In this document: in pieces, positions 1 to 64,000 of the stretch
Position numbering within the stretch: position 1 is the stretch's first letter
Layout of the letters: each line of letters starts with the position of its first letter
Origin: Coptis chinensis
Taxonomy: Eukaryota; Streptophyta; Magnoliopsida; Ranunculales; Ranunculaceae
Reading direction: 5' to 3'
NCBI GenBank assembly: GCA_015680905.1
Contig: CM027380.1
Span: 13,348,001-13,412,000 of the forward strand
Length of the DNA stretch: 64,000 nt
Position numbers and translations under genes: made by a program
The notes under the pieces: model-generated
Seen by the model: the letters and a program-made list of their open reading frames with translations, nothing else
Told to the model about the DNA's origin: nothing
Databases searched by the model: none

Positions 1-1127
1 GTTTGTTTATATGTCAACCTTCCACTAGCACTGGGAACTCTTCCCTGAGTCCTTGATGACAAAAAAGTCTTGTGTTTCGAGCTATTAAGAAAATCTCTCT
101 TTCAAGTTTGGAGGACTGAAAATCAACTCATATTTTGTTGATTTATTGTTAAGTTCTTGAAAGTTTATTGTTAAGTTCTAGTATTTTGTTTTTGTACATT
201 CTGTTACTCACCTTTCATACTGCTTAAGTTCTTGAGTCTTGACTAATGAGTAATGACCTTGATCACATGCAGCTTTTACGAGTACTTGCATAAGGTCCGG
301 ATCTGAGGGGGAACAAACTGCTGCGGTAAAGCATTATAGGTGAGAAGCTCTTTCTTTGGTTATCAAACTTACTGAATGTATGTTATCAAGGTGGTTTTTT
401 TGTGTGGTTTCCCTTATGCTTGACGAGGGACAGAGTCAAGTTTATTTTGTTGTAGAGAGAGTCTAGTTATTTTGTTGATGTACATAAATGACGGTTCATA
501 CAGAAACAGTCTTGTATATATATACATTTTCATTGTCGTGTAAAAATTAGGTTATATGTACATATGGTTGTTCGATCTCACATGTCAGTAAAGAATCAGT
601 TGTTCGATCAATGTATTCCTAATATTTACTCTTTGACATCTGTTAATAGTTTCTTGTAACTTGTAGTGGTTGTCCTTTCTTAATACTGTTAATATTGTTA
701 ACAAGTTACAAGACATACAACCATGGTGTTTTGAAAGAACAAAAACTTTTCTTTTGGAAGTCTATCTTTTCCTTCTACTTGCGTCCACCTATTATGCGGC
801 TAGAAATTGTATTATGGGTTGAATATTTCATAGGGTGTTATGTACATATGGTTGTTGGAAGGATGTCATTATTGATTTCCAGGTTATGACAGGTTTAAGT
901 ATACGAAATGTTGACTAAACAAAGAAAACTCTGCCCAAAATTCGATAGAATTTGGATAGTGTAACGCCTCATTCTATTTCTTCATATATACTTGGAGTTA
1001 TCATAGCAAGCTTATAAGTATATTAGTTTTACATTTGGGATGATCTCTTTTTTTTTCTAGTGATTTTCTTTGTACATTGTTTATTTAAATATGGTTTACT
1101 AATACTTTTTTATTTTTCTTTGTAGCG
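1..1127. other. non-coding region with one weak candidate exon
   Basis: I recognise no gene here. One small candidate exon lies at 273-339 on the plus strand, between an acceptor-like CAG and a donor-like GGTGAGAAG; one frame is open through it and reads RSGSEGEQTAAVKHY near its end, but nothing else supports it. The rest is AT-rich, intron-like or intergenic. The boundary at 1127 is set by the acceptor-like TTTGTAG just before the first ATG of the next gene. Confidence 0.3.
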
Positions 1128-3250
1128 ATGGGCCCTCGATCAAAGAATGTGAAGAATGTAGCGAAAACTACATTCAAGGGTGTTAAGAAATTGTTTGGTG
1201 GCGGTTCCTCTAGTGGTGGCGTAGTTGGAAAAAAGACAAAGCGGCGCATTAACCAAACGGCATCGCGTAGAGGGGACCATTTGGAAAAAGAGGTTCCTGA
1301 GGTTGATTCGTCTAGTGAAGATAGTGTAGATAGTATAGATAGTGATACTAATATAGGTTTATATGTAAATATGGACAAAGGGAAGAGTATAGTAGAAGAG
1401 GAGAGTGAGGAGAGTGAGGAAAGTGAGGAGGAGGGTGAGGAGAGGGATGAGGAGGAGGATGAGTAGGATGATGATGTGGAAGAATATGTGGTAGAAGACG
1501 TACCACCAGTGGAAGAAGTACCTCCGGTATTGGATTTCATAAGAAAATCCAATGATGATTTGGAGTTTCAAAGAGGTGTGTATGGGGGAGGCCCGTATGA
1601 GTCAGAGTTGTTGTATGACTATGCGGTGCATGTCGCTTGGGATGTTTGGGAGAGAAGGGTAATATTTTGTTTTTCTTGTGTACTTTGATTTTCTTTTACA
1701 AAATCTCTTGTTTATGTTCATATATATCTAATACGTGCTCGGTTGTTTCAGGAGGATCGCGGAGCGTTGAAGTGTGTTTCACACTTAGCGAAGTTATCCC
1801 AATGGGATTTCAAAAATGAATGTGAAAGGTCTCCGAGATTTGCCGTGCAGTTGAGAAGGACTGGGTTGTTTGATCTCGTGGAAGGTTATCACGAGCATAT
1901 GGATCCACCATTGACCTCTGCATTTGTGGAGAGATGGCATCCGGAGACCAACACCTTCCATATGCCAGTTGGGGAGATAACTGTGACTTTGGACGATGTT
2001 GTCCAAATCTGTGGAGTCACAGTTAGAGGAAGAGCGGTGCAAAGGGGACGGTGATTTGAACTTACAACAATCGATAAATCTCCTACATCTTGGTGCAGGG
2101 CTCCCTATTGATTTGATTAGTAGGAGATGGAATCTAGCGAGTTCACTTCAAAAAGTAAGGCTAGAATTCATCCGGAAGCATTTTGCTAACAAGATTCATG
2201 ATAGCCCTATATGTGACGCTCTTTGGGAAGGTGGTGGAGAAGGCCTCGAAGTTTCGGGATGTTCAACGGACTGTTAGAGCTTTTATCTTGTTTTTCTTTG
2301 GATGTGCCATTTTTACCGACAAGTCGGGATTTGGAGTGCCTATATATGTTATCCGAGGCCGTTGTTGAAATTTAGTGAGATAGAAGAGTATGCATGGGTG
2401 CGACAATTTTGGTTTTTTTTGTATAGAGGTATCGGTCCGGCACGCACATGTCACGAAGGTGAAAGGGGTTACAGGCTATATGACTCTTCTACAGGTAAAA
2501 CTTGAGTATTTTAGAGTTTATTTTTTTTAATGTTAATTATTACTCTATCAATATGTTAACTATTTGTGTATATCTAGGCGTGGATCTATGATTATTTTCC
2601 GGTATTCATAACAATCCCAAACTTTAACTATACTTCGTCTCAGCCGCGTGCTCATAGACACATCCCAGTCGCTCCACACTATTGCGATACAACGTATACA
2701 TTGCAGTTTTATCGAGCGATAATTGATGATTTGAATGAGTTCAATGTAAGTATTTAAGTTTGTTTATATATTTTTTTTAGTAATTAATCATTAGAGTTGC
2801 TAATGACACATTTGATTTTGTTTCAGGTTGTTTGGCATTCCTACAAAAATGTCAGAGATACAAACCCAATCGATGACATTGCATTTTTTGAGGGATTGCT
2901 ATGTTTTTTCAACATTGTCGAGCTTTTTTGCCGCAGCAAAGTGGTCGCGTCGGTTGGGTCCGCGTCTGACTTGTACCTAAAGATCCTCTCAATACCAAAT
3001 TGGAGAACAAGAACCTGTGGCGTGACGCGGGTATGAGGTGAATGGACCAATATTGGGCCACTTTTTGGGAGTCGTGGCGAGAATCCGTGATCCAACCCCG
3101 CAACCAAGAACCTATCTCGTCTTATCCATGGGAGTGTCATCAAAACTACATGACTTGGTATCGAGAGGAATTCTTATGTAGTTTTGGTGAACCTTGAGCT
3201 TCTTCCTATTCATCCCTCCACGGAACCTTTGCCTACCGTTTCACCGATTG
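1128..3250 (+). pseudogene. plant mobile domain (PMD) gene, decayed
   Basis: PMD proteins (MAIN/MAIL1 type) are plant proteins often carried by or derived from Mutator-like transposons. The first exon (1128-1658) is basic at first, then strongly acidic. Exon 2 starts at 1752 in phase 0 and has the PMD core: GLFDLVEGYHEHMDPPLTSA, then FHMPVGEITVTLDDVVQICG. Later exons carry RAFILFFFGCAIFTDKSG, then (2578-2745) AWIYDYFPVF, then (from 2827) VVWHSYKNVRD. Splice sites are good at 1658/1752, 2494/2578 and 2745/2827. The gene is broken: an in-frame TAG at 1464 in the acidic run, a frame change near 2040, another near 2360 and stops after 3030. The neighbouring minus-strand MULE transposase suggests both came from one element, which is inference. 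Confidence 0.7.
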
Positions 3251-3822
3251 TAAGTATTGTGATTTTTAATTAAGTTTCTATAACTATGATTTTTGCATTC
3301 GATTGGTAACTTATCTTGATTTTCCTTTTTAAATGAGCGGCGTCATCGATGAAACCCGGTCGTTTTGCTAGAGAGGTCTGCAATTGGTGGGAATTATATG
3401 CCAGAGGAAGCAAGGTCCTCCTTCGAATAGGCGTACAACTTGACTAGGTGCAAGTATATTGGTGGGCGCTATAGTTCATAATTTGTTTCAGTTTAGGGTT
3501 TGTAACTTTGTAATTTGTTTGATAGATGGATTATTTGAAACTTTGTTAACTTTGTTTCAATTTTAGTTTGATGGATGTAATTTGTTTCAGTTTAGGGTTT
3601 GTAATTTTGTTAACTTCGAATGAATGGATGGATATGATGTTTGAATGAATGTTGGATGTTTGAATTGATGAATGATGTTTAATGTTTGAATGGAATTTAA
3701 TGAATATGAATGGATGAATTTGATGAATGGGTGTTTGATATTTGATGTTTGAATGGAATTAAGTGGAATTTGATGAATATGAAAGTGTTGTAAAAACAAA
3801 ATGAATTTTGATTTTTTTTTTT
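3251..3822. repeat. non-coding, with GAATGAATG-type low-complexity flank
   Basis: No gene is seen. From about 3617 to 3800 the plus strand is a degenerate GAATG/GGATG/TTTGATG repeat. A CATTCATTC-type repeat lies just outside the second palindrome array (7815-7900), so the two form an inverted pair around the transposase region. This supports reading the two sides as arms of one element. Confidence 0.45.
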
Positions 3823-4189
3823 CCAAACGACCCAGCCGCATCGTTTGGCATAAAGGCCAAACGACCTCATCAGATCATTTTCCCTTTATACCAAACGACT
3901 TCGGCAGATCGTTCTCTTTTAATCCCAAACGACCCATCCACATCGTTTGGGATTAAAGTCAAACGACATGGTCAAGTCGTTTGGCCTTTATACCAAACGA
4001 CATGGCCACATCGTTTGGTCTAAAAGCCAAACGACTTCGCCAGATCGTTTGACTTTTATACCGAACGACATGGTCACATCGTTTGGTATAAAATACAAAC
4101 GACTTGTTCATGTCGTTTTTCTTTAATCCCAAATGATGTGGCTGGGTCGTTCAGGATTAAAGCCAAACGACTTGACCGTGTAGTTTCGG
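3823..4189. repeat. palindrome array 1 (AAACGA...TCGTTT units)
   Basis: About nine to ten imperfect palindromes lie head to tail. Typical arms are CCAAACGAC and TCGTTTGG, separated by an 8-10 nt core often containing TGGCCA or CAGCC. Units are joined by short linkers such as TTTATA or GGATTAAAG. Each unit could fold as a hairpin of 8-9 bp arms. Units vary by point changes, several converting CG to TG or CA, as expected from methylated-cytosine decay. The array sits just downstream of the transposase-OTU reading frame. The same unit recurs in three more places in the window. Confidence 0.8.
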
Positions 4190-4195
4190 TCATTA

Positions 4196-4440
4196 TTGAC
4201 AACATATGAACATTATTTCAAATCACTCGATTGCAGTCCGAATCAACTAGTCGATCACTCGATTGCCATCCGAATCAACTTAGTCGATCATTCGATTTCC
4301 AAATCACTCGATTGCCGTCAGAATCAACTTAGTCGATCAAATCAAATTTCGATTTCCAAATCACTTTCGATTGCCGTCGAATCAACTTAGTCGATCACTT
4401 TCGATTTCCAAATCAAATCAAATAAAAGCCCTAACATTAT
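4196..4440. repeat. tandem repeat with TCGATCA / CGATTGCC motifs
   Basis: Several degenerate copies of a unit containing ATCACTCGATTGCC, GAATCAACTTAGTCGATCA and CGATTTCCAAATC follow each other. Copies become AT-richer towards 4440. No coding sense is seen. It lies between palindrome array 1 and the end of the OTU reading frame. Confidence 0.6.
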
Positions 4441-4521
4441 TTCCAAATAACATAAAAATCAAATCAAATTACACTTGTTCCAAATTACATCAAAATATCA
4501 TATCGACAACATACAAACAAC

Positions 4522-5392
4522 TTAGTCGATAACATGTACTGTTGGGTCTTCAACGAGCTCGTTTTCCCATATTAAATTGGGAATGTTCAATGTCATAAAT
4601 TGCAATTGCCTTGCTGACAAGGCCAAATTCCAACTTTCAGCAATATCATATTGAGCTCTAAGCCGTTCATGACATCGAGGAACCGGACAATCTTCAACAA
4701 GTTCAACATTGACAAAATGATTTCCACCAACATGTACACTACCCAACACTTGGGTCACTCTCTCGGGGATTTGCTTGGGTTCTCGCATGAGAAGGAAGCA
4801 GCGACGAGCTCCTAAAAATGCGTAGAAGGACAACATTAAATCTTGAAGCAAATAAGTATCCAGCAAAGGGCATGCTCATCCACTTATTTAAGGGTGCGTA
4901 ACCTTCTTCATGTAGGATTTCCTTCATCGAATAAAAAACCTCACTTTGATTGTACAAAGTACAATAAATGGGGAGGTTGTCAGTAAGCTCTTCATACAAC
5001 TACCTTCTCATCTGTGGCCATTCTTCTTGACTTCTTCCTAATGCAATACAGAAAGCTCTATAACCGCAGTTGTCATCGCCAACATGGTCATGGACTCTAA
5101 CAATGTATTTATGCATTTCTTCAGGAATATCCAACCCGTAATCCTTAAGACCCCTCGTCTTTCCAAAGTCTAAGCCATTTATCACATTTCGTGGTGTGAC
5201 TGTTTTTGGAGAAGGCTTATTTCTTGGTGTGGTTGTTTTTGGTGTTTTTGGAGAAGGTTTATTTGTGGTTGTTTTTGGTGTTTTTGGAGAAGGCTTATTT
5301 GTTGGTGTGGTGTGGATGTTTTAGGTTGGTATTTTTGGAGAAGACTTCTTTCTTAGTGTGGTGTGGGTGTTTTGGGTGGGTGTAGTGTTTGG
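4522..5392 (-). pseudogene. OTU-type cysteine protease domain fused to the MULE transposase
   Basis: OTU domains are papain-like cysteine proteases that usually remove ubiquitin. The frame follows the transposase C-terminus through a Lys/Pro/Thr linker with repeats of KPSPKTPKTTT (5200-5392). The domain begins near DYGLDIPEEMHKYI; the catalytic Asp-Cys motif is HVGDDNCGYRAF, followed by WPQMRR and LYEELTDNLPIY, then APLNKWMSMPFAGYLFASRF. The C-terminal catalytic His is in GGNHFVNVELVEDCPVP. In-frame stops occur near 5393, 5321 and 5000 (between RR and LYEEL), and a frameshift lies near 4860, so it is not functional as it stands. Plant MULEs with protease domains (ULP or OTU) are known; the role of the protease in transposition is unknown. 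Confidence 0.75.
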
Positions 5393-7249
5393 TTATGACG
5401 AGACCCACTCTTCATGGTCACGTTGAGAATGTTCAAAATGAGATGGATCTCGCTTTGAAGAGTTATCATCTCCAGTTGGAAGCTTTCTGCTGCAGCTACC
5501 TTTCGGCCGACCTTTGGTTTTCGCTTCCTCACGAGGCGGTACTAGCCATGTACTTTCTGGTATGGCAATCTCCATAAGCTTCCTAATCATAACCCTCTGC
5601 TCTTCTTCAGGAAACCATTGCAAACCTATTCATGAACAAGTCCATGAAGGTGTAACATCGGGACCAACACCCAGTGACACATTGGGAGAAGCGGGACAAT
5701 GTTTTCCAAAAGGGGTCGATAGCGATCAAAGGGATGAACCGCTCTTGCTCTTCAAACTCAATTAATTCATGAGCACATGGCAGTCCATGGCTCGTGCGCA
5801 AATAACACCAACACCTTATCTCTTCATCTTTAACACGCTTTATACGAGTATCTATTTCTTCAAATAACAAGTCCAAACACTTGCGTGAGACAAGGCCTCC
5901 GAGTTCCTTAAACAAAGGAATCCGGTGGTGGTCTTTGAAGTTACAATCATACTTTCTCGAAGGTAGCTCTAATCTTGGACATCCGGATCTCTAGAATCGG
6001 GTGGATTAAGCTAAACATACTCAAAAAATCATGACAGTTTGCATTTCCTAGTACATGCTTCACGAGCATGAGACCCTTCAACTCTATTGGTCGTTGACTC
6101 ACAAAGTGAATGTGTTGGTCGATCCAACAACATACGAATCGATCCCCCGTAAAGGAAACCAAGTCTCGCAAATAACTAACAAAATTGGAGTACTTTCAAC
6201 CCCGTAATATTTTCCCAAAGCATCCCATCTTTGGAAAATAACCTCATCTTCGATTTGACTACAATGTTCCACAGAACTGGGCCTTCTCTACAAGTTCTGT
6301 AGTTGGAAAAATATCGTAACATTTTGAAAGGACGCACGTAGCGATATGCCATCTACATAGATGCTTGTGTGCGTTAGGGAAAACTCTGTCAGCGGCACTC
6401 ATCAGGGCCAAGTCCCTGTCAGACACGATCACAGATGGGCTTATGTCACCAAGCAAGCCACTAAAATGATCACGGGGCCCACTTATAGTCCGTTGTTTTG
6501 GTAAGGCAAAGACGCGACACCGCGGTGAAAGATTTCCACGTTGAAGTCACCCCAACAAACTGTACGAAAGGCCACCGATACCTGTTAGTTTTGTAGGTAG
6601 CGTCTAACATGAAAACTGTTGGAAAAGTCCGAGCCAACTTAACACCTTCTGGATGGGCCCATAACAATCTCGTTATCTCCTCGGTATTCTCATCCTGTCT
6701 CAACTCCTCAAAATAATGTTCTTTTGCTAACAACTCACGCAATCTCTGCAATTGTGTGAGACCGTTCATATCCAATTTCCTCACCTTCTACCTTGCAGTG
6801 TAGACTTGGGATATACTAGAGATGTTATCATGATACCTATTCTTGATGGAATCCAAAATTTGTTTAGGTTTTATTCCACACTTACTCATCTCTGACAAAT
6901 ACTCGAACTCTGGAACGGTTAGTCGAGTAGCAAATGCATGTCCTTCAAGGGTCTTCGCCAATGGATGGTTGTGAACACCATTAAGAATGACAATTTTCCA
7001 ACTATCGACAGTGCCGCGTTGGAAAACACCTTTTAACTTAAATGGACATCCCGATTTCTTGGTTCCCGACCTTCTCTTATTAGCCCTCTCTTCGCCTTCC
7101 TTCTTGTGTGTGACCGACACACCGAGCACTCGCAAGCCAAATTCAATCTTGCTACTTTCGGTTTCCTTTGGCACCTCAGGCTTTTCAATTACCACAACAA
7201 TATTAACTTGTCTTCCTCTAGCGGTTGCCCAACCCGATTGCCTCATCAA
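5393..7249 (-). pseudogene. Mutator-like (MULE) transposase, decayed
   Basis: The enzyme cuts and joins the ends of a Mutator-type DNA transposon. In order on the minus strand: an N-terminal FAR1/WRKY-like zinc region (SGCPFKLKGV ... ILNGVHNHPLAKTLEGH), a helical part (HYFEELRQDENTEEITRLLW), then the MULE catalytic core with the first Asp in TVFMLDATYKTNRYRWP, the second in PSVIVSDRDLALMSAADRVF, and the conserved HLCRWHI. A SWIM-type zinc motif follows (CWCYLRTSHGLPCAHEL). The C-terminus has the basic KGRPKGS motif. Several frameshifts and stops separate these pieces (near 6787, 6470, 6258, 5947 and 5607). Order and spacing are those of MULE transposases, so identity is secure although function is lost. 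Confidence 0.85.
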
Positions 7250-7549
7250 TTATATATGAAAGACCTAAACACATAAAAACAACAACTATTATTAATACAC
7301 TAATAAAATTACATTTAAAAAAATTTTAAAAAAATGAAATCAATGCCTACTCAATCATACCTCTTCCGTAGTAAAAATTTATGTTGTATCACTTAAAATC
7401 GGTTGACAATCCACATCATTCGAGTTTGCAAAGGATCGGTTCCCAGATAGCGGCAAAGAATTCTACATATAGAAGAATAAAACAAGAGTCTCAAACAATT
7501 TGCATTTAGTTTCAAAGTCACAAAAAAAAAACTTTTAATTAAATTTAGT
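7250..7549. other. AT-rich non-coding gap, likely intron or 5' region of the transposase gene
   Basis: No open frame or known motif is seen. It contains A-rich runs around 7310-7335 and 7521-7530. It lies between the first recognisable transposase residues and palindrome array 2. Confidence 0.4.
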
Positions 7550-7814
7550 CCAAACGACCCAGCCATGTAGTTTCATAGAGGGTCCAAACGACCCGGCCAT
7601 GTAGTTCTATAGTGTCCCCAAACGACTCGGACATGTCGTTCTATAGTGTTACCAAATGACCCAGCCATGTAGTTCTATAGTGTAACCAAATGACCCGGAC
7701 ATGTCGTTCTATAGTGTTCTCAAACTACACCGCCATTTCGTTTTATAGTGTTCTCAAACTACACCGCCATGTAGTTCTATAGTGTTCCCAAACGACCCAG
7801 CCATGTCGTTTGGG
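7550..7814. repeat. palindrome array 2 (AAACGAC...GTAGTTCTATAG units)
   Basis: About eight units occur with a period near 33-35 bp, of the form CCAAACGACCCGGCCATG followed by TAGTT or TCGTT and CTATAGTGTT. The last unit (GACCCAGCCATGTCGTTTGG) is close to array 1. Several units have lost one arm (TAGTTC instead of TCGTTT). Together with array 1 it brackets the transposase-OTU region at about 3.4 kb separation. Confidence 0.75.
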
Positions 7815-7906
7815 CTCGGGTTTTGTATTCATTCAAGTGTTTTGTATCCATTCATTCATTCATTCAATCAATCAAGTGTTTTGTATTCATTTTAATCAAG
7901 TGTTAC

Positions 7907-8087
7907 CTCATTATTTAGGTTTGCACTTTGTCGTAAGCGATTTCTCGGCATCTCATTTGCTCGACTTGTCACATCTTCAAATTCTTCACCTTGACCTTCA
8001 ACATTTTGTTCCACTTCTTCACTTTCAACATATCTTCTATTTTCTCCTTCTTTAATTTGTTGTTTTTCTCTAATTTGTTGTTGTACC
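7907..8087 (-). pseudogene. Glu-rich exon fragment cut by an LTR insertion
   Basis: An open frame on the minus strand reads QIREKQQIKEGENRRY, then VESEEVEQNVEGQGEEFEDV, and ends SANLNNE before a donor-like GAG/GTAACA at 7907. Its upstream side is lost where the LTR starting at 8088 was inserted. It may be an upstream exon of the MULE transposase gene, with array 2 in the intron, but no domain is recognised. Confidence 0.35.
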
Positions 8088-9770
8088 TGTAGACACCCCA
8101 TTTTTGCACCCCAGACATAATTCATTCACGATTTTGCCTTGAATTAAATATGATCATATAAGGTGATTTGCTTTCTAGAGTCTTCATTTCTATATCAAAC
8201 TTCTTTCTTTTCATCTTCTTTTAGTGTCTTTAGACTCTCCTCATCATGTTCTAGCTATGGCTGAAGTTTCGTTGCTTTCTGAGTTTTGAGCTGAAAATGA
8301 CCAAAATGCCCCTGTAACCCTTTGGAGCCCAAATCTCGTTTTTTCCACTCTTTATTTGGATGATATTATTTCATATTTGAATTCCCCTTGAAAAATCCTT
8401 CGAGATGAGTACAAGATTGCCTAGGTTCCTTTTGGATTTTTGAAACCCTAATCTTGCCATATCCCGTTTCAGCCCGTTGTGCGCGCTGTTGAGTGCAATG
8501 TTTTTTTGGAGTAAGATTTCGACCCAAGGGTATTTTTAAGAGTTCATGGACCTTCCTAATGGATTAATGAACGACTTTTGTGAAGAAGAGTTTGCCTAAT
8601 TTTGACCCGGTCAAAAGGAATTTGCAGCATTGAAAATATGGTCAAAATGGGCCTTTTTGTGGATTTTGGACCCGTGCTCGTAGGCTGTGGATCCAGCTCG
8701 AGTTGGACCTTTTCATTAGGCTTTCTAGCCCATTTTTCAAGCCTCTAAAAACCTAGAGAACCTTCCTTATTTGTTTGATTTGATTTGATCCATAAAATCA
8801 AGAAAATTCTAGAGAATATGCCATTTTGGAGCCAAGTTTGGAAACTCTGGATTATGGGCTCATTGAGGACGTGTAGGGCTTGTTTGTTTGCCCTAATCCA
8901 TCTAAAATATCCAAAGATCAAGGGCCAAGATCGTACCCCTTATCTCACCTCTTGAATCAAGGGCTAGATTTAGGAGGTGCAACCAGAAAGAGATCAAGCC
9001 ATTGGATTTTTCTTCATCAATACTCAGCCATTGGATCAAACTCATTACCATATTTGAAATCCATCCCAAAAAGCTATAAATATGGGTCTCATTCACCCAC
9101 AAAAAACAATCTATAGCAAGCCAGAGCTAGGAATTCGGAGTTAATAATCTGGACCTAGTTATTCAGAGCTAATAGCCTTCTTTTCTTCAGTGTTCTTCAT
9201 TTTTTCTTTCTAGTTCTTCATTTTTAGCCTTATTTTCTTCTCGCCGATCTTGAGTAGAAACTTCTTTTCACCAAAAGTTGTTTTTTCTCAAATCACCTGT
9301 TTCAATCAAAAATCACAGTTGTCAATCCAAGATCAAGTTTATCATCAATCAATCAATCAATCTACAATCAAGTATGAGGCAACATTCCAAACAAGGTGAC
9401 ATCTTTCTTTTCTCTTTTATTTCCTTTGGCATTGCATATTAGGTTATTTTTTTAGTTTTATTATAGCATATAGTTATTAGTTTTAAATAATTTAGTGAGG
9501 ATCATCCAACTTGATAGATTAATTTTTCAAGCTTTCATTGTTTGCCTATCTTAAAACTTTGCACCTCAATAGAAGTAAGGCTGGTTTTACCAGGCGATTG
9601 TGGGTGCCTAACACCTTCCCACGTCGTACCTTGACTCCCGAACCTAATAATCATCTAGTTTCGAGGGCTAGTCCTTCACATAGGTTTTACTCAACTTTTC
9701 CTTAATAAAGTTAGTGGCTTAACTCTAAAATCAATTGCATAGACCTAGGTACACATTTTTGTGCATTACA
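8088..9770 (+). mobile_element. 5' LTR of a truncated Ty3/Tat-type retrotransposon
   Basis: The unit starts TGTAGACACCCC and ends GTGCATTACA, directly before a primer-binding site, and is about 1.68 kb long. It contains no long coding frame. The left flank is GTACC, but the right end of the element is missing, so no target duplication can be checked. Orientation is plus because gag follows downstream. TG...CA ends, length and the primer site support an LTR of the Tat/Ogre type. Confidence 0.7.
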
Positions 9771-9776
9771 AGTTTT

Positions 9777-9791
9777 TGGCGACTCTTTGGG
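9777..9791 (+). other. primer-binding site
   Basis: TGGCGACTCTTTGGG lies 7 nt after the LTR end. It begins with TGG, the complement of a tRNA CCA tail; TGGCGACTC resembles the primer sites of Ogre/Tat elements, which are often complementary to tRNA-Arg. Confidence 0.6.
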
Positions 9792-9932
9792 ATCTCCTAG
9801 AGAGTCGGACTTCATTTTTTCTTTTGAGGTGTTTCAGTTAAGATAGGAAAGAAGAAGGCTTATCCGGCAGCCAGTTGGAATATAAGGTTAGGGTTAAGGT
9901 TATCTTGTGCAACCGTTAACTCGCTTATAGAA

Positions 9933-12214
9933 ATGGAGAATCTACCAGCTAATTCTCCTCAAGGGTCTCTTCCACTAGCGTCTCAGCCAATGGTTAGTTC
10001 CCCGCTTATCTCTCAAGGTGAACAATCACTGTCTAGCAATGGACAACCACCCCAAGGAGGTGGTCAGAGTCCAACATCACCCCCTCCTGGATCGGAAGAC
10101 TTATTAAAGCAAACTGTGGAAAGGATGGTCCAAGAAGTACTATCCAAACTTATGAACCCAAAAGGTGGACAACAATCTCAAGGGTAATCCGTTCCACCAC
10201 CACCACCAAGGTTTGATCTTAACTTACCTACTCCACAAGCTCAGCTGCCTACTAGGAATTTCACACACCAATCCACCTAGCTACAACTTCCTATATCATC
10301 TCAGACTCCAAACCAACCAATCTCTCATATCGACTCAACCTACATGACTCAACCCACCATTCACCATTCATACTATAACCCAAACCAATATACATCCACA
10401 CCCCTGTTCACCCCAAATATATCCCAACCTATGAGCTCTACACCATTCATGTTCCCTCCTCCATACAGCATACGGACACCACAACCTACCACTTATATGA
10501 ACACCCAAAATCAAATTCCTATCATCCAAGATCAATACCAAGGTCCAGTGGCAGACATATTGAAAAAGCTTGAGGAGGCATTAACTAAGATTAAAGCCGA
10601 TGAGTTCGATTTGGATAGTCTTTGTCCATATCCACAAATTATGGTTCCACATGGTTTTGAATTCCCTAAGATGGAGAGATGTGACGGAACTGGGTGTCCT
10701 AAAGCCCATGTGAAAATGTACGTTAGCTACTTGCAGCCTATGGGGATCGGGCCAGAACTATTGGTCCAATTATTCCAGAGGAGTTTAAAGGGTGCGACAT
10801 TGACTTGGTGGATGAACACAGACGCTCAGAAGATGAGAACATGGGCTGAACTTGCAACAGCTTTTGTGACCCATTTTTCATACAATCTGAGACATCCGGA
10901 TGGGGGTGAAGACAATTGGAGGCACTCAAGCAAGGTCCAACTGAGACATTCACCGAATATGTAACCAGGTGGAGGACCAAGGCAGCTCAGATTCTAGACA
11001 GGCCATCAGAGACAGAACAGATTCGAATGGTGGTAAAAAATTTGAACTTAGAATATGCAAATTGATTGAGTCTCAGCTATCATCCATCTTTTCAAGCTTT
11101 GGTTTCGGCGGGGACTCAAATTGAAGATGCTTTAGCTTGTGGAACTATGACCTCAATTGTATCGTCAGGTTCAAACGATGCTCAGAAGAAGAAGCCACCT
11201 TCAGTTACTGTCAATAAGCCAAAGGACACACATGCCGTCGCCACACAAGTACAGCCTCAACCACACACACAGATCCAGGCAGAGGTGACAACTCATCCTT
11301 TTTCCAATCAAGTCATTTTCCCTCCAAGACAGCAAGAAGACGATTGGTTTTCCTGCAACAAATGAGGCAGTTCACAGAATTGGGCTTCCCATTACAAGTT
11401 GTATTGAGGGCTTTAGTCCAATAGGGCTTGATTAAGTTAATGCAGTCGAGGCCTCCTCCAAATCCGGTGCCGTTCTGGTATGACGCTTCAAAACATTGTG
11501 ACTTCCATCAAGCTCCAGGTCACACGACAGAGAGGTGCATGCTCCTTAAACATCTTATCCAAAACTTAATTGATGAGGGTAAGATAGATGCGTCCAGTCT
11601 CGGCACTCCCAATATATCGACAAATCCACTACCAATGCATAATGGAAGAGTTAATAATTTGGAAGCTGTCAAGAAGGATCCGGCCTCATTCATCATTCCG
11701 ATCAAACAGACATCCAATGTTAACACCACAAGGCCAGTTAATCTTCAAGATGCAGTCAGAAGATGCATGGAGCAAACAAAGCCTAGAGGTATCCAATTAA
11801 ATGAGGTGGTTGCACCATTTCTTCATACTCCACAGATTCAAAAGCTGTTCAAGTTGACTAGAGAGCACCTGGAATCCTTTATGATGCAGAGGCCCATTAC
11901 AAAATGGGTAGATCCTTTGAATACATCTCAATCTACGGAATCACAAGTGGGGTCAGAACCTCAAGGACCCGTGATTCGCCAGAATCCAACTCAGCAACAG
12001 GTGATCCTAACTCCGATCACAATCCCCAAGGTCCAGTTTGTGCCAGCCAAGAGTCACGATACCAAGGAGGTTCTAGGGAAGAAATTAATAGAGCCCGAGA
12101 AAAGTACAGATGACTTAACAATCTCACTACATCAGTTGAAGCAATTAGAACCTAGTTTGGCAGAGGAATGTGTTGAGACTCACAGTTTGACAAGAGGAGG
12201 AAGGATATACAATA
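9933..12214 (+). pseudogene. Ty3/Tat gag, decayed and truncated
   Basis: Gag forms the particle that packages the retrotransposon RNA. The N-terminus is Pro/Ser/Gln-rich (from the ATG at 9933). The Retrotrans_gag core is in the 10344-10964 frame: GFEFPKMERCDGTGCP, then LFQRSLKGATLTWWMNTD. It continues after a frameshift with TEYVTRWRTKAAQIL, and the C-terminal part has the Tat hallmark CDFHQAPGHTTERCMLLKH and LIQNLIDEGKI. Breaks occur near 10190, 10930, 11065 and 11365-11430. The frame ends after SLTRGGRIYN, exactly where palindrome array 3 begins; protease, RT and integrase are all missing, so the element is truncated, not merely mutated. Confidence 0.8.
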
Positions 12215-12650
12215 CTCAAACGATGTGGTCACGTAGTTTGAGTGTACACTCAAACTACAAGGTCACGTCGTTTGAGTGTTAGTTTGAGTTTGAGTAACAC
12301 TCAAACGACTTGTCCATATCGTTTGAGTATACACTCAAACGACTTGGCCATGTAGTTTGAGTGTAACTCAAACTCAAACTAACACTCAAACGACGTGACC
12401 TTGTAGTTTGAGTATACACTCAAACGATGTGGTCACGTAGTTTGAGTGTACACTCGAACGATATGGTCACATAGTTTGAGTTTACACTCAAACGATGTAG
12501 TCGCGTAGTTTGAGTGTGCACTCAAACGACGTGGCCATATCGTTTGTGTGTATACTCAAACGACTTGGCCACGTTGTTTGAGTGTACACTCAAACTACGT
12601 GACCACGTCGTTTGAGTGTAAACAGAAACGACCCGGAGGGTTCGTTTTGG
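12215..12650. repeat. palindrome array 3 (CTCAAACGA...TCGTTTGAG units)
   Basis: About a dozen units have the form CTCAAACGAC, a core such as TTGGCCA or GTGGTCA, then TCGTTTGAG or TAGTTTGAG, joined by TGTACA or TATACA, itself palindromic. Two longer inverted pieces near 12275-12300 and 12360-12390 (GTGTTAGTTTGAGTTTGAG and its complement) give a larger hairpin. Core and arms match arrays 1 and 2 except that CC is replaced by CTC. The left edge cuts directly into retrotransposon gag. Confidence 0.8.
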
Positions 12651-12780
12651 CGATACCGGTTGAATTGGTTGCTGGGATTAGGCTTTGATGGCAAACTTGT
12701 AATATGGAAAATTTGTAAAATTTTTTTTTTTTTTGAGAGGTTGCCCAATCCAATTTGATGAGTGCCCAATGGAATCACCA
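12651..12780. repeat. terminal arm of a MULE-like element next to array 3
   Basis: Downstream of array 3 the order is: a variable piece, AAACTTGTAATAT, a long T run, then GAGAGGTTGCCCAATCC. The same order (GGCACAATTGTAATAATTG, T run, GGGATCTGCCCAACAC) follows array 4 at 52.70-52.81 kb, where it is one arm of a terminal inverted repeat. No left partner of this arm was found, consistent with a truncated left side. Confidence 0.5.
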
Positions 12781-14486
12781 ATATTAATCAAACATGAATG
12801 AAGACAAATGTATGGTACAACTAAAGTTGATAAACTAGTATTAGTATTTGATGTACACAACTACATATCCAAGTAAAACTTTCATTGATGTAGCAATCTG
12901 TTGAATGTTGGTGTCAACTGTCAAAGGCCTAGCTTAAATAAATTTGCTGTCAACTATATATGTGGGCATTGTAGGATAATTCTCTTTCTTGATCTCGTTG
13001 TCATTGTCCTTTGATTGCTCAAATGGTCAATCGTTTGCTCTATCAAAGACTCAAGTTGTTCATCAACTTCTTCGACCTGGAGGTGTGGGAAAAATAAGAT
13101 GGCTAATGTTGAAGAAACTTCATAAGTCAAAATTCGATTGATATAATTTGATCTTCATTCATATGCATGTCTAAGTGTGCCTTAGGGTATAGGTCGAATT
13201 TATGTATTTTTTATGATATATGAATTCAATCGAATTTCTAATACTATAGATTTTTTTTTTTAACATTATCGAAAAAAAAAATTATAGATTTTAGGTTTAT
13301 TAGGGCCTGCTTGATAAAAATTAGAGGTTAGAAACTGAAAAACTAACGGAAGAATGCGCTTACATGTTGTGCATCCTTGGCAACTTCTTCAGCTATCAAC
13401 AGTCAAAAGGGATTGCTTCAACTTGTTATCATCAGGATTCAGGAACTTTTGTCGAAACTGCATCAACCATCTCCTCTGCCCCTTCCATAACTTCTTCCAC
13501 AACTTCAGCGACTACTTTTGCTTCTCCTATGTCATGGAATGAAGGAAATAAAACTTAAATAAGTAAAATCTTGTATGTGGGTGCTTGATGTCACAGTATA
13601 TAATGAGCAAGATATACATAATACCATATCTTTGACAGTTTTCCTCAGCCTTACCTAGTAGTCTTAGCAACCGTTTCAGTTTGCTCCTTGGACATGGTAA
13701 TATTGTTTGCATATGTGCTTCACCCTGTATAATCCATTTACTTTGATTTTTGGTATGGATCCTCAACTCGACAAGGCCTATTAATTATTTCATATTCACT
13801 CGTGCAATCAAACAGGGAATAAGAAAAGCATTCCAATGAATAAGAACACAAGTTTCCATCAAAATATATGTGTAAAAGTATTTATGTTTAACGGTAGGTA
13901 GATGACTAGTTGGTTTTTGAATAACTAACTTGATGTACTATAGAATACCAGAATGAGAAAGTTTGTCGAGGAGGGAGTGATTCCTGCTGCGAATTGTTCT
14001 TGTTGCTGCTGCTGCTCTGAACTATAAACTCTCTACATAAAATCAGAAGAATGGAGAAATGTAAACCTTTCGATCCGATTGGTTAAAGCATTACTAGAAG
14101 AATTTCTCATGAGCAAATTACATTTTCTGCATAGAGCGCAATCTGTTAATTAGTGGTTGTAAGAAGAATATCGCAAGCCATTCAGTGATACATTGGATCT
14201 ATGTCTAGTCCAAGGAATCGTTGGTGGGAAATCCGATGAATGACTGCGACTATCAAATAGGTAATTGGTACCTGCACTACAATTATTCAAACTGCAAGAT
14301 GTTGCTGGCAATCTTATCAGTGTGGACATTGTGGTTAATCTTAACAGAACACTGTACTTTCAAGAAGTATTTAGCATTCTTAAGCTAATGAAGGTTAACG
14401 AGTGCTTAATACAGATTGGACTAGAATATGAATATCACATGGTCATAGAATAGAACTTTGGACGCTCCAGATAAAGCACCAGTTGC
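12781..14486. other. intergenic stretch with weak minus-strand exon candidates
   Basis: No complete gene is recognised. Besides the exon at 13432-13526, possible minus-strand exons are 13645-13730 and 13965-14030; the latter encodes a Gln-rich stretch (SEQQQQQEQF) in one frame. T runs occur at 13251-13262. The Copia insertion at 14487 lies just right of these, so a small minus-strand gene may have been interrupted. Confidence 0.3.
13432..13526 (-). pseudogene. possible last exon, Val/Glu-rich peptide
   Basis: After an acceptor-like GACATAG the minus strand encodes EAKVVAEVVEEVMEGAEEM, then VDAVSTKVPES and a TGA. Composition resembles the helical C-terminal region of genes A-C but exon length and sequence differ. 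It could be a fourth, diverged or broken relative, or an unrelated LEA-like helix. Upstream exons could not be assigned with confidence. Confidence 0.3.
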
Positions 14487-15151
14487 TGTTGGCGTTATCC
14501 CTCACATGAGTAGAGAAAACGAAGTCCATTCTGCGTGGAAATATTTAAGCGCGACCCGCGCTCAGATTGGCCTTGACCAAGGCGTGACCTGCGCCCATGC
14601 CATGGAAGACTTCCAGTACCTTCAACGACCAGCTCTAACTTAGTCTTGTTCGGTAGCGACCCAAGACAAGTCTATTTTCGAGGAAAAGAAATTGTGGGGA
14701 CATGAAGTTTGCAATAAGAGTTAGAGTTTTTGGCAAAACCTAACACCCAGAAAACACACGAGAGGCAGCACAAAAGTCAGAGAAAACTCAATCTTGAAAG
14801 CTATCAAGATTGAGAGATAACCTTTACAGAGATACAACCCTGTAAAGAGATAAAAATAATCTAGTAAGGTGAGAGACTGAAAAGAGAGATTGTAATCTTC
14901 CTTCCCACTTTATAAAGAACTAACTCTTGTGGAAGTAGGCACCATTAGCCGAACTACGGTATATCTTTGTGTTGTGGTATGCGTTTAATTCTGATTTACA
15001 TTATTATCTGTTGTTAATAGTTGTTTAGCGAGTTTGGCATGTTAGTATAGGTTGTAGTTGATATTTAGAAGTTGTCTGGAGTTGAATTGTGTTCAAATAC
15101 AAGTTATCTGTGTAATGGGAGAATCAATTGGTATTGGTATAAATCCCAACA
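14487..15151 (+). repeat. 5' LTR of the Copia element
   Basis: Starts TGTTGGCGTTATCCC and ends AAATCCCAACA. It contains the GACCCGCGCTCA-type motifs seen again in the 3' copy, and the transcript leader region with CCCACTTTATAAAG near 14910. Confidence 0.9.
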
Positions 15152-15153
15152 AT

Positions 15154-15166
15154 TGGTATCAGAGCC
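15154..15166 (+). other. primer-binding site, initiator tRNA-Met
   Basis: TGGTATCAGAGCC, 2 nt after the LTR. This is the standard Copia primer site complementary to the 3' end of initiator tRNA-Met. Confidence 0.9.
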
Positions 15167-15261
15167 TTGGTTAGATTAGCTTAGGGTATTATCCAAATCT
15201 TGGTCGGAAGGTGTTTGACAAAATTCTTGAGAGAAGATTTGAGTTTAAATAACTTGTACAA

Positions 15262-16153
15262 ATGGATCATTCCGTGAACACTTGCATGACGAGTCTGAAT
15301 AGAAAGAACTACACCATTTGGAAAGCCAAGATGGAAGACTTACTTTATTGCAAGGACTTGGCACAACCCATTGAGAATGGAGGAGATAGACCGGAAACGG
15401 TTGCTATGGCTGAGTGGAGTAAGCTTGACAGAAAAGCAATTGGGTATATTCGACAGTGGATTGACGATAGTGTCTTTCACCATGTATCCCAAGAGACAAC
15501 AACTTTTGGCTTGTGGAAGAAACTCGAAGACCTTTATGAGAGTAAGTCGGGCGAAAATAAAGTACTGGTCGTTAAGAAGTTTGCCGACACAAAGTACCAA
15601 GAAGGTTCTTCAATGTCTGAGCATCTTAACGAATTACAGAATATCATCGATCAGATGCATTTGATGCAGATTGATTTGGGAGACGAAGTTGAGGCTTTGT
15701 TTCTATTAGGCTCTCTACCCAAAAGTTGGGACATTACATTCTCTTTACTCTTTACGGGCGACCCAATGATGGAATAGTTACCATGGAGATGGCTACCGCG
15801 TCTTTGTTGAATGAGGAGACTAGAAGGAGTTCAAAAGGCAGCTCCTCTCGCTCAGAGATCCTTGTCATAGAGAAACGGGGGATAGATAGATACAGAAAAC
15901 CATCTCGTTCTAGAAGTGATGACAAAAGTAAATCTATGGGTGAAGCTAGAACTCCTAAGGCAGAGAGACAATGTTACTATTGTGCCACCAAGGGCCACTT
16001 CAGATATGAGTACAGAACACTGAAGAGGGATGAGAAGAATAATTATGTACATGAAGACATGGTGCAGAGGAACGGAAACACAGATAGAGATACTACCGCA
16101 CTAGTCGACAACCTAGTAGAAATTGTGTCGGACAGGTGGTGTGTCCGCCTTTA
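15262..16153 (+). pseudogene. Copia gag, broken
   Basis: Starts at the ATG of MDHSVNTCMTSLNRKNYTIW. The UBN2-type gag body follows (LWKKLEDLYESKSGENKV ... SEHLNELQNIIDQM ... LLGSLPKSWD). A TAG at 15775 and a frame change follow; the C-terminal part (ATASLLNEETRRS, then zinc knuckle CYYCATKGHFRYEYRT) is in the next frame. The last Cys of the CCHC knuckle is Tyr, so nucleic-acid binding is probably lost. Confidence 0.85.
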
Positions 16154-17114
16154 GTACCTCATGTCGATATCTGAGTGGGTGATAGATCTGAAGCATCCTA
16201 TCCGTCACATCGCCGCGAGGAATTCTTCACTACCTACAGCTGTGGTGAATATGGTAAAGTGAAGATGGGTAACAGTGGCGTCTCGAAGATTATAGGCATT
16301 GGAGATGTTCATGTAGAAACCAATGTCGGCTACACCTTGATACTCAAGGATGTAAGACATGTCCCTGACATTCGGCTAGGAAGTTAGATAACGATAGCTT
16401 TGTAAACTCGTTTGGTAACGGAGTATGGAAACTGAGCAAAGGTTCCAGTGTAGCAGCCAAAGGGAAGAAAATGTGCTCTCTTTACAAAACACAGGCTAGT
16501 TTGTGTAAAGCAGAAGTGAATGCGGTAGAAGAAGAAGCTTCCTCCGAATTGTAGCACAAGAGACTGTGTCATATGGGCATAAAAGGGATGGAAGTTCTTG
16601 CTAAGCAAAAGGCCTTACCAGACATTAAAGGTACATATTTAAATACATGTACTCACTATTTGGTAGGAAAGCAACACATGGTGTCTTTCCAAAGATTCTC
16701 GTCTCACAGAAAGGACAATGTCCTTGAACTAGTGCACAGAGACTTATATGGTCCTATAAAAGTGAAGTCCATGGGGGAGCTTCATACCGTGACCTTCATT
16801 GATGATGCATCAAGAAAGATATGGGCCTATAGTTTGAAGAACAAGGATGAAGTACTTGGCGTGTTTGAGAAATTCCATGACATGGTGGAAAGAGAATTTG
16901 GAAAGTTGTTGAAGTGTATTAATTTCGGATAATGGGGGTGAAAGTACATTGGGCGTTTGAAGAGTATTGCCGAGTCATGGGATTCGTCATGAGCGGATCA
17001 TTCCCAAGACACCGCAAATGAGAATGGAATAGCGAGAGAATGAACCGTACCATTGAGAGAGAATGAGATGCATCTTGTCTCCTCTAGCTACATAGAACAT
17101 CTTGGGTAGAAGCA
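16154..17114 (+). pseudogene. Copia protease and integrase, broken
   Basis: Protease remnants: WVIDL at the active-site Asp region, then after a frame change REEFFTTYSCGEYGKVKMG and ILKDVRHVPDIRLG. The GAG-pre-integrase segment has HKRLCHMGIKGMEVLAKQ. Integrase core: HRDLYGPIKVKSMGELHTVT and FIDDASRKIWAYSLKNKDEV. After CINFG the frame is lost (stop at 16930) although the DNA still resembles the DNGGEY...NGIAER part. Several stops make this non-functional. Confidence 0.8.
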
Positions 17115-18746
17115 ATGCGTACATACCGGGTGCATGTGATCAACCTATCGCCTTCGAAGCCTCTGAATAGTGACTATCCAGAGAGAGTATGGTCAGGCAG
17201 AGATGTTGATTATGGATACTTGAAGGTATTTTGGTGCAGGGCATATGTGCATATTTCGAAGGATGAGAGATCCAAGTTTGATGACAAAGCCAAGCAGTGC
17301 ATTTTTCTGGGTTATAGAGATGAAAAGTTTGGTTACAAACTCTATGATCCGATTAACAAAAAGGTAATCCGAAGTCGAGATGTTATGTTCCTGGAAAACC
17401 AAACCATAGCAGACTTTGAGGAGGGTGAGAAGCTACAGGCTTTCACCAATGATCTTGTTGATTCAGAACCAGAAGTTCCTACTGTGGAACGTGCAGAAGG
17501 CATTGAAAATACAGAGAACCATGAGTTTGAAACTCATGATAGGATAGAACCTATTGGTATAGAAGATGCAGATGAGATGCATGAACCACCACCAGAGCAA
17601 GCAGAAGTGCATCCTCTTGAGGCACCAGCAGATGGGGCAAGGAGGTCAAACAGAGAGAGACTAGCTTCAACCAGGTATCCACCACATACGTACGTGCTAC
17701 TATCAGATAGTGGAGAACCTATGTACTATCAAGAGGCACTTGAAGGTACAGACAAAGAAAAGTGGTTGAAGGTCATGCATGACAAGATGGATTCTTTGCA
17801 TAAGAATCACACTTATGAGTTAGTTGACAAACCGCAAGGACGAAAAATTCTCAAGAATAAGTGGATATACAAAGCCAAGCATGAGGAGAATAATCCTCAC
17901 CCAAGGCACAAAGCTCGCCTTGTTGTGAAGGGATTCGGTCAAAGGAAAGGTATTGACTTTGATGAGATTTTCTCGCCTGTAGTGAAGATGACTTCTATCC
18001 GGGTGGTATTAGGTATGGCCACAAGTATGAACCTAGAGGTTGAGCAGCTAGATGTTAAGACAACTTTTCTTCATAGAGACCTTGAAGAAGATGTCTACAT
18101 GGACCAGCCAGAGGGGTTTGAGGTCAAAGGCAAGGAGCACCTAGTATGCAAGTTGATAAAGAGCTTGTATGGGTTAAAGCAAGCACCGAGACAGTGGTAC
18201 ATAAAGTTTGATTCCTTTATGGCGAAGCAAGGATACAAGAAGTCTACTTCCGATCATTGTGTATTTGTTCAGAGATTTCCAGACGGGGATTTTATTGTGC
18301 TATTGCTGCATGTGGATGATATGTTGATAGTTGGCCCAAATATCAACAAGATATCCAAGCTGAAGAAAGACTTGAGTAAGTCATTTGAGATGAAGGGTTT
18401 GGGTCAAGCAAGACAGATACTTGGGATGTGGATCACTCGTGACAGAAAGAGTGGGAAGTTGTGGCTTTCTCAAGAAAGCTACATTGAGAAGGTGTTGAAG
18501 AGATTCAATATGGATCAAGCGAAGCCAGTCAGTTGTTTGCTTGGTGGCCAGGTTTCCATGACCAAAGAGATGTGTCCAAAGGGTGAGCATGAGCAGAGTC
18601 AGATGGAAAAGATTCCTTATGCATCCACAGTGGGCAGTTTAATGTATGCAATGGTGTGTACAAGACCGAATATTGCTTTCGCCGTGGGCGTTGTAAGCCG
18701 CTTTCTGTCAAATCCAAGTAAGGAACATTGGGAAGGTGTTAAGTAG
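17115..18746 (+). pseudogene. Copia integrase C-terminus and reverse transcriptase, 543 codons
   Basis: This is the longest open frame in the window. It begins inside the integrase C-terminal region (FGYLKVF-like: YGYLKVFWCRAYVHIS) and runs through an acidic linker into the RT: NKWIYKAKHEENN, RHKARLVVKGFGQRKGIDF, EIFSPVVKMTSIRVVLG, EQLDVKTTFLHRDLEEDVYM, KSLYGLKQAPRQWYIKFDSF. The catalytic box is LLHVDDMLI, with His where active Copia elements have Tyr, and LDVKTTFLH replaces the usual LDVKTAFLH. The frame stops at TAG where a Trp codon is expected (VK-stop-ILRYLNGT), a simple nonsense change. Confidence 0.9.
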
Positions 18747-19283
18747 ATATTGAGATATCTCAATGGCACTTCCAAATCGTGTTTGTGCTTTGGTGGAAGT
18801 AAGCCCTTATTTGAAAGCTACACTAATGCAGACATGGCAGGTGGTGTTAACTCGATGAAGTCCATCTCCAATTATCTGGTCACTTTTGCAGGGAGAGCAG
18901 TTTCTTGGCAATCTAAATTGCAAAAGTGTGTTGCCCTCTCTACTACAGAAGTCGAGTATATTGCAGCCACTGAGTGTTGCAAAAAGTTGTTATGGATGAA
19001 GAGGTTCTTCGATGAATTAGGGCTAAAGCAGAAACAGTTTGTAGTTCTATGTGACAGTCAGAGCGCCATCCATTTGAGCAAGAATCCGAGTTTTCATTCT
19101 AGATCCAAGCACATACACATGCGTTATCATTGGATTAGAGAAGTACTCGAAGACAAGCATTTGTGTATCGAGAAGATCCATACCGACAAGAACGGGTCGG
19201 ATATGATGACCAAAGTCTTATCGAAAGGTAAGTTTGATGTTTGTTGTGCTATTGCCGAAATGGCAACACACTCCTCCTGTTGA
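18747..19283 (+). pseudogene. Copia RNase H
   Basis: Continues directly after the TAG: ILRYLNGTSKSCLCF, YTNADMAGGVNSMKSISNYL, VSWQSKLQKCVALSTTEVEY, LWMKRFFDELG, CDSQSAIHLSKNPSFHSRSK, HIHMRYHWIREVLED. These are the usual RNase H motifs of Copia pol, with the catalytic acids in TNAD, TEVEY and CDSQSA. Ends at TGA 19281. Apart from the upstream nonsense codon this domain looks intact. Confidence 0.9.
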
Positions 19284-19320
19284 TTTGGAAATTGGTTAGA
19301 GGAAGCCCCCCTCATTGTTC

Positions 19321-19332
19321 GGGAGGGGGAGA
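19321..19332 (+). other. polypurine tract
   Basis: GGGAGGGGGAGA lies just before the 3' LTR and would prime plus-strand DNA synthesis. Confidence 0.85.
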
Positions 19333-19333
19333 T

Positions 19334-19997
19334 TGTTGGCATTATCCCTCACATGAAGAGAGAAAACAAAGTTCATTCTGCGTGGAAATGTTTGAGCACG
19401 ACCCGCGCTCAAATTGGCCTTGACCAAGGCGCGACCCGCACCTATGCCGTGGAAGACTTCTAGTACCTTCAACGTGACCCGTGCTCGACTTGGTCTTGCC
19501 TGAGGCGCGACCCGCGCCCAAGTCTATTTTCAAAAGAAATTATGGACCACGAGTTTGCAATAAGAGTTAGAGTTTTTGGCAAAACCTAACACCCAGAAAA
19601 CACACGAGAGGCAGCATAAAAGTCAGAGGAAACCCAATATTAAAAGCTATCAAGATTGAGATATAACATTTACAGATATACAACCCTGTAAATATATAAG
19701 AGTGACCTAGTAAGGTGAGAGACTGAAAGAAGAGATTGTAATCTTCATTCCCACTTTATAAAGAACTAGCTCTTGTGGAAGTAGGCACCATTGGCCGAAC
19801 CATGGTATATCTTTGTGTTGTGGTATGCGTTTAATTCTGCTTTACATTATTATCTGTTGTTAATAGTTGTTTAGCGAGTTGGGCATGTTAGTATAGGTTG
19901 TAGTTGATATTTAGAAGTTATCTGGAGTTGAATTGTGTTCAAATACAAATTATCTATGTAGTGGGGGAATCGATTGGTATTGATATAAACCCCAACA
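19334..19997 (+). repeat. 3' LTR of the Copia element
   Basis: Starts TGTTGGCATTATCCC and ends ACCCCAACA, followed by the target duplication GTTGC. It differs from the 5' copy by scattered substitutions and small indels, most in the GACCCGCGC region, showing an old insertion. Confidence 0.9.
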
Positions 19998-20002
19998 GTT
20001 GC

Positions 20003-20629
20003 CATCATCCCAAAAGCACCTATGTGTTGTCTCAGCCGTGTCGTTGTAATCAAGTTTCTCTATGTCAATATTTAGATTTAATTGTACTTTTTATCATGAA
20101 ACTATTGCTTAGTCTTGGAACTAAATTGGAAGTTATTTCGTTGACAATTTGGATCGTCCCCAGATAGTTTATATGACTTATTTGGAGTGAAACTGGGGGA
20201 GGGGGTTCTTAGAAACTCTTACAAAAAATTGATGAGACGGATCGGAGAAAAGTTTTAATTTTACTTGTGTGGATAAATGACAATGGGAGACCTTATTTTT
20301 GGGTCTTAAAAGTGTGAGCTGAAGTGGCCTTCCCCCTCCTCCAGGGTGTTTCTCTCAAAAATAAATTGTGAGCTGAAGTGGTCATCATTAGGCAGAACCA
20401 GAGAGAAATTTTCTTCCATTTTTGGGTGGTGATCGAAGATATGTCAAAGTTCAAAATCAACAAGAAAGGAACATATATAATTATATAAATATATATGAAA
20501 CGATGTATCAACGTACAACAAAGATAGTATGAGGGAAAAAAATAAAGATTTTGCACGTCGCGATACAGCTACACGCTTACACCAGCTCTAGTTATAGTTG
20601 TTGCATAATCGACAATTTCGTTCACTCAG
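20003..20629. other. intergenic gap between the Copia element and gene A
   Basis: No gene is recognised. A GTGAGCTGAAGTGG sequence occurs twice (20312-20326 and 20368-20381). Without the Copia insertion the flanking host DNA can be read on the minus strand as RLRQHIGAFGMMATGALSGA, a possible exon, but weakly supported. Confidence 0.3.
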
Positions 20630-22062
20630 TTAAATTTTTTTTTGGTTTATCACATTTTCTTGATCCTTCCCAGGCGCTAATGCGTCCTCTAATTTTTTTT
20701 CTGCTTCTTCTACCTGCAATCAGCAAGAGGAAATTAGCATCAGCTACCAATCAATCTCTCATGCTTTCTCTCCAAGTAAAATTTTAAATATGCTTGGAAA
20801 GGGTGATTTATAAGTTTATATATAACAATAAAACAAAACATATACGATCACATACGACAGTCAGACAACTATATATATACGATCATGACAGCTAAAAAAT
20901 TAATAAAGTTACATCACGCATCATAAACAATCGCATTAGATACTACATCACTATCATAGTTAATAGAAAGAACAACCACGTCTATAATTTGTAATTCACT
21001 CGTTTCTAGATTATCTTGTAACTCTAATCTATATAGAAAAATTAAAGTTTGTTACTATGCACGTAATTATGTAAGTACCTTGTGAAGGCCTCCTTCAACT
21101 GTTTTAGCATCCTTAACTGCTTCTTTAGCTAAATTTTCAATTCTTTCGATTGCATCTTTGAGCTTTACATCACCTGGATGCTTGTCAGCTATCTCTTCGG
21201 CTACCTCTTCCACTTTTTCTGCTACTTCTTCCACCATCTCTGTCACCATTTCTGCCGTTTTTATTGCACTAACCACTTCCTCTAAAACAACCAAATAATC
21301 CGCCCAATTAGAAAAATATGAACAAAAGATGTTTTGAAATTCATTCAGATATATGAGAAATTAAAATGTTTACAAGAAAATTGATGATTCTTAAACTTAC
21401 TTTTTAATAGTTGAAATGGTCCCCAGTTGTTCTTGATCATAGATATAATTAATGCTAATAAGCCCCCCCAAATCCAATTGGACCTACATAACATGAAGCC
21501 ATTTGTCCATTACCAGCAACTCATATGCATTCTGAATAAGTGAAATGAAATATATACAAACTTCTTGAAGTGCATGGAAATGTTGGAATTAGCCTTTTTT
21601 ATTCACTGATCGATCACTAGAAATCATATGATTCTAGTCAATAGCGCCAAATTCAATTCTTTTACTTATGAAAAGTTGTAAACTACAGATTACAAACCCG
21701 TTATAAAGTTAGAGAAATAATCACCATCCAGGAAAATTTGATCCTGATAAAGCCACTTGGTAAATCTCATTAGCTGCTTTGACCTCCCTGCACGCAATCA
21801 AACCAAAATGTGTTATGAACTTATGATCCCTCCTATAGAATAAAAAACACTCGTGAATGTGTAAGGAATATTACATCTTCATAAAGTGCTTGATATGTCT
21901 CTTGTGATTGATTCTGAATAAGAGCAATCCTTGATTTGCAAAGAAATGACCCTGCTTATTGGCTTTGAGAGACCGGGAGAGGCGATGTGGGTGAAGGGCA
22001 ACCGAGCCATGAAGATTACACAAGTCATATGAAGTGAATGAAATTGCCTTTATAGACATCAT
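20630..22062 (-). CDS. gene A: small, probably plastid-targeted membrane-anchored helical protein
   Basis: Five exons on the minus strand: 21875-22062, 21725-21787, 21401-21483, 21079-21281, 20630-20713; all junctions are GT-AG and in phase, giving about 206 residues. Exon 1 is rich in Ser, His, Lys and Arg with few acids, like a transit peptide. Exon 2 ends SGSNFPGW. Exon 3 holds the hydrophobic segment WIWGGLLALIISMI followed by KNNWGPFQLLK. Exon 4 is a Val/Glu helix (EMVEEVAEKVEEVAEEIADK) and DVKLKDAIERIENLAKEAVK. Exon 5 ends VEEAEKKLEDALAPGK plus a short tail. I recognise the plan of a plant family of small plastid proteins but cannot give it a symbol. Function unknown. Its exon structure matches genes B and C. 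Confidence 0.8.
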
Positions 22063-22178
22063 ATCTCAATACAAACTACTTCGAAGAGACCTCTTGTTCA
22101 CAACCAACAGATATATGGCCTAGTTCTTCAAGATCTTCACTTAGGAGATTCTGCATCCTCAAAACATTTGTTTAGGAC

Positions 22179-22188
22179 TATATATAAA
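22179..22188 (-). promoter_or_regulatory. TATA-like box of gene A
   Basis: TATATATAAA on plus (TTTATATATA on minus), about 120 bp upstream of the first ATG of gene A. Genes B and C have similar boxes at about the same distance. Confidence 0.45.
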
Positions 22189-22481
22189 CAAGTATGGCAT
22201 TTAGTGTGAGCATAGGAAAGACATGTGAAACACGACAGAAATGGCGTTACAGTGATAATGCTAAGTAGCTTCTATTTGAATCACCTCAAATCAGGGCTCT
22301 AACCTTCCCACATATTACTAAATTTTTTCCTCTAATTACTTTAATATGCTGTGTCAGTGATACAGAGTGCTTTTTTGCTCCCAGCCATATTCCCTCCAAG
22401 GGCTCCAAGTCCAATCAAGAAGCAACACATGTGGAGATCTTCTTTAGATTTGCACTTATGATTTTGGGGGCGACTACACCA

Positions 22482-22640
22482 CATGGCCCAGCACAAAAAA
22501 AACGTCCGAAGTCGACTGTGATTGGTTGGAAAAAATAAAATAACAAGTTAAATTCTCTCTCTATCTCCTCTCTCCTGTTTTCTCTCTCTATACCAGCCAA
22601 TCACAGCCGACTTCGGACGTTTTTTTTGTGCTGGGCCATG
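22482..22640. mobile_element. MITE, 159 bp, with near-perfect terminal inverted repeats
   Basis: The left end CATGGCCCAGCACAAAAA and the following ACGTCCGAAGTCG...CTGTGATTGG are repeated inverted at the right end (CCAATCACAGCCGACTTCGG ... GTGCTGGGCCATG). Arms are about 47 bp with about two mismatches, and the middle is a CT-rich spacer. No clear target duplication was found, so the superfamily is open (hAT, PIF/Harbinger or Mutator). The near-identical arms suggest it is young or recently active. Confidence 0.8.
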
Positions 22641-24339
22641 CGTTTTAGTTCTATCCTATGATTTTACCCTTAGAATATTGGTCACCAATTCATTTTTTAG
22701 TTTTTTTATTTAATCAAAAAATTCAATAATTATCATTTGAGCCCCAATAAAAAAGAGATTTGTGGGGAATCACACTATTCATGAGTCAACATAGAAGATG
22801 AAAAAAAACACATTTGAAAAATCATTTCCTAATTTTTTTCAGCAAATATTTTAGATTTTCTCTTTAAATTTTGACGAGAGAAAATTGGTAAGTCTAAAAA
22901 AAGACTAGACTTGACTGATTGGTAGTTGGATTTCAAAACATTATAGAAATGTGTTGCTTATTGATTGGGCTTGGATCAGATGACTACATATCCTAGATAC
23001 ACACTGTAACACGCATTTGACGTGACTGGATCAGATGACTAGATCCCCCCCCCCCCAATGAAAAAATATTAACAAAAGTATTTGTATTTGTTAATAATCA
23101 ATTGATCAAATATTTATGTCTACAAAACCCTAAGTAAAAAGACACGAGATTTGTAGACATGACATGTCTAATATGTTATATGTTCTTGGGGATTAGAAGA
23201 ATTTGGAAGCTAAGCACAAGATAACTAAAGTAAATAATTCTTTTGTTCATTTTAAAGAACAAAAGAGGATAAGGTACGTTACCTTGACAATTGAGGGCAG
23301 AGATGGGTCAGGGCAGCCAACAAGATTCAGGACGTTAGGTTAACTCATAAGCGAATTTTCCTGCAGATGCAGTAGCTAAAAGGGATCACTGCACACTTGC
23401 CCAAAGATGTATCTCTATGGAGTGGTAATATGCCTGAGTTTGTAAGAGTTATAGAATGCCTTCTTAGAAATTACTTTAGGTTCAATTCACCAGAAAATTC
23501 TAATGTGTTCAAGTTGTAAAGGGATTTTTCCTACGCTTTGTAACATTCTTCTCTTATTCTTACATAAAAATATACCTTACTTGTGTGCAAAAAAACTTGT
23601 TTGTGTTTGGCCTAATGGACAAGAAAGTTTATGAAGATGGCGAACAAAAATCATGGAATCACGACAAGCAAACAATTCATTTAGTCTATTCCAGTTATAT
23701 AACCAAACTGTGGAAATTTCATGATAATTAAGAACGAAACCTATCAGTCTTTAAACTCAATAGTGTAGCAAAATATCAGTTTTAATTTCACTTTGCAAAG
23801 TATTTCTGTTGAAGTTTTCAAATCAATTAAGTTTGCAAAAAACCACCGCAAATAAAAGCATTATGAGGATTGCGGACAACCCGTTGGCCCAATCAGGATC
23901 ATTCGATCAGCAAATCTCTACATACAGATCACACCCCAGTCCCACACAGGCGCACACCAAGAACAGAGAAATCAAAACAATAGTTCAAAGTTCCAACTCA
24001 ACCGAGAGCAAAGATGAAAAGGCCCATTTGCAACCCTTGCTTCAATCACCTGTGTATTAGAATGCTCCGATTAGACAAGTAAATTGTTACAATCACCTAG
24101 ATTTTAACTAGTATTTGGGTTGATTGAGGAACCTATGACCTCCAATTGATTCATTTTGAGGAGAACCAGACCTCCAAGTCAAGTTAAGATAACATAAAAG
24201 TGTAATCAACTTTTAATAATATTAATTCTCTAATTAATCTTATTGATATGGCACCAAGCCTTTAATTACATGCATCTCCATGTTCAGGAGTTACAAATTT
24301 AGATAACTACCCACTAACTCACTAAATTACATAACTTCC
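22641..24339. other. intergenic, no gene recognised
   Basis: AT-rich sequence with a C10-C11 run near 23046-23056. A short plus frame at 23809-24060 has no recognisable motif and I do not call it. Nothing else is supported. Confidence 0.4.
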
Positions 24340-24486
24340 CTACAAATGATCGATTCTAGTGGATAGGTTGTTAGGGATCCGTAACATAAATCCAATATTA
24401 TGTGGATTGGTCCAGCGGAGAATGGAGAAGCGGATGTGTTCAAACATGGACAACAGGATCATGCCAATATGTTGCTCACTTCTTTC
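24340..24486 (-). other. orphan candidate terminal exon, 49 codons
   Basis: After an acceptor-like ATTTGCAG the minus strand encodes ERSEQHIGMILLSMFEHIRF, then SILRWTNPHNIGFMLRIPNN and ends LSTRIDHL and TAG. Only this frame is open. The composition looks protein-like rather than random. No partner exon is seen upstream, where Helitron 2 begins at about 26.04 kb; the rest of such a gene may have been displaced. The product is unknown. Confidence 0.3.
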
Positions 24487-26037
24487 CTGCAAATCAAAGT
24501 GAAAAAAAAAAAATGGAGATCAAATTAACAAAAATTATTCAATGCCACATAATGAATTTCTAATACTTTAGGATGACCAAATTAAGATCTGTCTTTAATT
24601 TTCTGATTAATTTTTATCATCGAGTAAAATAGACCTCATGGACGAGAGCTAGTTTGCCCATGTCAATTACGACTCTTACCCCCTTATACTACAAGTATGC
24701 AAAAACCGTACTCTGTAATTTTTTTTTTTTTTTTTTTTTTTTTCTAAAGTCTGGAAACCGATCATTCGATATGAATAGTTAGGCATGGTTTCTTCGGATT
24801 CTAATTTTAATTATATAGGGGAGGCTCATCTAAAAAAAATAGGGGAAAATTATGTTATTTAAGTGAGAGTTGGGAGGTTTTTCTAAATTATCAATAAAAG
24901 AAGGCTTGCTTTAGTTTCAGTGAGGGAAACGGGGAATAATTATATAATTTAAGTGACATTATATTAGGGAGGTTCTTCTAAATATTAACTAAAAAAATTC
25001 CGACTCCCACTTACAGTACGGTAATAGTACTATAATAGTTTTTTATGTGTGACTCTTGGTCTATTTTTGTGATGATTTTGCCCCTAGCTTTTTTAATTTA
25101 ATGATTGTTAAGTTTTGCCCTAATCTTCTTTTATGACTATTTTGCCCCTCTATTGATCATTAAATTTAAGCAATTTCAGATGGCATGTGTTTAATTGAGA
25201 GGTGCATAGCGCCTGCATCAGACTAGTTATTGGGGGGTTCTAATTTTTGTGAGGGAGGTGTTTCTAAATTGAGCATAGTGTAGAGATATCCGTATATTTT
25301 AAAATTTTAATTTATAATCTCTTTAGTTAGTTTTGGGGATTAATTTGTTGGCCTTTTGTCAATGCTATTCGGAAGAAAAAAAAACTATTGGTAGCTATTC
25401 AATTAAATGACTAGTTGTTGAAGACTTGAAGTTTTTTTTTTGTTAGTTTTTTATAATGTTGAAGACTTGAAGTTAACTGTGATAACTAGTAGGTGGTTTT
25501 TATATTACAATCTCTAGGCGGGATTTTTAAGTCTAGAGTAGCTAGTAAATTTGTGGACGGCAAAAATTCAGTACGAAAATTATTCGTCAAAAATCCGAAA
25601 ATTTGGATTCTAATTCGTTTAAAAATTCGGCCCAAAAAAACAAAAAAAATGGCAAACATATAATTCATGTTTTATACGAGTATAATACAAAAAGAATCGG
25701 TCATATTTTGTTGCATTATAAGTTTGGAAAGTAATATTTTGCCCAAATTGTAGTGTGTTTTTTTCATTTAAAAAATACGGACCTTATTATTCAGCAATTA
25801 TAAGCCTGGATCATATAATTCGAGTATTAATCTTTAAGTTTGAAATATTTGCCTTATTATTCGTATTATACGGAAAAACATATAAAACGTGTATAAAATG
25901 GAGTATTACTAGCTATATCTAGACATATCGATTGTTCTTTCTGGTGAACATTTGGATTGAAAGGACAAAAAACTAATGCACGTCAAAGAATTTTATCCAA
26001 TATTTAGGATATTATGAAACATTGTCATATGCGTGTA
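24487..26037. other. intergenic, AT-rich, poly-T
   Basis: Contains a run of more than 20 T (about 24719-24743), a pair of related GGGAGGTT(T/C)TTCTAAAT segments (24870 and 24968) and no recognisable gene. Ends at the reverse-complement 3' end of Helitron 2. Confidence 0.4.
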
Positions 26038-26399
26038 CTAGCTTTCGAACCCGTCCTACGAACGGGTGCCGTTATATTAAATTATTGTAAAAAATATTAG
26101 CAACTATGCATAGCTATGAGATATGAAAATTATATTAATCAGTCATTCAAATTTCTTGCACCACTCTCTATAAAAAGAAAGCACCAAACCTTGATAAAAC
26201 TCATCGACTTTTTGTTGTTGTTAGGTTTAATAATAGAAGTTTGATTGAAGTTTTGTGAGAATGCCCAATGTGACGAAGATAATATTGAAGCTACTTGAAT
26301 AGCATGACATTCTTAATCATAATAAAAAAAAATTATGATAAACACTACTTAAAATGCAAAACTATATTTGTCGAGACATTTATTCCCCCTACATATAAT

Positions 26400-28920
26400 A
26401 CAAACATGTTTTAGGGTTATTAGTTCAATGCATTTGCATCAAGTTTCTGATTTTCCATTAATTATTCTTTGAGGTTAGTTCAATGTAAGACGTTGCATTG
26501 GTTTCCAATTTCTCATTAATTATTCTTTGAGGTTAGTTCAATGCGGTTGTATCAAGTTTAGATTTCCGTTAATTATTATTTGAGGTTAATTCAAAGTCAA
26601 TTGCATCCACTTTATAATTTTCCGTTAGTTATTCATTAAGGTTAATTCAATACGATTTGCATCCAATTTTTGATGTTTTATTAAGTACTCTTTGTGATTT
26701 GTTCAATACATCCGCATCCGGTTTCGATTTCCCATTAATTGTTTTTCTAGGTTAGTTCAATAGTTTATAATTTCTAGTTATTTATGCTTTGAGGTCGGTC
26801 ATGTCTGATTACATCCGGCTCCGATTTCCAGTTCACTATTCTTTGAGGTTATTTCAATGCATTTGCATCCAATTTCGATTTCCGTTAGTTAATCTCTAAT
26901 TTTAGTTTAATGCAGGTTGCATCCGGTTTATGATTTTCCGTTAATTATTATTTGAGGTTAGTTCAATACGCTTGTATCCAATTTCGATTTTATGTTAATT
27001 GTTTTTAGGTTAATTCAATGCATTTGCATCAAGTTTCGATTTCGCTAATTATTTTTTGAGGTTAGTTCAATGCATTTAGATCAAATTTATAATTTCAAGT
27101 AATTAATTATTCATTTAGGTTAGTTCAGTGTAGTTTCATCCCTTTTTCAATGTTTTGTTAATTAGTCTTTGAGATTAGTTCATTGCAATTGCATCTAGTT
27201 TCCAATTTTCCGTTAATAATTCTTTAAGGTTTGTTCAATACATCTGCATCTAGTTTCTGATTATTTATGCTTTGAGGTTAGTTCGATGCAATTACATCAT
27301 GTTTCTGATTTACCGTTAACTATTCTTTGAGGTTATTATAATGCATATTTGCATTTAGTTTCTGATTTCTCACCAATTATTCTATGAGGTTAGTTCAATG
27401 CAGTTGCATTCAATTTTTGATTTTCTGTTAATTATTTTTTGAGTTTAGTTCAATGCATTTGCATACAGTTTTTGGTTTCCAATTTATTTTTATTTGAGGT
27501 TTGTTTGATGTATTTGCATACCGTTTACGATTTTCCGTTAAATATTTTTTAAGGATTTGCATCCAATTTCTAATTTTTCGTTAGTTATTCTCTGATGTTA
27601 GTTTAATGCAATTGCATCCAGTTTCCGATTTCTAGTTAATTACTTTTTGAGTTTAGTTTATTGTATTTGTATAAAATTTTCGATTTCCCGTTAATTACTC
27701 TTTGAGTTCAGTTATGTATTTGAATCCAATTTTCGATTTCTTTTTAATTATCCAATGTGGTATGTAATACCAACTTCTACTGATCCATCTGTAGTGTCCT
27801 TGCAAACATGACATAAAAATAAATAATGTTTGATTTACTATGTGGGATCATCAAAGATTATCCAGTTCCCGATTTCCCATTACTTATTTTTTTAAATTAT
27901 GCATGACTCACTACGTGGAATCTGCAAAGATTATCTACGAACGGGTGTTATTATATTAATTATTCTAAAAAATATTTGCAAATATGCATAACTATTATAT
28001 ATTAATATTATATTGATCACTCATCCAAATTTCTTATAACGTGAAAACCTTACTCTCCATTAAAAAAAAACTCACCTTTGATAAAACCCTTCAACTTCAT
28101 TTTGTTGTTTAATAATATAAATTTGATTGAAGTTTTGTGAGGTTGCCTAATAAGGCGAAGTTCATATATATTGAAGCTACTTGAATAGTAAGGAGTTACC
28201 AGTCATACGGAAAGAGATAAGATAAACACCATTTTAAATGCAAAACTATACTTATCAAGACATTCTCACAACATATAATCTAACTATGTCTTGAGGTTAG
28301 TTCAATGCATTTCCATCCAGTTTTTGATTTTCCGTTATTTATATTTTGAGGTTAGTTCAATGCAGTTGAATCCAATTTCTGATTCTCGTTAATTATTCTT
28401 TGCAGTTAGTTCAATACATTTGCATCCAATTTCAATTCCCTATTAATTGTTCTTTGAGGTCAACTCAATGCATTTACATCCAGTTTCTGATTTCCCGTTA
28501 ATTATTCTATGAGATTAGTTTAATGCATTTGTATATAGTTTTCGATTTCTCGTTTATTATTTGATAAGGTTGCATTTGCATCTAGTTTTCGATTTTCCGT
28601 TAATTATTGTTTGAGGTTAGTTCAATGAATTTGCATCAAATTTCCAATTTCCCGTTAATTATTTCTTGAGGTTAGTTCAATGCATTTGCATCCAGTTTAT
28701 TTTTTAAGATTAGTTAAGTGCAGTTGCATCCGGTTTCCGATTTTCCGTTAATTATTCTTTAAGATTAGTTCCACGCATTTGCATCATGTTTCCAATTTAT
28801 AATTAATTTTTCTTTGAGGTTAGTTCAATGCATTTGCATCCATTTCCCGATTTCCCAACAATTTTTTTTTTATATTAGTTTGATGTATTTGCATCCAACT
28901 TTTGATTTTCCGTTAATTAT
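26400..28920. repeat. 55-bp minisatellite array of Helitron 2
   Basis: Degenerate units of about 55 bp contain GGTTAGTTCAATGC, ATTTGCATCCAGTTTC, GATTTTCCGTTAATTATTC and TTTGA. They fill 26.40-27.73 and 28.29-28.92 kb and resume at 43.85-44.04 kb beyond the LTR insertion, which proves the array was continuous before. The interval 27.74-28.28 kb is single-copy Helitron sequence. Many units have lost parts. Confidence 0.85.
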
Positions 28921-30829
28921 TGTAACGCCCGTATTTTTTAAATACGTATTTTTTTCTATTTATTAATTAATTTAATTATTTATTTTCAAAATTCGTCGGA
29001 TTGGACTCGGGATACGTGGGCCTGGTTTTGGGCCCGAGTCTATGTTGGGCTTGGGTTTCGGACCCAAGTATATAAACACATTTTTCTAGAAAATAGGGTT
29101 CAGAGAATAATAAAATAATGAAAAATGGAGGCAGAGATGAAAGCTGGATTTCTAGAGGGTGGAGCGCGACGGTTCGGACTCGGAGGAATTCGTAGGAGCT
29201 GCTCAGACAGGTGAGTAGCTATTTTGCTATTTCACTGGATTTATCGTTTTCCGTGTACATCTGTTTTATTAAACTTTGTTAAATTTCGAATTTTGTTATT
29301 AAACTGTCGTAACTTTGTTAATTGGGTAAACTGAGGTTTTAATGGCAAGATCGATAACTTCGCCAAGAAACCTCTATGAGTGGATTGTCATTGTTGTTTG
29401 TTGTATGGTTTGAAGATGCGTTTTTGCGTTTTGTTGGTTGAAATTCGTTGGTTGATGTCGGGCTTTGAAGCTCTGTCGCTTCTTCGACAGACGCGATTAA
29501 TGGCGTCACCCACGTAAATCGCTTTGTTTGTTTTAATTTCACGGCTTGAATGGTTTGTTGGGTTGTGTGTGTGGGGATGTCGAGTGAGGGCGTGAAGCTT
29601 GGAGGCGTTAATGGTAGGTGTTGTCATCGTTTTTCTTGGGTTTAATTGGTTGTTGAGTTTTGTGGATGAATGGGTTGATGTTTGTTTGTGAGGGGGTGTG
29701 TGTGTGGGGTAGTGAGGAGGTGAATCTTTGTTGGAAGCTTGTCGCAGACCATTTAATGGCGCAATGAAGGTTCCGGATCCGGGGTTTTGTTTGAAGTTTT
29801 TAAACTTAAGAATTGAGTTTTGTGGCTTTGAGTAAAGTTGTAAGGTTGGTTATAGGAGTGAAACCGTGGGGTCAAAGTGGGTGGTCGATTAGAGCTTGTG
29901 GTGGCCGGATTTTTTTTGGTGGTGGAGCTGCGCTAGATTTTTGAAGAAGATGACCGAATTTGGGCTGGGGCTTGGGCCGGTTTTGGTTTTGGTTGGGCCG
30001 ACTTTGTTTTAATTTTGTTTGGGCCCTTTTCCCATTAGTTGTGTTGGGCCCATTTCTATTTTAAGTGGTTGGGCCGAAATGTTTTGGTGGCTTGGCCGAA
30101 ATTTCGATGGAGGAACTCCGAAATTTCAGTTTTAGTTTTATGTGGGCCGAAATCTAATTTAAGTGGTTGGGCCCTTTTCTATTTGTTTTGAAATCTTTGG
30201 ACCAGTTTAATATACTATCTATATACTAAAGCAGAGACCTCTAATAGAGGATTTTCTCTCTCCTATGTGGCACTCTAATATGAGAGTTAGTTTTTTTTTT
30301 TTCTCTTATGTGAAACTCTAATATAAAAGATAATCTTTTCTAATAGTCTACAATCCCACGTACATAGAATCTCTTTGAAGAGTTTGAGTGTATTTCTAAT
30401 TCTTATATTTGGAGAGTTAGAGTGTATTACAACTTCTTACATATTTGATCAGATAAACAAAATTGCTAAAAAATAGGTGATTTATAAAAAATGTAATTTC
30501 CTATTACTTAATCAAATATTTTTTAGTGTTCCAATTCTTACATATTTGATCAAATAAAAAATTGCTAAAAAATATGTGATTTGTAGAAACTAATTCCCTA
30601 TTACAAATCATACAATTTTAATAAGCACCTAACTTATTTGAATATATCCTTAAACACGCCACATAGTTAAAAACAATTATACAAAAAAATAACATCACAA
30701 AATATATAATGGAAAATTTTTAAAAAAAAAAAATAACGCAAAACAATAATGACAAATATTTTAAAAAAATATATAATAATGAATGAAACTAACGTGAAAA
30801 AAACAATTAATGGAGAACCGAAAAGTTGG

Positions 30830-33520
30830 ATGCAAATGCATCAAACTATAACCTCAAATAATATTTAACAAAAATCAAAACACGGATGCAAATGCAAGTA
30901 TTAAATTAATCTAACCTTAAAGAATAATTAACAGAAAATCAAAACTTTGATACAAATACATCAAACTAACATAAAAAAATAATTGTCGGAAAATCGGAAA
31001 CTGGATGCAAATGCATTGAGCTAACCCTCAAAGATTAAATTAATGGGAAATCGAAATCTGGATCAACCTGCATTGAACTAACCTCGAAGAAAAATTAATT
31101 ATAAATTAGAAACATGATACAAATGTGTGGAACTAATCTTAAAAATTAATTAACTGGAAATCGAAAATCGGAAACTAGCTAGATGCAAATTCAATTTTAT
31201 CAAATAATAAACGAGAAATTAGAAATTAGATGAAAATGCATTAAACTAATCTCACAAAATAATTAATGGGAAATTAGAAACTGGATGTAAATGCATTGAA
31301 CTGACCTCAAAGAACAATTAACAGGAAATTGAAAATTAGATGCAAATGTATTGAACTAATCGAAAAGAATAATTAACGAGAAATCAGAAACTGGATGCAA
31401 CTACATTGAACTGATTTCAAAAAATAAATAACGGGAATTGGAAATTGGATGCAACTACATTGAACTAACCTCAAAATATAAATAATGAAAAATCATAAAC
31501 TACATGCAAATACATTGAACTAACCTCAAAACATAGTTGGGTTATATTGTGGTAATATTTCGATAAGTATAGTTTTGCATTTAAAATGGTGTTTATCTTA
31601 TCTCTTTCCGTATGATTGGGAACTCCTTGCTATTCAAGTAGCTTCAATTTATATGAACTTCACCTTATTAGGCAATCTCACAAAACTTCAATCAAACTTC
31701 TATTATTAAACAACAAAATGAAGTTGAAGGATTTTATCAAATGTGAGTTATTTTTTTTTAATCGAGAGTGAGGTTTTCATGTTATAAGAAATTTGGTTGA
31801 GTGATTAATATAATATTAATATATAATAGTTATGCATATTTACAAATATTTTTCAGAATAATTAATATAGCAACACCCGTTCATAGATAATCTTTGAATA
31901 TTCCACATAGTGAGTCATGCATAATTTAAATAATAATTAATGGAAAATCAGGAACTGGATAATCTTCGATGATCCCACATAGTAAATCAAGCATAATTTA
32001 CTTTCTATGTCATGTTTGCAAGGACACTACAGATAAATCAGTAGAAGTTGGTATTACACACCACATTGGATAATTAAAAGGAAATCAGAAACTGGATTTA
32101 AATACATAATAGAGCTCAAAAAGTAATTAATTACCGTAAAATCGGAAATTTTATGCAAATGCAATAAACTAAACTTAAAAAGTAATTAACTAAAAATCGG
32201 AAACTGGGTGCAATTGCATTAAACTAACGTCAGATAATAACTAATGTGAAATTATAAATTGGATGAAAATCCCTGAAAAATAATTAACAGAAAATCGGAA
32301 ACGGTATGCAAATACATCAAACAAATCTCATATAATAATTAATGGAAAATCGGAAACTGGATGCAAATACATTGAACTAACCTCATAGAATAATTGGTGA
32401 AAAATCGGAAACTAAATGCAAATACATTGAAATAATCTCAAAGAATAATTAACGGGAAATCAGAAACTGGATATAATTGCATCGAACTAACCTCAAAGCA
32501 TAAATAATCAGAAACTAAATGCAGATGCATTGAACTAACTTTAAAGAGTTATTAACAAGAAATCTAAAAACTGAATCCAAATGCAATGAACTAATATCAA
32601 AGACTAATTAATTAAACATTGAAAAATGGATAAAACTGCATTGAACTAATCTAAATGAATAATTAATGGGAAATTATATTATAAATTTGATGTAACTGCA
32701 TTGAACTAACCTTAAAAAATAATTAACGGGAAATCGGAAACTTGATGCAAATGCATTCAACTAACTTAAAAAGAACAATTAACACAAAATCGAAAATTGG
32801 ATGCAACTGCATTGAACTAACCTCAAAGAATAATTAACGGAAAACTAAAAACTGGATGCAACTGCATTAAACTAAAATCAGAGATTAATTAACGAGAAAT
32901 CAGAAATTGGATGCAAATGCATTGAAATAGCCTAAAAAATAGTTAACTGGAAATCAGGAGTCGGATGTAACTGCATCACGCTGACCTCAAAGCATAAATG
33001 TCTGTTTTTTTAGCCTTCTCACATAAGTAATTAGGAACCAAAAACGAAAGTGAGTTTATAAAAACAGACTCTTATATGTATGCAAACTGTATAGAAATTG
33101 TAAACTATCGAACTAACCTAGAAAAACAATTAATGGGAAATCAGAAACTGGATGCAAATATATTGAACTAATATCAAAGAGTAATTAATGGGAGATTGGA
33201 ACCTGGATGCAAATGCAATGAACTAATCTCAAATACTAATTAACGAAACATCAAAAATTGGATGCAACTTTACTGAATTAACCTTAATGAATAACTAACG
33301 GGAAATCATAAAGTGGATGCAATTGCACTGAACTAACCTCAAATAATAATTAACGAGAAATCGGAAACTTGATGCAACTGCATTGAACTAACCTCAAAGA
33401 ATAATTAATGAGAATTTGGAAACTAGATGCAACGTACTACATTAAACTAACCTCAAAGAATAATTAATGAAAAATCAGAAACTTGATGCAAATGCATTGA
33501 ACTAATAACCCTAAAACATA
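30830..33520. repeat. 55-bp minisatellite array of Helitron 1
   Basis: Units of about 55 bp containing GGATGCAAATGCATTGAACT, AACCTCAAAGAATAATTAAC and GGGAAATCGGAAACT. This is the reverse complement of the Helitron 2 unit. The array is interrupted at 31.51-32.08 kb by single-copy Helitron sequence. Confidence 0.85.
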
Positions 33521-33997
33521 TTTGTATTATATGTAGGGGGAATAAATGTCTCGACAAATATAGTTTTACATTTTAAGTAGTGTTTATCATAATTCTTTTA
33601 TTGTGATTGGGAATGTTTTGCTATTCAAGTAGCTTCAATATTATCTTCGCCACATTGGGCATTCTCACAAAACTTCAATCAAACTTCTATTGTTAAACCT
33701 AACAATAAAAAGAAGTCGGTAAGTTTTATCAAGGTTTGATGCTTCCTTTTTATAGAGCTATGCATAGTGGTGCAAGAAATTTAAATGAGTAATTAATATA
33801 ATTTTTATATCTCATAGCTATGCATAGTTACTAATATTTTTTAGAATAATTTAATATAACGGCACCCGTTCGTAAAACACGTTCATATGACAAATCTGTT
33901 CGAGTGGGAGTAGTGTATTATTTGAGGATATGGAAACAATCAATTTGTTTTAGTGATTTGTACACATTAGTAGTAAAAAGCCGGCGGTGATGATTTC

Positions 33998-34655
33998 TTG
34001 CTAAATCACAATAAATATAATAAAACTATTATACAAGCTAGATCGAGTTTAAGATAATTCTATTTGAAAATTACGGATTAATATCCTAAACCACAAAGTG
34101 AAGAGGCTATTTCAATTTGATCCCTTAGTTTCCAAATACTTATGCACCATAATCACTGCCCATTAACGTATTTCGGTTTATTTTTAATAAAAATATATTG
34201 TGATTCGAAAATTTGCCACTAAATCATCATAAATCTAAAAAAACTATTATACAAGCTAGATCGAGTTTAAGATAATTCTATTTGAAAATTACTGATTAAT
34301 ATCCTAAACTACAAAGTGAAGAGGTTATCTCAATTTGATCTCTTAGTTTCCAAGTACTTATGCACCATTATCACTACTCATTAATGTATTTCGGTTTATT
34401 TTCAATAAAAATATATTCTGATTCAAAAATTTGCCGCTAAATCACCATAAATCTAAAAAAAATATTATACAAGCTAGATCGAGTTTAAGATAATTATATT
34501 TGAAAATTATTGATTAATATCATAAACCACAAACTGAAGAGGCTATCTCAATTTGATCCCTTAGTTTCCAAGTATTTATGCACCATAATCGATGCTCATT
34601 AACTTATTTCAGTTTATTTTCAATAAAAATATATTCTGATTCAAAAATTTGTGTA
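33998..34655. repeat. three tandem copies of a 220-bp unit
   Basis: TTATACAAGCTAGATCGAG recurs at about 34028, 34248 and 34467; each copy continues TTTAAGATAATTCTATTTGA and ends near CAATAAAAATATATT. Copies are about 90 percent alike by eye. They lie between an old Helitron 3' end (about 33860) and the present one (34702-34731). Confidence 0.85.
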
Positions 34656-34701
34656 AAACATTTTGTGAAAACTTTTTCAGCACACAAAATATTTAATAGA
34701 T

Positions 34702-34731
34702 CCCGGGCGTATGCCCGGGTCCAAAATCTAG
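34702..34731 (+). terminator. Helitron 1 3' hairpin and CTAG end
   Basis: CCCGGGC (34702-34708), loop GTAT, GCCCGGG (34713-34719), 8-nt spacer TCCAAAAT, then CTAG (34728-34731). A 7-bp all-GC perfect stem is the expected terminator of rolling-circle transposition. Confidence 0.85.
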
Positions 34732-35051
34732 TTAAGTCTAGTTTGGGCCCAGTTTAAGTTAAGTTTTGGGACAGTTTTCTTTGTTTGTTTTCGGGCCGAA
34801 CTCAGTTGTGTTTTGGGCCAGTTCAGCCTAAAGTTTTTGGGCCCGTTTCTAATATTGCTTGGGACCAGTCCATTGGACTTAAAATAGATCTGTTTGGGTT
34901 TTCCAATGTTTAAACTTTCGGGTTCTAAGGTTGGGCTCGGCCAGTTGGGTCCGAACCATTACCTTGGTCATGAGCTCATGAGCCATGCACCTTTGCCCTT
35001 AGCCATGAACCATGGCTATGCCCATGAACCGGTCGAACATGGAAACGACAG

Positions 35052-35217
35052 ATTGACTTTGACCAGGACCTGTTGACTTTGACCAGGACAGTTTGACTTT
35101 GACCAAGACATGGTGACTTTGACTTTGACCATGACATGTTGAGTTTGACCTTGACCATGATGTGTTGACCTTTGACCGTTGACTTTGACTGTTGACCGTT
35201 GACTGGGAATGTTGACT
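35052..35217 (+). promoter_or_regulatory. dense TTGAC (W-box core) cluster in the LTR unit
   Basis: About 17 TTGAC cores by eye in 166 bp, arranged as GTTGACTTTGACC repeats. TTGAC[C/T] is the core of the W-box bound by WRKY factors. The cluster lies in the LTR unit, upstream of its 3' half. Whether it acts as an enhancer or is only a simple repeat is not known. Confidence 0.5.
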
Positions 35218-36439
35218 TTTCTAGTTTTTCACATATTTGATTATATAAAATATTGTCGTTATTGTATAACTTGGTTGGTCATTATCTAATTAAGATTTGA
35301 CGTGAGTAGTGTGTAAAACATATATATATATATTAGGCTTTGATTGTGGACTGTGGACTGTTTAATTGTGCTACGTTTTGTGTTGTATATTATATGAACA
35401 TATGTAGTAATAAAATGCTGTGGAAGCTTGTATAACCTTGGTTGGTCAATTATCTAATTAAGATTTGACCTTGATGTTGTGTATTTTTGACACGTGACGA
35501 TATTGAGATATTAGGAGATATTATATTCCTAATACGTTATAATAAAAATGTATGCGATACGTTGAAACATTGTGACAGGATATAATATGTTGGGATAGTT
35601 ATATTAATGCAATATCTTTTAGAAATGTATATACGCTCCATTATTATATATGTGAGATGCTACTATGAGGTAGCATAATATTGGTGAATATTTGCCCACG
35701 GGAGTGTGGTGTAGTGCAATAATATATTGGCACGTGAAAGAATGAAAGTGACTATGAGATATAATTGAGATGTTTCTAGATATTATGGCTTAGTGCAATA
35801 AGATAATTGACCTACATGTGATATAGTAGAAATGTTTATGAGTCATTAATGTATGACTTTTTGAATAAATTACGTAACTAAAAATCCCTAGAACCCGACT
35901 ACCACAACTCATGTGATTGGCCCTTCCGGCGTTTCAAGTTAATCACGAATGGCCTTGGCGGCCCTTCGGGCGTTTCATTAAAATTTGAATGGCCCTCCGG
36001 CGAGCCGAATAATAGTGGCTTGATTATTCCGTTCGCAAAATAGAAACGATGATGCATAATATTTTATGCCGAATAGTGGCGGTGCTTACATAGATTTGGC
36101 TTCCGTGAGGATTTACGGTGTCGCGGCATCCCGGGGTGGTTACGCATCGAGTGGCTCATTATGTAAAGGGAGGCATGTGGATGTACATGTTCGGCGTTGG
36201 GTAGCGATTGTGGTAGCGGAAAACTAGGTAAGACATAGAGACGACGTGATTTTAGGGACACGCAAAGGAAACCTTAATTAATATAATTATGGTAATATAT
36301 TTGTTAATGATGTATATGTAGATAGATGATTATATATGGTTTTGCAGAAGGGTGGGTCAAACTAATTACTTGGGCAGAGACGACCCACTCTGTGATTGAG
36401 CATGGAATGAGGTAAGTATATAATATGCTTGACTGGTCG

Positions 36440-36640
36440 TAGTTTAGTTAGAACCTAAGGCGCCTCGTGGAGGAACTACATGCCTTATTTATTATGTGTA
36501 TAGTTGGTTGTGTGGTTAGTGGGAAGTTAAGGCGCATCAGTGGAGGAACTACCTGCCTTAATTATTATTCTTAAGGATGTTTTATTAGTCGTTGAAAGTT
36601 AAGGCGCCTCGATGGAGGAACTAACTGCCTTGTGGATTGT
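36440..36640 (+). repeat. three-copy AAGGCGCCTCG...GGAGGAACTA repeat
   Basis: Three copies of AAGGCGC(C/A)TC with GTGGAGGAACTAC and TGCCTTA, spaced about 70 bp apart (near 36458, 36528 and 36602). They belong to the LTR unit. Each copy is a partial inverted repeat (TTAAGGC...TGCCTTA). Confidence 0.7.
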
Positions 36641-37869
36641 GTATATATACGTATTATTATATGTTGTTTTTAGGGCTACTCACACCAGCATTGTTTATAA
36701 TGCTGACCCGATTTGCATGTTTGCTTATCGGGTGTGTTCATTCAATGAACATAGTTGATAAGTTTTGACAGGTTTAGTGTTGAAGAAGGAAGGTCAAGGC
36801 AACGCTTGTGGTTTGCATTAAGCGTTACATCCACTACAACGTAATCAAAGACTTTTGTGACGGCTAGGAGGCGTCCACAATTATTTTTGTGGCCTTTACA
36901 AGGCGTTGAAATTTAAAGCGCCTCTATTGGTGTCGAATTATTTGTGACGCCAAAGTGCCGTCACAATTGACATAATTATCGACGCAGATGCGCCGTCACT
37001 AAATATGAATTACTAACGCCTTTGTCGCCGTCACTAAATGTGTATTACTAACGCTTCGTCGCCACTAAATTTGCATTTGTCGTCACTATTGAACTTTCGA
37101 ATTGCCCCAAAAAACCGGCGCTTATAACTTGGTGCCAAAACAAATTAACGCCTCGATCACAAGAATTATAAATTTGTCTTTTTTTTAAAATGCTTACTGA
37201 CGTCTGTCAGGCGTCACAAATTATTATTTATTTAAAAAATAATAATATTACTGACGCCTGTCAGACAGGCGTCACAAGTTATTATTTATTTATAAAAAAA
37301 TATTTTCTTTTGATTTCCATCCTAATATTTATATTTTTTTTCCCCTGAAATCGGCTGCATAAATACAACCACATAAACCCCAAACACATAATATAATTAC
37401 GACTACAAGCAAGTATATACAAGGAAAATCTTAGTAATAACCATCACCAAAATTTGACTAAGTATATATATCACTAAATGAATAACATGTAAATTAAAAG
37501 ATATAGATGTATGGATATAGCATAATCTACCAACATACTATTTCAATATAATCTCTATAGAACAACTCAAGATCACATCCTAAGAAGCAAGAGCATGGGG
37601 TCCTTGACGATTCTCCTGGCAGTCTCGCTCTAAAACAAACACACCCTGGACCAAGCCGGGCTACTACAGATCTTCGGGTGATGTGCATTTTTCCTTCATA
37701 AAACAACTAGACCTTAGTCAATACAAGCTAAGGAACCACTAAAACAAGCTATTGACTAGTCAATATACACAATTTTCACTAACCGCAATCGTAACATAAT
37801 ATGCTCGCCACATGCATGATTTCACAAAAAAATAAAGTTTACTAGCATTTAGACTGTTAAGAGTAGAAC

Positions 37870-37959
37870 CTTTTCAGCACTCCTAAACCTCGGCTTCCAA
37901 CCACGAGAATCAAGCTTCAAGTCATCAACTACATCACAAAGTTTATCCCTCGGATCGCC
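37870..37959 (-). pseudogene. captured 90-nt exon, unidentified
   Basis: Acceptor-like TTATTAG, then 30 codons in one open frame (GDPRDKLCDVVDDLKLDSRG, then WKPRFRSAEK), then a donor-like GTTCTACTC. Length divisible by three and clean flanks make a real exon likely. Source gene not recognised. Confidence 0.45.
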
Positions 37960-38535
37960 CTAATAAATCTTAAACACCACAAGAATCCGCTCCATTCAAG
38001 TACAAAATCAAACGAGAGAAAAAGATCATTTAAAATGGTATGAAACGGTTCTCGTGGCTAAATGGTTAAGGAATTATCGAGCTCTGCAAGCCAACCAAGG
38101 CTGCAGATGGTTTAGGAAGTTAATAAATATTCAACCAAAAGAAAATATATTGTACATGCAGCAAATTAGCAAGTGAATTTCACGAAGTTCTTATTGCAAA
38201 AAAGAGGTTTTGAGTTCCTTGACAGTAAAATTTCCATACACATGACAAAGTTACAAGACATTCTATATGAAAACCCGGCAACGCATTAACTTCTTCTATT
38301 CGGACATAAAAATGATGCTTTGTGTTGCAAAAACTATTAACATATGCTAACAACTTCAAGATGTGCAAATACATTCCCCTCAAGATCCCCGACATTATAA
38401 CCGTGGATTTACGTAGTCTCGTGTGTTTAAGAGTTCAGGATGGTTTGGGATTTGTTTAGACTAGTTATAAAATTCTAATTTGAAACCTGAGTAAAACCAA
38501 TTAGCAATAAAATACAATAAGAAACTTAAACACAC

Positions 38536-39740
38536 CTGGATGAGCTTATTGGCATTATCGTAACGCCATGTTCTTCCAAAACCTCACAGAGCTTGCCTAC
38601 TATAATGTTTGAGCCTTTTAGTGCATCACAAAATACCTGCACAATAAAGCATAAGTAAACTTGTTACTCCATGTAATGTCAATCATCTGGATAATGGAGC
38701 ATATAGCCCTTGACTAAAGACAGTTCATCGATCGAATGAACCAAACAATGCAAAGATAGACACAAATGCATTGTAATTATTTTTGGTGAAATAGATATAA
38801 TATTTAAATTCAGAACTAGAGAAGCTAACCATATTTGTGCGTAGTGAAGCAAAGATCCACTTTGAGTCCTTTGATTTCATTCAGTCCATCTCAAGATAAA
38901 ACCAAGTAACGATTGATTCGATTCACTTCATCCATCCAGTTTAAAACCGATGGAAATCACAATCGATAACATCCGCTACTAGATACTAAGTAGCTTTTAG
39001 CAATATACATTGCTAATGAATAATGAGACCAGCCAAGGGAATAACGGCGTGATGTCGAGGTAGCATCAATATATAAGAAAACATAGACAACCCGCTATAA
39101 TTTTTGCTTTCCTGTGATCCCCTCGAGCTTGCAAACACTCTCTTGCAATGCAACAAAAGCTGCAGCCAAGATAAGATCCCCACTTGCCTCATTCCACCAT
39201 CTAATGTTTTCCTCGGTCTTCTAGCCCGAAATTGAAACAAATAAGTTGCTATCAACTCTCGAAAAGAATTTAGCAAAGAAAAAAGACCAATGCAAACCAG
39301 GAGAGCTTACACGATTTGGCAAGGCCGGCCATTAACCGGTAAGTAGAGTTGTCAATTTCACTACCTCGAAATCAGCATTACAACACGGTGATTTTTATCC
39401 CAAGACATCCACCTACATATATGTACTCTAGTCCGACTCGACTTAACTACACAAAGTATCAAGATTAGACATTTGTATCCTTTATACAGACATATAAGCA
39501 ATTTAGTATTTGAAAATATAAAACCTTCATGAATCCAACCCACATACACATACACATTGTTACTTTTCAGCTTTTTGTCTTTTCGTTTTTGGTCCAAAAC
39601 ATTGAGGAACTATATTATCATAGCCACATACACATTGTTACTTACCACTGATGCATTAAATATGCGTGCTCCATCTATGTGAAGCTTCAGGCCATGTTTT
39701 TTCGCTACCTCTCCAACTTGATCGGTATACTCAATAGAGA
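38536..39740 (-). pseudogene. captured L-threonine aldolase fragments
   Basis: Threonine aldolase is a PLP enzyme splitting threonine to glycine and acetaldehyde. Three exon pieces lie in the correct order on the minus strand. (1) 39646-39740: [20 protein letters not shown] then ARIFNAS, with a good donor. (2) about 39105-39225: RPRKTLDGGMRQVGIL, then after a frameshift AAAFVALQESVCKLEG. (3) 38536-38636: KLCEVLEEHGVTIMPISSSR between AG and GT. The family's PLP-lysine region between pieces 1 and 2 (the SKGLGAP type) was not found, and piece 2 is frameshifted, so no enzyme can be made. The first piece is joined directly to a clathrin fragment, showing assembly from different loci. Confidence 0.8.
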
Positions 39741-39803
39741 CGATTTGAAGACGATTTCAACAACACTAGTGTCACTTTCTGCCCTTTGTCTGCCAAGAAA
39801 ATA

Positions 39804-39965
39804 ATTTGGATTCATCAAAGCGGAATCAGCAGTAATAGGCCTTCTCAACGGCTGATTAGGCATACTCATATCAATAATAACAACACTATTCTGCGGTGAT
39901 GTTTCTCGTACACATATATACTTATCCGATTCCATCGTTACATGTGTAATTCCAATACTAGGCAA
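39804..39965 (-). pseudogene. captured clathrin heavy chain fragment (N-terminal propeller)
   Basis: The minus strand encodes [40 protein letters not shown] and DSALMNPN, the highly conserved start of the clathrin heavy chain N-terminal beta-propeller. Relative to the usual protein a few residues are missing between SIGI and THV, and the similarity stops right after MNPN, where the frame runs into unrelated sequence and then threonine aldolase DNA. A short fragment, not a gene. Confidence 0.85.
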
Positions 39966-40684
39966 CTACAAATCACATAAAAACATAATCAGCTCAACAT
40001 TCAATAATTCAGATCCAACAGGAATCGGGGTTGTAGTAAGTGGGGAGTTTGACTTGCCTTTAGGCCCACTATCATCAACTCTTATCCTCTTACGGGAAAG
40101 AATCCGTTGTGGACATAGTAAACCCGCTACTAGGAGCCGCCCTTAGCCCATTCTCGACTTTTAGGCAGTCATCGAGGGTTGACGAATTCCTTATCAAGCT
40201 AAAAGCAAACGGAAGGTACACCTTACTCATGAACAAAAATATGCAACCTCTGGGGGTAGAATATTTCTAGTGGACCTTATGCCAAAACCTCGGAAGATTA
40301 TTAGTAAATGGTTTCATGGGTGACTAGGTCTAGTCGTCTATCCAATCTAACTAACTGTCGCTTCGAGGGTAAAACCCGACAACTCATGATAAACTATCAA
40401 GAAATTATAATATACTCGAGATCAAAAGCTAGTTCTTGAAATAATACAACGGAAAATATTTCCTTCGCTGAGACAGACTCTAGCTGAGCATCAATGAGAT
40501 TCAGAGTTTCTTCAACCAGGCATGTTAAACTGTCATCGGTAACTTTGCGGTGTCCTTATTGTGTTCTATAGAAACGACTTTTAACATCCCGGCTGTCGAC
40601 CTTGGCAACAAACAAATAAAAAATCTCTTAATCCTTTTCAGTTGAAATAAATAAATAATGGAATCATCTGCTCAGATTTCTCAC

Positions 40685-40970
40685 CTAAAGCTGGAGCAGC
40701 TGGTGGTACTTCAACCTCCTGCGCTAGGCGATTCCAACCACGCCTAACTTTCCTGTCTAAGTCCATCACCTGCAAAGGAGTAATAAGCATTAATAACCCA
40801 AGTAACAATGAGAAGCGTTTAACAAGATGGAATGAAACCCACCAATCTCTCGCAAAACTGTGCGAGCTCAGCTTTGAACTTGGGCACATGCGCATTGCTT
40901 GAACACAGAACAAAGCGGCCAACAGAGTTGCTCTAGACCGTGGGTTGGACACTTTAGCTTCCCAGACAAG
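40685..40970 (-). pseudogene. two captured exons of an unidentified gene
   Basis: Exon 40685-40769: acceptor-like TTTGCAG, then VMDLDRKVRRGWNRLAQEVE and VPPAAPAL, then donor GTGAGAAA. An upstream exon near 40850-40970 encodes in one frame VPKFKAELAQFCERL before a possible donor GTGGGTTTC, or in another frame SNPRSRATLLAALFCVQAMR. The basic/acidic helical look suggests a cytoplasmic or nuclear protein. I cannot name the source. Confidence 0.45.
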
Positions 40971-42506
40971 AATATGAAACTTTCATGTGATATGCTAAAG
41001 AAGAATAAGCGGAAAGTATGAATATGAAAAATCCAATACCACGAATTCAAAAAAATCATTATTTTGGTCTCAAAGAAAGAAGACTAAATCAGTTCAAGTA
41101 GTGAAACAAATCACAAATCACAAGACACATAGTTATTGTTTTTATGCACGAGAAAATCATCCACAGTTTCATCACTAGAAATCTTCCCTCTAACCATTGA
41201 CAAGTGTCAACTTTCTATTTGTCCCACAAGCCCACATAGAATATGTTCCCACGTATAAAATTCACAACTCCGCACACACACACACACCCCTGCCCCTTTC
41301 TCTTTCTCTTTCTCTTTCTCTCTCCTTCTCTCGGTGCTGAAATAAAATAATAACATTGAGCATAGTGAAAGACATGCAAATAATCGAAATAGAAGTTATA
41401 TATAAGAAACCAATTCAAGTTAAGACAACCCGAGATGCAGAGGCTCTTTACTTCTGAACATTACTTTGAATCAGCTCATTTGTATACCATCTACGTCATG
41501 AGAGAGACATTGGCCCCATGCATTGGATGAATCAAGGAATGTGCAAAGATTACCAATCAAAATAAACACTCGACAATGAAACGAGAACAATCATACATGA
41601 CGCTATTTCTTGGGTGACCCATACTAATAACCAAGTGCTTTAATCCATTGGGAGACATATACCACTACCAATCTAAATAAACACTAAATAACAGAGCGAG
41701 AACAATCATACATGACGCTCTTGGGTAACTATACTAATAATCAAGTGCTTTAATTCATTGGAAAATATATACCAATCACTATACCTAAATTAAACATAAA
41801 GTCCCCGAGGTAAACATTGTAATTGGATCTGCATTATATGACATATTAAGCAAATGAAATACATGGTTTTGCATTCTTTATAACTTACGTGTGTCTCCAA
41901 GAGTGACTCGAAACTTACTTGATGGTTTTGCATGACAAGACATCCAAGACTCAATTTTTAAGCAACTCGGAGGAACCGCACATCCCCAAAGATGTATCAT
42001 TTATTAAAATTATGAACGCGGTTGCCATCACAATATGGTTAGAATAGCCAAATTATTTCCCGCGTCTTTGATACAAACATACTTGGCAGTTAAATTAGAA
42101 ATTCATAGCTAACCGATACAGGATCGACTAGCAAACCGTGTCTACTTCTTCGAGGATTAATTGGACCAATTAAGAGTTTTTGCGAATGATTTTCATGTCC
42201 AAAGACCGACTAACTACACCAAAGAGAAACCATCGAAGCTCTAGATTTTTGAACATTGGGAGAAAAAAATGTTACCTTGGTAGCTTCTTTCACTTTGAAT
42301 AAATTATATAACCACCGATACCATCGTAAGTCACCAACCAATAATCTGACTCATCTTGAATGTCACTTAAATGCTAAAAGATATCATCTACCACTACTTA
42401 AATATCGGTTTACATTAATGCTACAATCAATGACAAGCAAATAACTTCTCAATTAATTCAATCAGAAAAAAAGTATTTAAGACGAATTTGGCGAGAGAAT
42501 ACTTAC

Positions 42507-42617
42507 AGATTCCAAATGAGAGTAAGGAACTTGACGAAGTTAACATCTCCAAGACAAGCAGCCAAGACTCCATATATCATTTGCAAGCCCATAGCCATGA
42601 CTCTTCCCGTTGACAAC
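42507..42617 (-). pseudogene. captured MAP3K-like protein kinase exon
   Basis: After the acceptor GAAATGTAG the minus strand encodes VVNGKSHGYGLANDIWSLGC, which is kinase subdomain IX with its invariant Asp (DIWSLGC), typical of MEKK/MAPKKK-type kinases. It is followed after a small frame disturbance by VPYSHLES and a donor GTAAGTATT. Only this exon is present. Confidence 0.7.
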
Positions 42618-43856
42618 CTACATTTCACAAAATGTATTATGACTTAACAAAACATTACATACATTATTCATGAATTCAAAAGGCAGATCATCCATGCATT
42701 GATTGGTATTGAACAATTAAAACTGACTTCCCCAATCAGATTGAAGAAACCGACAATTCCATATGGAAATTACCATTTAAAAAAAAAAATCTAATTGCTA
42801 ATCTAATGCCCTAAGAATTACCTTTTGTTGTTGTTGTTGTTTCCCCTTAGCTCACTCACTTGTCTCTTCTAGTGGAAGATCCTCCAATTGTGTCTTTGGA
42901 ATCCAACTATAGTAGAACCTCTTGTTTTGATGCATAAACAAGAATGTGTGTGCAAGGAATTCCATTATTAGATCATGTCAAACCTTGCTTTGGAAGGAAA
43001 TCGTCGTAAAAAATAGCGGCATGTTAACTCATTCACCAAGAAAATTATAAACCCTAGAAAACGAAATCAAGAATTGCAAACCCAAAACCCAAATCAAAAA
43101 AAAAAACTAATCTTTATAGAAACCGACCTTTAAAATATCGGAAAGATGGTACCTTTGTCATAAGATGAAGATTTTGAGATGAACAAACTACCTCTTTTAG
43201 TTCATTTTCATCAAAACTTGGAGAAGATGAACGGAAAACGGAGTGGAATTCAATTCATTGAGAAAAGTGGAGAAGAAGATTGAGAAAAGTGGGATGGGGT
43301 TTCTTCTTGTGTGTTGAGAAGAAATCGCAAAGATTGGATTTTGACGCCTCTTCCTTCGCACTGCCAAACACGTGATCTCAGATCTTTATTACGTTGATGC
43401 CTCCTTGCCGTCACTAAGTTTTCAACAAATTTCATAAATAAAGTAAAACGAATTTTTTAGATTTATTGTGGCCAAACAACAATATCGACGGCACTTTGAC
43501 GTCACAAATTTTCTGACGCCTATTTGGTGTCACAAATTGGGAAAAGCCCCTGTCACAAAAAAGCTATTATGGTGTAGTGATCTCCGGATACGTTTTGTTT
43601 TTCCTTTGAGGTGATATAGATTTTCAGTTGAGATAAGGTTATTTGCATTTTCATTTGTAAATTGTTTTTGGTAATGAAGAGGACTGTTGTTTAAGTTAAA
43701 ATTTTTATTAGTTTTTAATTATCCGCATATTTTAAACTGTTTATGGGTTTTTGGAAGTGGAGAGTGCGTCACACCTCGGAGATCGAAGAGTCGGGGACAA
43801 ATAATGTTTTTCCGAATTCTGTCGAAATTCGGGGTGTGACAATTATTATTTAAGAT

Positions 43857-44204
43857 TAGTTTAATGCAGTTGTATCTATATTCCGATTTTCTATTAATTA
43901 CTTTTAAATATTAGTTTAATGCTTGCATTTGCATCCAGTTTCCGATTTCCCATTAAATATTATTTGAGGTTAGTTCGATGTATTTGAATCTAGTTTTCGG
44001 TTCTCCATTAATTGTTCTTTGACGTTAGTTTCATTCAGTATTATATATGTTTTGAAATATTTGTCATTATTGCTTTGCCGTTATTTTTTTTTTCCATTTT
44101 CTATTATATATTTTGTGATGTTATTTTTTGTATAATTTAATTTTTCACATGTAATTTGTTTTGGTTTGGTATATAATTTATTTAAGCCCAACGTCCACTT
44201 TAAC

Positions 44205-44245
<41 letters not shown>

Positions 44246-45308
44246 GACCAGAATTGTGATATATATATATATATATTGTTGAAAATTTATAAATTTATAA
44301 ATTTAATTGGAATCTGTCGTAATTATTGTGACCAGAATTGTGATTTTTTGAATCCTTAACTATGAATAAATGTTGAAATCCTATTGTGGATGACGCATCA
44401 AATCGAAACGGTTTTAGAAAAATTGTTTTCGGTGGAAACTATTGTTTTAAGCAATTTAGTTTTTTTGTCTCATATTTTTTTTCGTAATTGGCTATATTTT
44501 TTGGGAAAAGTTAGAGACTCTATGAAACTTTAGATATGATTGTTTTTGTGAAACTCTAGATGGAATTGTTTTTTCGTAATTAGTTATAGTGTTTAGAAAA
44601 AGTTAGAGACTCTATGAAACTTTATATGAGATTGTTTTCTTATTTATATCATACTTTTTTATAAGTAGTAATAGAGTTTAGAAAAAACTGGAGTCCCTAC
44701 GAGTGTTCCAAAAAAATAGATTGGTGAGGATGTTCCAATTCTTTATATATATATATAAAGAATTGGAATATGTCATAATTATTGTGGTCGTAATTGTGAT
44801 TTTTTGAATCCTTAACTATGAATAAATGTCTAAATCACACAGTGGATGGCGCATCAAATCGAAATGATTTTAGAAAAATCGTTTTCGGTGGAAATTATTG
44901 TTTTTAGCAATTTAGTTTTTTGTTTACTATTTTTTTTTTCGTAATTAGCTATATTGTTTAGAAAAAGTTGGAGATTTTGTGAAACTCTAGATGTAATTGT
45001 TTTTTCATAATTAGCTATAGTGTTTAGAAAAAGTTAGAGAGTATGTAAAACTCTAGATGGGATTATTTATTTATTTATATCCTACTTTTTTTTATATATA
45101 GAATTTAGAAAAAACTGCTTTTATATTTAGTAATAGAGTTTAAAAAAAATTGGAGTCTTTGTGAGGATATAGTTATAATATATATCTAAAGATAAAGATA
45201 AATATTTGTTTCCTATATTTTATCTCCTATTTTTTCTTAATTAGCGACACTCTAGAAAAGCTTCCTCAATTGAAAAGGGTAGAGCTATAATATATATATA
45301 TATAAAGA
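43857..45308. repeat. Helitron 2 5' part: resumed minisatellite, TA runs and a 457-bp tandem duplication
   Basis: 43.86-44.04 kb is the continuation of the 55-bp minisatellite. TA microsatellites lie at 44212-44241 and 44257-44276. A 457-bp step separates two copies of TGATTTTTTGAATCCTTAAC (44341 and 44798), with the following TTTCGGTGGAAA(C/T)TATTG also repeated. Motifs reading TCTTTA(T/G)ATATATA on minus occur near 44.74, 45.19 and 45.31 kb. Confidence 0.65.
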
Positions 45309-45831
45309 TAAAGACATTATTAGGAAAATATTTTATATGGTTTCCGTAAAATATTTCCTCTATTTTTTACACTAAAATAATTCAATCATTTACAGTATCG
45401 AAGGGTATTTTGCTCCAAAATCCCTCAGAAATACTAAAGATGTACTGATGAAAATTTAAAAGTCCAATTTTGCTAGTGTATTCTTATGTTCATTTTTGAC
45501 TTTCGACTTTCGAGACCCAGTGTTACTTATCGATAATGAGAGCAATTTTATAATGTTCCATGTTCCATCATTTTAAAATTAGTCTTTTTATTGCATTGAT
45601 CCATGATTTACACACAAGATGCACGTACAAGTCACGTCTATAATGAGTAGATCAACCATAGTCGATGGCGATTTTTTATTATACTATTGGTGAGCAATCA
45701 CTGATTATATTTTCAATTCGTGAGCTTCATTTAAAAAAATAACAAATATAATTTTGATTTTTTCCCATGAAAATGAATCAGTTATATGGAATGATACACA
45801 TTTTTACAAGTCACTTAAACTCTTTCTCTAA
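45309..45831. other. intergenic, 3' flank of gene B
   Basis: No gene or repeat is recognised; it would contain the 3' untranslated region and polyadenylation signals of gene B. Confidence 0.4.
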
Positions 45832-47644
45832 TTACTCGCGATCAGCACGTTGAACATCACCTCTTTCTATTTTTTCTTCAGGGACTTTCACATTATTTGC
45901 CTTCACTCCTACCTGTACCTGGTGGCCCTTGATGGATTTTTCTAACATTTCTTCTACTTTATCACCTACATCGTCCACCTACATTTGCATTAGAAAATTG
46001 CTCAGTATTTCCAAACAAATTCATTTCCCATGTGAGCTTTCTTGCTTTAAGCTGTTCTGTACTTCAGAATGTGTATGTATACATATTATTGCTAGGAAAC
46101 ACACGGTGAAGTAGAGTCATAAATGTTTGAATAAAAAAACACGTTTAAGAAATGAAAGTGTATCACAATTCACAAAACAACCATTGAAATATTGAATTGT
46201 GAAATGATGTAACTGTTGATTGACGTCACAAGCAAAATGGTTGAGTTACTCCAAAGTCAAAGACGCAACACATGCAAATTTTGACAATTCAAGGGATGTA
46301 GTTTAAATGGAAAGTTCTCATGGGATGGCTTTTTGTTTAAAACAGAAGGTTAAAAATGTTTAATGCAACTTGGGATTGACTAGTACAAAACAATGTTCAG
46401 AAGGCTTGGTTATAAAAATAAGAAGCAAGGAATCTTTAATTGGTAGGAAGTAGGAACTAGGAACTTCAAGTGAAATAAACACGTGCTCGATGTGGTCTTG
46501 TATTGCAATTTATTAGACAACATATAGAAAGTAAAATTTGTTTAAAGTGAAAGTAAGACCTTGTCCAAGAGCTCCTGTGTTAAATCAGCACCCTTGATTA
46601 GTCCCTCAGCTACCTCATCAATCCTTTCGATCGCCTGCTTGAGCTTTGAACCATCAGGAAGATCATCTGTAATGTCGTCGGCTATCTTGTCCACTTTCAC
46701 GGCGACCTCTTCTATTATCTCTGACACACATTCAATCGTCTGTAGGGTTGAATCAAATTTATCTATACATCCAACAGCACAAGGATCAATACATCAGCAT
46801 TTTGATGTGATAAAGGAAACAATTCTGCAGTAAAGGTTGTGCTTATTTACTTCGCAAACTTTTCCAAGTTAGATCTTGGGCTAAACAGGGGTTATACAAG
46901 GACTTGACAGGCTTATATGATTTTCCATCACCAAAATCTCAAAGAATATAATGCATAGGAGAATATCATTTTGCAGTTTTGAAAGTGCATTGATGATTTT
47001 GTGTTTATCAAAATTGTACATACAGAAGGTACTTACTTTTAAGTGCAAGCAATGGTCCCCATTTGCTCTTGAAGAAAGGTAAAATCATCGGTATGATAGT
47101 CAACAACATCCAGTTTGACCTGATTCATACACAAGTAAGACGAAAATTATACATCCACCAAGTGTAATTATACATCCACCAGTTAAGAAGAAGGGGAACA
47201 AAAGTATATATCCACCAAGTAGAGAAGTTACCATCCAGGAAAAGGGGATCCAGAAGGCATTGGAGGTGTTGGAGGAAGGTTGTTAAGTGCATTTAAATCC
47301 CTGCATTCAACCAATACAAACAAATTAACGTGTGAAAAAGAATCTACAAATTCAACTAAGTAGTCATAAGAGGAACTAGAAATGTAGAACAAAAACTAAT
47401 CAATCAATGAAGATTACATCTTTATAGTACGATGGGCTCTCCCTCGACGATTGATATTGGACAAACTTAAATGTTTACTCGTTGAGTCGCAATATCCATA
47501 CTTCGCTGTGTGTATCCATGGGAGAGAACATGTATTATGGACAGAAGAAAAAGATCTATATTGAGAACTATGATGAAGTTTTTCAAACTGGTGAGAACTT
47601 AAAGAATTAGTTGTTGTAGTTAACATAGTTGATAGAACACTCAT
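45832..47644 (-). CDS. gene B: paralogue of gene A, probably plastid-targeted
   Basis: Five exons on minus: 47418-47644, 47232-47300, 47037-47119, 46560-46762, 45832-45978; total 729 nt, 242 residues, all GT-AG. Exon 1 encodes a Ser/Thr/His-rich, acid-poor leader (MSVLSTMLTTTTNSLSSHQF) like a chloroplast transit peptide. Exon 2: DLNALNNLPPTPPMPSGSPF then PGW. Exon 3: WMLLTIIPMILPFF, a hydrophobic segment, then KSKWGPLLALK. Exon 4: SEIIEEVAVKVDKIADDITD and DLPDGSKLKQAIERIDEVAE. Exon 5 has a longer charged tail than A or C. Role unknown; the amphipathic helix suggests self-association or a lipid or thylakoid surface. The start is fixed by the TATA-like box about 110 bp upstream and by similarity to gene C. 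Confidence 0.85.
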
Positions 47645-47753
47645 TCGCTGAAAAGGTTATCCGCTTATGAAAGCTCTCCAAGCTCAAATGAATTACTTGT
47701 TAAGGAGAGTGTGATGCTTAGTGCTTGTTGTTCTTAAATTCCAACTTCTATGA

Positions 47754-47764
47754 ATATATATATA
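47754..47764 (-). promoter_or_regulatory. TATA-like box of gene B
   Basis: A TATATATATAA run about 110-120 bp upstream of the gene B start codon, the same distance as in genes A and C. Confidence 0.45.
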
Positions 47765-49052
47765 ATGGCCATTTGCAAGCATGCTTTCGTAATTTATATC
47801 CAATTATCTAAATCCCAATGTCGTCGTTTTCTGTAACTTGCCAACTTTGCCGTGGTTGTACAATATGATTTTTATACTTCCACTTACTATTTTTTTCTCT
47901 TACTTTTTTCCCTGTAGTGGTTGTACTTTGAAAGTCTTTGGTAGATAACGTGTGGATAATATGTTAAAACGAGGTCTAATGAAGCATATGAGGAAATAAT
48001 TAGCGTATCCGTATTGGTTTTTATATGATCTACTGCTGATGCAGCCTTGCAGCCTGCACATGTATTAAACGGTTTAAACGAGGTCTATTGGATTCATTGA
48101 TTGACCTAGCTTGTTTCTTTACCGCAATTTACACATTTCCATCCAGTAAAAAACATTTCTGGGTCGATGTTTATTTGTTCACTAATATTTTAATTATTTA
48201 GAAGATTTTGCCAGAAACAGATCATCCAAGTTGAATAAAGAAATTTGGTATACAAGTCTATCTGGTGAGTCTGGTCTGGATCCATAACTATTGGACTAAA
48301 ATTTATCATTTTAAGCTAAGGCTTCAGTTCGCATTGTTGGAATTATTTTTCTTCAAGTATGTGCAACATATATCCAATTTTGGTGCAAGTATACCAACGA
48401 TTATCGATCTCATTTGCGCAAGTTTCACTCCAAAAAGTTGATTGTGAAGAAGCTTGATTTTAAAGCTTTTGACATGACTTTCAGGAATTCAGTCCAGAGT
48501 ATTGTAGATTCAAAATCTGAAGAAAAATGCAATTCAGTATTTCAGGCTTTCAGCGATGCGGCAATGCAAAATGATGCAATCGATCCAGTCCATCGATAAC
48601 TTTCTTTGTTATTTTCTTATCTCTTTTTTATTAATTTATTGGAGTAATTTTTATAAGTTCAACTCTTCCCATTCAATATTCCCGTACGTAAGGTCCAGCA
48701 CAGCTACTGCACAAGTCAGAGGCCGTTCAGGGCACCCTAGTTGGTATCATGCGTGTTCCATGCACGTTCTCCTTAATTAAGTTTTATGTCATAAAAAATT
48801 GAAGTTGTTCAATAGAATAGAAATATAAAATTAGCCCAAACAGATCATTACAACATGTACTTTTTAATGCCAACACCATGTCATTATCTAAGTCATTAAT
48901 CAATCTAAGATTTTGTGAAAAGAAAAGCCAAATGAATTGTTCTCCGATCCTCAAGGAAGATTTATACAGAACGCCAAATGAATTTTCTATTAAGTGTATG
49001 ACAAGGATTGATACACTCATACACACTATCACCTAACGGCACTTAATGCTGT
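47765..49052. other. intergenic between genes B and C
   Basis: No gene is recognised. A 61-codon plus frame at 48414-48599 (begins MRKFHSKKLIVKKLDFKAFD) has no splice context or known motif and is not called. The 3' flank of gene C lies at the right edge. Confidence 0.4.
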
Positions 49053-50792
49053 TCATTTCTTTCCTGGGGCTTTCGCAACTGCCACACCTACGAGATCCTT
49101 GGCGGATTTCTCTATGACTTTCTCCACCTTTTTCTCAACCTTTTCCACCTGCAGTTCCAATCTGAACGTTAGTAGAAGTAATTCCTCAAAATACAATTGT
49201 ACATGTTATCAATAAGTTCATTTCCGTTGGGCCAAGTTTGAATCCACAATCGAACTGCTGTAGTACTTTTACACAAGGAAAGAGTATATGAAACTTCCTT
49301 TTAAAGCAGGACTTTTCAAATTTTAGGATAGATGGTGGTTATTGTACATAAAGAGCAGAGCAACCAGCTTGAACAACAAAGTTTTATTAGAATTCAAGCT
49401 TCGTGAAAAAGAGCAGAACGAAGCAAACTTGTAACTGACGATAATTGGCAGAAACAACCATTGAGTTGCAAATGTAGGAACTTAAAATTTAGTTAAAATT
49501 TACATAAGTTCGGTGTTGTTGACTTGTTGATCTAAAACAGATAAGGAACTAAAATAGACTTCAAAAATATTAGTCTAAACTCTAAAGTGAATGCAACTAG
49601 CTCAATTAATCAAGATTTAAGGCTAACCTGTAGAAAGTAAAAAAAGTTAAGTTAAACAAGTGAAAGCAGTAAAACCTTGTCCACGAATTCTTCAGCCAAA
49701 TCAGCGCCCTTGATTACATTCTCAGCTAAAAGATCAACCATTTGAATCGCCGTTTTGAGCCTTGAACCATCAGGAAGATTATCTGTGATCTTATCAGCTA
49801 TATTGTCCACTTTCACGGCCACTTCTTCTATCACCTCTGCCACAGTCTCCACGGTCGCTAGGGCTGTATCCATTTTCTCTGTATATCCAATTACGAAGAA
49901 TCAATTTACGACTTGATCTTATCATGCATCTTTTTAACTGTTTTATTTATGTATTTTCTAACATTGAAATTAAATCCATAAAGTTCAAAATGATAGTCCA
50001 TGCGTATGGCAAAGGCAGCTAGCTAGTGCATGCAAAGAAGTGAGAACTCTAGTATATATGCTCCAGATGGTCCATGACTAGGTTACCTCGTTCCTTAATA
50101 TGTGGACTATAAATATGAGGTTCCCTGAATGGCTGAATGTTTGTTACCTTTCCTGTCTGTTCATGAGTTTATGCTGAAGATACTTACGTTTAATGGCAAT
50201 TAGTGATCCCCAGTTGCCACTTAAGAGTGGTAGAATTATCGGCAAGATGGTAAACAACATCCATTTTGACCTAATTCATACACGAATACATGCAAGCAGA
50301 GAAATACACTTAAATGCCAGTCAGGAAGGTAAGATAGAAATTATAAGAAAAAGGAACTAAAGTTATCAACCAGGTAATCAACCAGATAAATGATTACCAT
50401 CCAGGGAAAGAGGATCCTGAGGGGATTGGAGGTCCTGGATTAAGGTTGTTGTTAACTGCATTTGAATCCCTACATTCAAGCAATATAAACAAATTAAGGC
50501 TGGCATGTCTATGAAAGTACTATAATTAGTCATCATAGGAGCTAGAAATGTAAGAACAAGAAGTAATGACTTAAACTGATGAAGATTACATCTTTATAGT
50601 ATGATATGCTAGCCCGGGACGGTTGATATTGGACAAGTACAAATGTTGTTTTGTCGGGTAACAATAAGCGTGCTTGGCAGTGGGAGGAAGACAGCTTGTA
50701 ACATGGACAGAAGAACGAAACATATTTCGAGTATCAAGATGATGGAGTCTTTCCATCTGGTAATTGCTGAAGGACGCAGTTGTCGACGACAT
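49053..50792 (-). CDS. gene C: paralogue of genes A and B, probably plastid-targeted
   Basis: Five exons on minus: 50590-50792, 50398-50469, 50188-50270, 49676-49878, 49053-49148; 657 nt, 218 residues, all GT-AG and in phase. Leader MSSTTASFSNYQMERLHHLD; exon 2 ends IPSGSSFPGW; hydrophobic exon 3 WMLFTILPIILPLL then SGNWGSLIAIK; helix in exon 4 AEVIEEVAVKVDNIADKITD and NLPDGSRLKTAIQMVDLLAE; exon 5 is Lys/Glu-rich (VEKVEKKVEKVIEKSAKDLV) and ends AKAPGKK. An in-frame ATG at 50876 would add 28 residues; I prefer 50792 because it aligns with the gene B start and puts the TATA-like box at the same distance. It lies 1.4 kb downstream of the gene B leader on the same strand, as in a tandem duplication. 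Confidence 0.85.
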
Positions 50793-50907
50793 AGTAGATT
50801 CAAAACTTAGTTGTTTGTTAACGATACCACAGTTTTCCAACTTAAATGCGTAATTGTTAAGGAGGGAACGATACATGGTGGTCTACTTGTATATTAGTAA
50901 TTTGATC

Positions 50908-50944
50908 AATATATAATCAACATTATTAGTCTATTTACCACGTG
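50908..50944 (-). promoter_or_regulatory. gene C promoter elements: TATA-like box and G-box
   Basis: AATATATAAT at 50908-50917 is about 117 bp upstream of the chosen start. CACGTG, a palindromic G-box core, is at 50939-50944 about 25 bp further upstream. G-boxes bind bZIP and bHLH factors in light and stress responses, which would fit a plastid gene; this is inference. Confidence 0.4.
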
Positions 50945-51627
50945 TTAGCATATATATATTTCCATAATTTATTTCGAAGTATCCTAATCAAATCGTCCCT
51001 CGCCTACTTTTGACAACTTTGCATTGGTCGTTCACTTAGGTTTTTATTCTTATTTTAAATCAAGTAGTATACATTCAAAGTCTTCTGATAGATAATGTGT
51101 TCAGGGGATATGATGTAAAACGGATTATATGTAATCCACTTGAAGAATACATGAGAATAATCATGTATGATGATTTGGTACTTAATCGTTTGTACTTCAG
51201 AAACATGTGGATTCAAGTTGTTAATTTTAATCCTTTTAATCTTTATTTAAATTTTGTTCATGAATGATGTTAACTTTTTTATCTAATTTTTAACTTTGGT
51301 TAGGCTCCTCATCTCACGCAGATACAGGGAAGAACTTTGCAAGGCAAAGAGTGTTAAGACTTTAAAGCAAAGGAAGAGAAAAGTTGCTGATCTTCATGGA
51401 TAAAATACCAAGAACAAGGGGAAAACTCTATGACATTATACATTTATTTATATTGTGAGTCAAGCAAAAATTTAGACCAACATATATGCTATGAACTATT
51501 ATAAACCCACGGCATACAATCACATTGAGATGCGTGAGCAAACGTTATATACAATTAGTAATCATATAATAATTGGAAATCTTGGAAATATACAGTCACG
51601 AACGAACAAATTTGGAAACAGTCTTTA
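50945..51627. other. intergenic, no gene recognised
   Basis: Upstream flank of gene C followed by AT-rich sequence. No supported coding region. Confidence 0.4.
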
Positions 51628-51850
51628 TTACACAGCATCACATTTCACACTAGGTTTTCGATTTTTAGGCCATTCTTCATCACACCAGGGTCTTCTCCTT
51701 AGGTGACACAAAGCTTCGGCAACACCCTTGTACTGCGTATTTGCATCATCATGCTATTGCTTGGAAATCTTATCCTGATTTTGATAATCTTGACGTAAGG
51801 ATGTGAATGATAGCCTGACAATGGCTATCTCGCCATTCTCGCCTTGGTAG
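51628..51850 (-). pseudogene. gene fragment, unidentified, one in-frame stop
   Basis: The minus strand reads GENGEIAIVRLSFTSLRQDY, QNQDKISKQ, stop, then HDDANTQYKGVAEALCHLRR and RPWCDEEWPKN before TAA at 51628. AATAAA overlaps the stop. The sequence is coherent (aromatic, charged, Trp and Cys placed as in a folded protein) with only one interruption over about 70 codons. Source unknown. It could be the 3' exon of a decayed gene; nothing upstream was recognised. Confidence 0.4.
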
Positions 51851-51944
51851 GGGTGTGACCGCAGCCGAACCGAAGAAACTTAGTTGGGTCGGTTATCTGT
51901 CTTTAATCGGTTCGGTTGGGTTTAAGAAAAGAAGGGTCCGTCAG

Positions 51945-52810
51945 TATTGGGTTGGGCAGACTCCAAAAAACCAAAAAATCTAAAAAAACACAATTATTAC
52001 AAGTGTCATTGGTCTCAAAAAGTTGTTTTGTATTGGGGACCTCCCAAACCTTTTCAGCCTTTCTCTTCTATTATCTTCTCTTTTCTTCCACCATCTTAAA
52101 TCTTAAACTATGAAAACTATATTCTAACACTAACATTAAACATTTTGAATATATGCGTGTCTGATGGTGAATGAGAAAATTCAAAAACCCCAAGCTTAAA
52201 CGAAAATTTAGTGGATTCGTTACAGTAAACCAAACGTTATGCCACACCAAACGGTCAGGTGTGGATTTGAGTCCAAAACAATGTGGCCATATATCATTTC
52301 AGGATTTAAACTTAGAAAAATATGGCTACAACCGATTTTGACTAAGTCTCCAACGATATGGCCTCACCGTTTGGACTAAGTCTCCAACAACGATATGGCC
52401 ACACCGTTTGGACTAAGTCCCCAACGATATGGCCACACCGTTTGGGATTTGAACTTTGAAAAAATATAAAGTTCTGTTTTTTGGCCTCTTGACCGGTGTG
52501 GGCACATCATTTGGACTAAGTCTCAAACGTTGTCGCCAAGTCGTTTGGGACTTAGTCCAAACGATGTGACCACACTGATAAGTTTTTTTCTAAGTCCAAA
52601 TCCCAAACGACATGGCCACATCGTTTTGGACTTGGTCGTTTTGTTTGGTTTTCGACAACGAATCCACTCCGTTTGGCCGTTTAAGCCGGATTTTAATTCA
52701 ACTTTTTGGGACCAATGGCACAATTGTAATAATTGTTTTTTTTAAGACTTTTTGAGACCAATGACACACTTGTAATAATTATTTTTTTTTGGGATCTGCC
52801 CAACACAATA
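51945..52810. mobile_element. short non-autonomous MULE with hairpin array
   Basis: The left arm (TATTGGGTTGGGCAGACTCC, then A runs, CAATTATTACAAGTGTCATT, GGTCTCAAAAAG) is repeated inverted at the right end (CTTTTTGAGACCAATGACAC, ACTTGTAATAATTATTTTTT, GGGATCTGCCCAACACAATA). Arms are about 65 bp and degenerate. GGGTCC flanks both sides, possibly part of a worn 9-bp duplication. The interior holds palindrome array 4 and no gene. Confidence 0.65.
52230..52680. repeat. palindrome array 4
   Basis: Units such as CCAACGATATGGCCACACCG with TTTGGACTAAGT linkers, and the better-preserved CCCAAACGACATGGCCACAT with CGTTTTGGAC near 52603. Core and arms match arrays 1-3. Confidence 0.75.
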
Positions 52811-53310
52811 TGGGTCCACTAGTAACAAATACCTTAAGAAATTAGAAAAGTAGAAAACCAACCAGACCAGACCATATAATTACCAAAACTACTAAAGTAG
52901 CTTATTTTTATTTATAATATATGATTATTCTTAAATAATTTTCAGTTCGACTATGGTTAGGGTCGACTACCCAAAAAATTAATAGTTGGGATCGTTTTTC
53001 AGTAGGTTTAGTTTTAGATCGATTAACCATATGGCGACAGTTGGGTTCGGATTTCTTAACGCATAAACTGATAAGTTCGGTTTGAATATTAGTCACCAGG
53101 CTCGATGCTCGTGAGCAACTCGGTGTTCAATTTTAAAGATGGAGTACAAAATCAAGTAGTTCGCGAAACATAGTACAAAATATCCCAATATATCGCGATA
53201 TTTAGAGATATATATCCATATTTCAGAGAAATATATATAAATATCACGATATGTTCAGAGATATATATGACTGCAAATATCGGTGATATTTTGATGATAT
53301 TTACGATATT
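52811..53310. other. non-coding flank; possible hAT-like remnant and ATATCG-rich repeat
   Basis: Contains AACCG/TTCGG-type sequence like that at 51848-51940, suggesting one element split by the MULE. The last 150 bp (about 53160-53310) is an AT-rich repeat with CGATAT/ATATCG motifs; the same motif (TATATCGTGAG) resumes right of the Tat element at 63141. Confidence 0.35.
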
Positions 53311-53565
53311 TGCCACAATCAAAGAAACATTAACTTTGTAACAACACATTAATGGCGAATCACCAAGATAGCACACAAGGTGGATCTGCAATCCATAATG
53401 GTTCAAGCACACATCTATAAATAAAGAGAGATGAACTACGTAAGGCTTGATTCAAGTTTACCCCGAGAAACTTGATACGTAGGCAACTCTTATCCCAAGA
53501 AGAGTGCAGCTATTTCCTATCCAACAAATCATCAGGTCGTAGTCCCAAAATAACTAACATCTACA
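53311..53565 (+). repeat. 5' LTR of the Tat element
   Basis: Starts TGCCACAATCAAAGAAAC and ends ACTAACATCTACA. TATAAATA-type box near 53414, followed by GAAACTTGATACGTAGGCAA, all conserved in the 3' copy. Confidence 0.85.
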
Positions 53566-53583
53566 TTGGCGCCGTCTACCGGT
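53566..53583 (+). other. primer-binding site of the Tat element
   Basis: TTGGCGCCGTCTACCGG directly follows the LTR. TGGCGCCGT is a usual primer site in this group. Confidence 0.7.
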
Positions 53584-53649
53584 TCGTTTCCTTAAGAAAA
53601 GAACAACCACTCTTTTCTCAAGCCCACAAAGCTGGTTAGAAAAACCACA

Positions 53650-54810
53650 ATGGAGCCCAACCTACAAGCATTGGCAGACCAAATGAAGACTATCCAAGAA
53701 GCCTTCATCACTTTACAACAAGAAAACCAGACAATGCAAGAGCAGGCCAACTCCAACGCCAACAATGGCACCACAGAATCCGGGGAGCATAACACTGTTA
53801 CAACCCTAACCAACACCACCAATCAGCGTTTAGAAGACTTCGCACAAAAACTAGAGAAGTCAAGCGAAAGAGCCAACGCGATCCAGATCACTCAAAAGAT
53901 GCTAGAGACGTACAAAGCATCACCATTCATCCAAGATATCCGAGACAAACAACATCCTTCAGAGTTCATCTAACTAAAGTTCCCGTTGTATGACGGTACC
54001 TCCTGCCCAGGCGAGCACGTAGCTCGCTTCGGCCAAATACTATCACTCTACAGCCATCCTGACTACGACTACCTGAAGTGCAAACTATTTCCAACCAGTT
54101 TAAAGGACGGAGCAATAGACTAGTTTTACATACTCCCTCCAGATTCGATCAACAACCCGGCCGGACCTTTGCGAGGCGTTAAATAGCGAGTTCGTCCATG
54201 CCGTAAAGAAGCGCGACCGACGGACTCCTTGTTTCAACTCAAGCAAGCTCATGGCGAAACGATCCGAGCCTTCCTAGGACGTTTTAAGAAGGACCTCCTC
54301 TCGCTGGAGTCAAGACTCAGTGACGGTTTTGCAATTTCTGCGTTCACAAACACCCTCTTGGACGAATCCAACCTAGCAGGGTCCTTCATGCGCAACAAGC
54401 CAGACACCTCAGCCGACCTGTATCACAGATTCGACAACTACATTGAGTACGAAGAGTGGATGGCCAAGTGCAAAGGCAAAGAGGTCCTCGCAATTAGCAA
54501 CGAGCCAGACCCCAAGGAAAGCAAAAAATATTCAAACAACAACAACAACAACAAGAGATCCAACGCCAGCAAACCCTCATACACAAAGAGGGAATTCTCC
54601 AACTTCTCCAGAACGCCAAGTCAAATCCTGAAGAAAATATATACAGCACCATACTTCAAACCAAATATCAACAAAGTGATAGCCATACCAGAGCGTCCAT
54701 ACTGCCATTTCCAAAAACTCCACCACCACGACACCAATGATTGTCGGAGCCTTAAGCACTACCTCCAAGACCTAGTGGAGGAAGGCAAATTAAAAGAGTT
54801 CTTGCCATAA
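53650..54810 (+). pseudogene. Tat gag, broken
   Basis: Starts MEPNLQALADQMKTIQEAFI with a coiled-coil N-terminus. The gag core follows across two stops: KFPLYDGTSCPGEHVARFGQ, LFPTSLKDGAID, then FQLKQAHGETIRAFLGRFKK. The C-terminus has YCHFQKLHHHDTNDCRSLKH and YLQDLVEEGKLKEFL, the Tat-type Cys/His motif. Stops at 53971 and 54121 and a frame change near 54190. Confidence 0.85.
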
Positions 54811-54828
54811 AGTGATCTAAGGCACAAG

Positions 54829-55630
54829 ATGGATGCCAAACGCCACAGAAGCAGAAGCCGCAGCAATGAACGACCTGCCAACAACAAAAACAGAACCAGG
54901 AGCAAATCAACTCGACGATCTAAGTTTCTAGGTCGGTCAAGGCTCAACATGAGACAGCACTCCTCCGACCAAGAGGAGGACAAAGTAATCAACATGATTA
55001 CAAACACCTCAAACGACAAAACTTCAGGTTGGGAGAAGTGCAGAAGAGTGGGAGCAATCCAAGAAATCTACCACCTCTCACACAAAGCCGAGATTATCAA
55101 CCCCACCGACCCTAAGAGGACAACATCAATTTCATTCACAAAAGAGGATCTAGACAAGGTGTGTCTACCTCACAATGATGCATTGGTAGTGCATGTCAAA
55201 ATCAACGGTTGGACAGTCAAAAGAGTCCTCATTGATCCAGGGAGCTCATGCAACATACTGTTCTATCAAACATACAAGGACATGCACCTGCCGGACTCGG
55301 TGATGATAGACCCCCAATGCACCGCTCTATGGGTTCAACGAAGATCGTACATATGTCATCAGAGACGTAATCCTACCAGTCTCCATTTGCGAAAAATAGG
55401 ACATGGTCAAAACTTCAACACCCTTTAGTGTGATTGATGTCAGGTCGTCCTATACTGCCATTCTAAGACGTCGTTGGATTCACAAAATCCAAGCAATTCC
55501 ATCAACCCTACACCAGGTCCTACGATATTCTGGTCCCAGAGGCATCATGGAGCTCAGAAGCAACCAACTAGAAGTTTACCAATGCAATCAGGTCAGCACT
55601 ACGACCTCACCCTAGCCTCAGGTCGTCGAA
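54829..55630 (+). pseudogene. Tat aspartic protease region, broken
   Basis: Begins with an Arg/Ser-rich stretch (RHRSRSRSNERP), then NDALVVHVKINGWTVKRVLI and the active-site motif DPGSSCNILF, where D-x-G-S-S is the catalytic Asp loop. A frameshift after DPQC puts the following part (MVKTSTPFSVIDVRSSYTAI) in another frame. Confidence 0.8.
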
Positions 55631-55984
55631 GCTAAGGACGTCCCAGAAAGGCAGGATCCTCAAACATCCAAGCCCTCCAGCAACGGCATCAGAAAAGCTT
55701 ACAGGAAAACAAGCTCATATAGAACCAGGAGAAAAAGTCAATTTGGGCACAACTGATGACCCAAAATTTGTTTATGTAGGGGCTGACTTATAACCCAAGC
55801 TCAAAGAGCAGCTTGTCAAATTTCTATCTCTCAATAAAGATGTTTTTACTTGGTCTTATATCGATATTCTAAGAATCGACCCTCAAGTCGCTTGCCACAA
55901 GTTGAATTTAGATCCAACCATCAAGCCTATTAAACAACGACCTAGGAAGCTAGCACTCAAGTTTCAAAAAGCCATAACGAAGAG

Positions 55985-56816
55985 ATAGAAAAGCTCAAAA
56001 ATGTTGGATTCATCGGAGAGTCGAAAAATTCGACGGCTTGCCAACATAGTAGTCGTTCCAAAGAAGAATGGTCAGGTACGACTCTGCATAGATTTCACCA
56101 ACGTCAATAAGCACTGCCCAAAAGACAGCTTCCCCCTGCCAAGAATCGACATACTGGTAGACCAAACTTGCAGGCATGAGCTTTTGTCATTCATGGATGC
56201 ATACAGTGGGTACAACCAAATACCACTTGCAGAAGAAGATCAGGAAAAGACATCCTTCATAACCGAGCAAGGTACGTTCTGCTATAACGTCCTACTGTTC
56301 GGCTTGAAGAACGCAGGAGCGACCTATCAAAAACTTGTCACCAAAATGTTCAAAGACTTGCTATGAGACACTATGGAGGTCTACATAAACGACATGGTGG
56401 TCAAAAGCGAAAAGGCAGGTGATCACATCTCCCACCTACAAGAGACCTTTGAACGACTTTGCCAAAACAAGATGAAGCTCAACCCAGCCAAATGCGTATT
56501 TGGAGTAGCCTCAGGGAAATTCTTAGGTTATCTCATCTCACAAAGACGCATTGAAGCAAACCCAGAACCGATACGAGCTCTCCTTGAAATGCCAGAACCA
56601 ACCACAAAGCAACAAATCCACAAGTTATCTAGCATGGTTTCAGCCCTCAACAAATTCATTTCAAGAGCATCTGACAAATGCAGACCATTCCTGCAAATAC
56701 TCAAAAAGGGAGCAACATTCACTTGGACAGACGAGTGTGATAAAGCCTTCACCGACCTGAAAGCTTATTTATCAACTCCACCCGTCCTATCCAAACTAGT
56801 GAAGGAGAAACACTAA
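55985..56816 (+). pseudogene. Tat reverse transcriptase, broken
   Basis: Motifs in order: NIVVVPKKNGQVRLCIDFTN, VNKHCPKDSFPLPRID, SFMDAYSGYNQIPLAEEDQE, TFCYNVLLFGLKNAGATYQK, then after a TGA at 56364 the catalytic box VYINDMVVKS. The second catalytic Asp is Asn (YIND instead of YVDD), so it would be inactive. The thumb and connection follow: KFLGYLISQRRIEANPEPI. The upstream part 55640-55985 is also pol-like but frameshifted. Confidence 0.9.
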
Positions 56817-57820
56817 GGATATACCTTGCAACTACCGACTTCGCAATCAGCTCAGTTCTCTTTCGCGAGCATGATGGAGTCGAAAAGCCGGTCTACTTCA
56901 CCAGCAAGACGTTGGCAAATGCAGAAAAGCACTACTCTCAGAGTGAGAAAGCAATACTTTCTTTACTCTACTCAACTCGGAAGTTCTGGCATTACTTCCA
57001 ATCTCACAGCATCAAGGTTATCACTGACGTACCCATTAAACAGGTATTGAGTTCTAACAACAAAACAGCCCGCATGGCCAAATGGGCTGAAGAACTCAGA
57101 GAACATCACATCGAGTTCGTTCCCAGAATGTCTTGCAAAGGTCAGGTCGTTGCTGATTTCTTGGCAGATTTCCCCGTTTTAGACATCCACTGGGAACCCG
57201 AGCCAATCACTTCACTCCATCAACAAGCCACCCCAGACACATGGCACCTCCACGTAGATGGCGCATGCAATAACACTGGTAGTGGGTGGGGGTCTGTATT
57301 AACTTCACGGAGGGAGCCCGGCCTACGTAAATCAATCAAAATCGATTTTAACGCCCAACAACGGCGAGAATCTGAAGCATTGATCACAGGCCTCGAATGG
57401 CACAAAGAACTACAAGTCTCAAAGCTTAAAGCTTATAGCGATTCCCAGCTAATCTTCAAGCAGATCACCAAAGAATATGTCACGAACGGAGCAAACTTGG
57501 CAAAGTGTGCTCAATTCGTTTATGACATAATCAGCTCGTTCAAAACATTCTCCTTAGACCATATTCCTCGAGAGGACAACAGACATGCAGATAGCTTGGC
57601 TTTCCTAGCCTCCAAAACACAAGAGGCATGTCCGACCACAGTCTACATTGACATTCTGGAACAACCTACTTACCAAAAAGAAAATATCAACAGCCTAACA
57701 GATTTCCAGCCCTCATCCGAAAAAGAGATCAATCAATCGTGGATGGGCCCATTCCTCAAGTTCATCTTACATGGTGAGATCCCATCAGAAACAAAGCATG
57801 CTCGTGCAATACAATTCTGA
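56817..57820 (+). pseudogene. Tat RNase H plus second (archaeal-type) RNase H
   Basis: First RNase H: YFTSKTLANAEKHYSQSEKA ILSLL, then HSIKVITDVPIKQVL and AKWAEELREHHIEFVPRM. The second domain begins WHLHVDGACNNTGSGWGSVL, with RESEALITGLEW and AYSDSQLIFKQITKEY, and DHIPREDNRHADSLAFLAS; catalytic acids D-E-D-D are visible. This extra domain is diagnostic of the Tat lineage. The frame 56912-57820 is open; its start is shared with a frameshift near 56820. Confidence 0.9.
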
Positions 57821-58970
57821 GCCCCAAGATACACAGTGATCAAAGGAAGACTATTCCGCAAATCAGCAGGAGGACCCCTCCTAAGGTGCATAACTCCAAG
57901 GGAGGGACAACTCATTTTCAACGAAATCCACAAAGGTGAATGTGGCAACCACGCAGGAGCAAGATCACTGGCACACAAAGCAATCGCCCAAGGATATTAT
58001 TGATCAAGCATGCATATCGAGGCAAAAAGGTATGTTCTTAAATGCCTCCAATGCCAAACTTTTGGCCACAATCACCTTAGTCTAGCAAGGGAATTGATCA
58101 ACATAGCCAGCCCATGGTCGTTCCACATGTGGGGGCTAGACATCATGGGACCATTCATCCCACAAAAGAAATCAGGGCTTAAATACGTCATAGCAGCCAC
58201 ATATTACTTCACCAAGTGGGTTGAAGCAATCCCACTAGTCCAAGTCAAGAAAGTCAACGTAATCAACTTCATCTAGACTAATATCATCACTAGATTTGGT
58301 CTACCCGCCCTAGTCATGGACAACGGAACACAATTTGCTGGCACACAAGTCAAGAATTTTCTACAAAAATGGCGCATCACCAAGCATTTAATTTTCTACA
58401 CCTAGATATGCACAAAACAATGGCCAAGCAGAGGCCACCAACAAGGCCATCAAAGAAAACCTCCAAAAGAAGCTGGAGAGCAAGAAAAACCAATGGCCAG
58501 AGCAACTCAAAAACATTCTATGGGCATGCAGAACAACAGCTAGATCCAGTACAAATGAGTCTCCTTTCACACTTTGCTTCGAAACGGAAGCAGTGATACC
58601 ATCAGAACTCACAATCACAACTACACAGTCTGACATTGTTGAATCAGGAGTCAATGACAACATCTTGGCAAAAGAAGTTGATCTCCTAGAAGAACGTAGA
58701 GAAACTGCCGCAATATCCCTAGCTCGGTACCACCAAACAGTCCAGCGTTCTTACAACAAGAAGGTCGTCCCAAGATCTTTCCAAGCTGGCGACCTAGTCC
58801 TCAAAAAGACTTTAGCACCAGCTAAACTCAACCCAACATGGGAAGGCTCCTACATTGTTGACAAAGTCATTGGAAATGGCGCATACTGGATCAAAACCCA
58901 GCTCGGTGATAGGCTTCCCTGACCATGGAATACAACTCTCCTCAAGCACTTTTATCAATAAGTTTTTTCT
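57821..58970 (+). pseudogene. Tat integrase, broken
   Basis: Zinc-binding HHCC region: HKGECGNHAGARSLAHKAIA and YVLKCLQCQ. Core: FHMWGLDIMGPFIPQKKSGL (first Asp), LPALVMDNGTQFAG (second Asp), NGQAEATNKAIKENLQKKLE (Glu, in another frame). C-terminus: GDLVLKKTLAPAKLNPTWEG and SYIVDKVIGNGAYWIKT, the usual gag-pol end. Stops at 57818, 58001 and 58274 and a frame change near 58390. Confidence 0.9.
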
Positions 58971-59849
58971 CCAATTACATAAGTCAATGTGAATAAAATC
59001 TCATCAACATTTTGAGTGCAGCTATCATTTTTGCATTACATGAGCACCTTGCATTTCACACTACGCAGCCCGACCTAAGACATCACAATGTCAGGTCGGA
59101 TATCAAAGCCAGAGTTCAAAATGACTCAACAACAACAGCCACGCAGTGGTTAATTTCAATCAATTCAAATCAAGGTCCCCTAAAAGGACCCTAAACCAAC
59201 TTAACACCAACGTTAGGATTAGGTATGGTTCAACTGTAATTGCCACTCAAAGGCCAATTATCAGACAAATTTAATCTAGGGGACCCCTAAAAGGACCCCC
59301 AAGTCAACTTACGACCTCACAAAGGGTTTAAGACAGACTCAAATATAATGGCCACTCAAAAGCTAATTATATCAATTAGAAGTTCCCCCAAAAGGAATGA
59401 ATCAGGGCATACACCTAGGGACAAGACGAAGCCTAGGTGCCAACTACGCAAATGCATAAGGTCATACTCAAACGCTCTACAACCTGTGACAAAAGATGAC
59501 CTAGCAAAGGCAAGCAATCCATCAGGACTAGTACTACGCAGCACAGATCCTCAAACAACAAACCAGTAAAAACAAAAGCAATCACATGCATACTTCAAGC
59601 CGACTTCAGCAAGTAAGTAATTTAAATATTTCTAATTACAAAGTCGGTTAGATACCGAAGCCCCCAGGTTATCCCGGGAAAATGACCTCAGTGTCCCCAT
59701 CAAAAATAATATTGTATCAGTATCAAGAACAAAGAGTTGTTAATTTAAATATTGTTCAAAGACCTCCCAACCCAAGAACAAACACAAGACATTCAGAATC
59801 AATCCACACAATAAACATTATCCGCATTCAAAGGGTCCAGATCACCACC

Positions 59850-62273
59850 CTCTACAACACTAGAACCGGTAATCTGATCAACAACAACTTCGTAAAACAT
59901 CCAAACCGAAATAATAGAAGGAAATTTGAGCAACCGGGTGGTAAAAACGACTTGGTGGATGATGGCGATCGATGGTCTACTAGCATCTTTACCAAAGACT
60001 GGCAGCAGATTAACTTGCTATTGCAGCCCACTTTCAACGGACATCTTAAAGGCGATCATACTTATCCAATGCCCTCAATATAATCATCCATCAAGACGTA
60101 AAACATCGCCACTTCCACCGTGGTCCACCAAGTCATTATAAGCGGTCACCATTCATTCAATGGAGCGACCTCTCTTGCACTCATCGACCTATTCTTTGAA
60201 CCTCCAAATTTTGCGAGAATCCAGAGTGGGTTCACTGAACAGAGCTACTTTACCACCCTAACTGCTGCGACTTGATCCCTTTAGCCCCCGCAACCTCCGT
60301 TCTTCGCAGACTTGTCGCTCACCACCACCTCATCTGCAAGTTTTTGTTTTTGTCGACATCCAACTCCTTCTTATAATGGTCGGAGATAGACGTCATATCC
60401 TTCAGCTTCTTATACATTGCCAGAACCTAGCAAACAAAATAACAAATATAAACATTATAGTGGATCAAAATCAACAAGACCCAAAAGGAGCAAGCTCAGA
60501 ACGGAAGAATACTTACATAGCACAACGACCGTTCCATCTCCACCAAGTTCACTTCCAGGCCCTTATTATCTAGCTTGTGCCTATCCCCGACAAGCACAAT
60601 ACTCTCTAACAACGCCCCACCAACCAAAGGGGACTTGAAGCTACAGTCACCATTCACAACAAACTTCAGCAACAAACTGTAAGAGTCCTCATACGTAACC
60701 ATTCTATCAATGACAATATTGTCACTCTTCTTACTTGGTCTCAGACTTCCGACCCTTTGCCTGCTTCGAAGAATAGGCTAAACCTAACCAACTTTCTTCT
60801 TTCCACGGGCCTCAGCCACCCCAGCATCAACATCCAAATCAATCAAGTTCATCCTTTTGGATGAACCCCGACGAAGACGAACGACCTTCAACAAGCATTC
60901 AGTCGATCTTCAGATTCGATTGGTCTTCTTAGCCCCTCCAGGCTTCCCACCGGAACGCCTTTTCATAATAGGCTTCCGGAACAAAGTGGGAGCATCACCT
61001 TCTCCACCAACACGCCACTGCAAAGACACCAAGACTTCCAAAGACCCAGATCTCTAGAGGAGAAGCGAGGGTGGATCGATGAAACGATCTGCGATCACGG
61101 AGGAGAAGTGATTGGACACAGAGCGCCCTCCATCCCCCAGCTCGGAACGTTGGGGTACCAAACGATTTGCATCACCCAACTCAGGACGTATGGAAGGCGT
61201 CACCCCTCCCGCCCTCGCGCCCCAAAACAAGGTGTTCAAATGACCCACTGGGGCGCCCTAGCTCCACTGAGCGGCCACACCAAAGACTCCTCCACTCCTT
61301 TTCATTCCAGAAACAGGTGCTTTCTTTTGACTCTCCCTCTCCATGGCAGATTCCAAGCTAGAATTAGAAAGTTTAACCACTACATTGCGAGCCCTAGCCT
61401 TTTGCTCCAGCCTCTTACGGTTGATTTTCTTCCCTCCACGCCTCTTAAAGTAATGCGCAATCTCCCCCAACAAAGCCTGCTTATCCTCCAAACTCAAACA
61501 AGCAAACATTTCAATAACACCGTTCTTCGTACGAAAACAGATTATAACCTCTGTAAAAACAAACCAAATAAATCAGAACATCCAAATTATAATTTAAAAC
61601 ACACACATTACGACCTACAACCAACGACCTACCACGAGATTGTACAACACGTTTATCAATCTCCAAACTAGGCGGGCAATATCTACCTACAGCCAATAAC
61701 GACTTACGCCCCCATTCCTCATTTCTCACCCCCATAATAACAGGAGACTTCCCCTTATAAACATGAAAACTAAAGTTCACATCACCCGACCTCCTCACAA
61801 CAAAGTGCTCTGTCACATTGTTTAAACAGATGTTGTAGCCCCTGTCATTCAACAAATCCAACACATAGAGAATCCTCGAACTATTCCCCACGAGTTGACA
61901 AGGGGCTTTCCCCAAAATGTTCAAAACCTCCACAAGAAGGGCGGAGTGCGGCGCCTCATCCCAAATTTCTTTAACGCCCATAACAAACAACTACTCCTCC
62001 ACCCCAAGGAACGTAGTCGTTAGTATACAAATTCTTCTCCCCAGCCAGATCGTACACAGACATATCGGATTTCACCCAACCAAACTCCTTCTTCAAAGCG
62101 GCATAACAATCCACCGACTTAGGCTTCCTCTCATCCACCATCTCCAACGAAGAAGACGACGAAGCCTCATCACTACTACGAACCCTATCCTCAACTTCTT
62201 CGTCACTTACCGTTCTCTCTCTCCATTTACCAACTTCAACCTCACCACTAAAACTATTACTAGTCATAGACAT
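59850..62273 (-). pseudogene. antisense gene of the Tat element (aORF), with at least one intron
   Basis: On the minus strand between integrase and the 3' LTR. The likely start is 62273 (MSMTSNSFSGEVEVGKWRER); an upstream frame to 62744 may be leader. Acidic N-terminus, then KSVDCYAALKKEFGWVKSDM and SVYDLAGEKNLYTNDYVPWG; a frameshift near 61990; then GVKEIWDEAPHSALLVEVLN and GNSSRILYVLDLLNDRGYNI. An intron of about 80 bp (donor GTAGGTCG near 61630, acceptor TTTTACAG near 61554) leads to LSLEDKQALLGEIAHYFKRR. Further down, VTYEDSYSLLLKFVVNGDCS and a coiled coil (MYKKLKDMTSISDHYKKELD). Tat elements such as Retand and Grande are known to carry antisense ORFs; function unknown. End not exact. Confidence 0.65.
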
Positions 62274-62887
62274 TGCACAATCAAAGAAAAAATGAAAGCT
62301 CAAATTTCTAAAGTTAAAAACACGAACCTAATGGCAAGGGATGAGAAGCTTTTTTTTTCTTTACTTTCTTTCCTTTTCTTTCGCTCTGGATTTTTTCCTT
62401 TTTTTTCCTTTGGTTGAAAAGTAAACAAACAAAAAACTTTTACAAGTCAAAAAACCCCTCAATTGCCCAGACACCTCGAGACAATCAAAGTGTTTCATGT
62501 TCCGAAAACCTAAATCATTACTCGCCCACAAATCGTCGTAACTCCAGCACCTAATCCGGTATTTCAGTTCTCTCGCGACATTCCCGAAATCTAAATTCAA
62601 AACAAAAGCGGTTGTTAGACACGCGTGCTTTCCAACTTTACTTTTAATCGTTTTCTTCCACGCAACAACCGGTCCAATGAACGAATAAAAATAAAGGGGT
62701 AAAAAGTACCCTCCGATTCTACACTCACAGAGCACGCGGTCCACATGGCGGGATCGCCTTACTTCATTTCATCATCGCGACAACATCGACCGCACTAACG
62801 ACCCTCCAAAGATCCGTGTCGCCACCAAAGAAGATTCTGACCATTCATGGAAAGATATCAACTAGCACAATCTTGGAGCTCAATCAA

Positions 62888-63140
62888 CGCCACAATCAAG
62901 GAAACATTAACTTTGTAACAGCACATTAATAGCGAATCACCAAGATAACATACAAGGTGGATCTGCAATCCATAACGGTTCAAGCACATCTATAAATAGA
63001 GAGAGATGAACTACGTAAGGCTTGATTCAAGTTTATCCCGAGAAACTTGATACGTAGGCAACTCTTATCCCAAGAAAAGTGCAGCCATTTTCTATCCAAC
63101 AAATTATCAGGTCGTAGTCCCAAAGTAACTAACATCTACA
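62888..63140 (+). repeat. 3' LTR of the Tat element
   Basis: Starts CGCCACAATCAAGGAAAC (the first T of TG has become C) and ends ACTAACATCTACA. A few substitutions and small indels separate it from the 5' copy. A convincing polypurine tract just upstream was not found. Confidence 0.85.
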
Positions 63141-63632
63141 TATATCGTGAGATTGTCTCTACAGCATGTTATTTTGGTATTTAGTAAGTATTATATATCT
63201 ATTTTTGCTCACTTGTATCTAGATTATGTTCAAATTCAAACTTATATACAAAACAAGTCAAATCAATATTGGAAACTTGTGATGGAGTCAGGGCTCTTCT
63301 CTTGGGGCCAACCAACTAGGCAAACACCACCACAAACAAAATCTTCTTTTGGCGGAAGAGTATGGTAGCCGAATCTCGCTTGTTCCTGCTCACCCCCAAG
63401 GCAAAGATATTTTGCTTATAATTTAGCCAGTGCCAATTTTTCAAGGAGGGCGCAATAGCAAAAGAAAGCGTGTGTGGTGAGTAAAATTGGTCGGAATCTG
63501 TGAAGGGACGAACTTCACCATTCATAGTATCTAGTTGTGGGGAGCCCCTCTCATTCTCCCTGCGCATCATGTGCCGCCTAGGGCCCCCAAGTCACAAGAC
63601 ACTAAATGGGCCCCCACTCAAGTGAGACACAC
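63141..63632. other. host flank right of the Tat element
   Basis: AT-rich at first, then mixed sequence with no supported gene. Short frames here have no recognisable motifs. Confidence 0.35.
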
Positions 63633-64000
63633 TAGGAGTGTGCATAAAACCGCCAAAACCGACCGATCCTACTCGAACCAAACGGTTTTGGTTCGGTTTT
63701 TTATAAAACCAGTTCAGTTCGATTTGAAAAGTTTAGTAATTGATTGGGTTGGTTTAGATTTCGGTTTTCAATCATTTAAACCCGCAATATCCGATCCGAA
63801 CCGCTTTTGTTAGGGTTTATAAATACTTAAGGTTTTCGACCATTAGATTAGATGTTAAGAATACCCCTTAACCATTAGATCTTGGAATAAAATATAATTG
63901 GAATCCTTACCTTTTCAAATCTCATTATCAACCGTCCTAACTCTCCTCCCTTCCTCCCAATTACTCCAAAAAAAAAAAAAAAACTACTTCCCCCAATTGG
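63633..64000. mobile_element. possible left part of a hAT-like element, cut by the window end
   Basis: TAGGAGTGTGCATAAAACCG followed by CCGAACC/GGTTCGG-rich sequence with internal inverted repeats (GGTTTTGGTTCGG and its complement). This resembles ends of plant hAT elements (TAGGGGTGTGCA type). The other end lies outside the window. Confidence 0.35.

Follow-up and report, generated by a model that had tools for sequence, protein, structure and literature searches.

CACTA transposons that carry pieces of host genes are a kind already known, both as Pack-CACTA elements and as Tgm-Express1 of soybean. The Tpn1 family of Ipomoea, going by the title of a 2004 paper of Kawasaki and Nitasaka, is also said to comprise En/Spm-related elements that capture host genes. 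Tgm-Express1 is a 5.7-kb CACTA element of the soybean wp allele in which parts of five unrelated host genes, introns as well as exons, are found; it sits in an intron of F3H, where its splicing into transcripts has been demonstrated (PMC1947982). Pack-CACTA or Pack-TYPE elements, for which Catoni et al. (2019) is cited in PMC8903248, are non-autonomous elements with CACTA ends and coding DNA from several loci, and the published model for the pick-up of several genes by such elements is that neighbouring insertions fuse, leaving internal ends (PMC8903248). In Chenopodium, captured gene fragments have been found in CACTA elements beside transposase genes (PMC8978399).

The stretch of DNA analysed here (the window, 64 kb in length) contains an element at positions 36832-43579 that its sequence supports as a non-autonomous, mosaic, gene-fragment-carrying Pack-CACTA transposon. 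The overall best explanation, to which we give a probability of roughly 0.87, combines capture of host DNA, fusion of lineages, replacement of an end and internal deletion. Like Tgm-Express1, this is a CACTA element with intron and exon pieces of unrelated host genes, but the donor genes are others and no gene family was recognised in its flanks. It shares with the Pack-TYPE elements of PMC8903248 its non-autonomous nature, its CACTA ends and its coding DNA from several loci, while two features appear to set it apart: a captured clathrin piece that also occurs in sister elements with tnp2 transposase matches, and a joint between lineages that can be read to the base. The captured genes differ from those in Chenopodium, which include Neprosin and AP2; the main text of PMC8978399 contains neither 'threonine' nor 'clathrin', and none of the papers searched mentions clathrin together with capture by a CACTA transposon.

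The element is 6,748 bp long, with termini CACTAC...GTAGTG. Its left end is exact, CACTACAAC beginning at 36832, as is its right end, where GGTGTAGTG finishes at 43579, and the trinucleotide ATC is duplicated on both flanks (36829-36831 and 43580-43582), bearing out the exact ends and duplication claimed in the earlier note. CACTA terminal inverted repeats and a 3-bp target site duplication both characterise the CACTA (En/Spm, CMC) superfamily, as do subterminal repeats in both orientations, which are found in the left terminus (36832-37331, plus strand, inner border approximate) and the right terminus (43340-43579, plus strand, left border approximate). The motif set GACG[CG]C / G[CG]CGTC / GTGACG / CGTCAC had 17 occurrences in the leftmost 500 bp, six in the rightmost 250 bp and none in interior steps of 500 bp, and the count of the left end was equalled in one of 635 sliding windows across the 64 kb. 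The first 469 bp of the left end occur at no fewer than 40 places in the genome, including the window (40 of 133 candidates scored). Next to the left terminus lies an element-derived body (37332-37953, borders approximate), most of which between 37405 and 37939 is common to the relatives L017, L025 and L026, and of which 37835-37953 has further copies at many places. A six-frame Pfam search of the element gave no transposase family at E 1 or better, and the possibility of a hidden transposase was rejected on this result, in agreement with the claim that the element lacks one. A multi-copy family with common ends, together with an element free of transposase matches, is the pattern of a non-autonomous Pack-CACTA. 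Insertion within a recognisable host gene was likewise rejected, since no Pfam match at E 0.1 was found in six frames of either 32000-36831 or 43580-48500 (4.8-4.9 kb on each side).

Two of the captured genes have donor loci in the same genome, as is characteristic of Pack-CACTA elements. The clathrin heavy chain piece (39803-40021, minus strand) consists of intron, splice acceptor and an exon cut mid-exon, and it matches C8:79129526-79129765 (79.13 Mb) with four mismatches in 219 positions and one 21-bp gap, intron and acceptor included (98% identity); a twin at C8:79751818-79752057 (79.75 Mb) matches equally well and may instead be the donor. The piece matches solved clathrin at E 4.3e-15, and its PF01394 match (E 0.0015) is below Pfam's cut-off. 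We infer that the C8 exon is part of a clathrin gene, the repeats of which begin about 15 kb beyond it. The 21-bp gap lies at the same donor position in all 11 elements aligned (that of the window, L009, L010, L013, L014, L015, L017, L020, L025, L026 and L031), which argues for a single capture of clathrin that later spread. In the window, L009, L014 and L031 the piece stops at C8:79129526, and in L013, L015, L017, L020, L025 and L026 it runs on into the host intron.

The second piece (38010-39740, minus strand) derives from the 3' portion of a gene for L-threonine aldolase and retains introns; its donor lies at C4:95685211-95688198 (95.68 Mb). Its blocks are 96, 89 and 92% identical to the donor, and since introns came along with the captured pieces, genomic DNA and not cDNA was taken up. 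A PF01212 match is present in the element (E 1.5e-9), and one exon matches L-allo-threonine aldolase structures in the PDB (E 4.5e-7), while the whole region submitted in one frame gave no PDB match. At the C4 locus, which has one stop (TAA) within its PF01212 match and whose gene may therefore not be intact, C4:95683427-95683858 is the only one of 12 PF01212 matches that covers profile positions 1-142. Two donor segments are missing from the element: one of 986 bp, at an 8-bp overlap (39262-39269), is absent from the element copies aligned across that point, and one of 252 bp, at a 9-bp overlap (39520-39528), is present in the donor and in the fuller aldolase pieces of L011, L012 and L019. 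The aldolase and clathrin pieces are separated by a joint with filler (39741-39802), and from 39757 on the sequence is common to sisters of the clathrin lineage.

The remaining interior comprises a kinase block and two unnamed blocks. The kinase block (42051-42760, minus strand) contains an exon at 42501-42617 that is MAP3K-like by eye. Its PF00069 matches, E 0.17 for the whole frame and E 0.0013 for a 39-residue stretch in which one stop was replaced by X, are both below Pfam's cut-off, and the best PDB matches of the exon are to Nek7 (E about 0.007), followed by PLK2 and MAP3K5 (about 0.04). No donor was found by DNA, where all 16 candidates scored were copies at 94% or more and are read as copies of the element, nor by protein search, which returned element-like places and four distant places at 41-48% identity. 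Thus, of at least three unrelated host genes proposed in the earlier note, whose parents were to be sought in this genome, clathrin and aldolase were traced to donors and the kinase exon is real, but the MAP3K label derives from motif reading and no kinase donor was located. The first unnamed block (40017-40897, minus strand) has exon-like frames, and its sub-blocks 40017-40212, 40219-40392 and 40395-40897 recur in other combinations. In Pfam, ten short frames taken from this block and from other parts of the element matched nothing beyond two weak and implausible entries, the exons of the block gave two PDB matches with E above 1, three frames of a related locus on C5 (L041) were without a Pfam match, and no donor for the block was found in the same genome. 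The second unnamed block (40890-42054) has a 97% copy at C2:89957930-89959090, a candidate donor that lacks CACTA ends within 1.5 kb on each side.

All three recognisable pieces lie on the minus strand, and a splice acceptor ending at 39966 in the clathrin piece and a GTAAGT donor after 'NASV' in the aldolase piece have been kept (both read by eye), as the earlier note had stated for strand and splice sites. In L020, clathrin and tnp2 are also read on one strand. With the closeness of the clathrin piece to its donor, and with small RNAs from captured sequence reported in maize Helitrons, Pack-MULEs and Sireviruses (PMC13317346), such features would suit a functional chimeric minus-strand transcript, acting as a small or regulatory RNA against the clathrin heavy chain, threonine aldolase or kinase gene. 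We consider this unlikely, given that several sister clathrin pieces have in-frame stops (L010, L017, L025 and L026 among them), that the Pfam-free flanks give no sign of a genic site, and that the fusion is out of frame. A clathrin-aldolase fusion protein is itself argued against because the joint is out of frame with a stop at 39705-39707. No protein function would be expected of the element, and any effect would have to come from a chimeric transcript or from small RNAs.

The captured pieces are also found in sister elements, in other combinations. At 40017-40021, the clathrin lineage reads AACAG followed by ATCTG and a second lineage reads AATAG followed by GAATC, and the joint in the window is a hybrid of the two. 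It has to be weighed whether the pieces were captured serially into one element line, without fusion of sister lineages. Such serial capture has been described before (PMC8903248), and L011, L012 and L019, with their 252-bp donor segment, would be in keeping with it; yet the hybrid joint unites sequence found separately in two lineages, and in six sisters with an uncut clathrin intron the stretches examined show nothing that matches the second block. Serial capture alone is, in our estimate, improbable. A host gene of the ordinary kind, or a cDNA copy made by retrotransposition, that lies by chance between CACTA-like motifs might be suggested by the presence of several same-strand exons with splice sites, but we reject it as next to impossible, since the pieces map to separate C8 and C4 loci with introns retained and since the ends, the duplication and the repeated copies mark a transposon; the refutation named in the earlier note, a single ordinary host gene, is thereby not borne out.

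Fusion of neighbouring elements agrees with the ends of two of the sisters. Older inner 3' ends, each followed by AAA, are present in L014 at 4578 and in L023 at 6728; L014 and L023 are 95% alike across the 1.6 kb between inner and outer end, and the tail DNA of the window (42774-43339, right border approximate) lies beyond this older end in both. An inner 3' end inside a newer one is in agreement with a prediction of the neighbour-fusion model, whose internal ends are thus matched by L014 and L023 (PMC8903248). Matches to the tnp2-type transposase expected among CACTA relatives with the same ends were found in four of the six sisters tested, with PF02992 at E 2.3e-52 in L013 (divided over two frames), 2.7e-68 in L015, 2.2e-32 in L017 and 1.9e-55 in L020, and elements with these matches also carry the clathrin piece. 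L023 had no transposase at E 0.1 in three frames, and L025 had DUF4216 but no PF02992 in the three frames given to Pfam. L031, whose sequence was examined in part, has the same body as the window element, followed by a 493-bp stretch with a 90% match to L025 that leads towards the DUF4216 frame of L025, with a copy of the tail about 14 kb from the left end of L031. Because L031 shares the body and runs on towards the transposase region, the window element probably arose by internal deletion from a longer L031-like form, the short filler at 42761-42773 (borders approximate) being the presumed deletion joint. The mosaic of sister lineages and the probable deletion origin are additions to the earlier reading.

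Matched 3-bp duplications were found in eight of 21 relatives scanned (L009, L013, L014, L018, L020, L022, L023 and L028), and the other 13 did not show an exact pair. Shared insertion flanks were considered for L009 and the window and rejected, as the flanks are unrelated, and their common ATC duplication is taken as a coincidence. Copies at unrelated sites would imply past movement of the family.

Taken together, these comparisons suggest an origin in which long transposase-bearing CACTA elements took up host genomic DNA between the left end and the transposase genes. A clathrin/aldolase lineage and an unnamed/kinase lineage would then have recombined at a short sequence common to both. At some point the right end may have been replaced by that of a neighbouring element, drawing the intervening DNA inside, and the transposase region would later have been lost by internal deletion. 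The remaining 6.7 kb, with both ends kept, could have been moved in trans by the transposase of relatives and inserted here with duplication of ATC; the order of these events is likewise a proposal. Apparent intermediates coexist in one genome, namely elements with clathrin and tnp2, trapped old ends, a long composite and derivatives of smaller size, and two donors are located; with these forms side by side, the fusion model can be tested at each joint. Captured pieces of this kind may also be mistaken for genes by annotators. We suggest tentatively, at somewhat less than even odds, that the captured pieces behave as interchangeable cassettes among a pool of CACTA lineages with transposase, with composites growing mainly by recombination and end-swapping and not by repeated fresh capture, and with non-autonomous elements as snapshots. 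An arrangement of exchangeable cassettes may be likened to mosaic phage genomes.

The element at 36832-43579 is a Pack-CACTA element. CACTACAAC begins at 36832 and GGTGTAGTG stops at 43579, as read in the sequence, with ATC directly outside both ends, so the exact ends and target-site duplication claimed in the earlier note are borne out. Subterminal motifs number 17 in the left 500 bp and 6 in the right 250 bp, with 0 in the interior. The further claim that the element lacks a transposase agrees with Pfam searches of both strands, in which none was detected (minus strand in three frames with stops as X; plus strand without any match at E 1). Within the 935.6 Mb assembly, where the window is C4:13348001-13412000 (C-numbers denoting contigs), the left 469 bp of the element match at least 40 places including itself (40 of 133 candidates scored; 43 matches in total, three of which add a second piece at a place already counted). 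Twenty of the other 39 places, here called sisters and designated by L-numbers, were fetched and compared. Fifteen have at least one captured block in common with the window element, and L016, L018, L021, L022, and L028 resemble it at the left body and ends only. An exact-end scan of 21 sequences (the 20 fetched places plus L031) found start and end flanked by identical 3 bp in eight: L009 (ATC), L013 (CCG), L014 (GCT), L018 (ACT), L020 (CCT), L022 (AAC), L023 (AAT), and L028 (ACG). The exact end pair is absent from the stretches scanned in the remaining 13, where an end may be decayed or lie beyond the stretch. Because the flanks of the window element and L009 are unrelated, their common ATC looks like a coincidence.

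The earlier note named three gene sources, and two of these lead back to donor loci. On the minus strand, Pfam returned Beta_elim_lyase (E 1.5e-9) and, below cut-off, Clathrin_propel (E 0.0015) and Pkinase (E 0.17). Against solved structures, the clathrin exon hits clathrin heavy chains (E 4.3e-15) and an aldolase exon hits L-allo-threonine aldolases (E 4.5e-7). The kinase piece, assigned to a MAP3K in the earlier note, gave a below-cut-off Pkinase match (E 0.0013) when 39 residues were searched with a single stop replaced by X, and its best solved relative is Nek7 (E ~0.007), followed by PLK2 and MAP3K5 (~0.04). More of the kinase exon is visible in sister copies, as LEMLTRQVPYSHLES, which we take to resemble plant MEKK-type kinases. 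Elsewhere among the sisters, L023 holds an HSP70 fragment at ~1590-1721 in element orientation (PF00012, E 5.3e-6), a further captured gene among the related elements. A weak, below-cut-off mitochondrial carrier match in L020 (PF00153, E 0.0035) lies in the frame of the clathrin piece.

Parent genes were sought in the same genome, and loci were found for clathrin (C8) and aldolase (C4), but not for the kinase piece. Clathrin repeats of the PF00637 family are found on C8, at 79.145-79.149 Mb, and at two places on C7, near 89.11 and 89.22 Mb. The captured clathrin piece, 39803-40021, aligns with C8:79129526-79129765. The alignment covers intron, splice acceptor, and exon and shows 4 mismatches in 219 bases plus a single 21-bp gap. 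This exon stands ~15 kb before the C8 repeats, and we infer that both belong to one gene. C8:79751818-79752057 matches equally well, and either place may be the donor. The two C8 places, equal in score, are 0.62 Mb apart, and C7 also has an equal-scoring exon pair (89085881 and 89175520); such pairs are possibly segmental duplications or assembly artefacts. A 21-bp gap falls at one and the same point of the donor in all eleven sequences aligned (the window element and ten sisters), and this favors a single clathrin capture with later spread.

For aldolase, scoring of all 21 candidates gave 12 matches to PF01212. Among these, profile positions 1-142 are covered at C4:95683427-95683858 alone, where the match contains one TAA, and positions 48-170 at C5:70965619-70965966. 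Further along the C4 locus are exons at 95685192 and 95686985, and 38010-39740 aligns with C4:95685211-95688198 in three blocks (96, 89, and 92%), the borders being confirmed on short fetched stretches. The captured piece starts within an exon and ends in an intron, with a further exon beyond, read by eye in the stretch L047. A 252-bp donor segment is absent from the window element, L009, L010, L014, and L031 and present in L011, L012, and L019, which align at 97% over 321 donor bases. Another donor segment, of 986 bp, is lacking in those element copies whose alignment spans its position, reflecting either gain in the donor or loss in the elements. Overlaps of 8 and 9 bp at the two points of difference fit microhomology deletions and transposon insertions alike.

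As for the unnamed blocks, a 97% copy of 40890-42054 lies at C2:89957930-89959090, with no CACTA ends in 1.5 kb on either side and no Pfam match; it is a candidate donor only. A clear donor of U1 (40017-40897) was not found in the genome, and C5:83.53 Mb has pieces of U1 in common, with their order kept.

Captured blocks recur across the sisters in differing combinations. In the stretches examined, aldolase is missing from L017, L020, L025, and L026, which carry the left body and clathrin; a shortened aldolase accompanies clathrin in L013 and L015; and L023, L024, and L027 have blocks of the second lineage, that of the unnamed and kinase pieces, but neither clathrin nor aldolase. The joint at 40017-40021 is the clearest proof of this mosaic history. 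In the clathrin lineage, L020 reads AACAG then ATCTG, the latter being host intron; in the second lineage, L023 and L027 read AATAG then GAATC; and the window element reads AACAG then GAATC. In alignments of the ten sisters with the clathrin donor, L009, L014, and L031 shared the window element's last host base, L013, L015, L017, L020, L025, and L026 continued into the host intron, and L010 ended 16 bases short. It is this set of related forms, and the hybrid joint read to the base, that is worth keeping.

Six sisters were tested for transposase. Four of them, each carrying the clathrin piece, matched the CACTA-type tnp2 profile PF02992: L013 (E 2.3e-52), L015 (2.7e-68), L017 (2.2e-32; also DUF4218), and L020 (1.9e-55; also Transpos_assoc, E 1e-16), the last with clathrin piece and tnp2 match on the same strand. 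L025 has DUF4216 and no PF02992 in three frames, and L023 gave no transposase match. The window element has only the distal part, from 42774, of the tail described below for L014 and L023, joined to the kinase block via a short filler and an A-run. The body of L031 is that of the window element up to 42760, and beyond it 493 bp match L025 4848-5334 at 90%; farther along L025 are the DUF4216 frame and a stretch that matches the tnp2-bearing region of L013 at 90%. A tail copy lies ~14 kb from the left end of L031. The best reading of these comparisons is that the window element arose by deletion from an L031-like element, and L031 itself probably has a transposase between kinase block and tail.

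In L014 and L023, an older 3' end (GTAGTG then AAA) is enclosed by an outer end, and from the inner end to the outer one the two sisters are 95% alike for 1.6 kb. Of the 1,182 bases of this tail, at least 1,160 are present at no fewer than 12 places including the query (40 of 158 candidates scored). Section 9 of PMC8903248 describes a Pack-TYPE model with a transposase using the far end of a neighboring element, and an inner end followed by a tail is the pattern expected from it: the transposase would take the neighbor's distal end, leaving the old 3' end inside. L028, in element orientation, has a second CACTACAAC start at 1123 and a second GTAGTG end at 7278 inside its outer pair, perhaps another fused pair.

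Read across the joint, the clathrin exon enters the aldolase exon out of frame, with a stop at 39705-39707, and stops are present in several sister clathrin pieces. Judged by these frames, a protein product from the fusion is unlikely; an effect by RNA or small RNA would be possible. The anatomy of the window element is close to that of Tgm-Express1. PMC1947982 places Tgm-Express1 in an F3H intron, whereas no gene family was recognized within 4.8-4.9 kb on either side of the window element. Elsewhere in the window, there are open frames that by eye resemble a MULE/FAR1-type transposase at 4522-7249 (minus strand), a copia-type polyprotein at 15253-19283 (plus strand), and a gypsy-type polyprotein at 53596-58922 (plus strand). 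The stretch 29001-30000 has 44% GC and a GC skew of +0.445, with neighbors at 27-29% GC.
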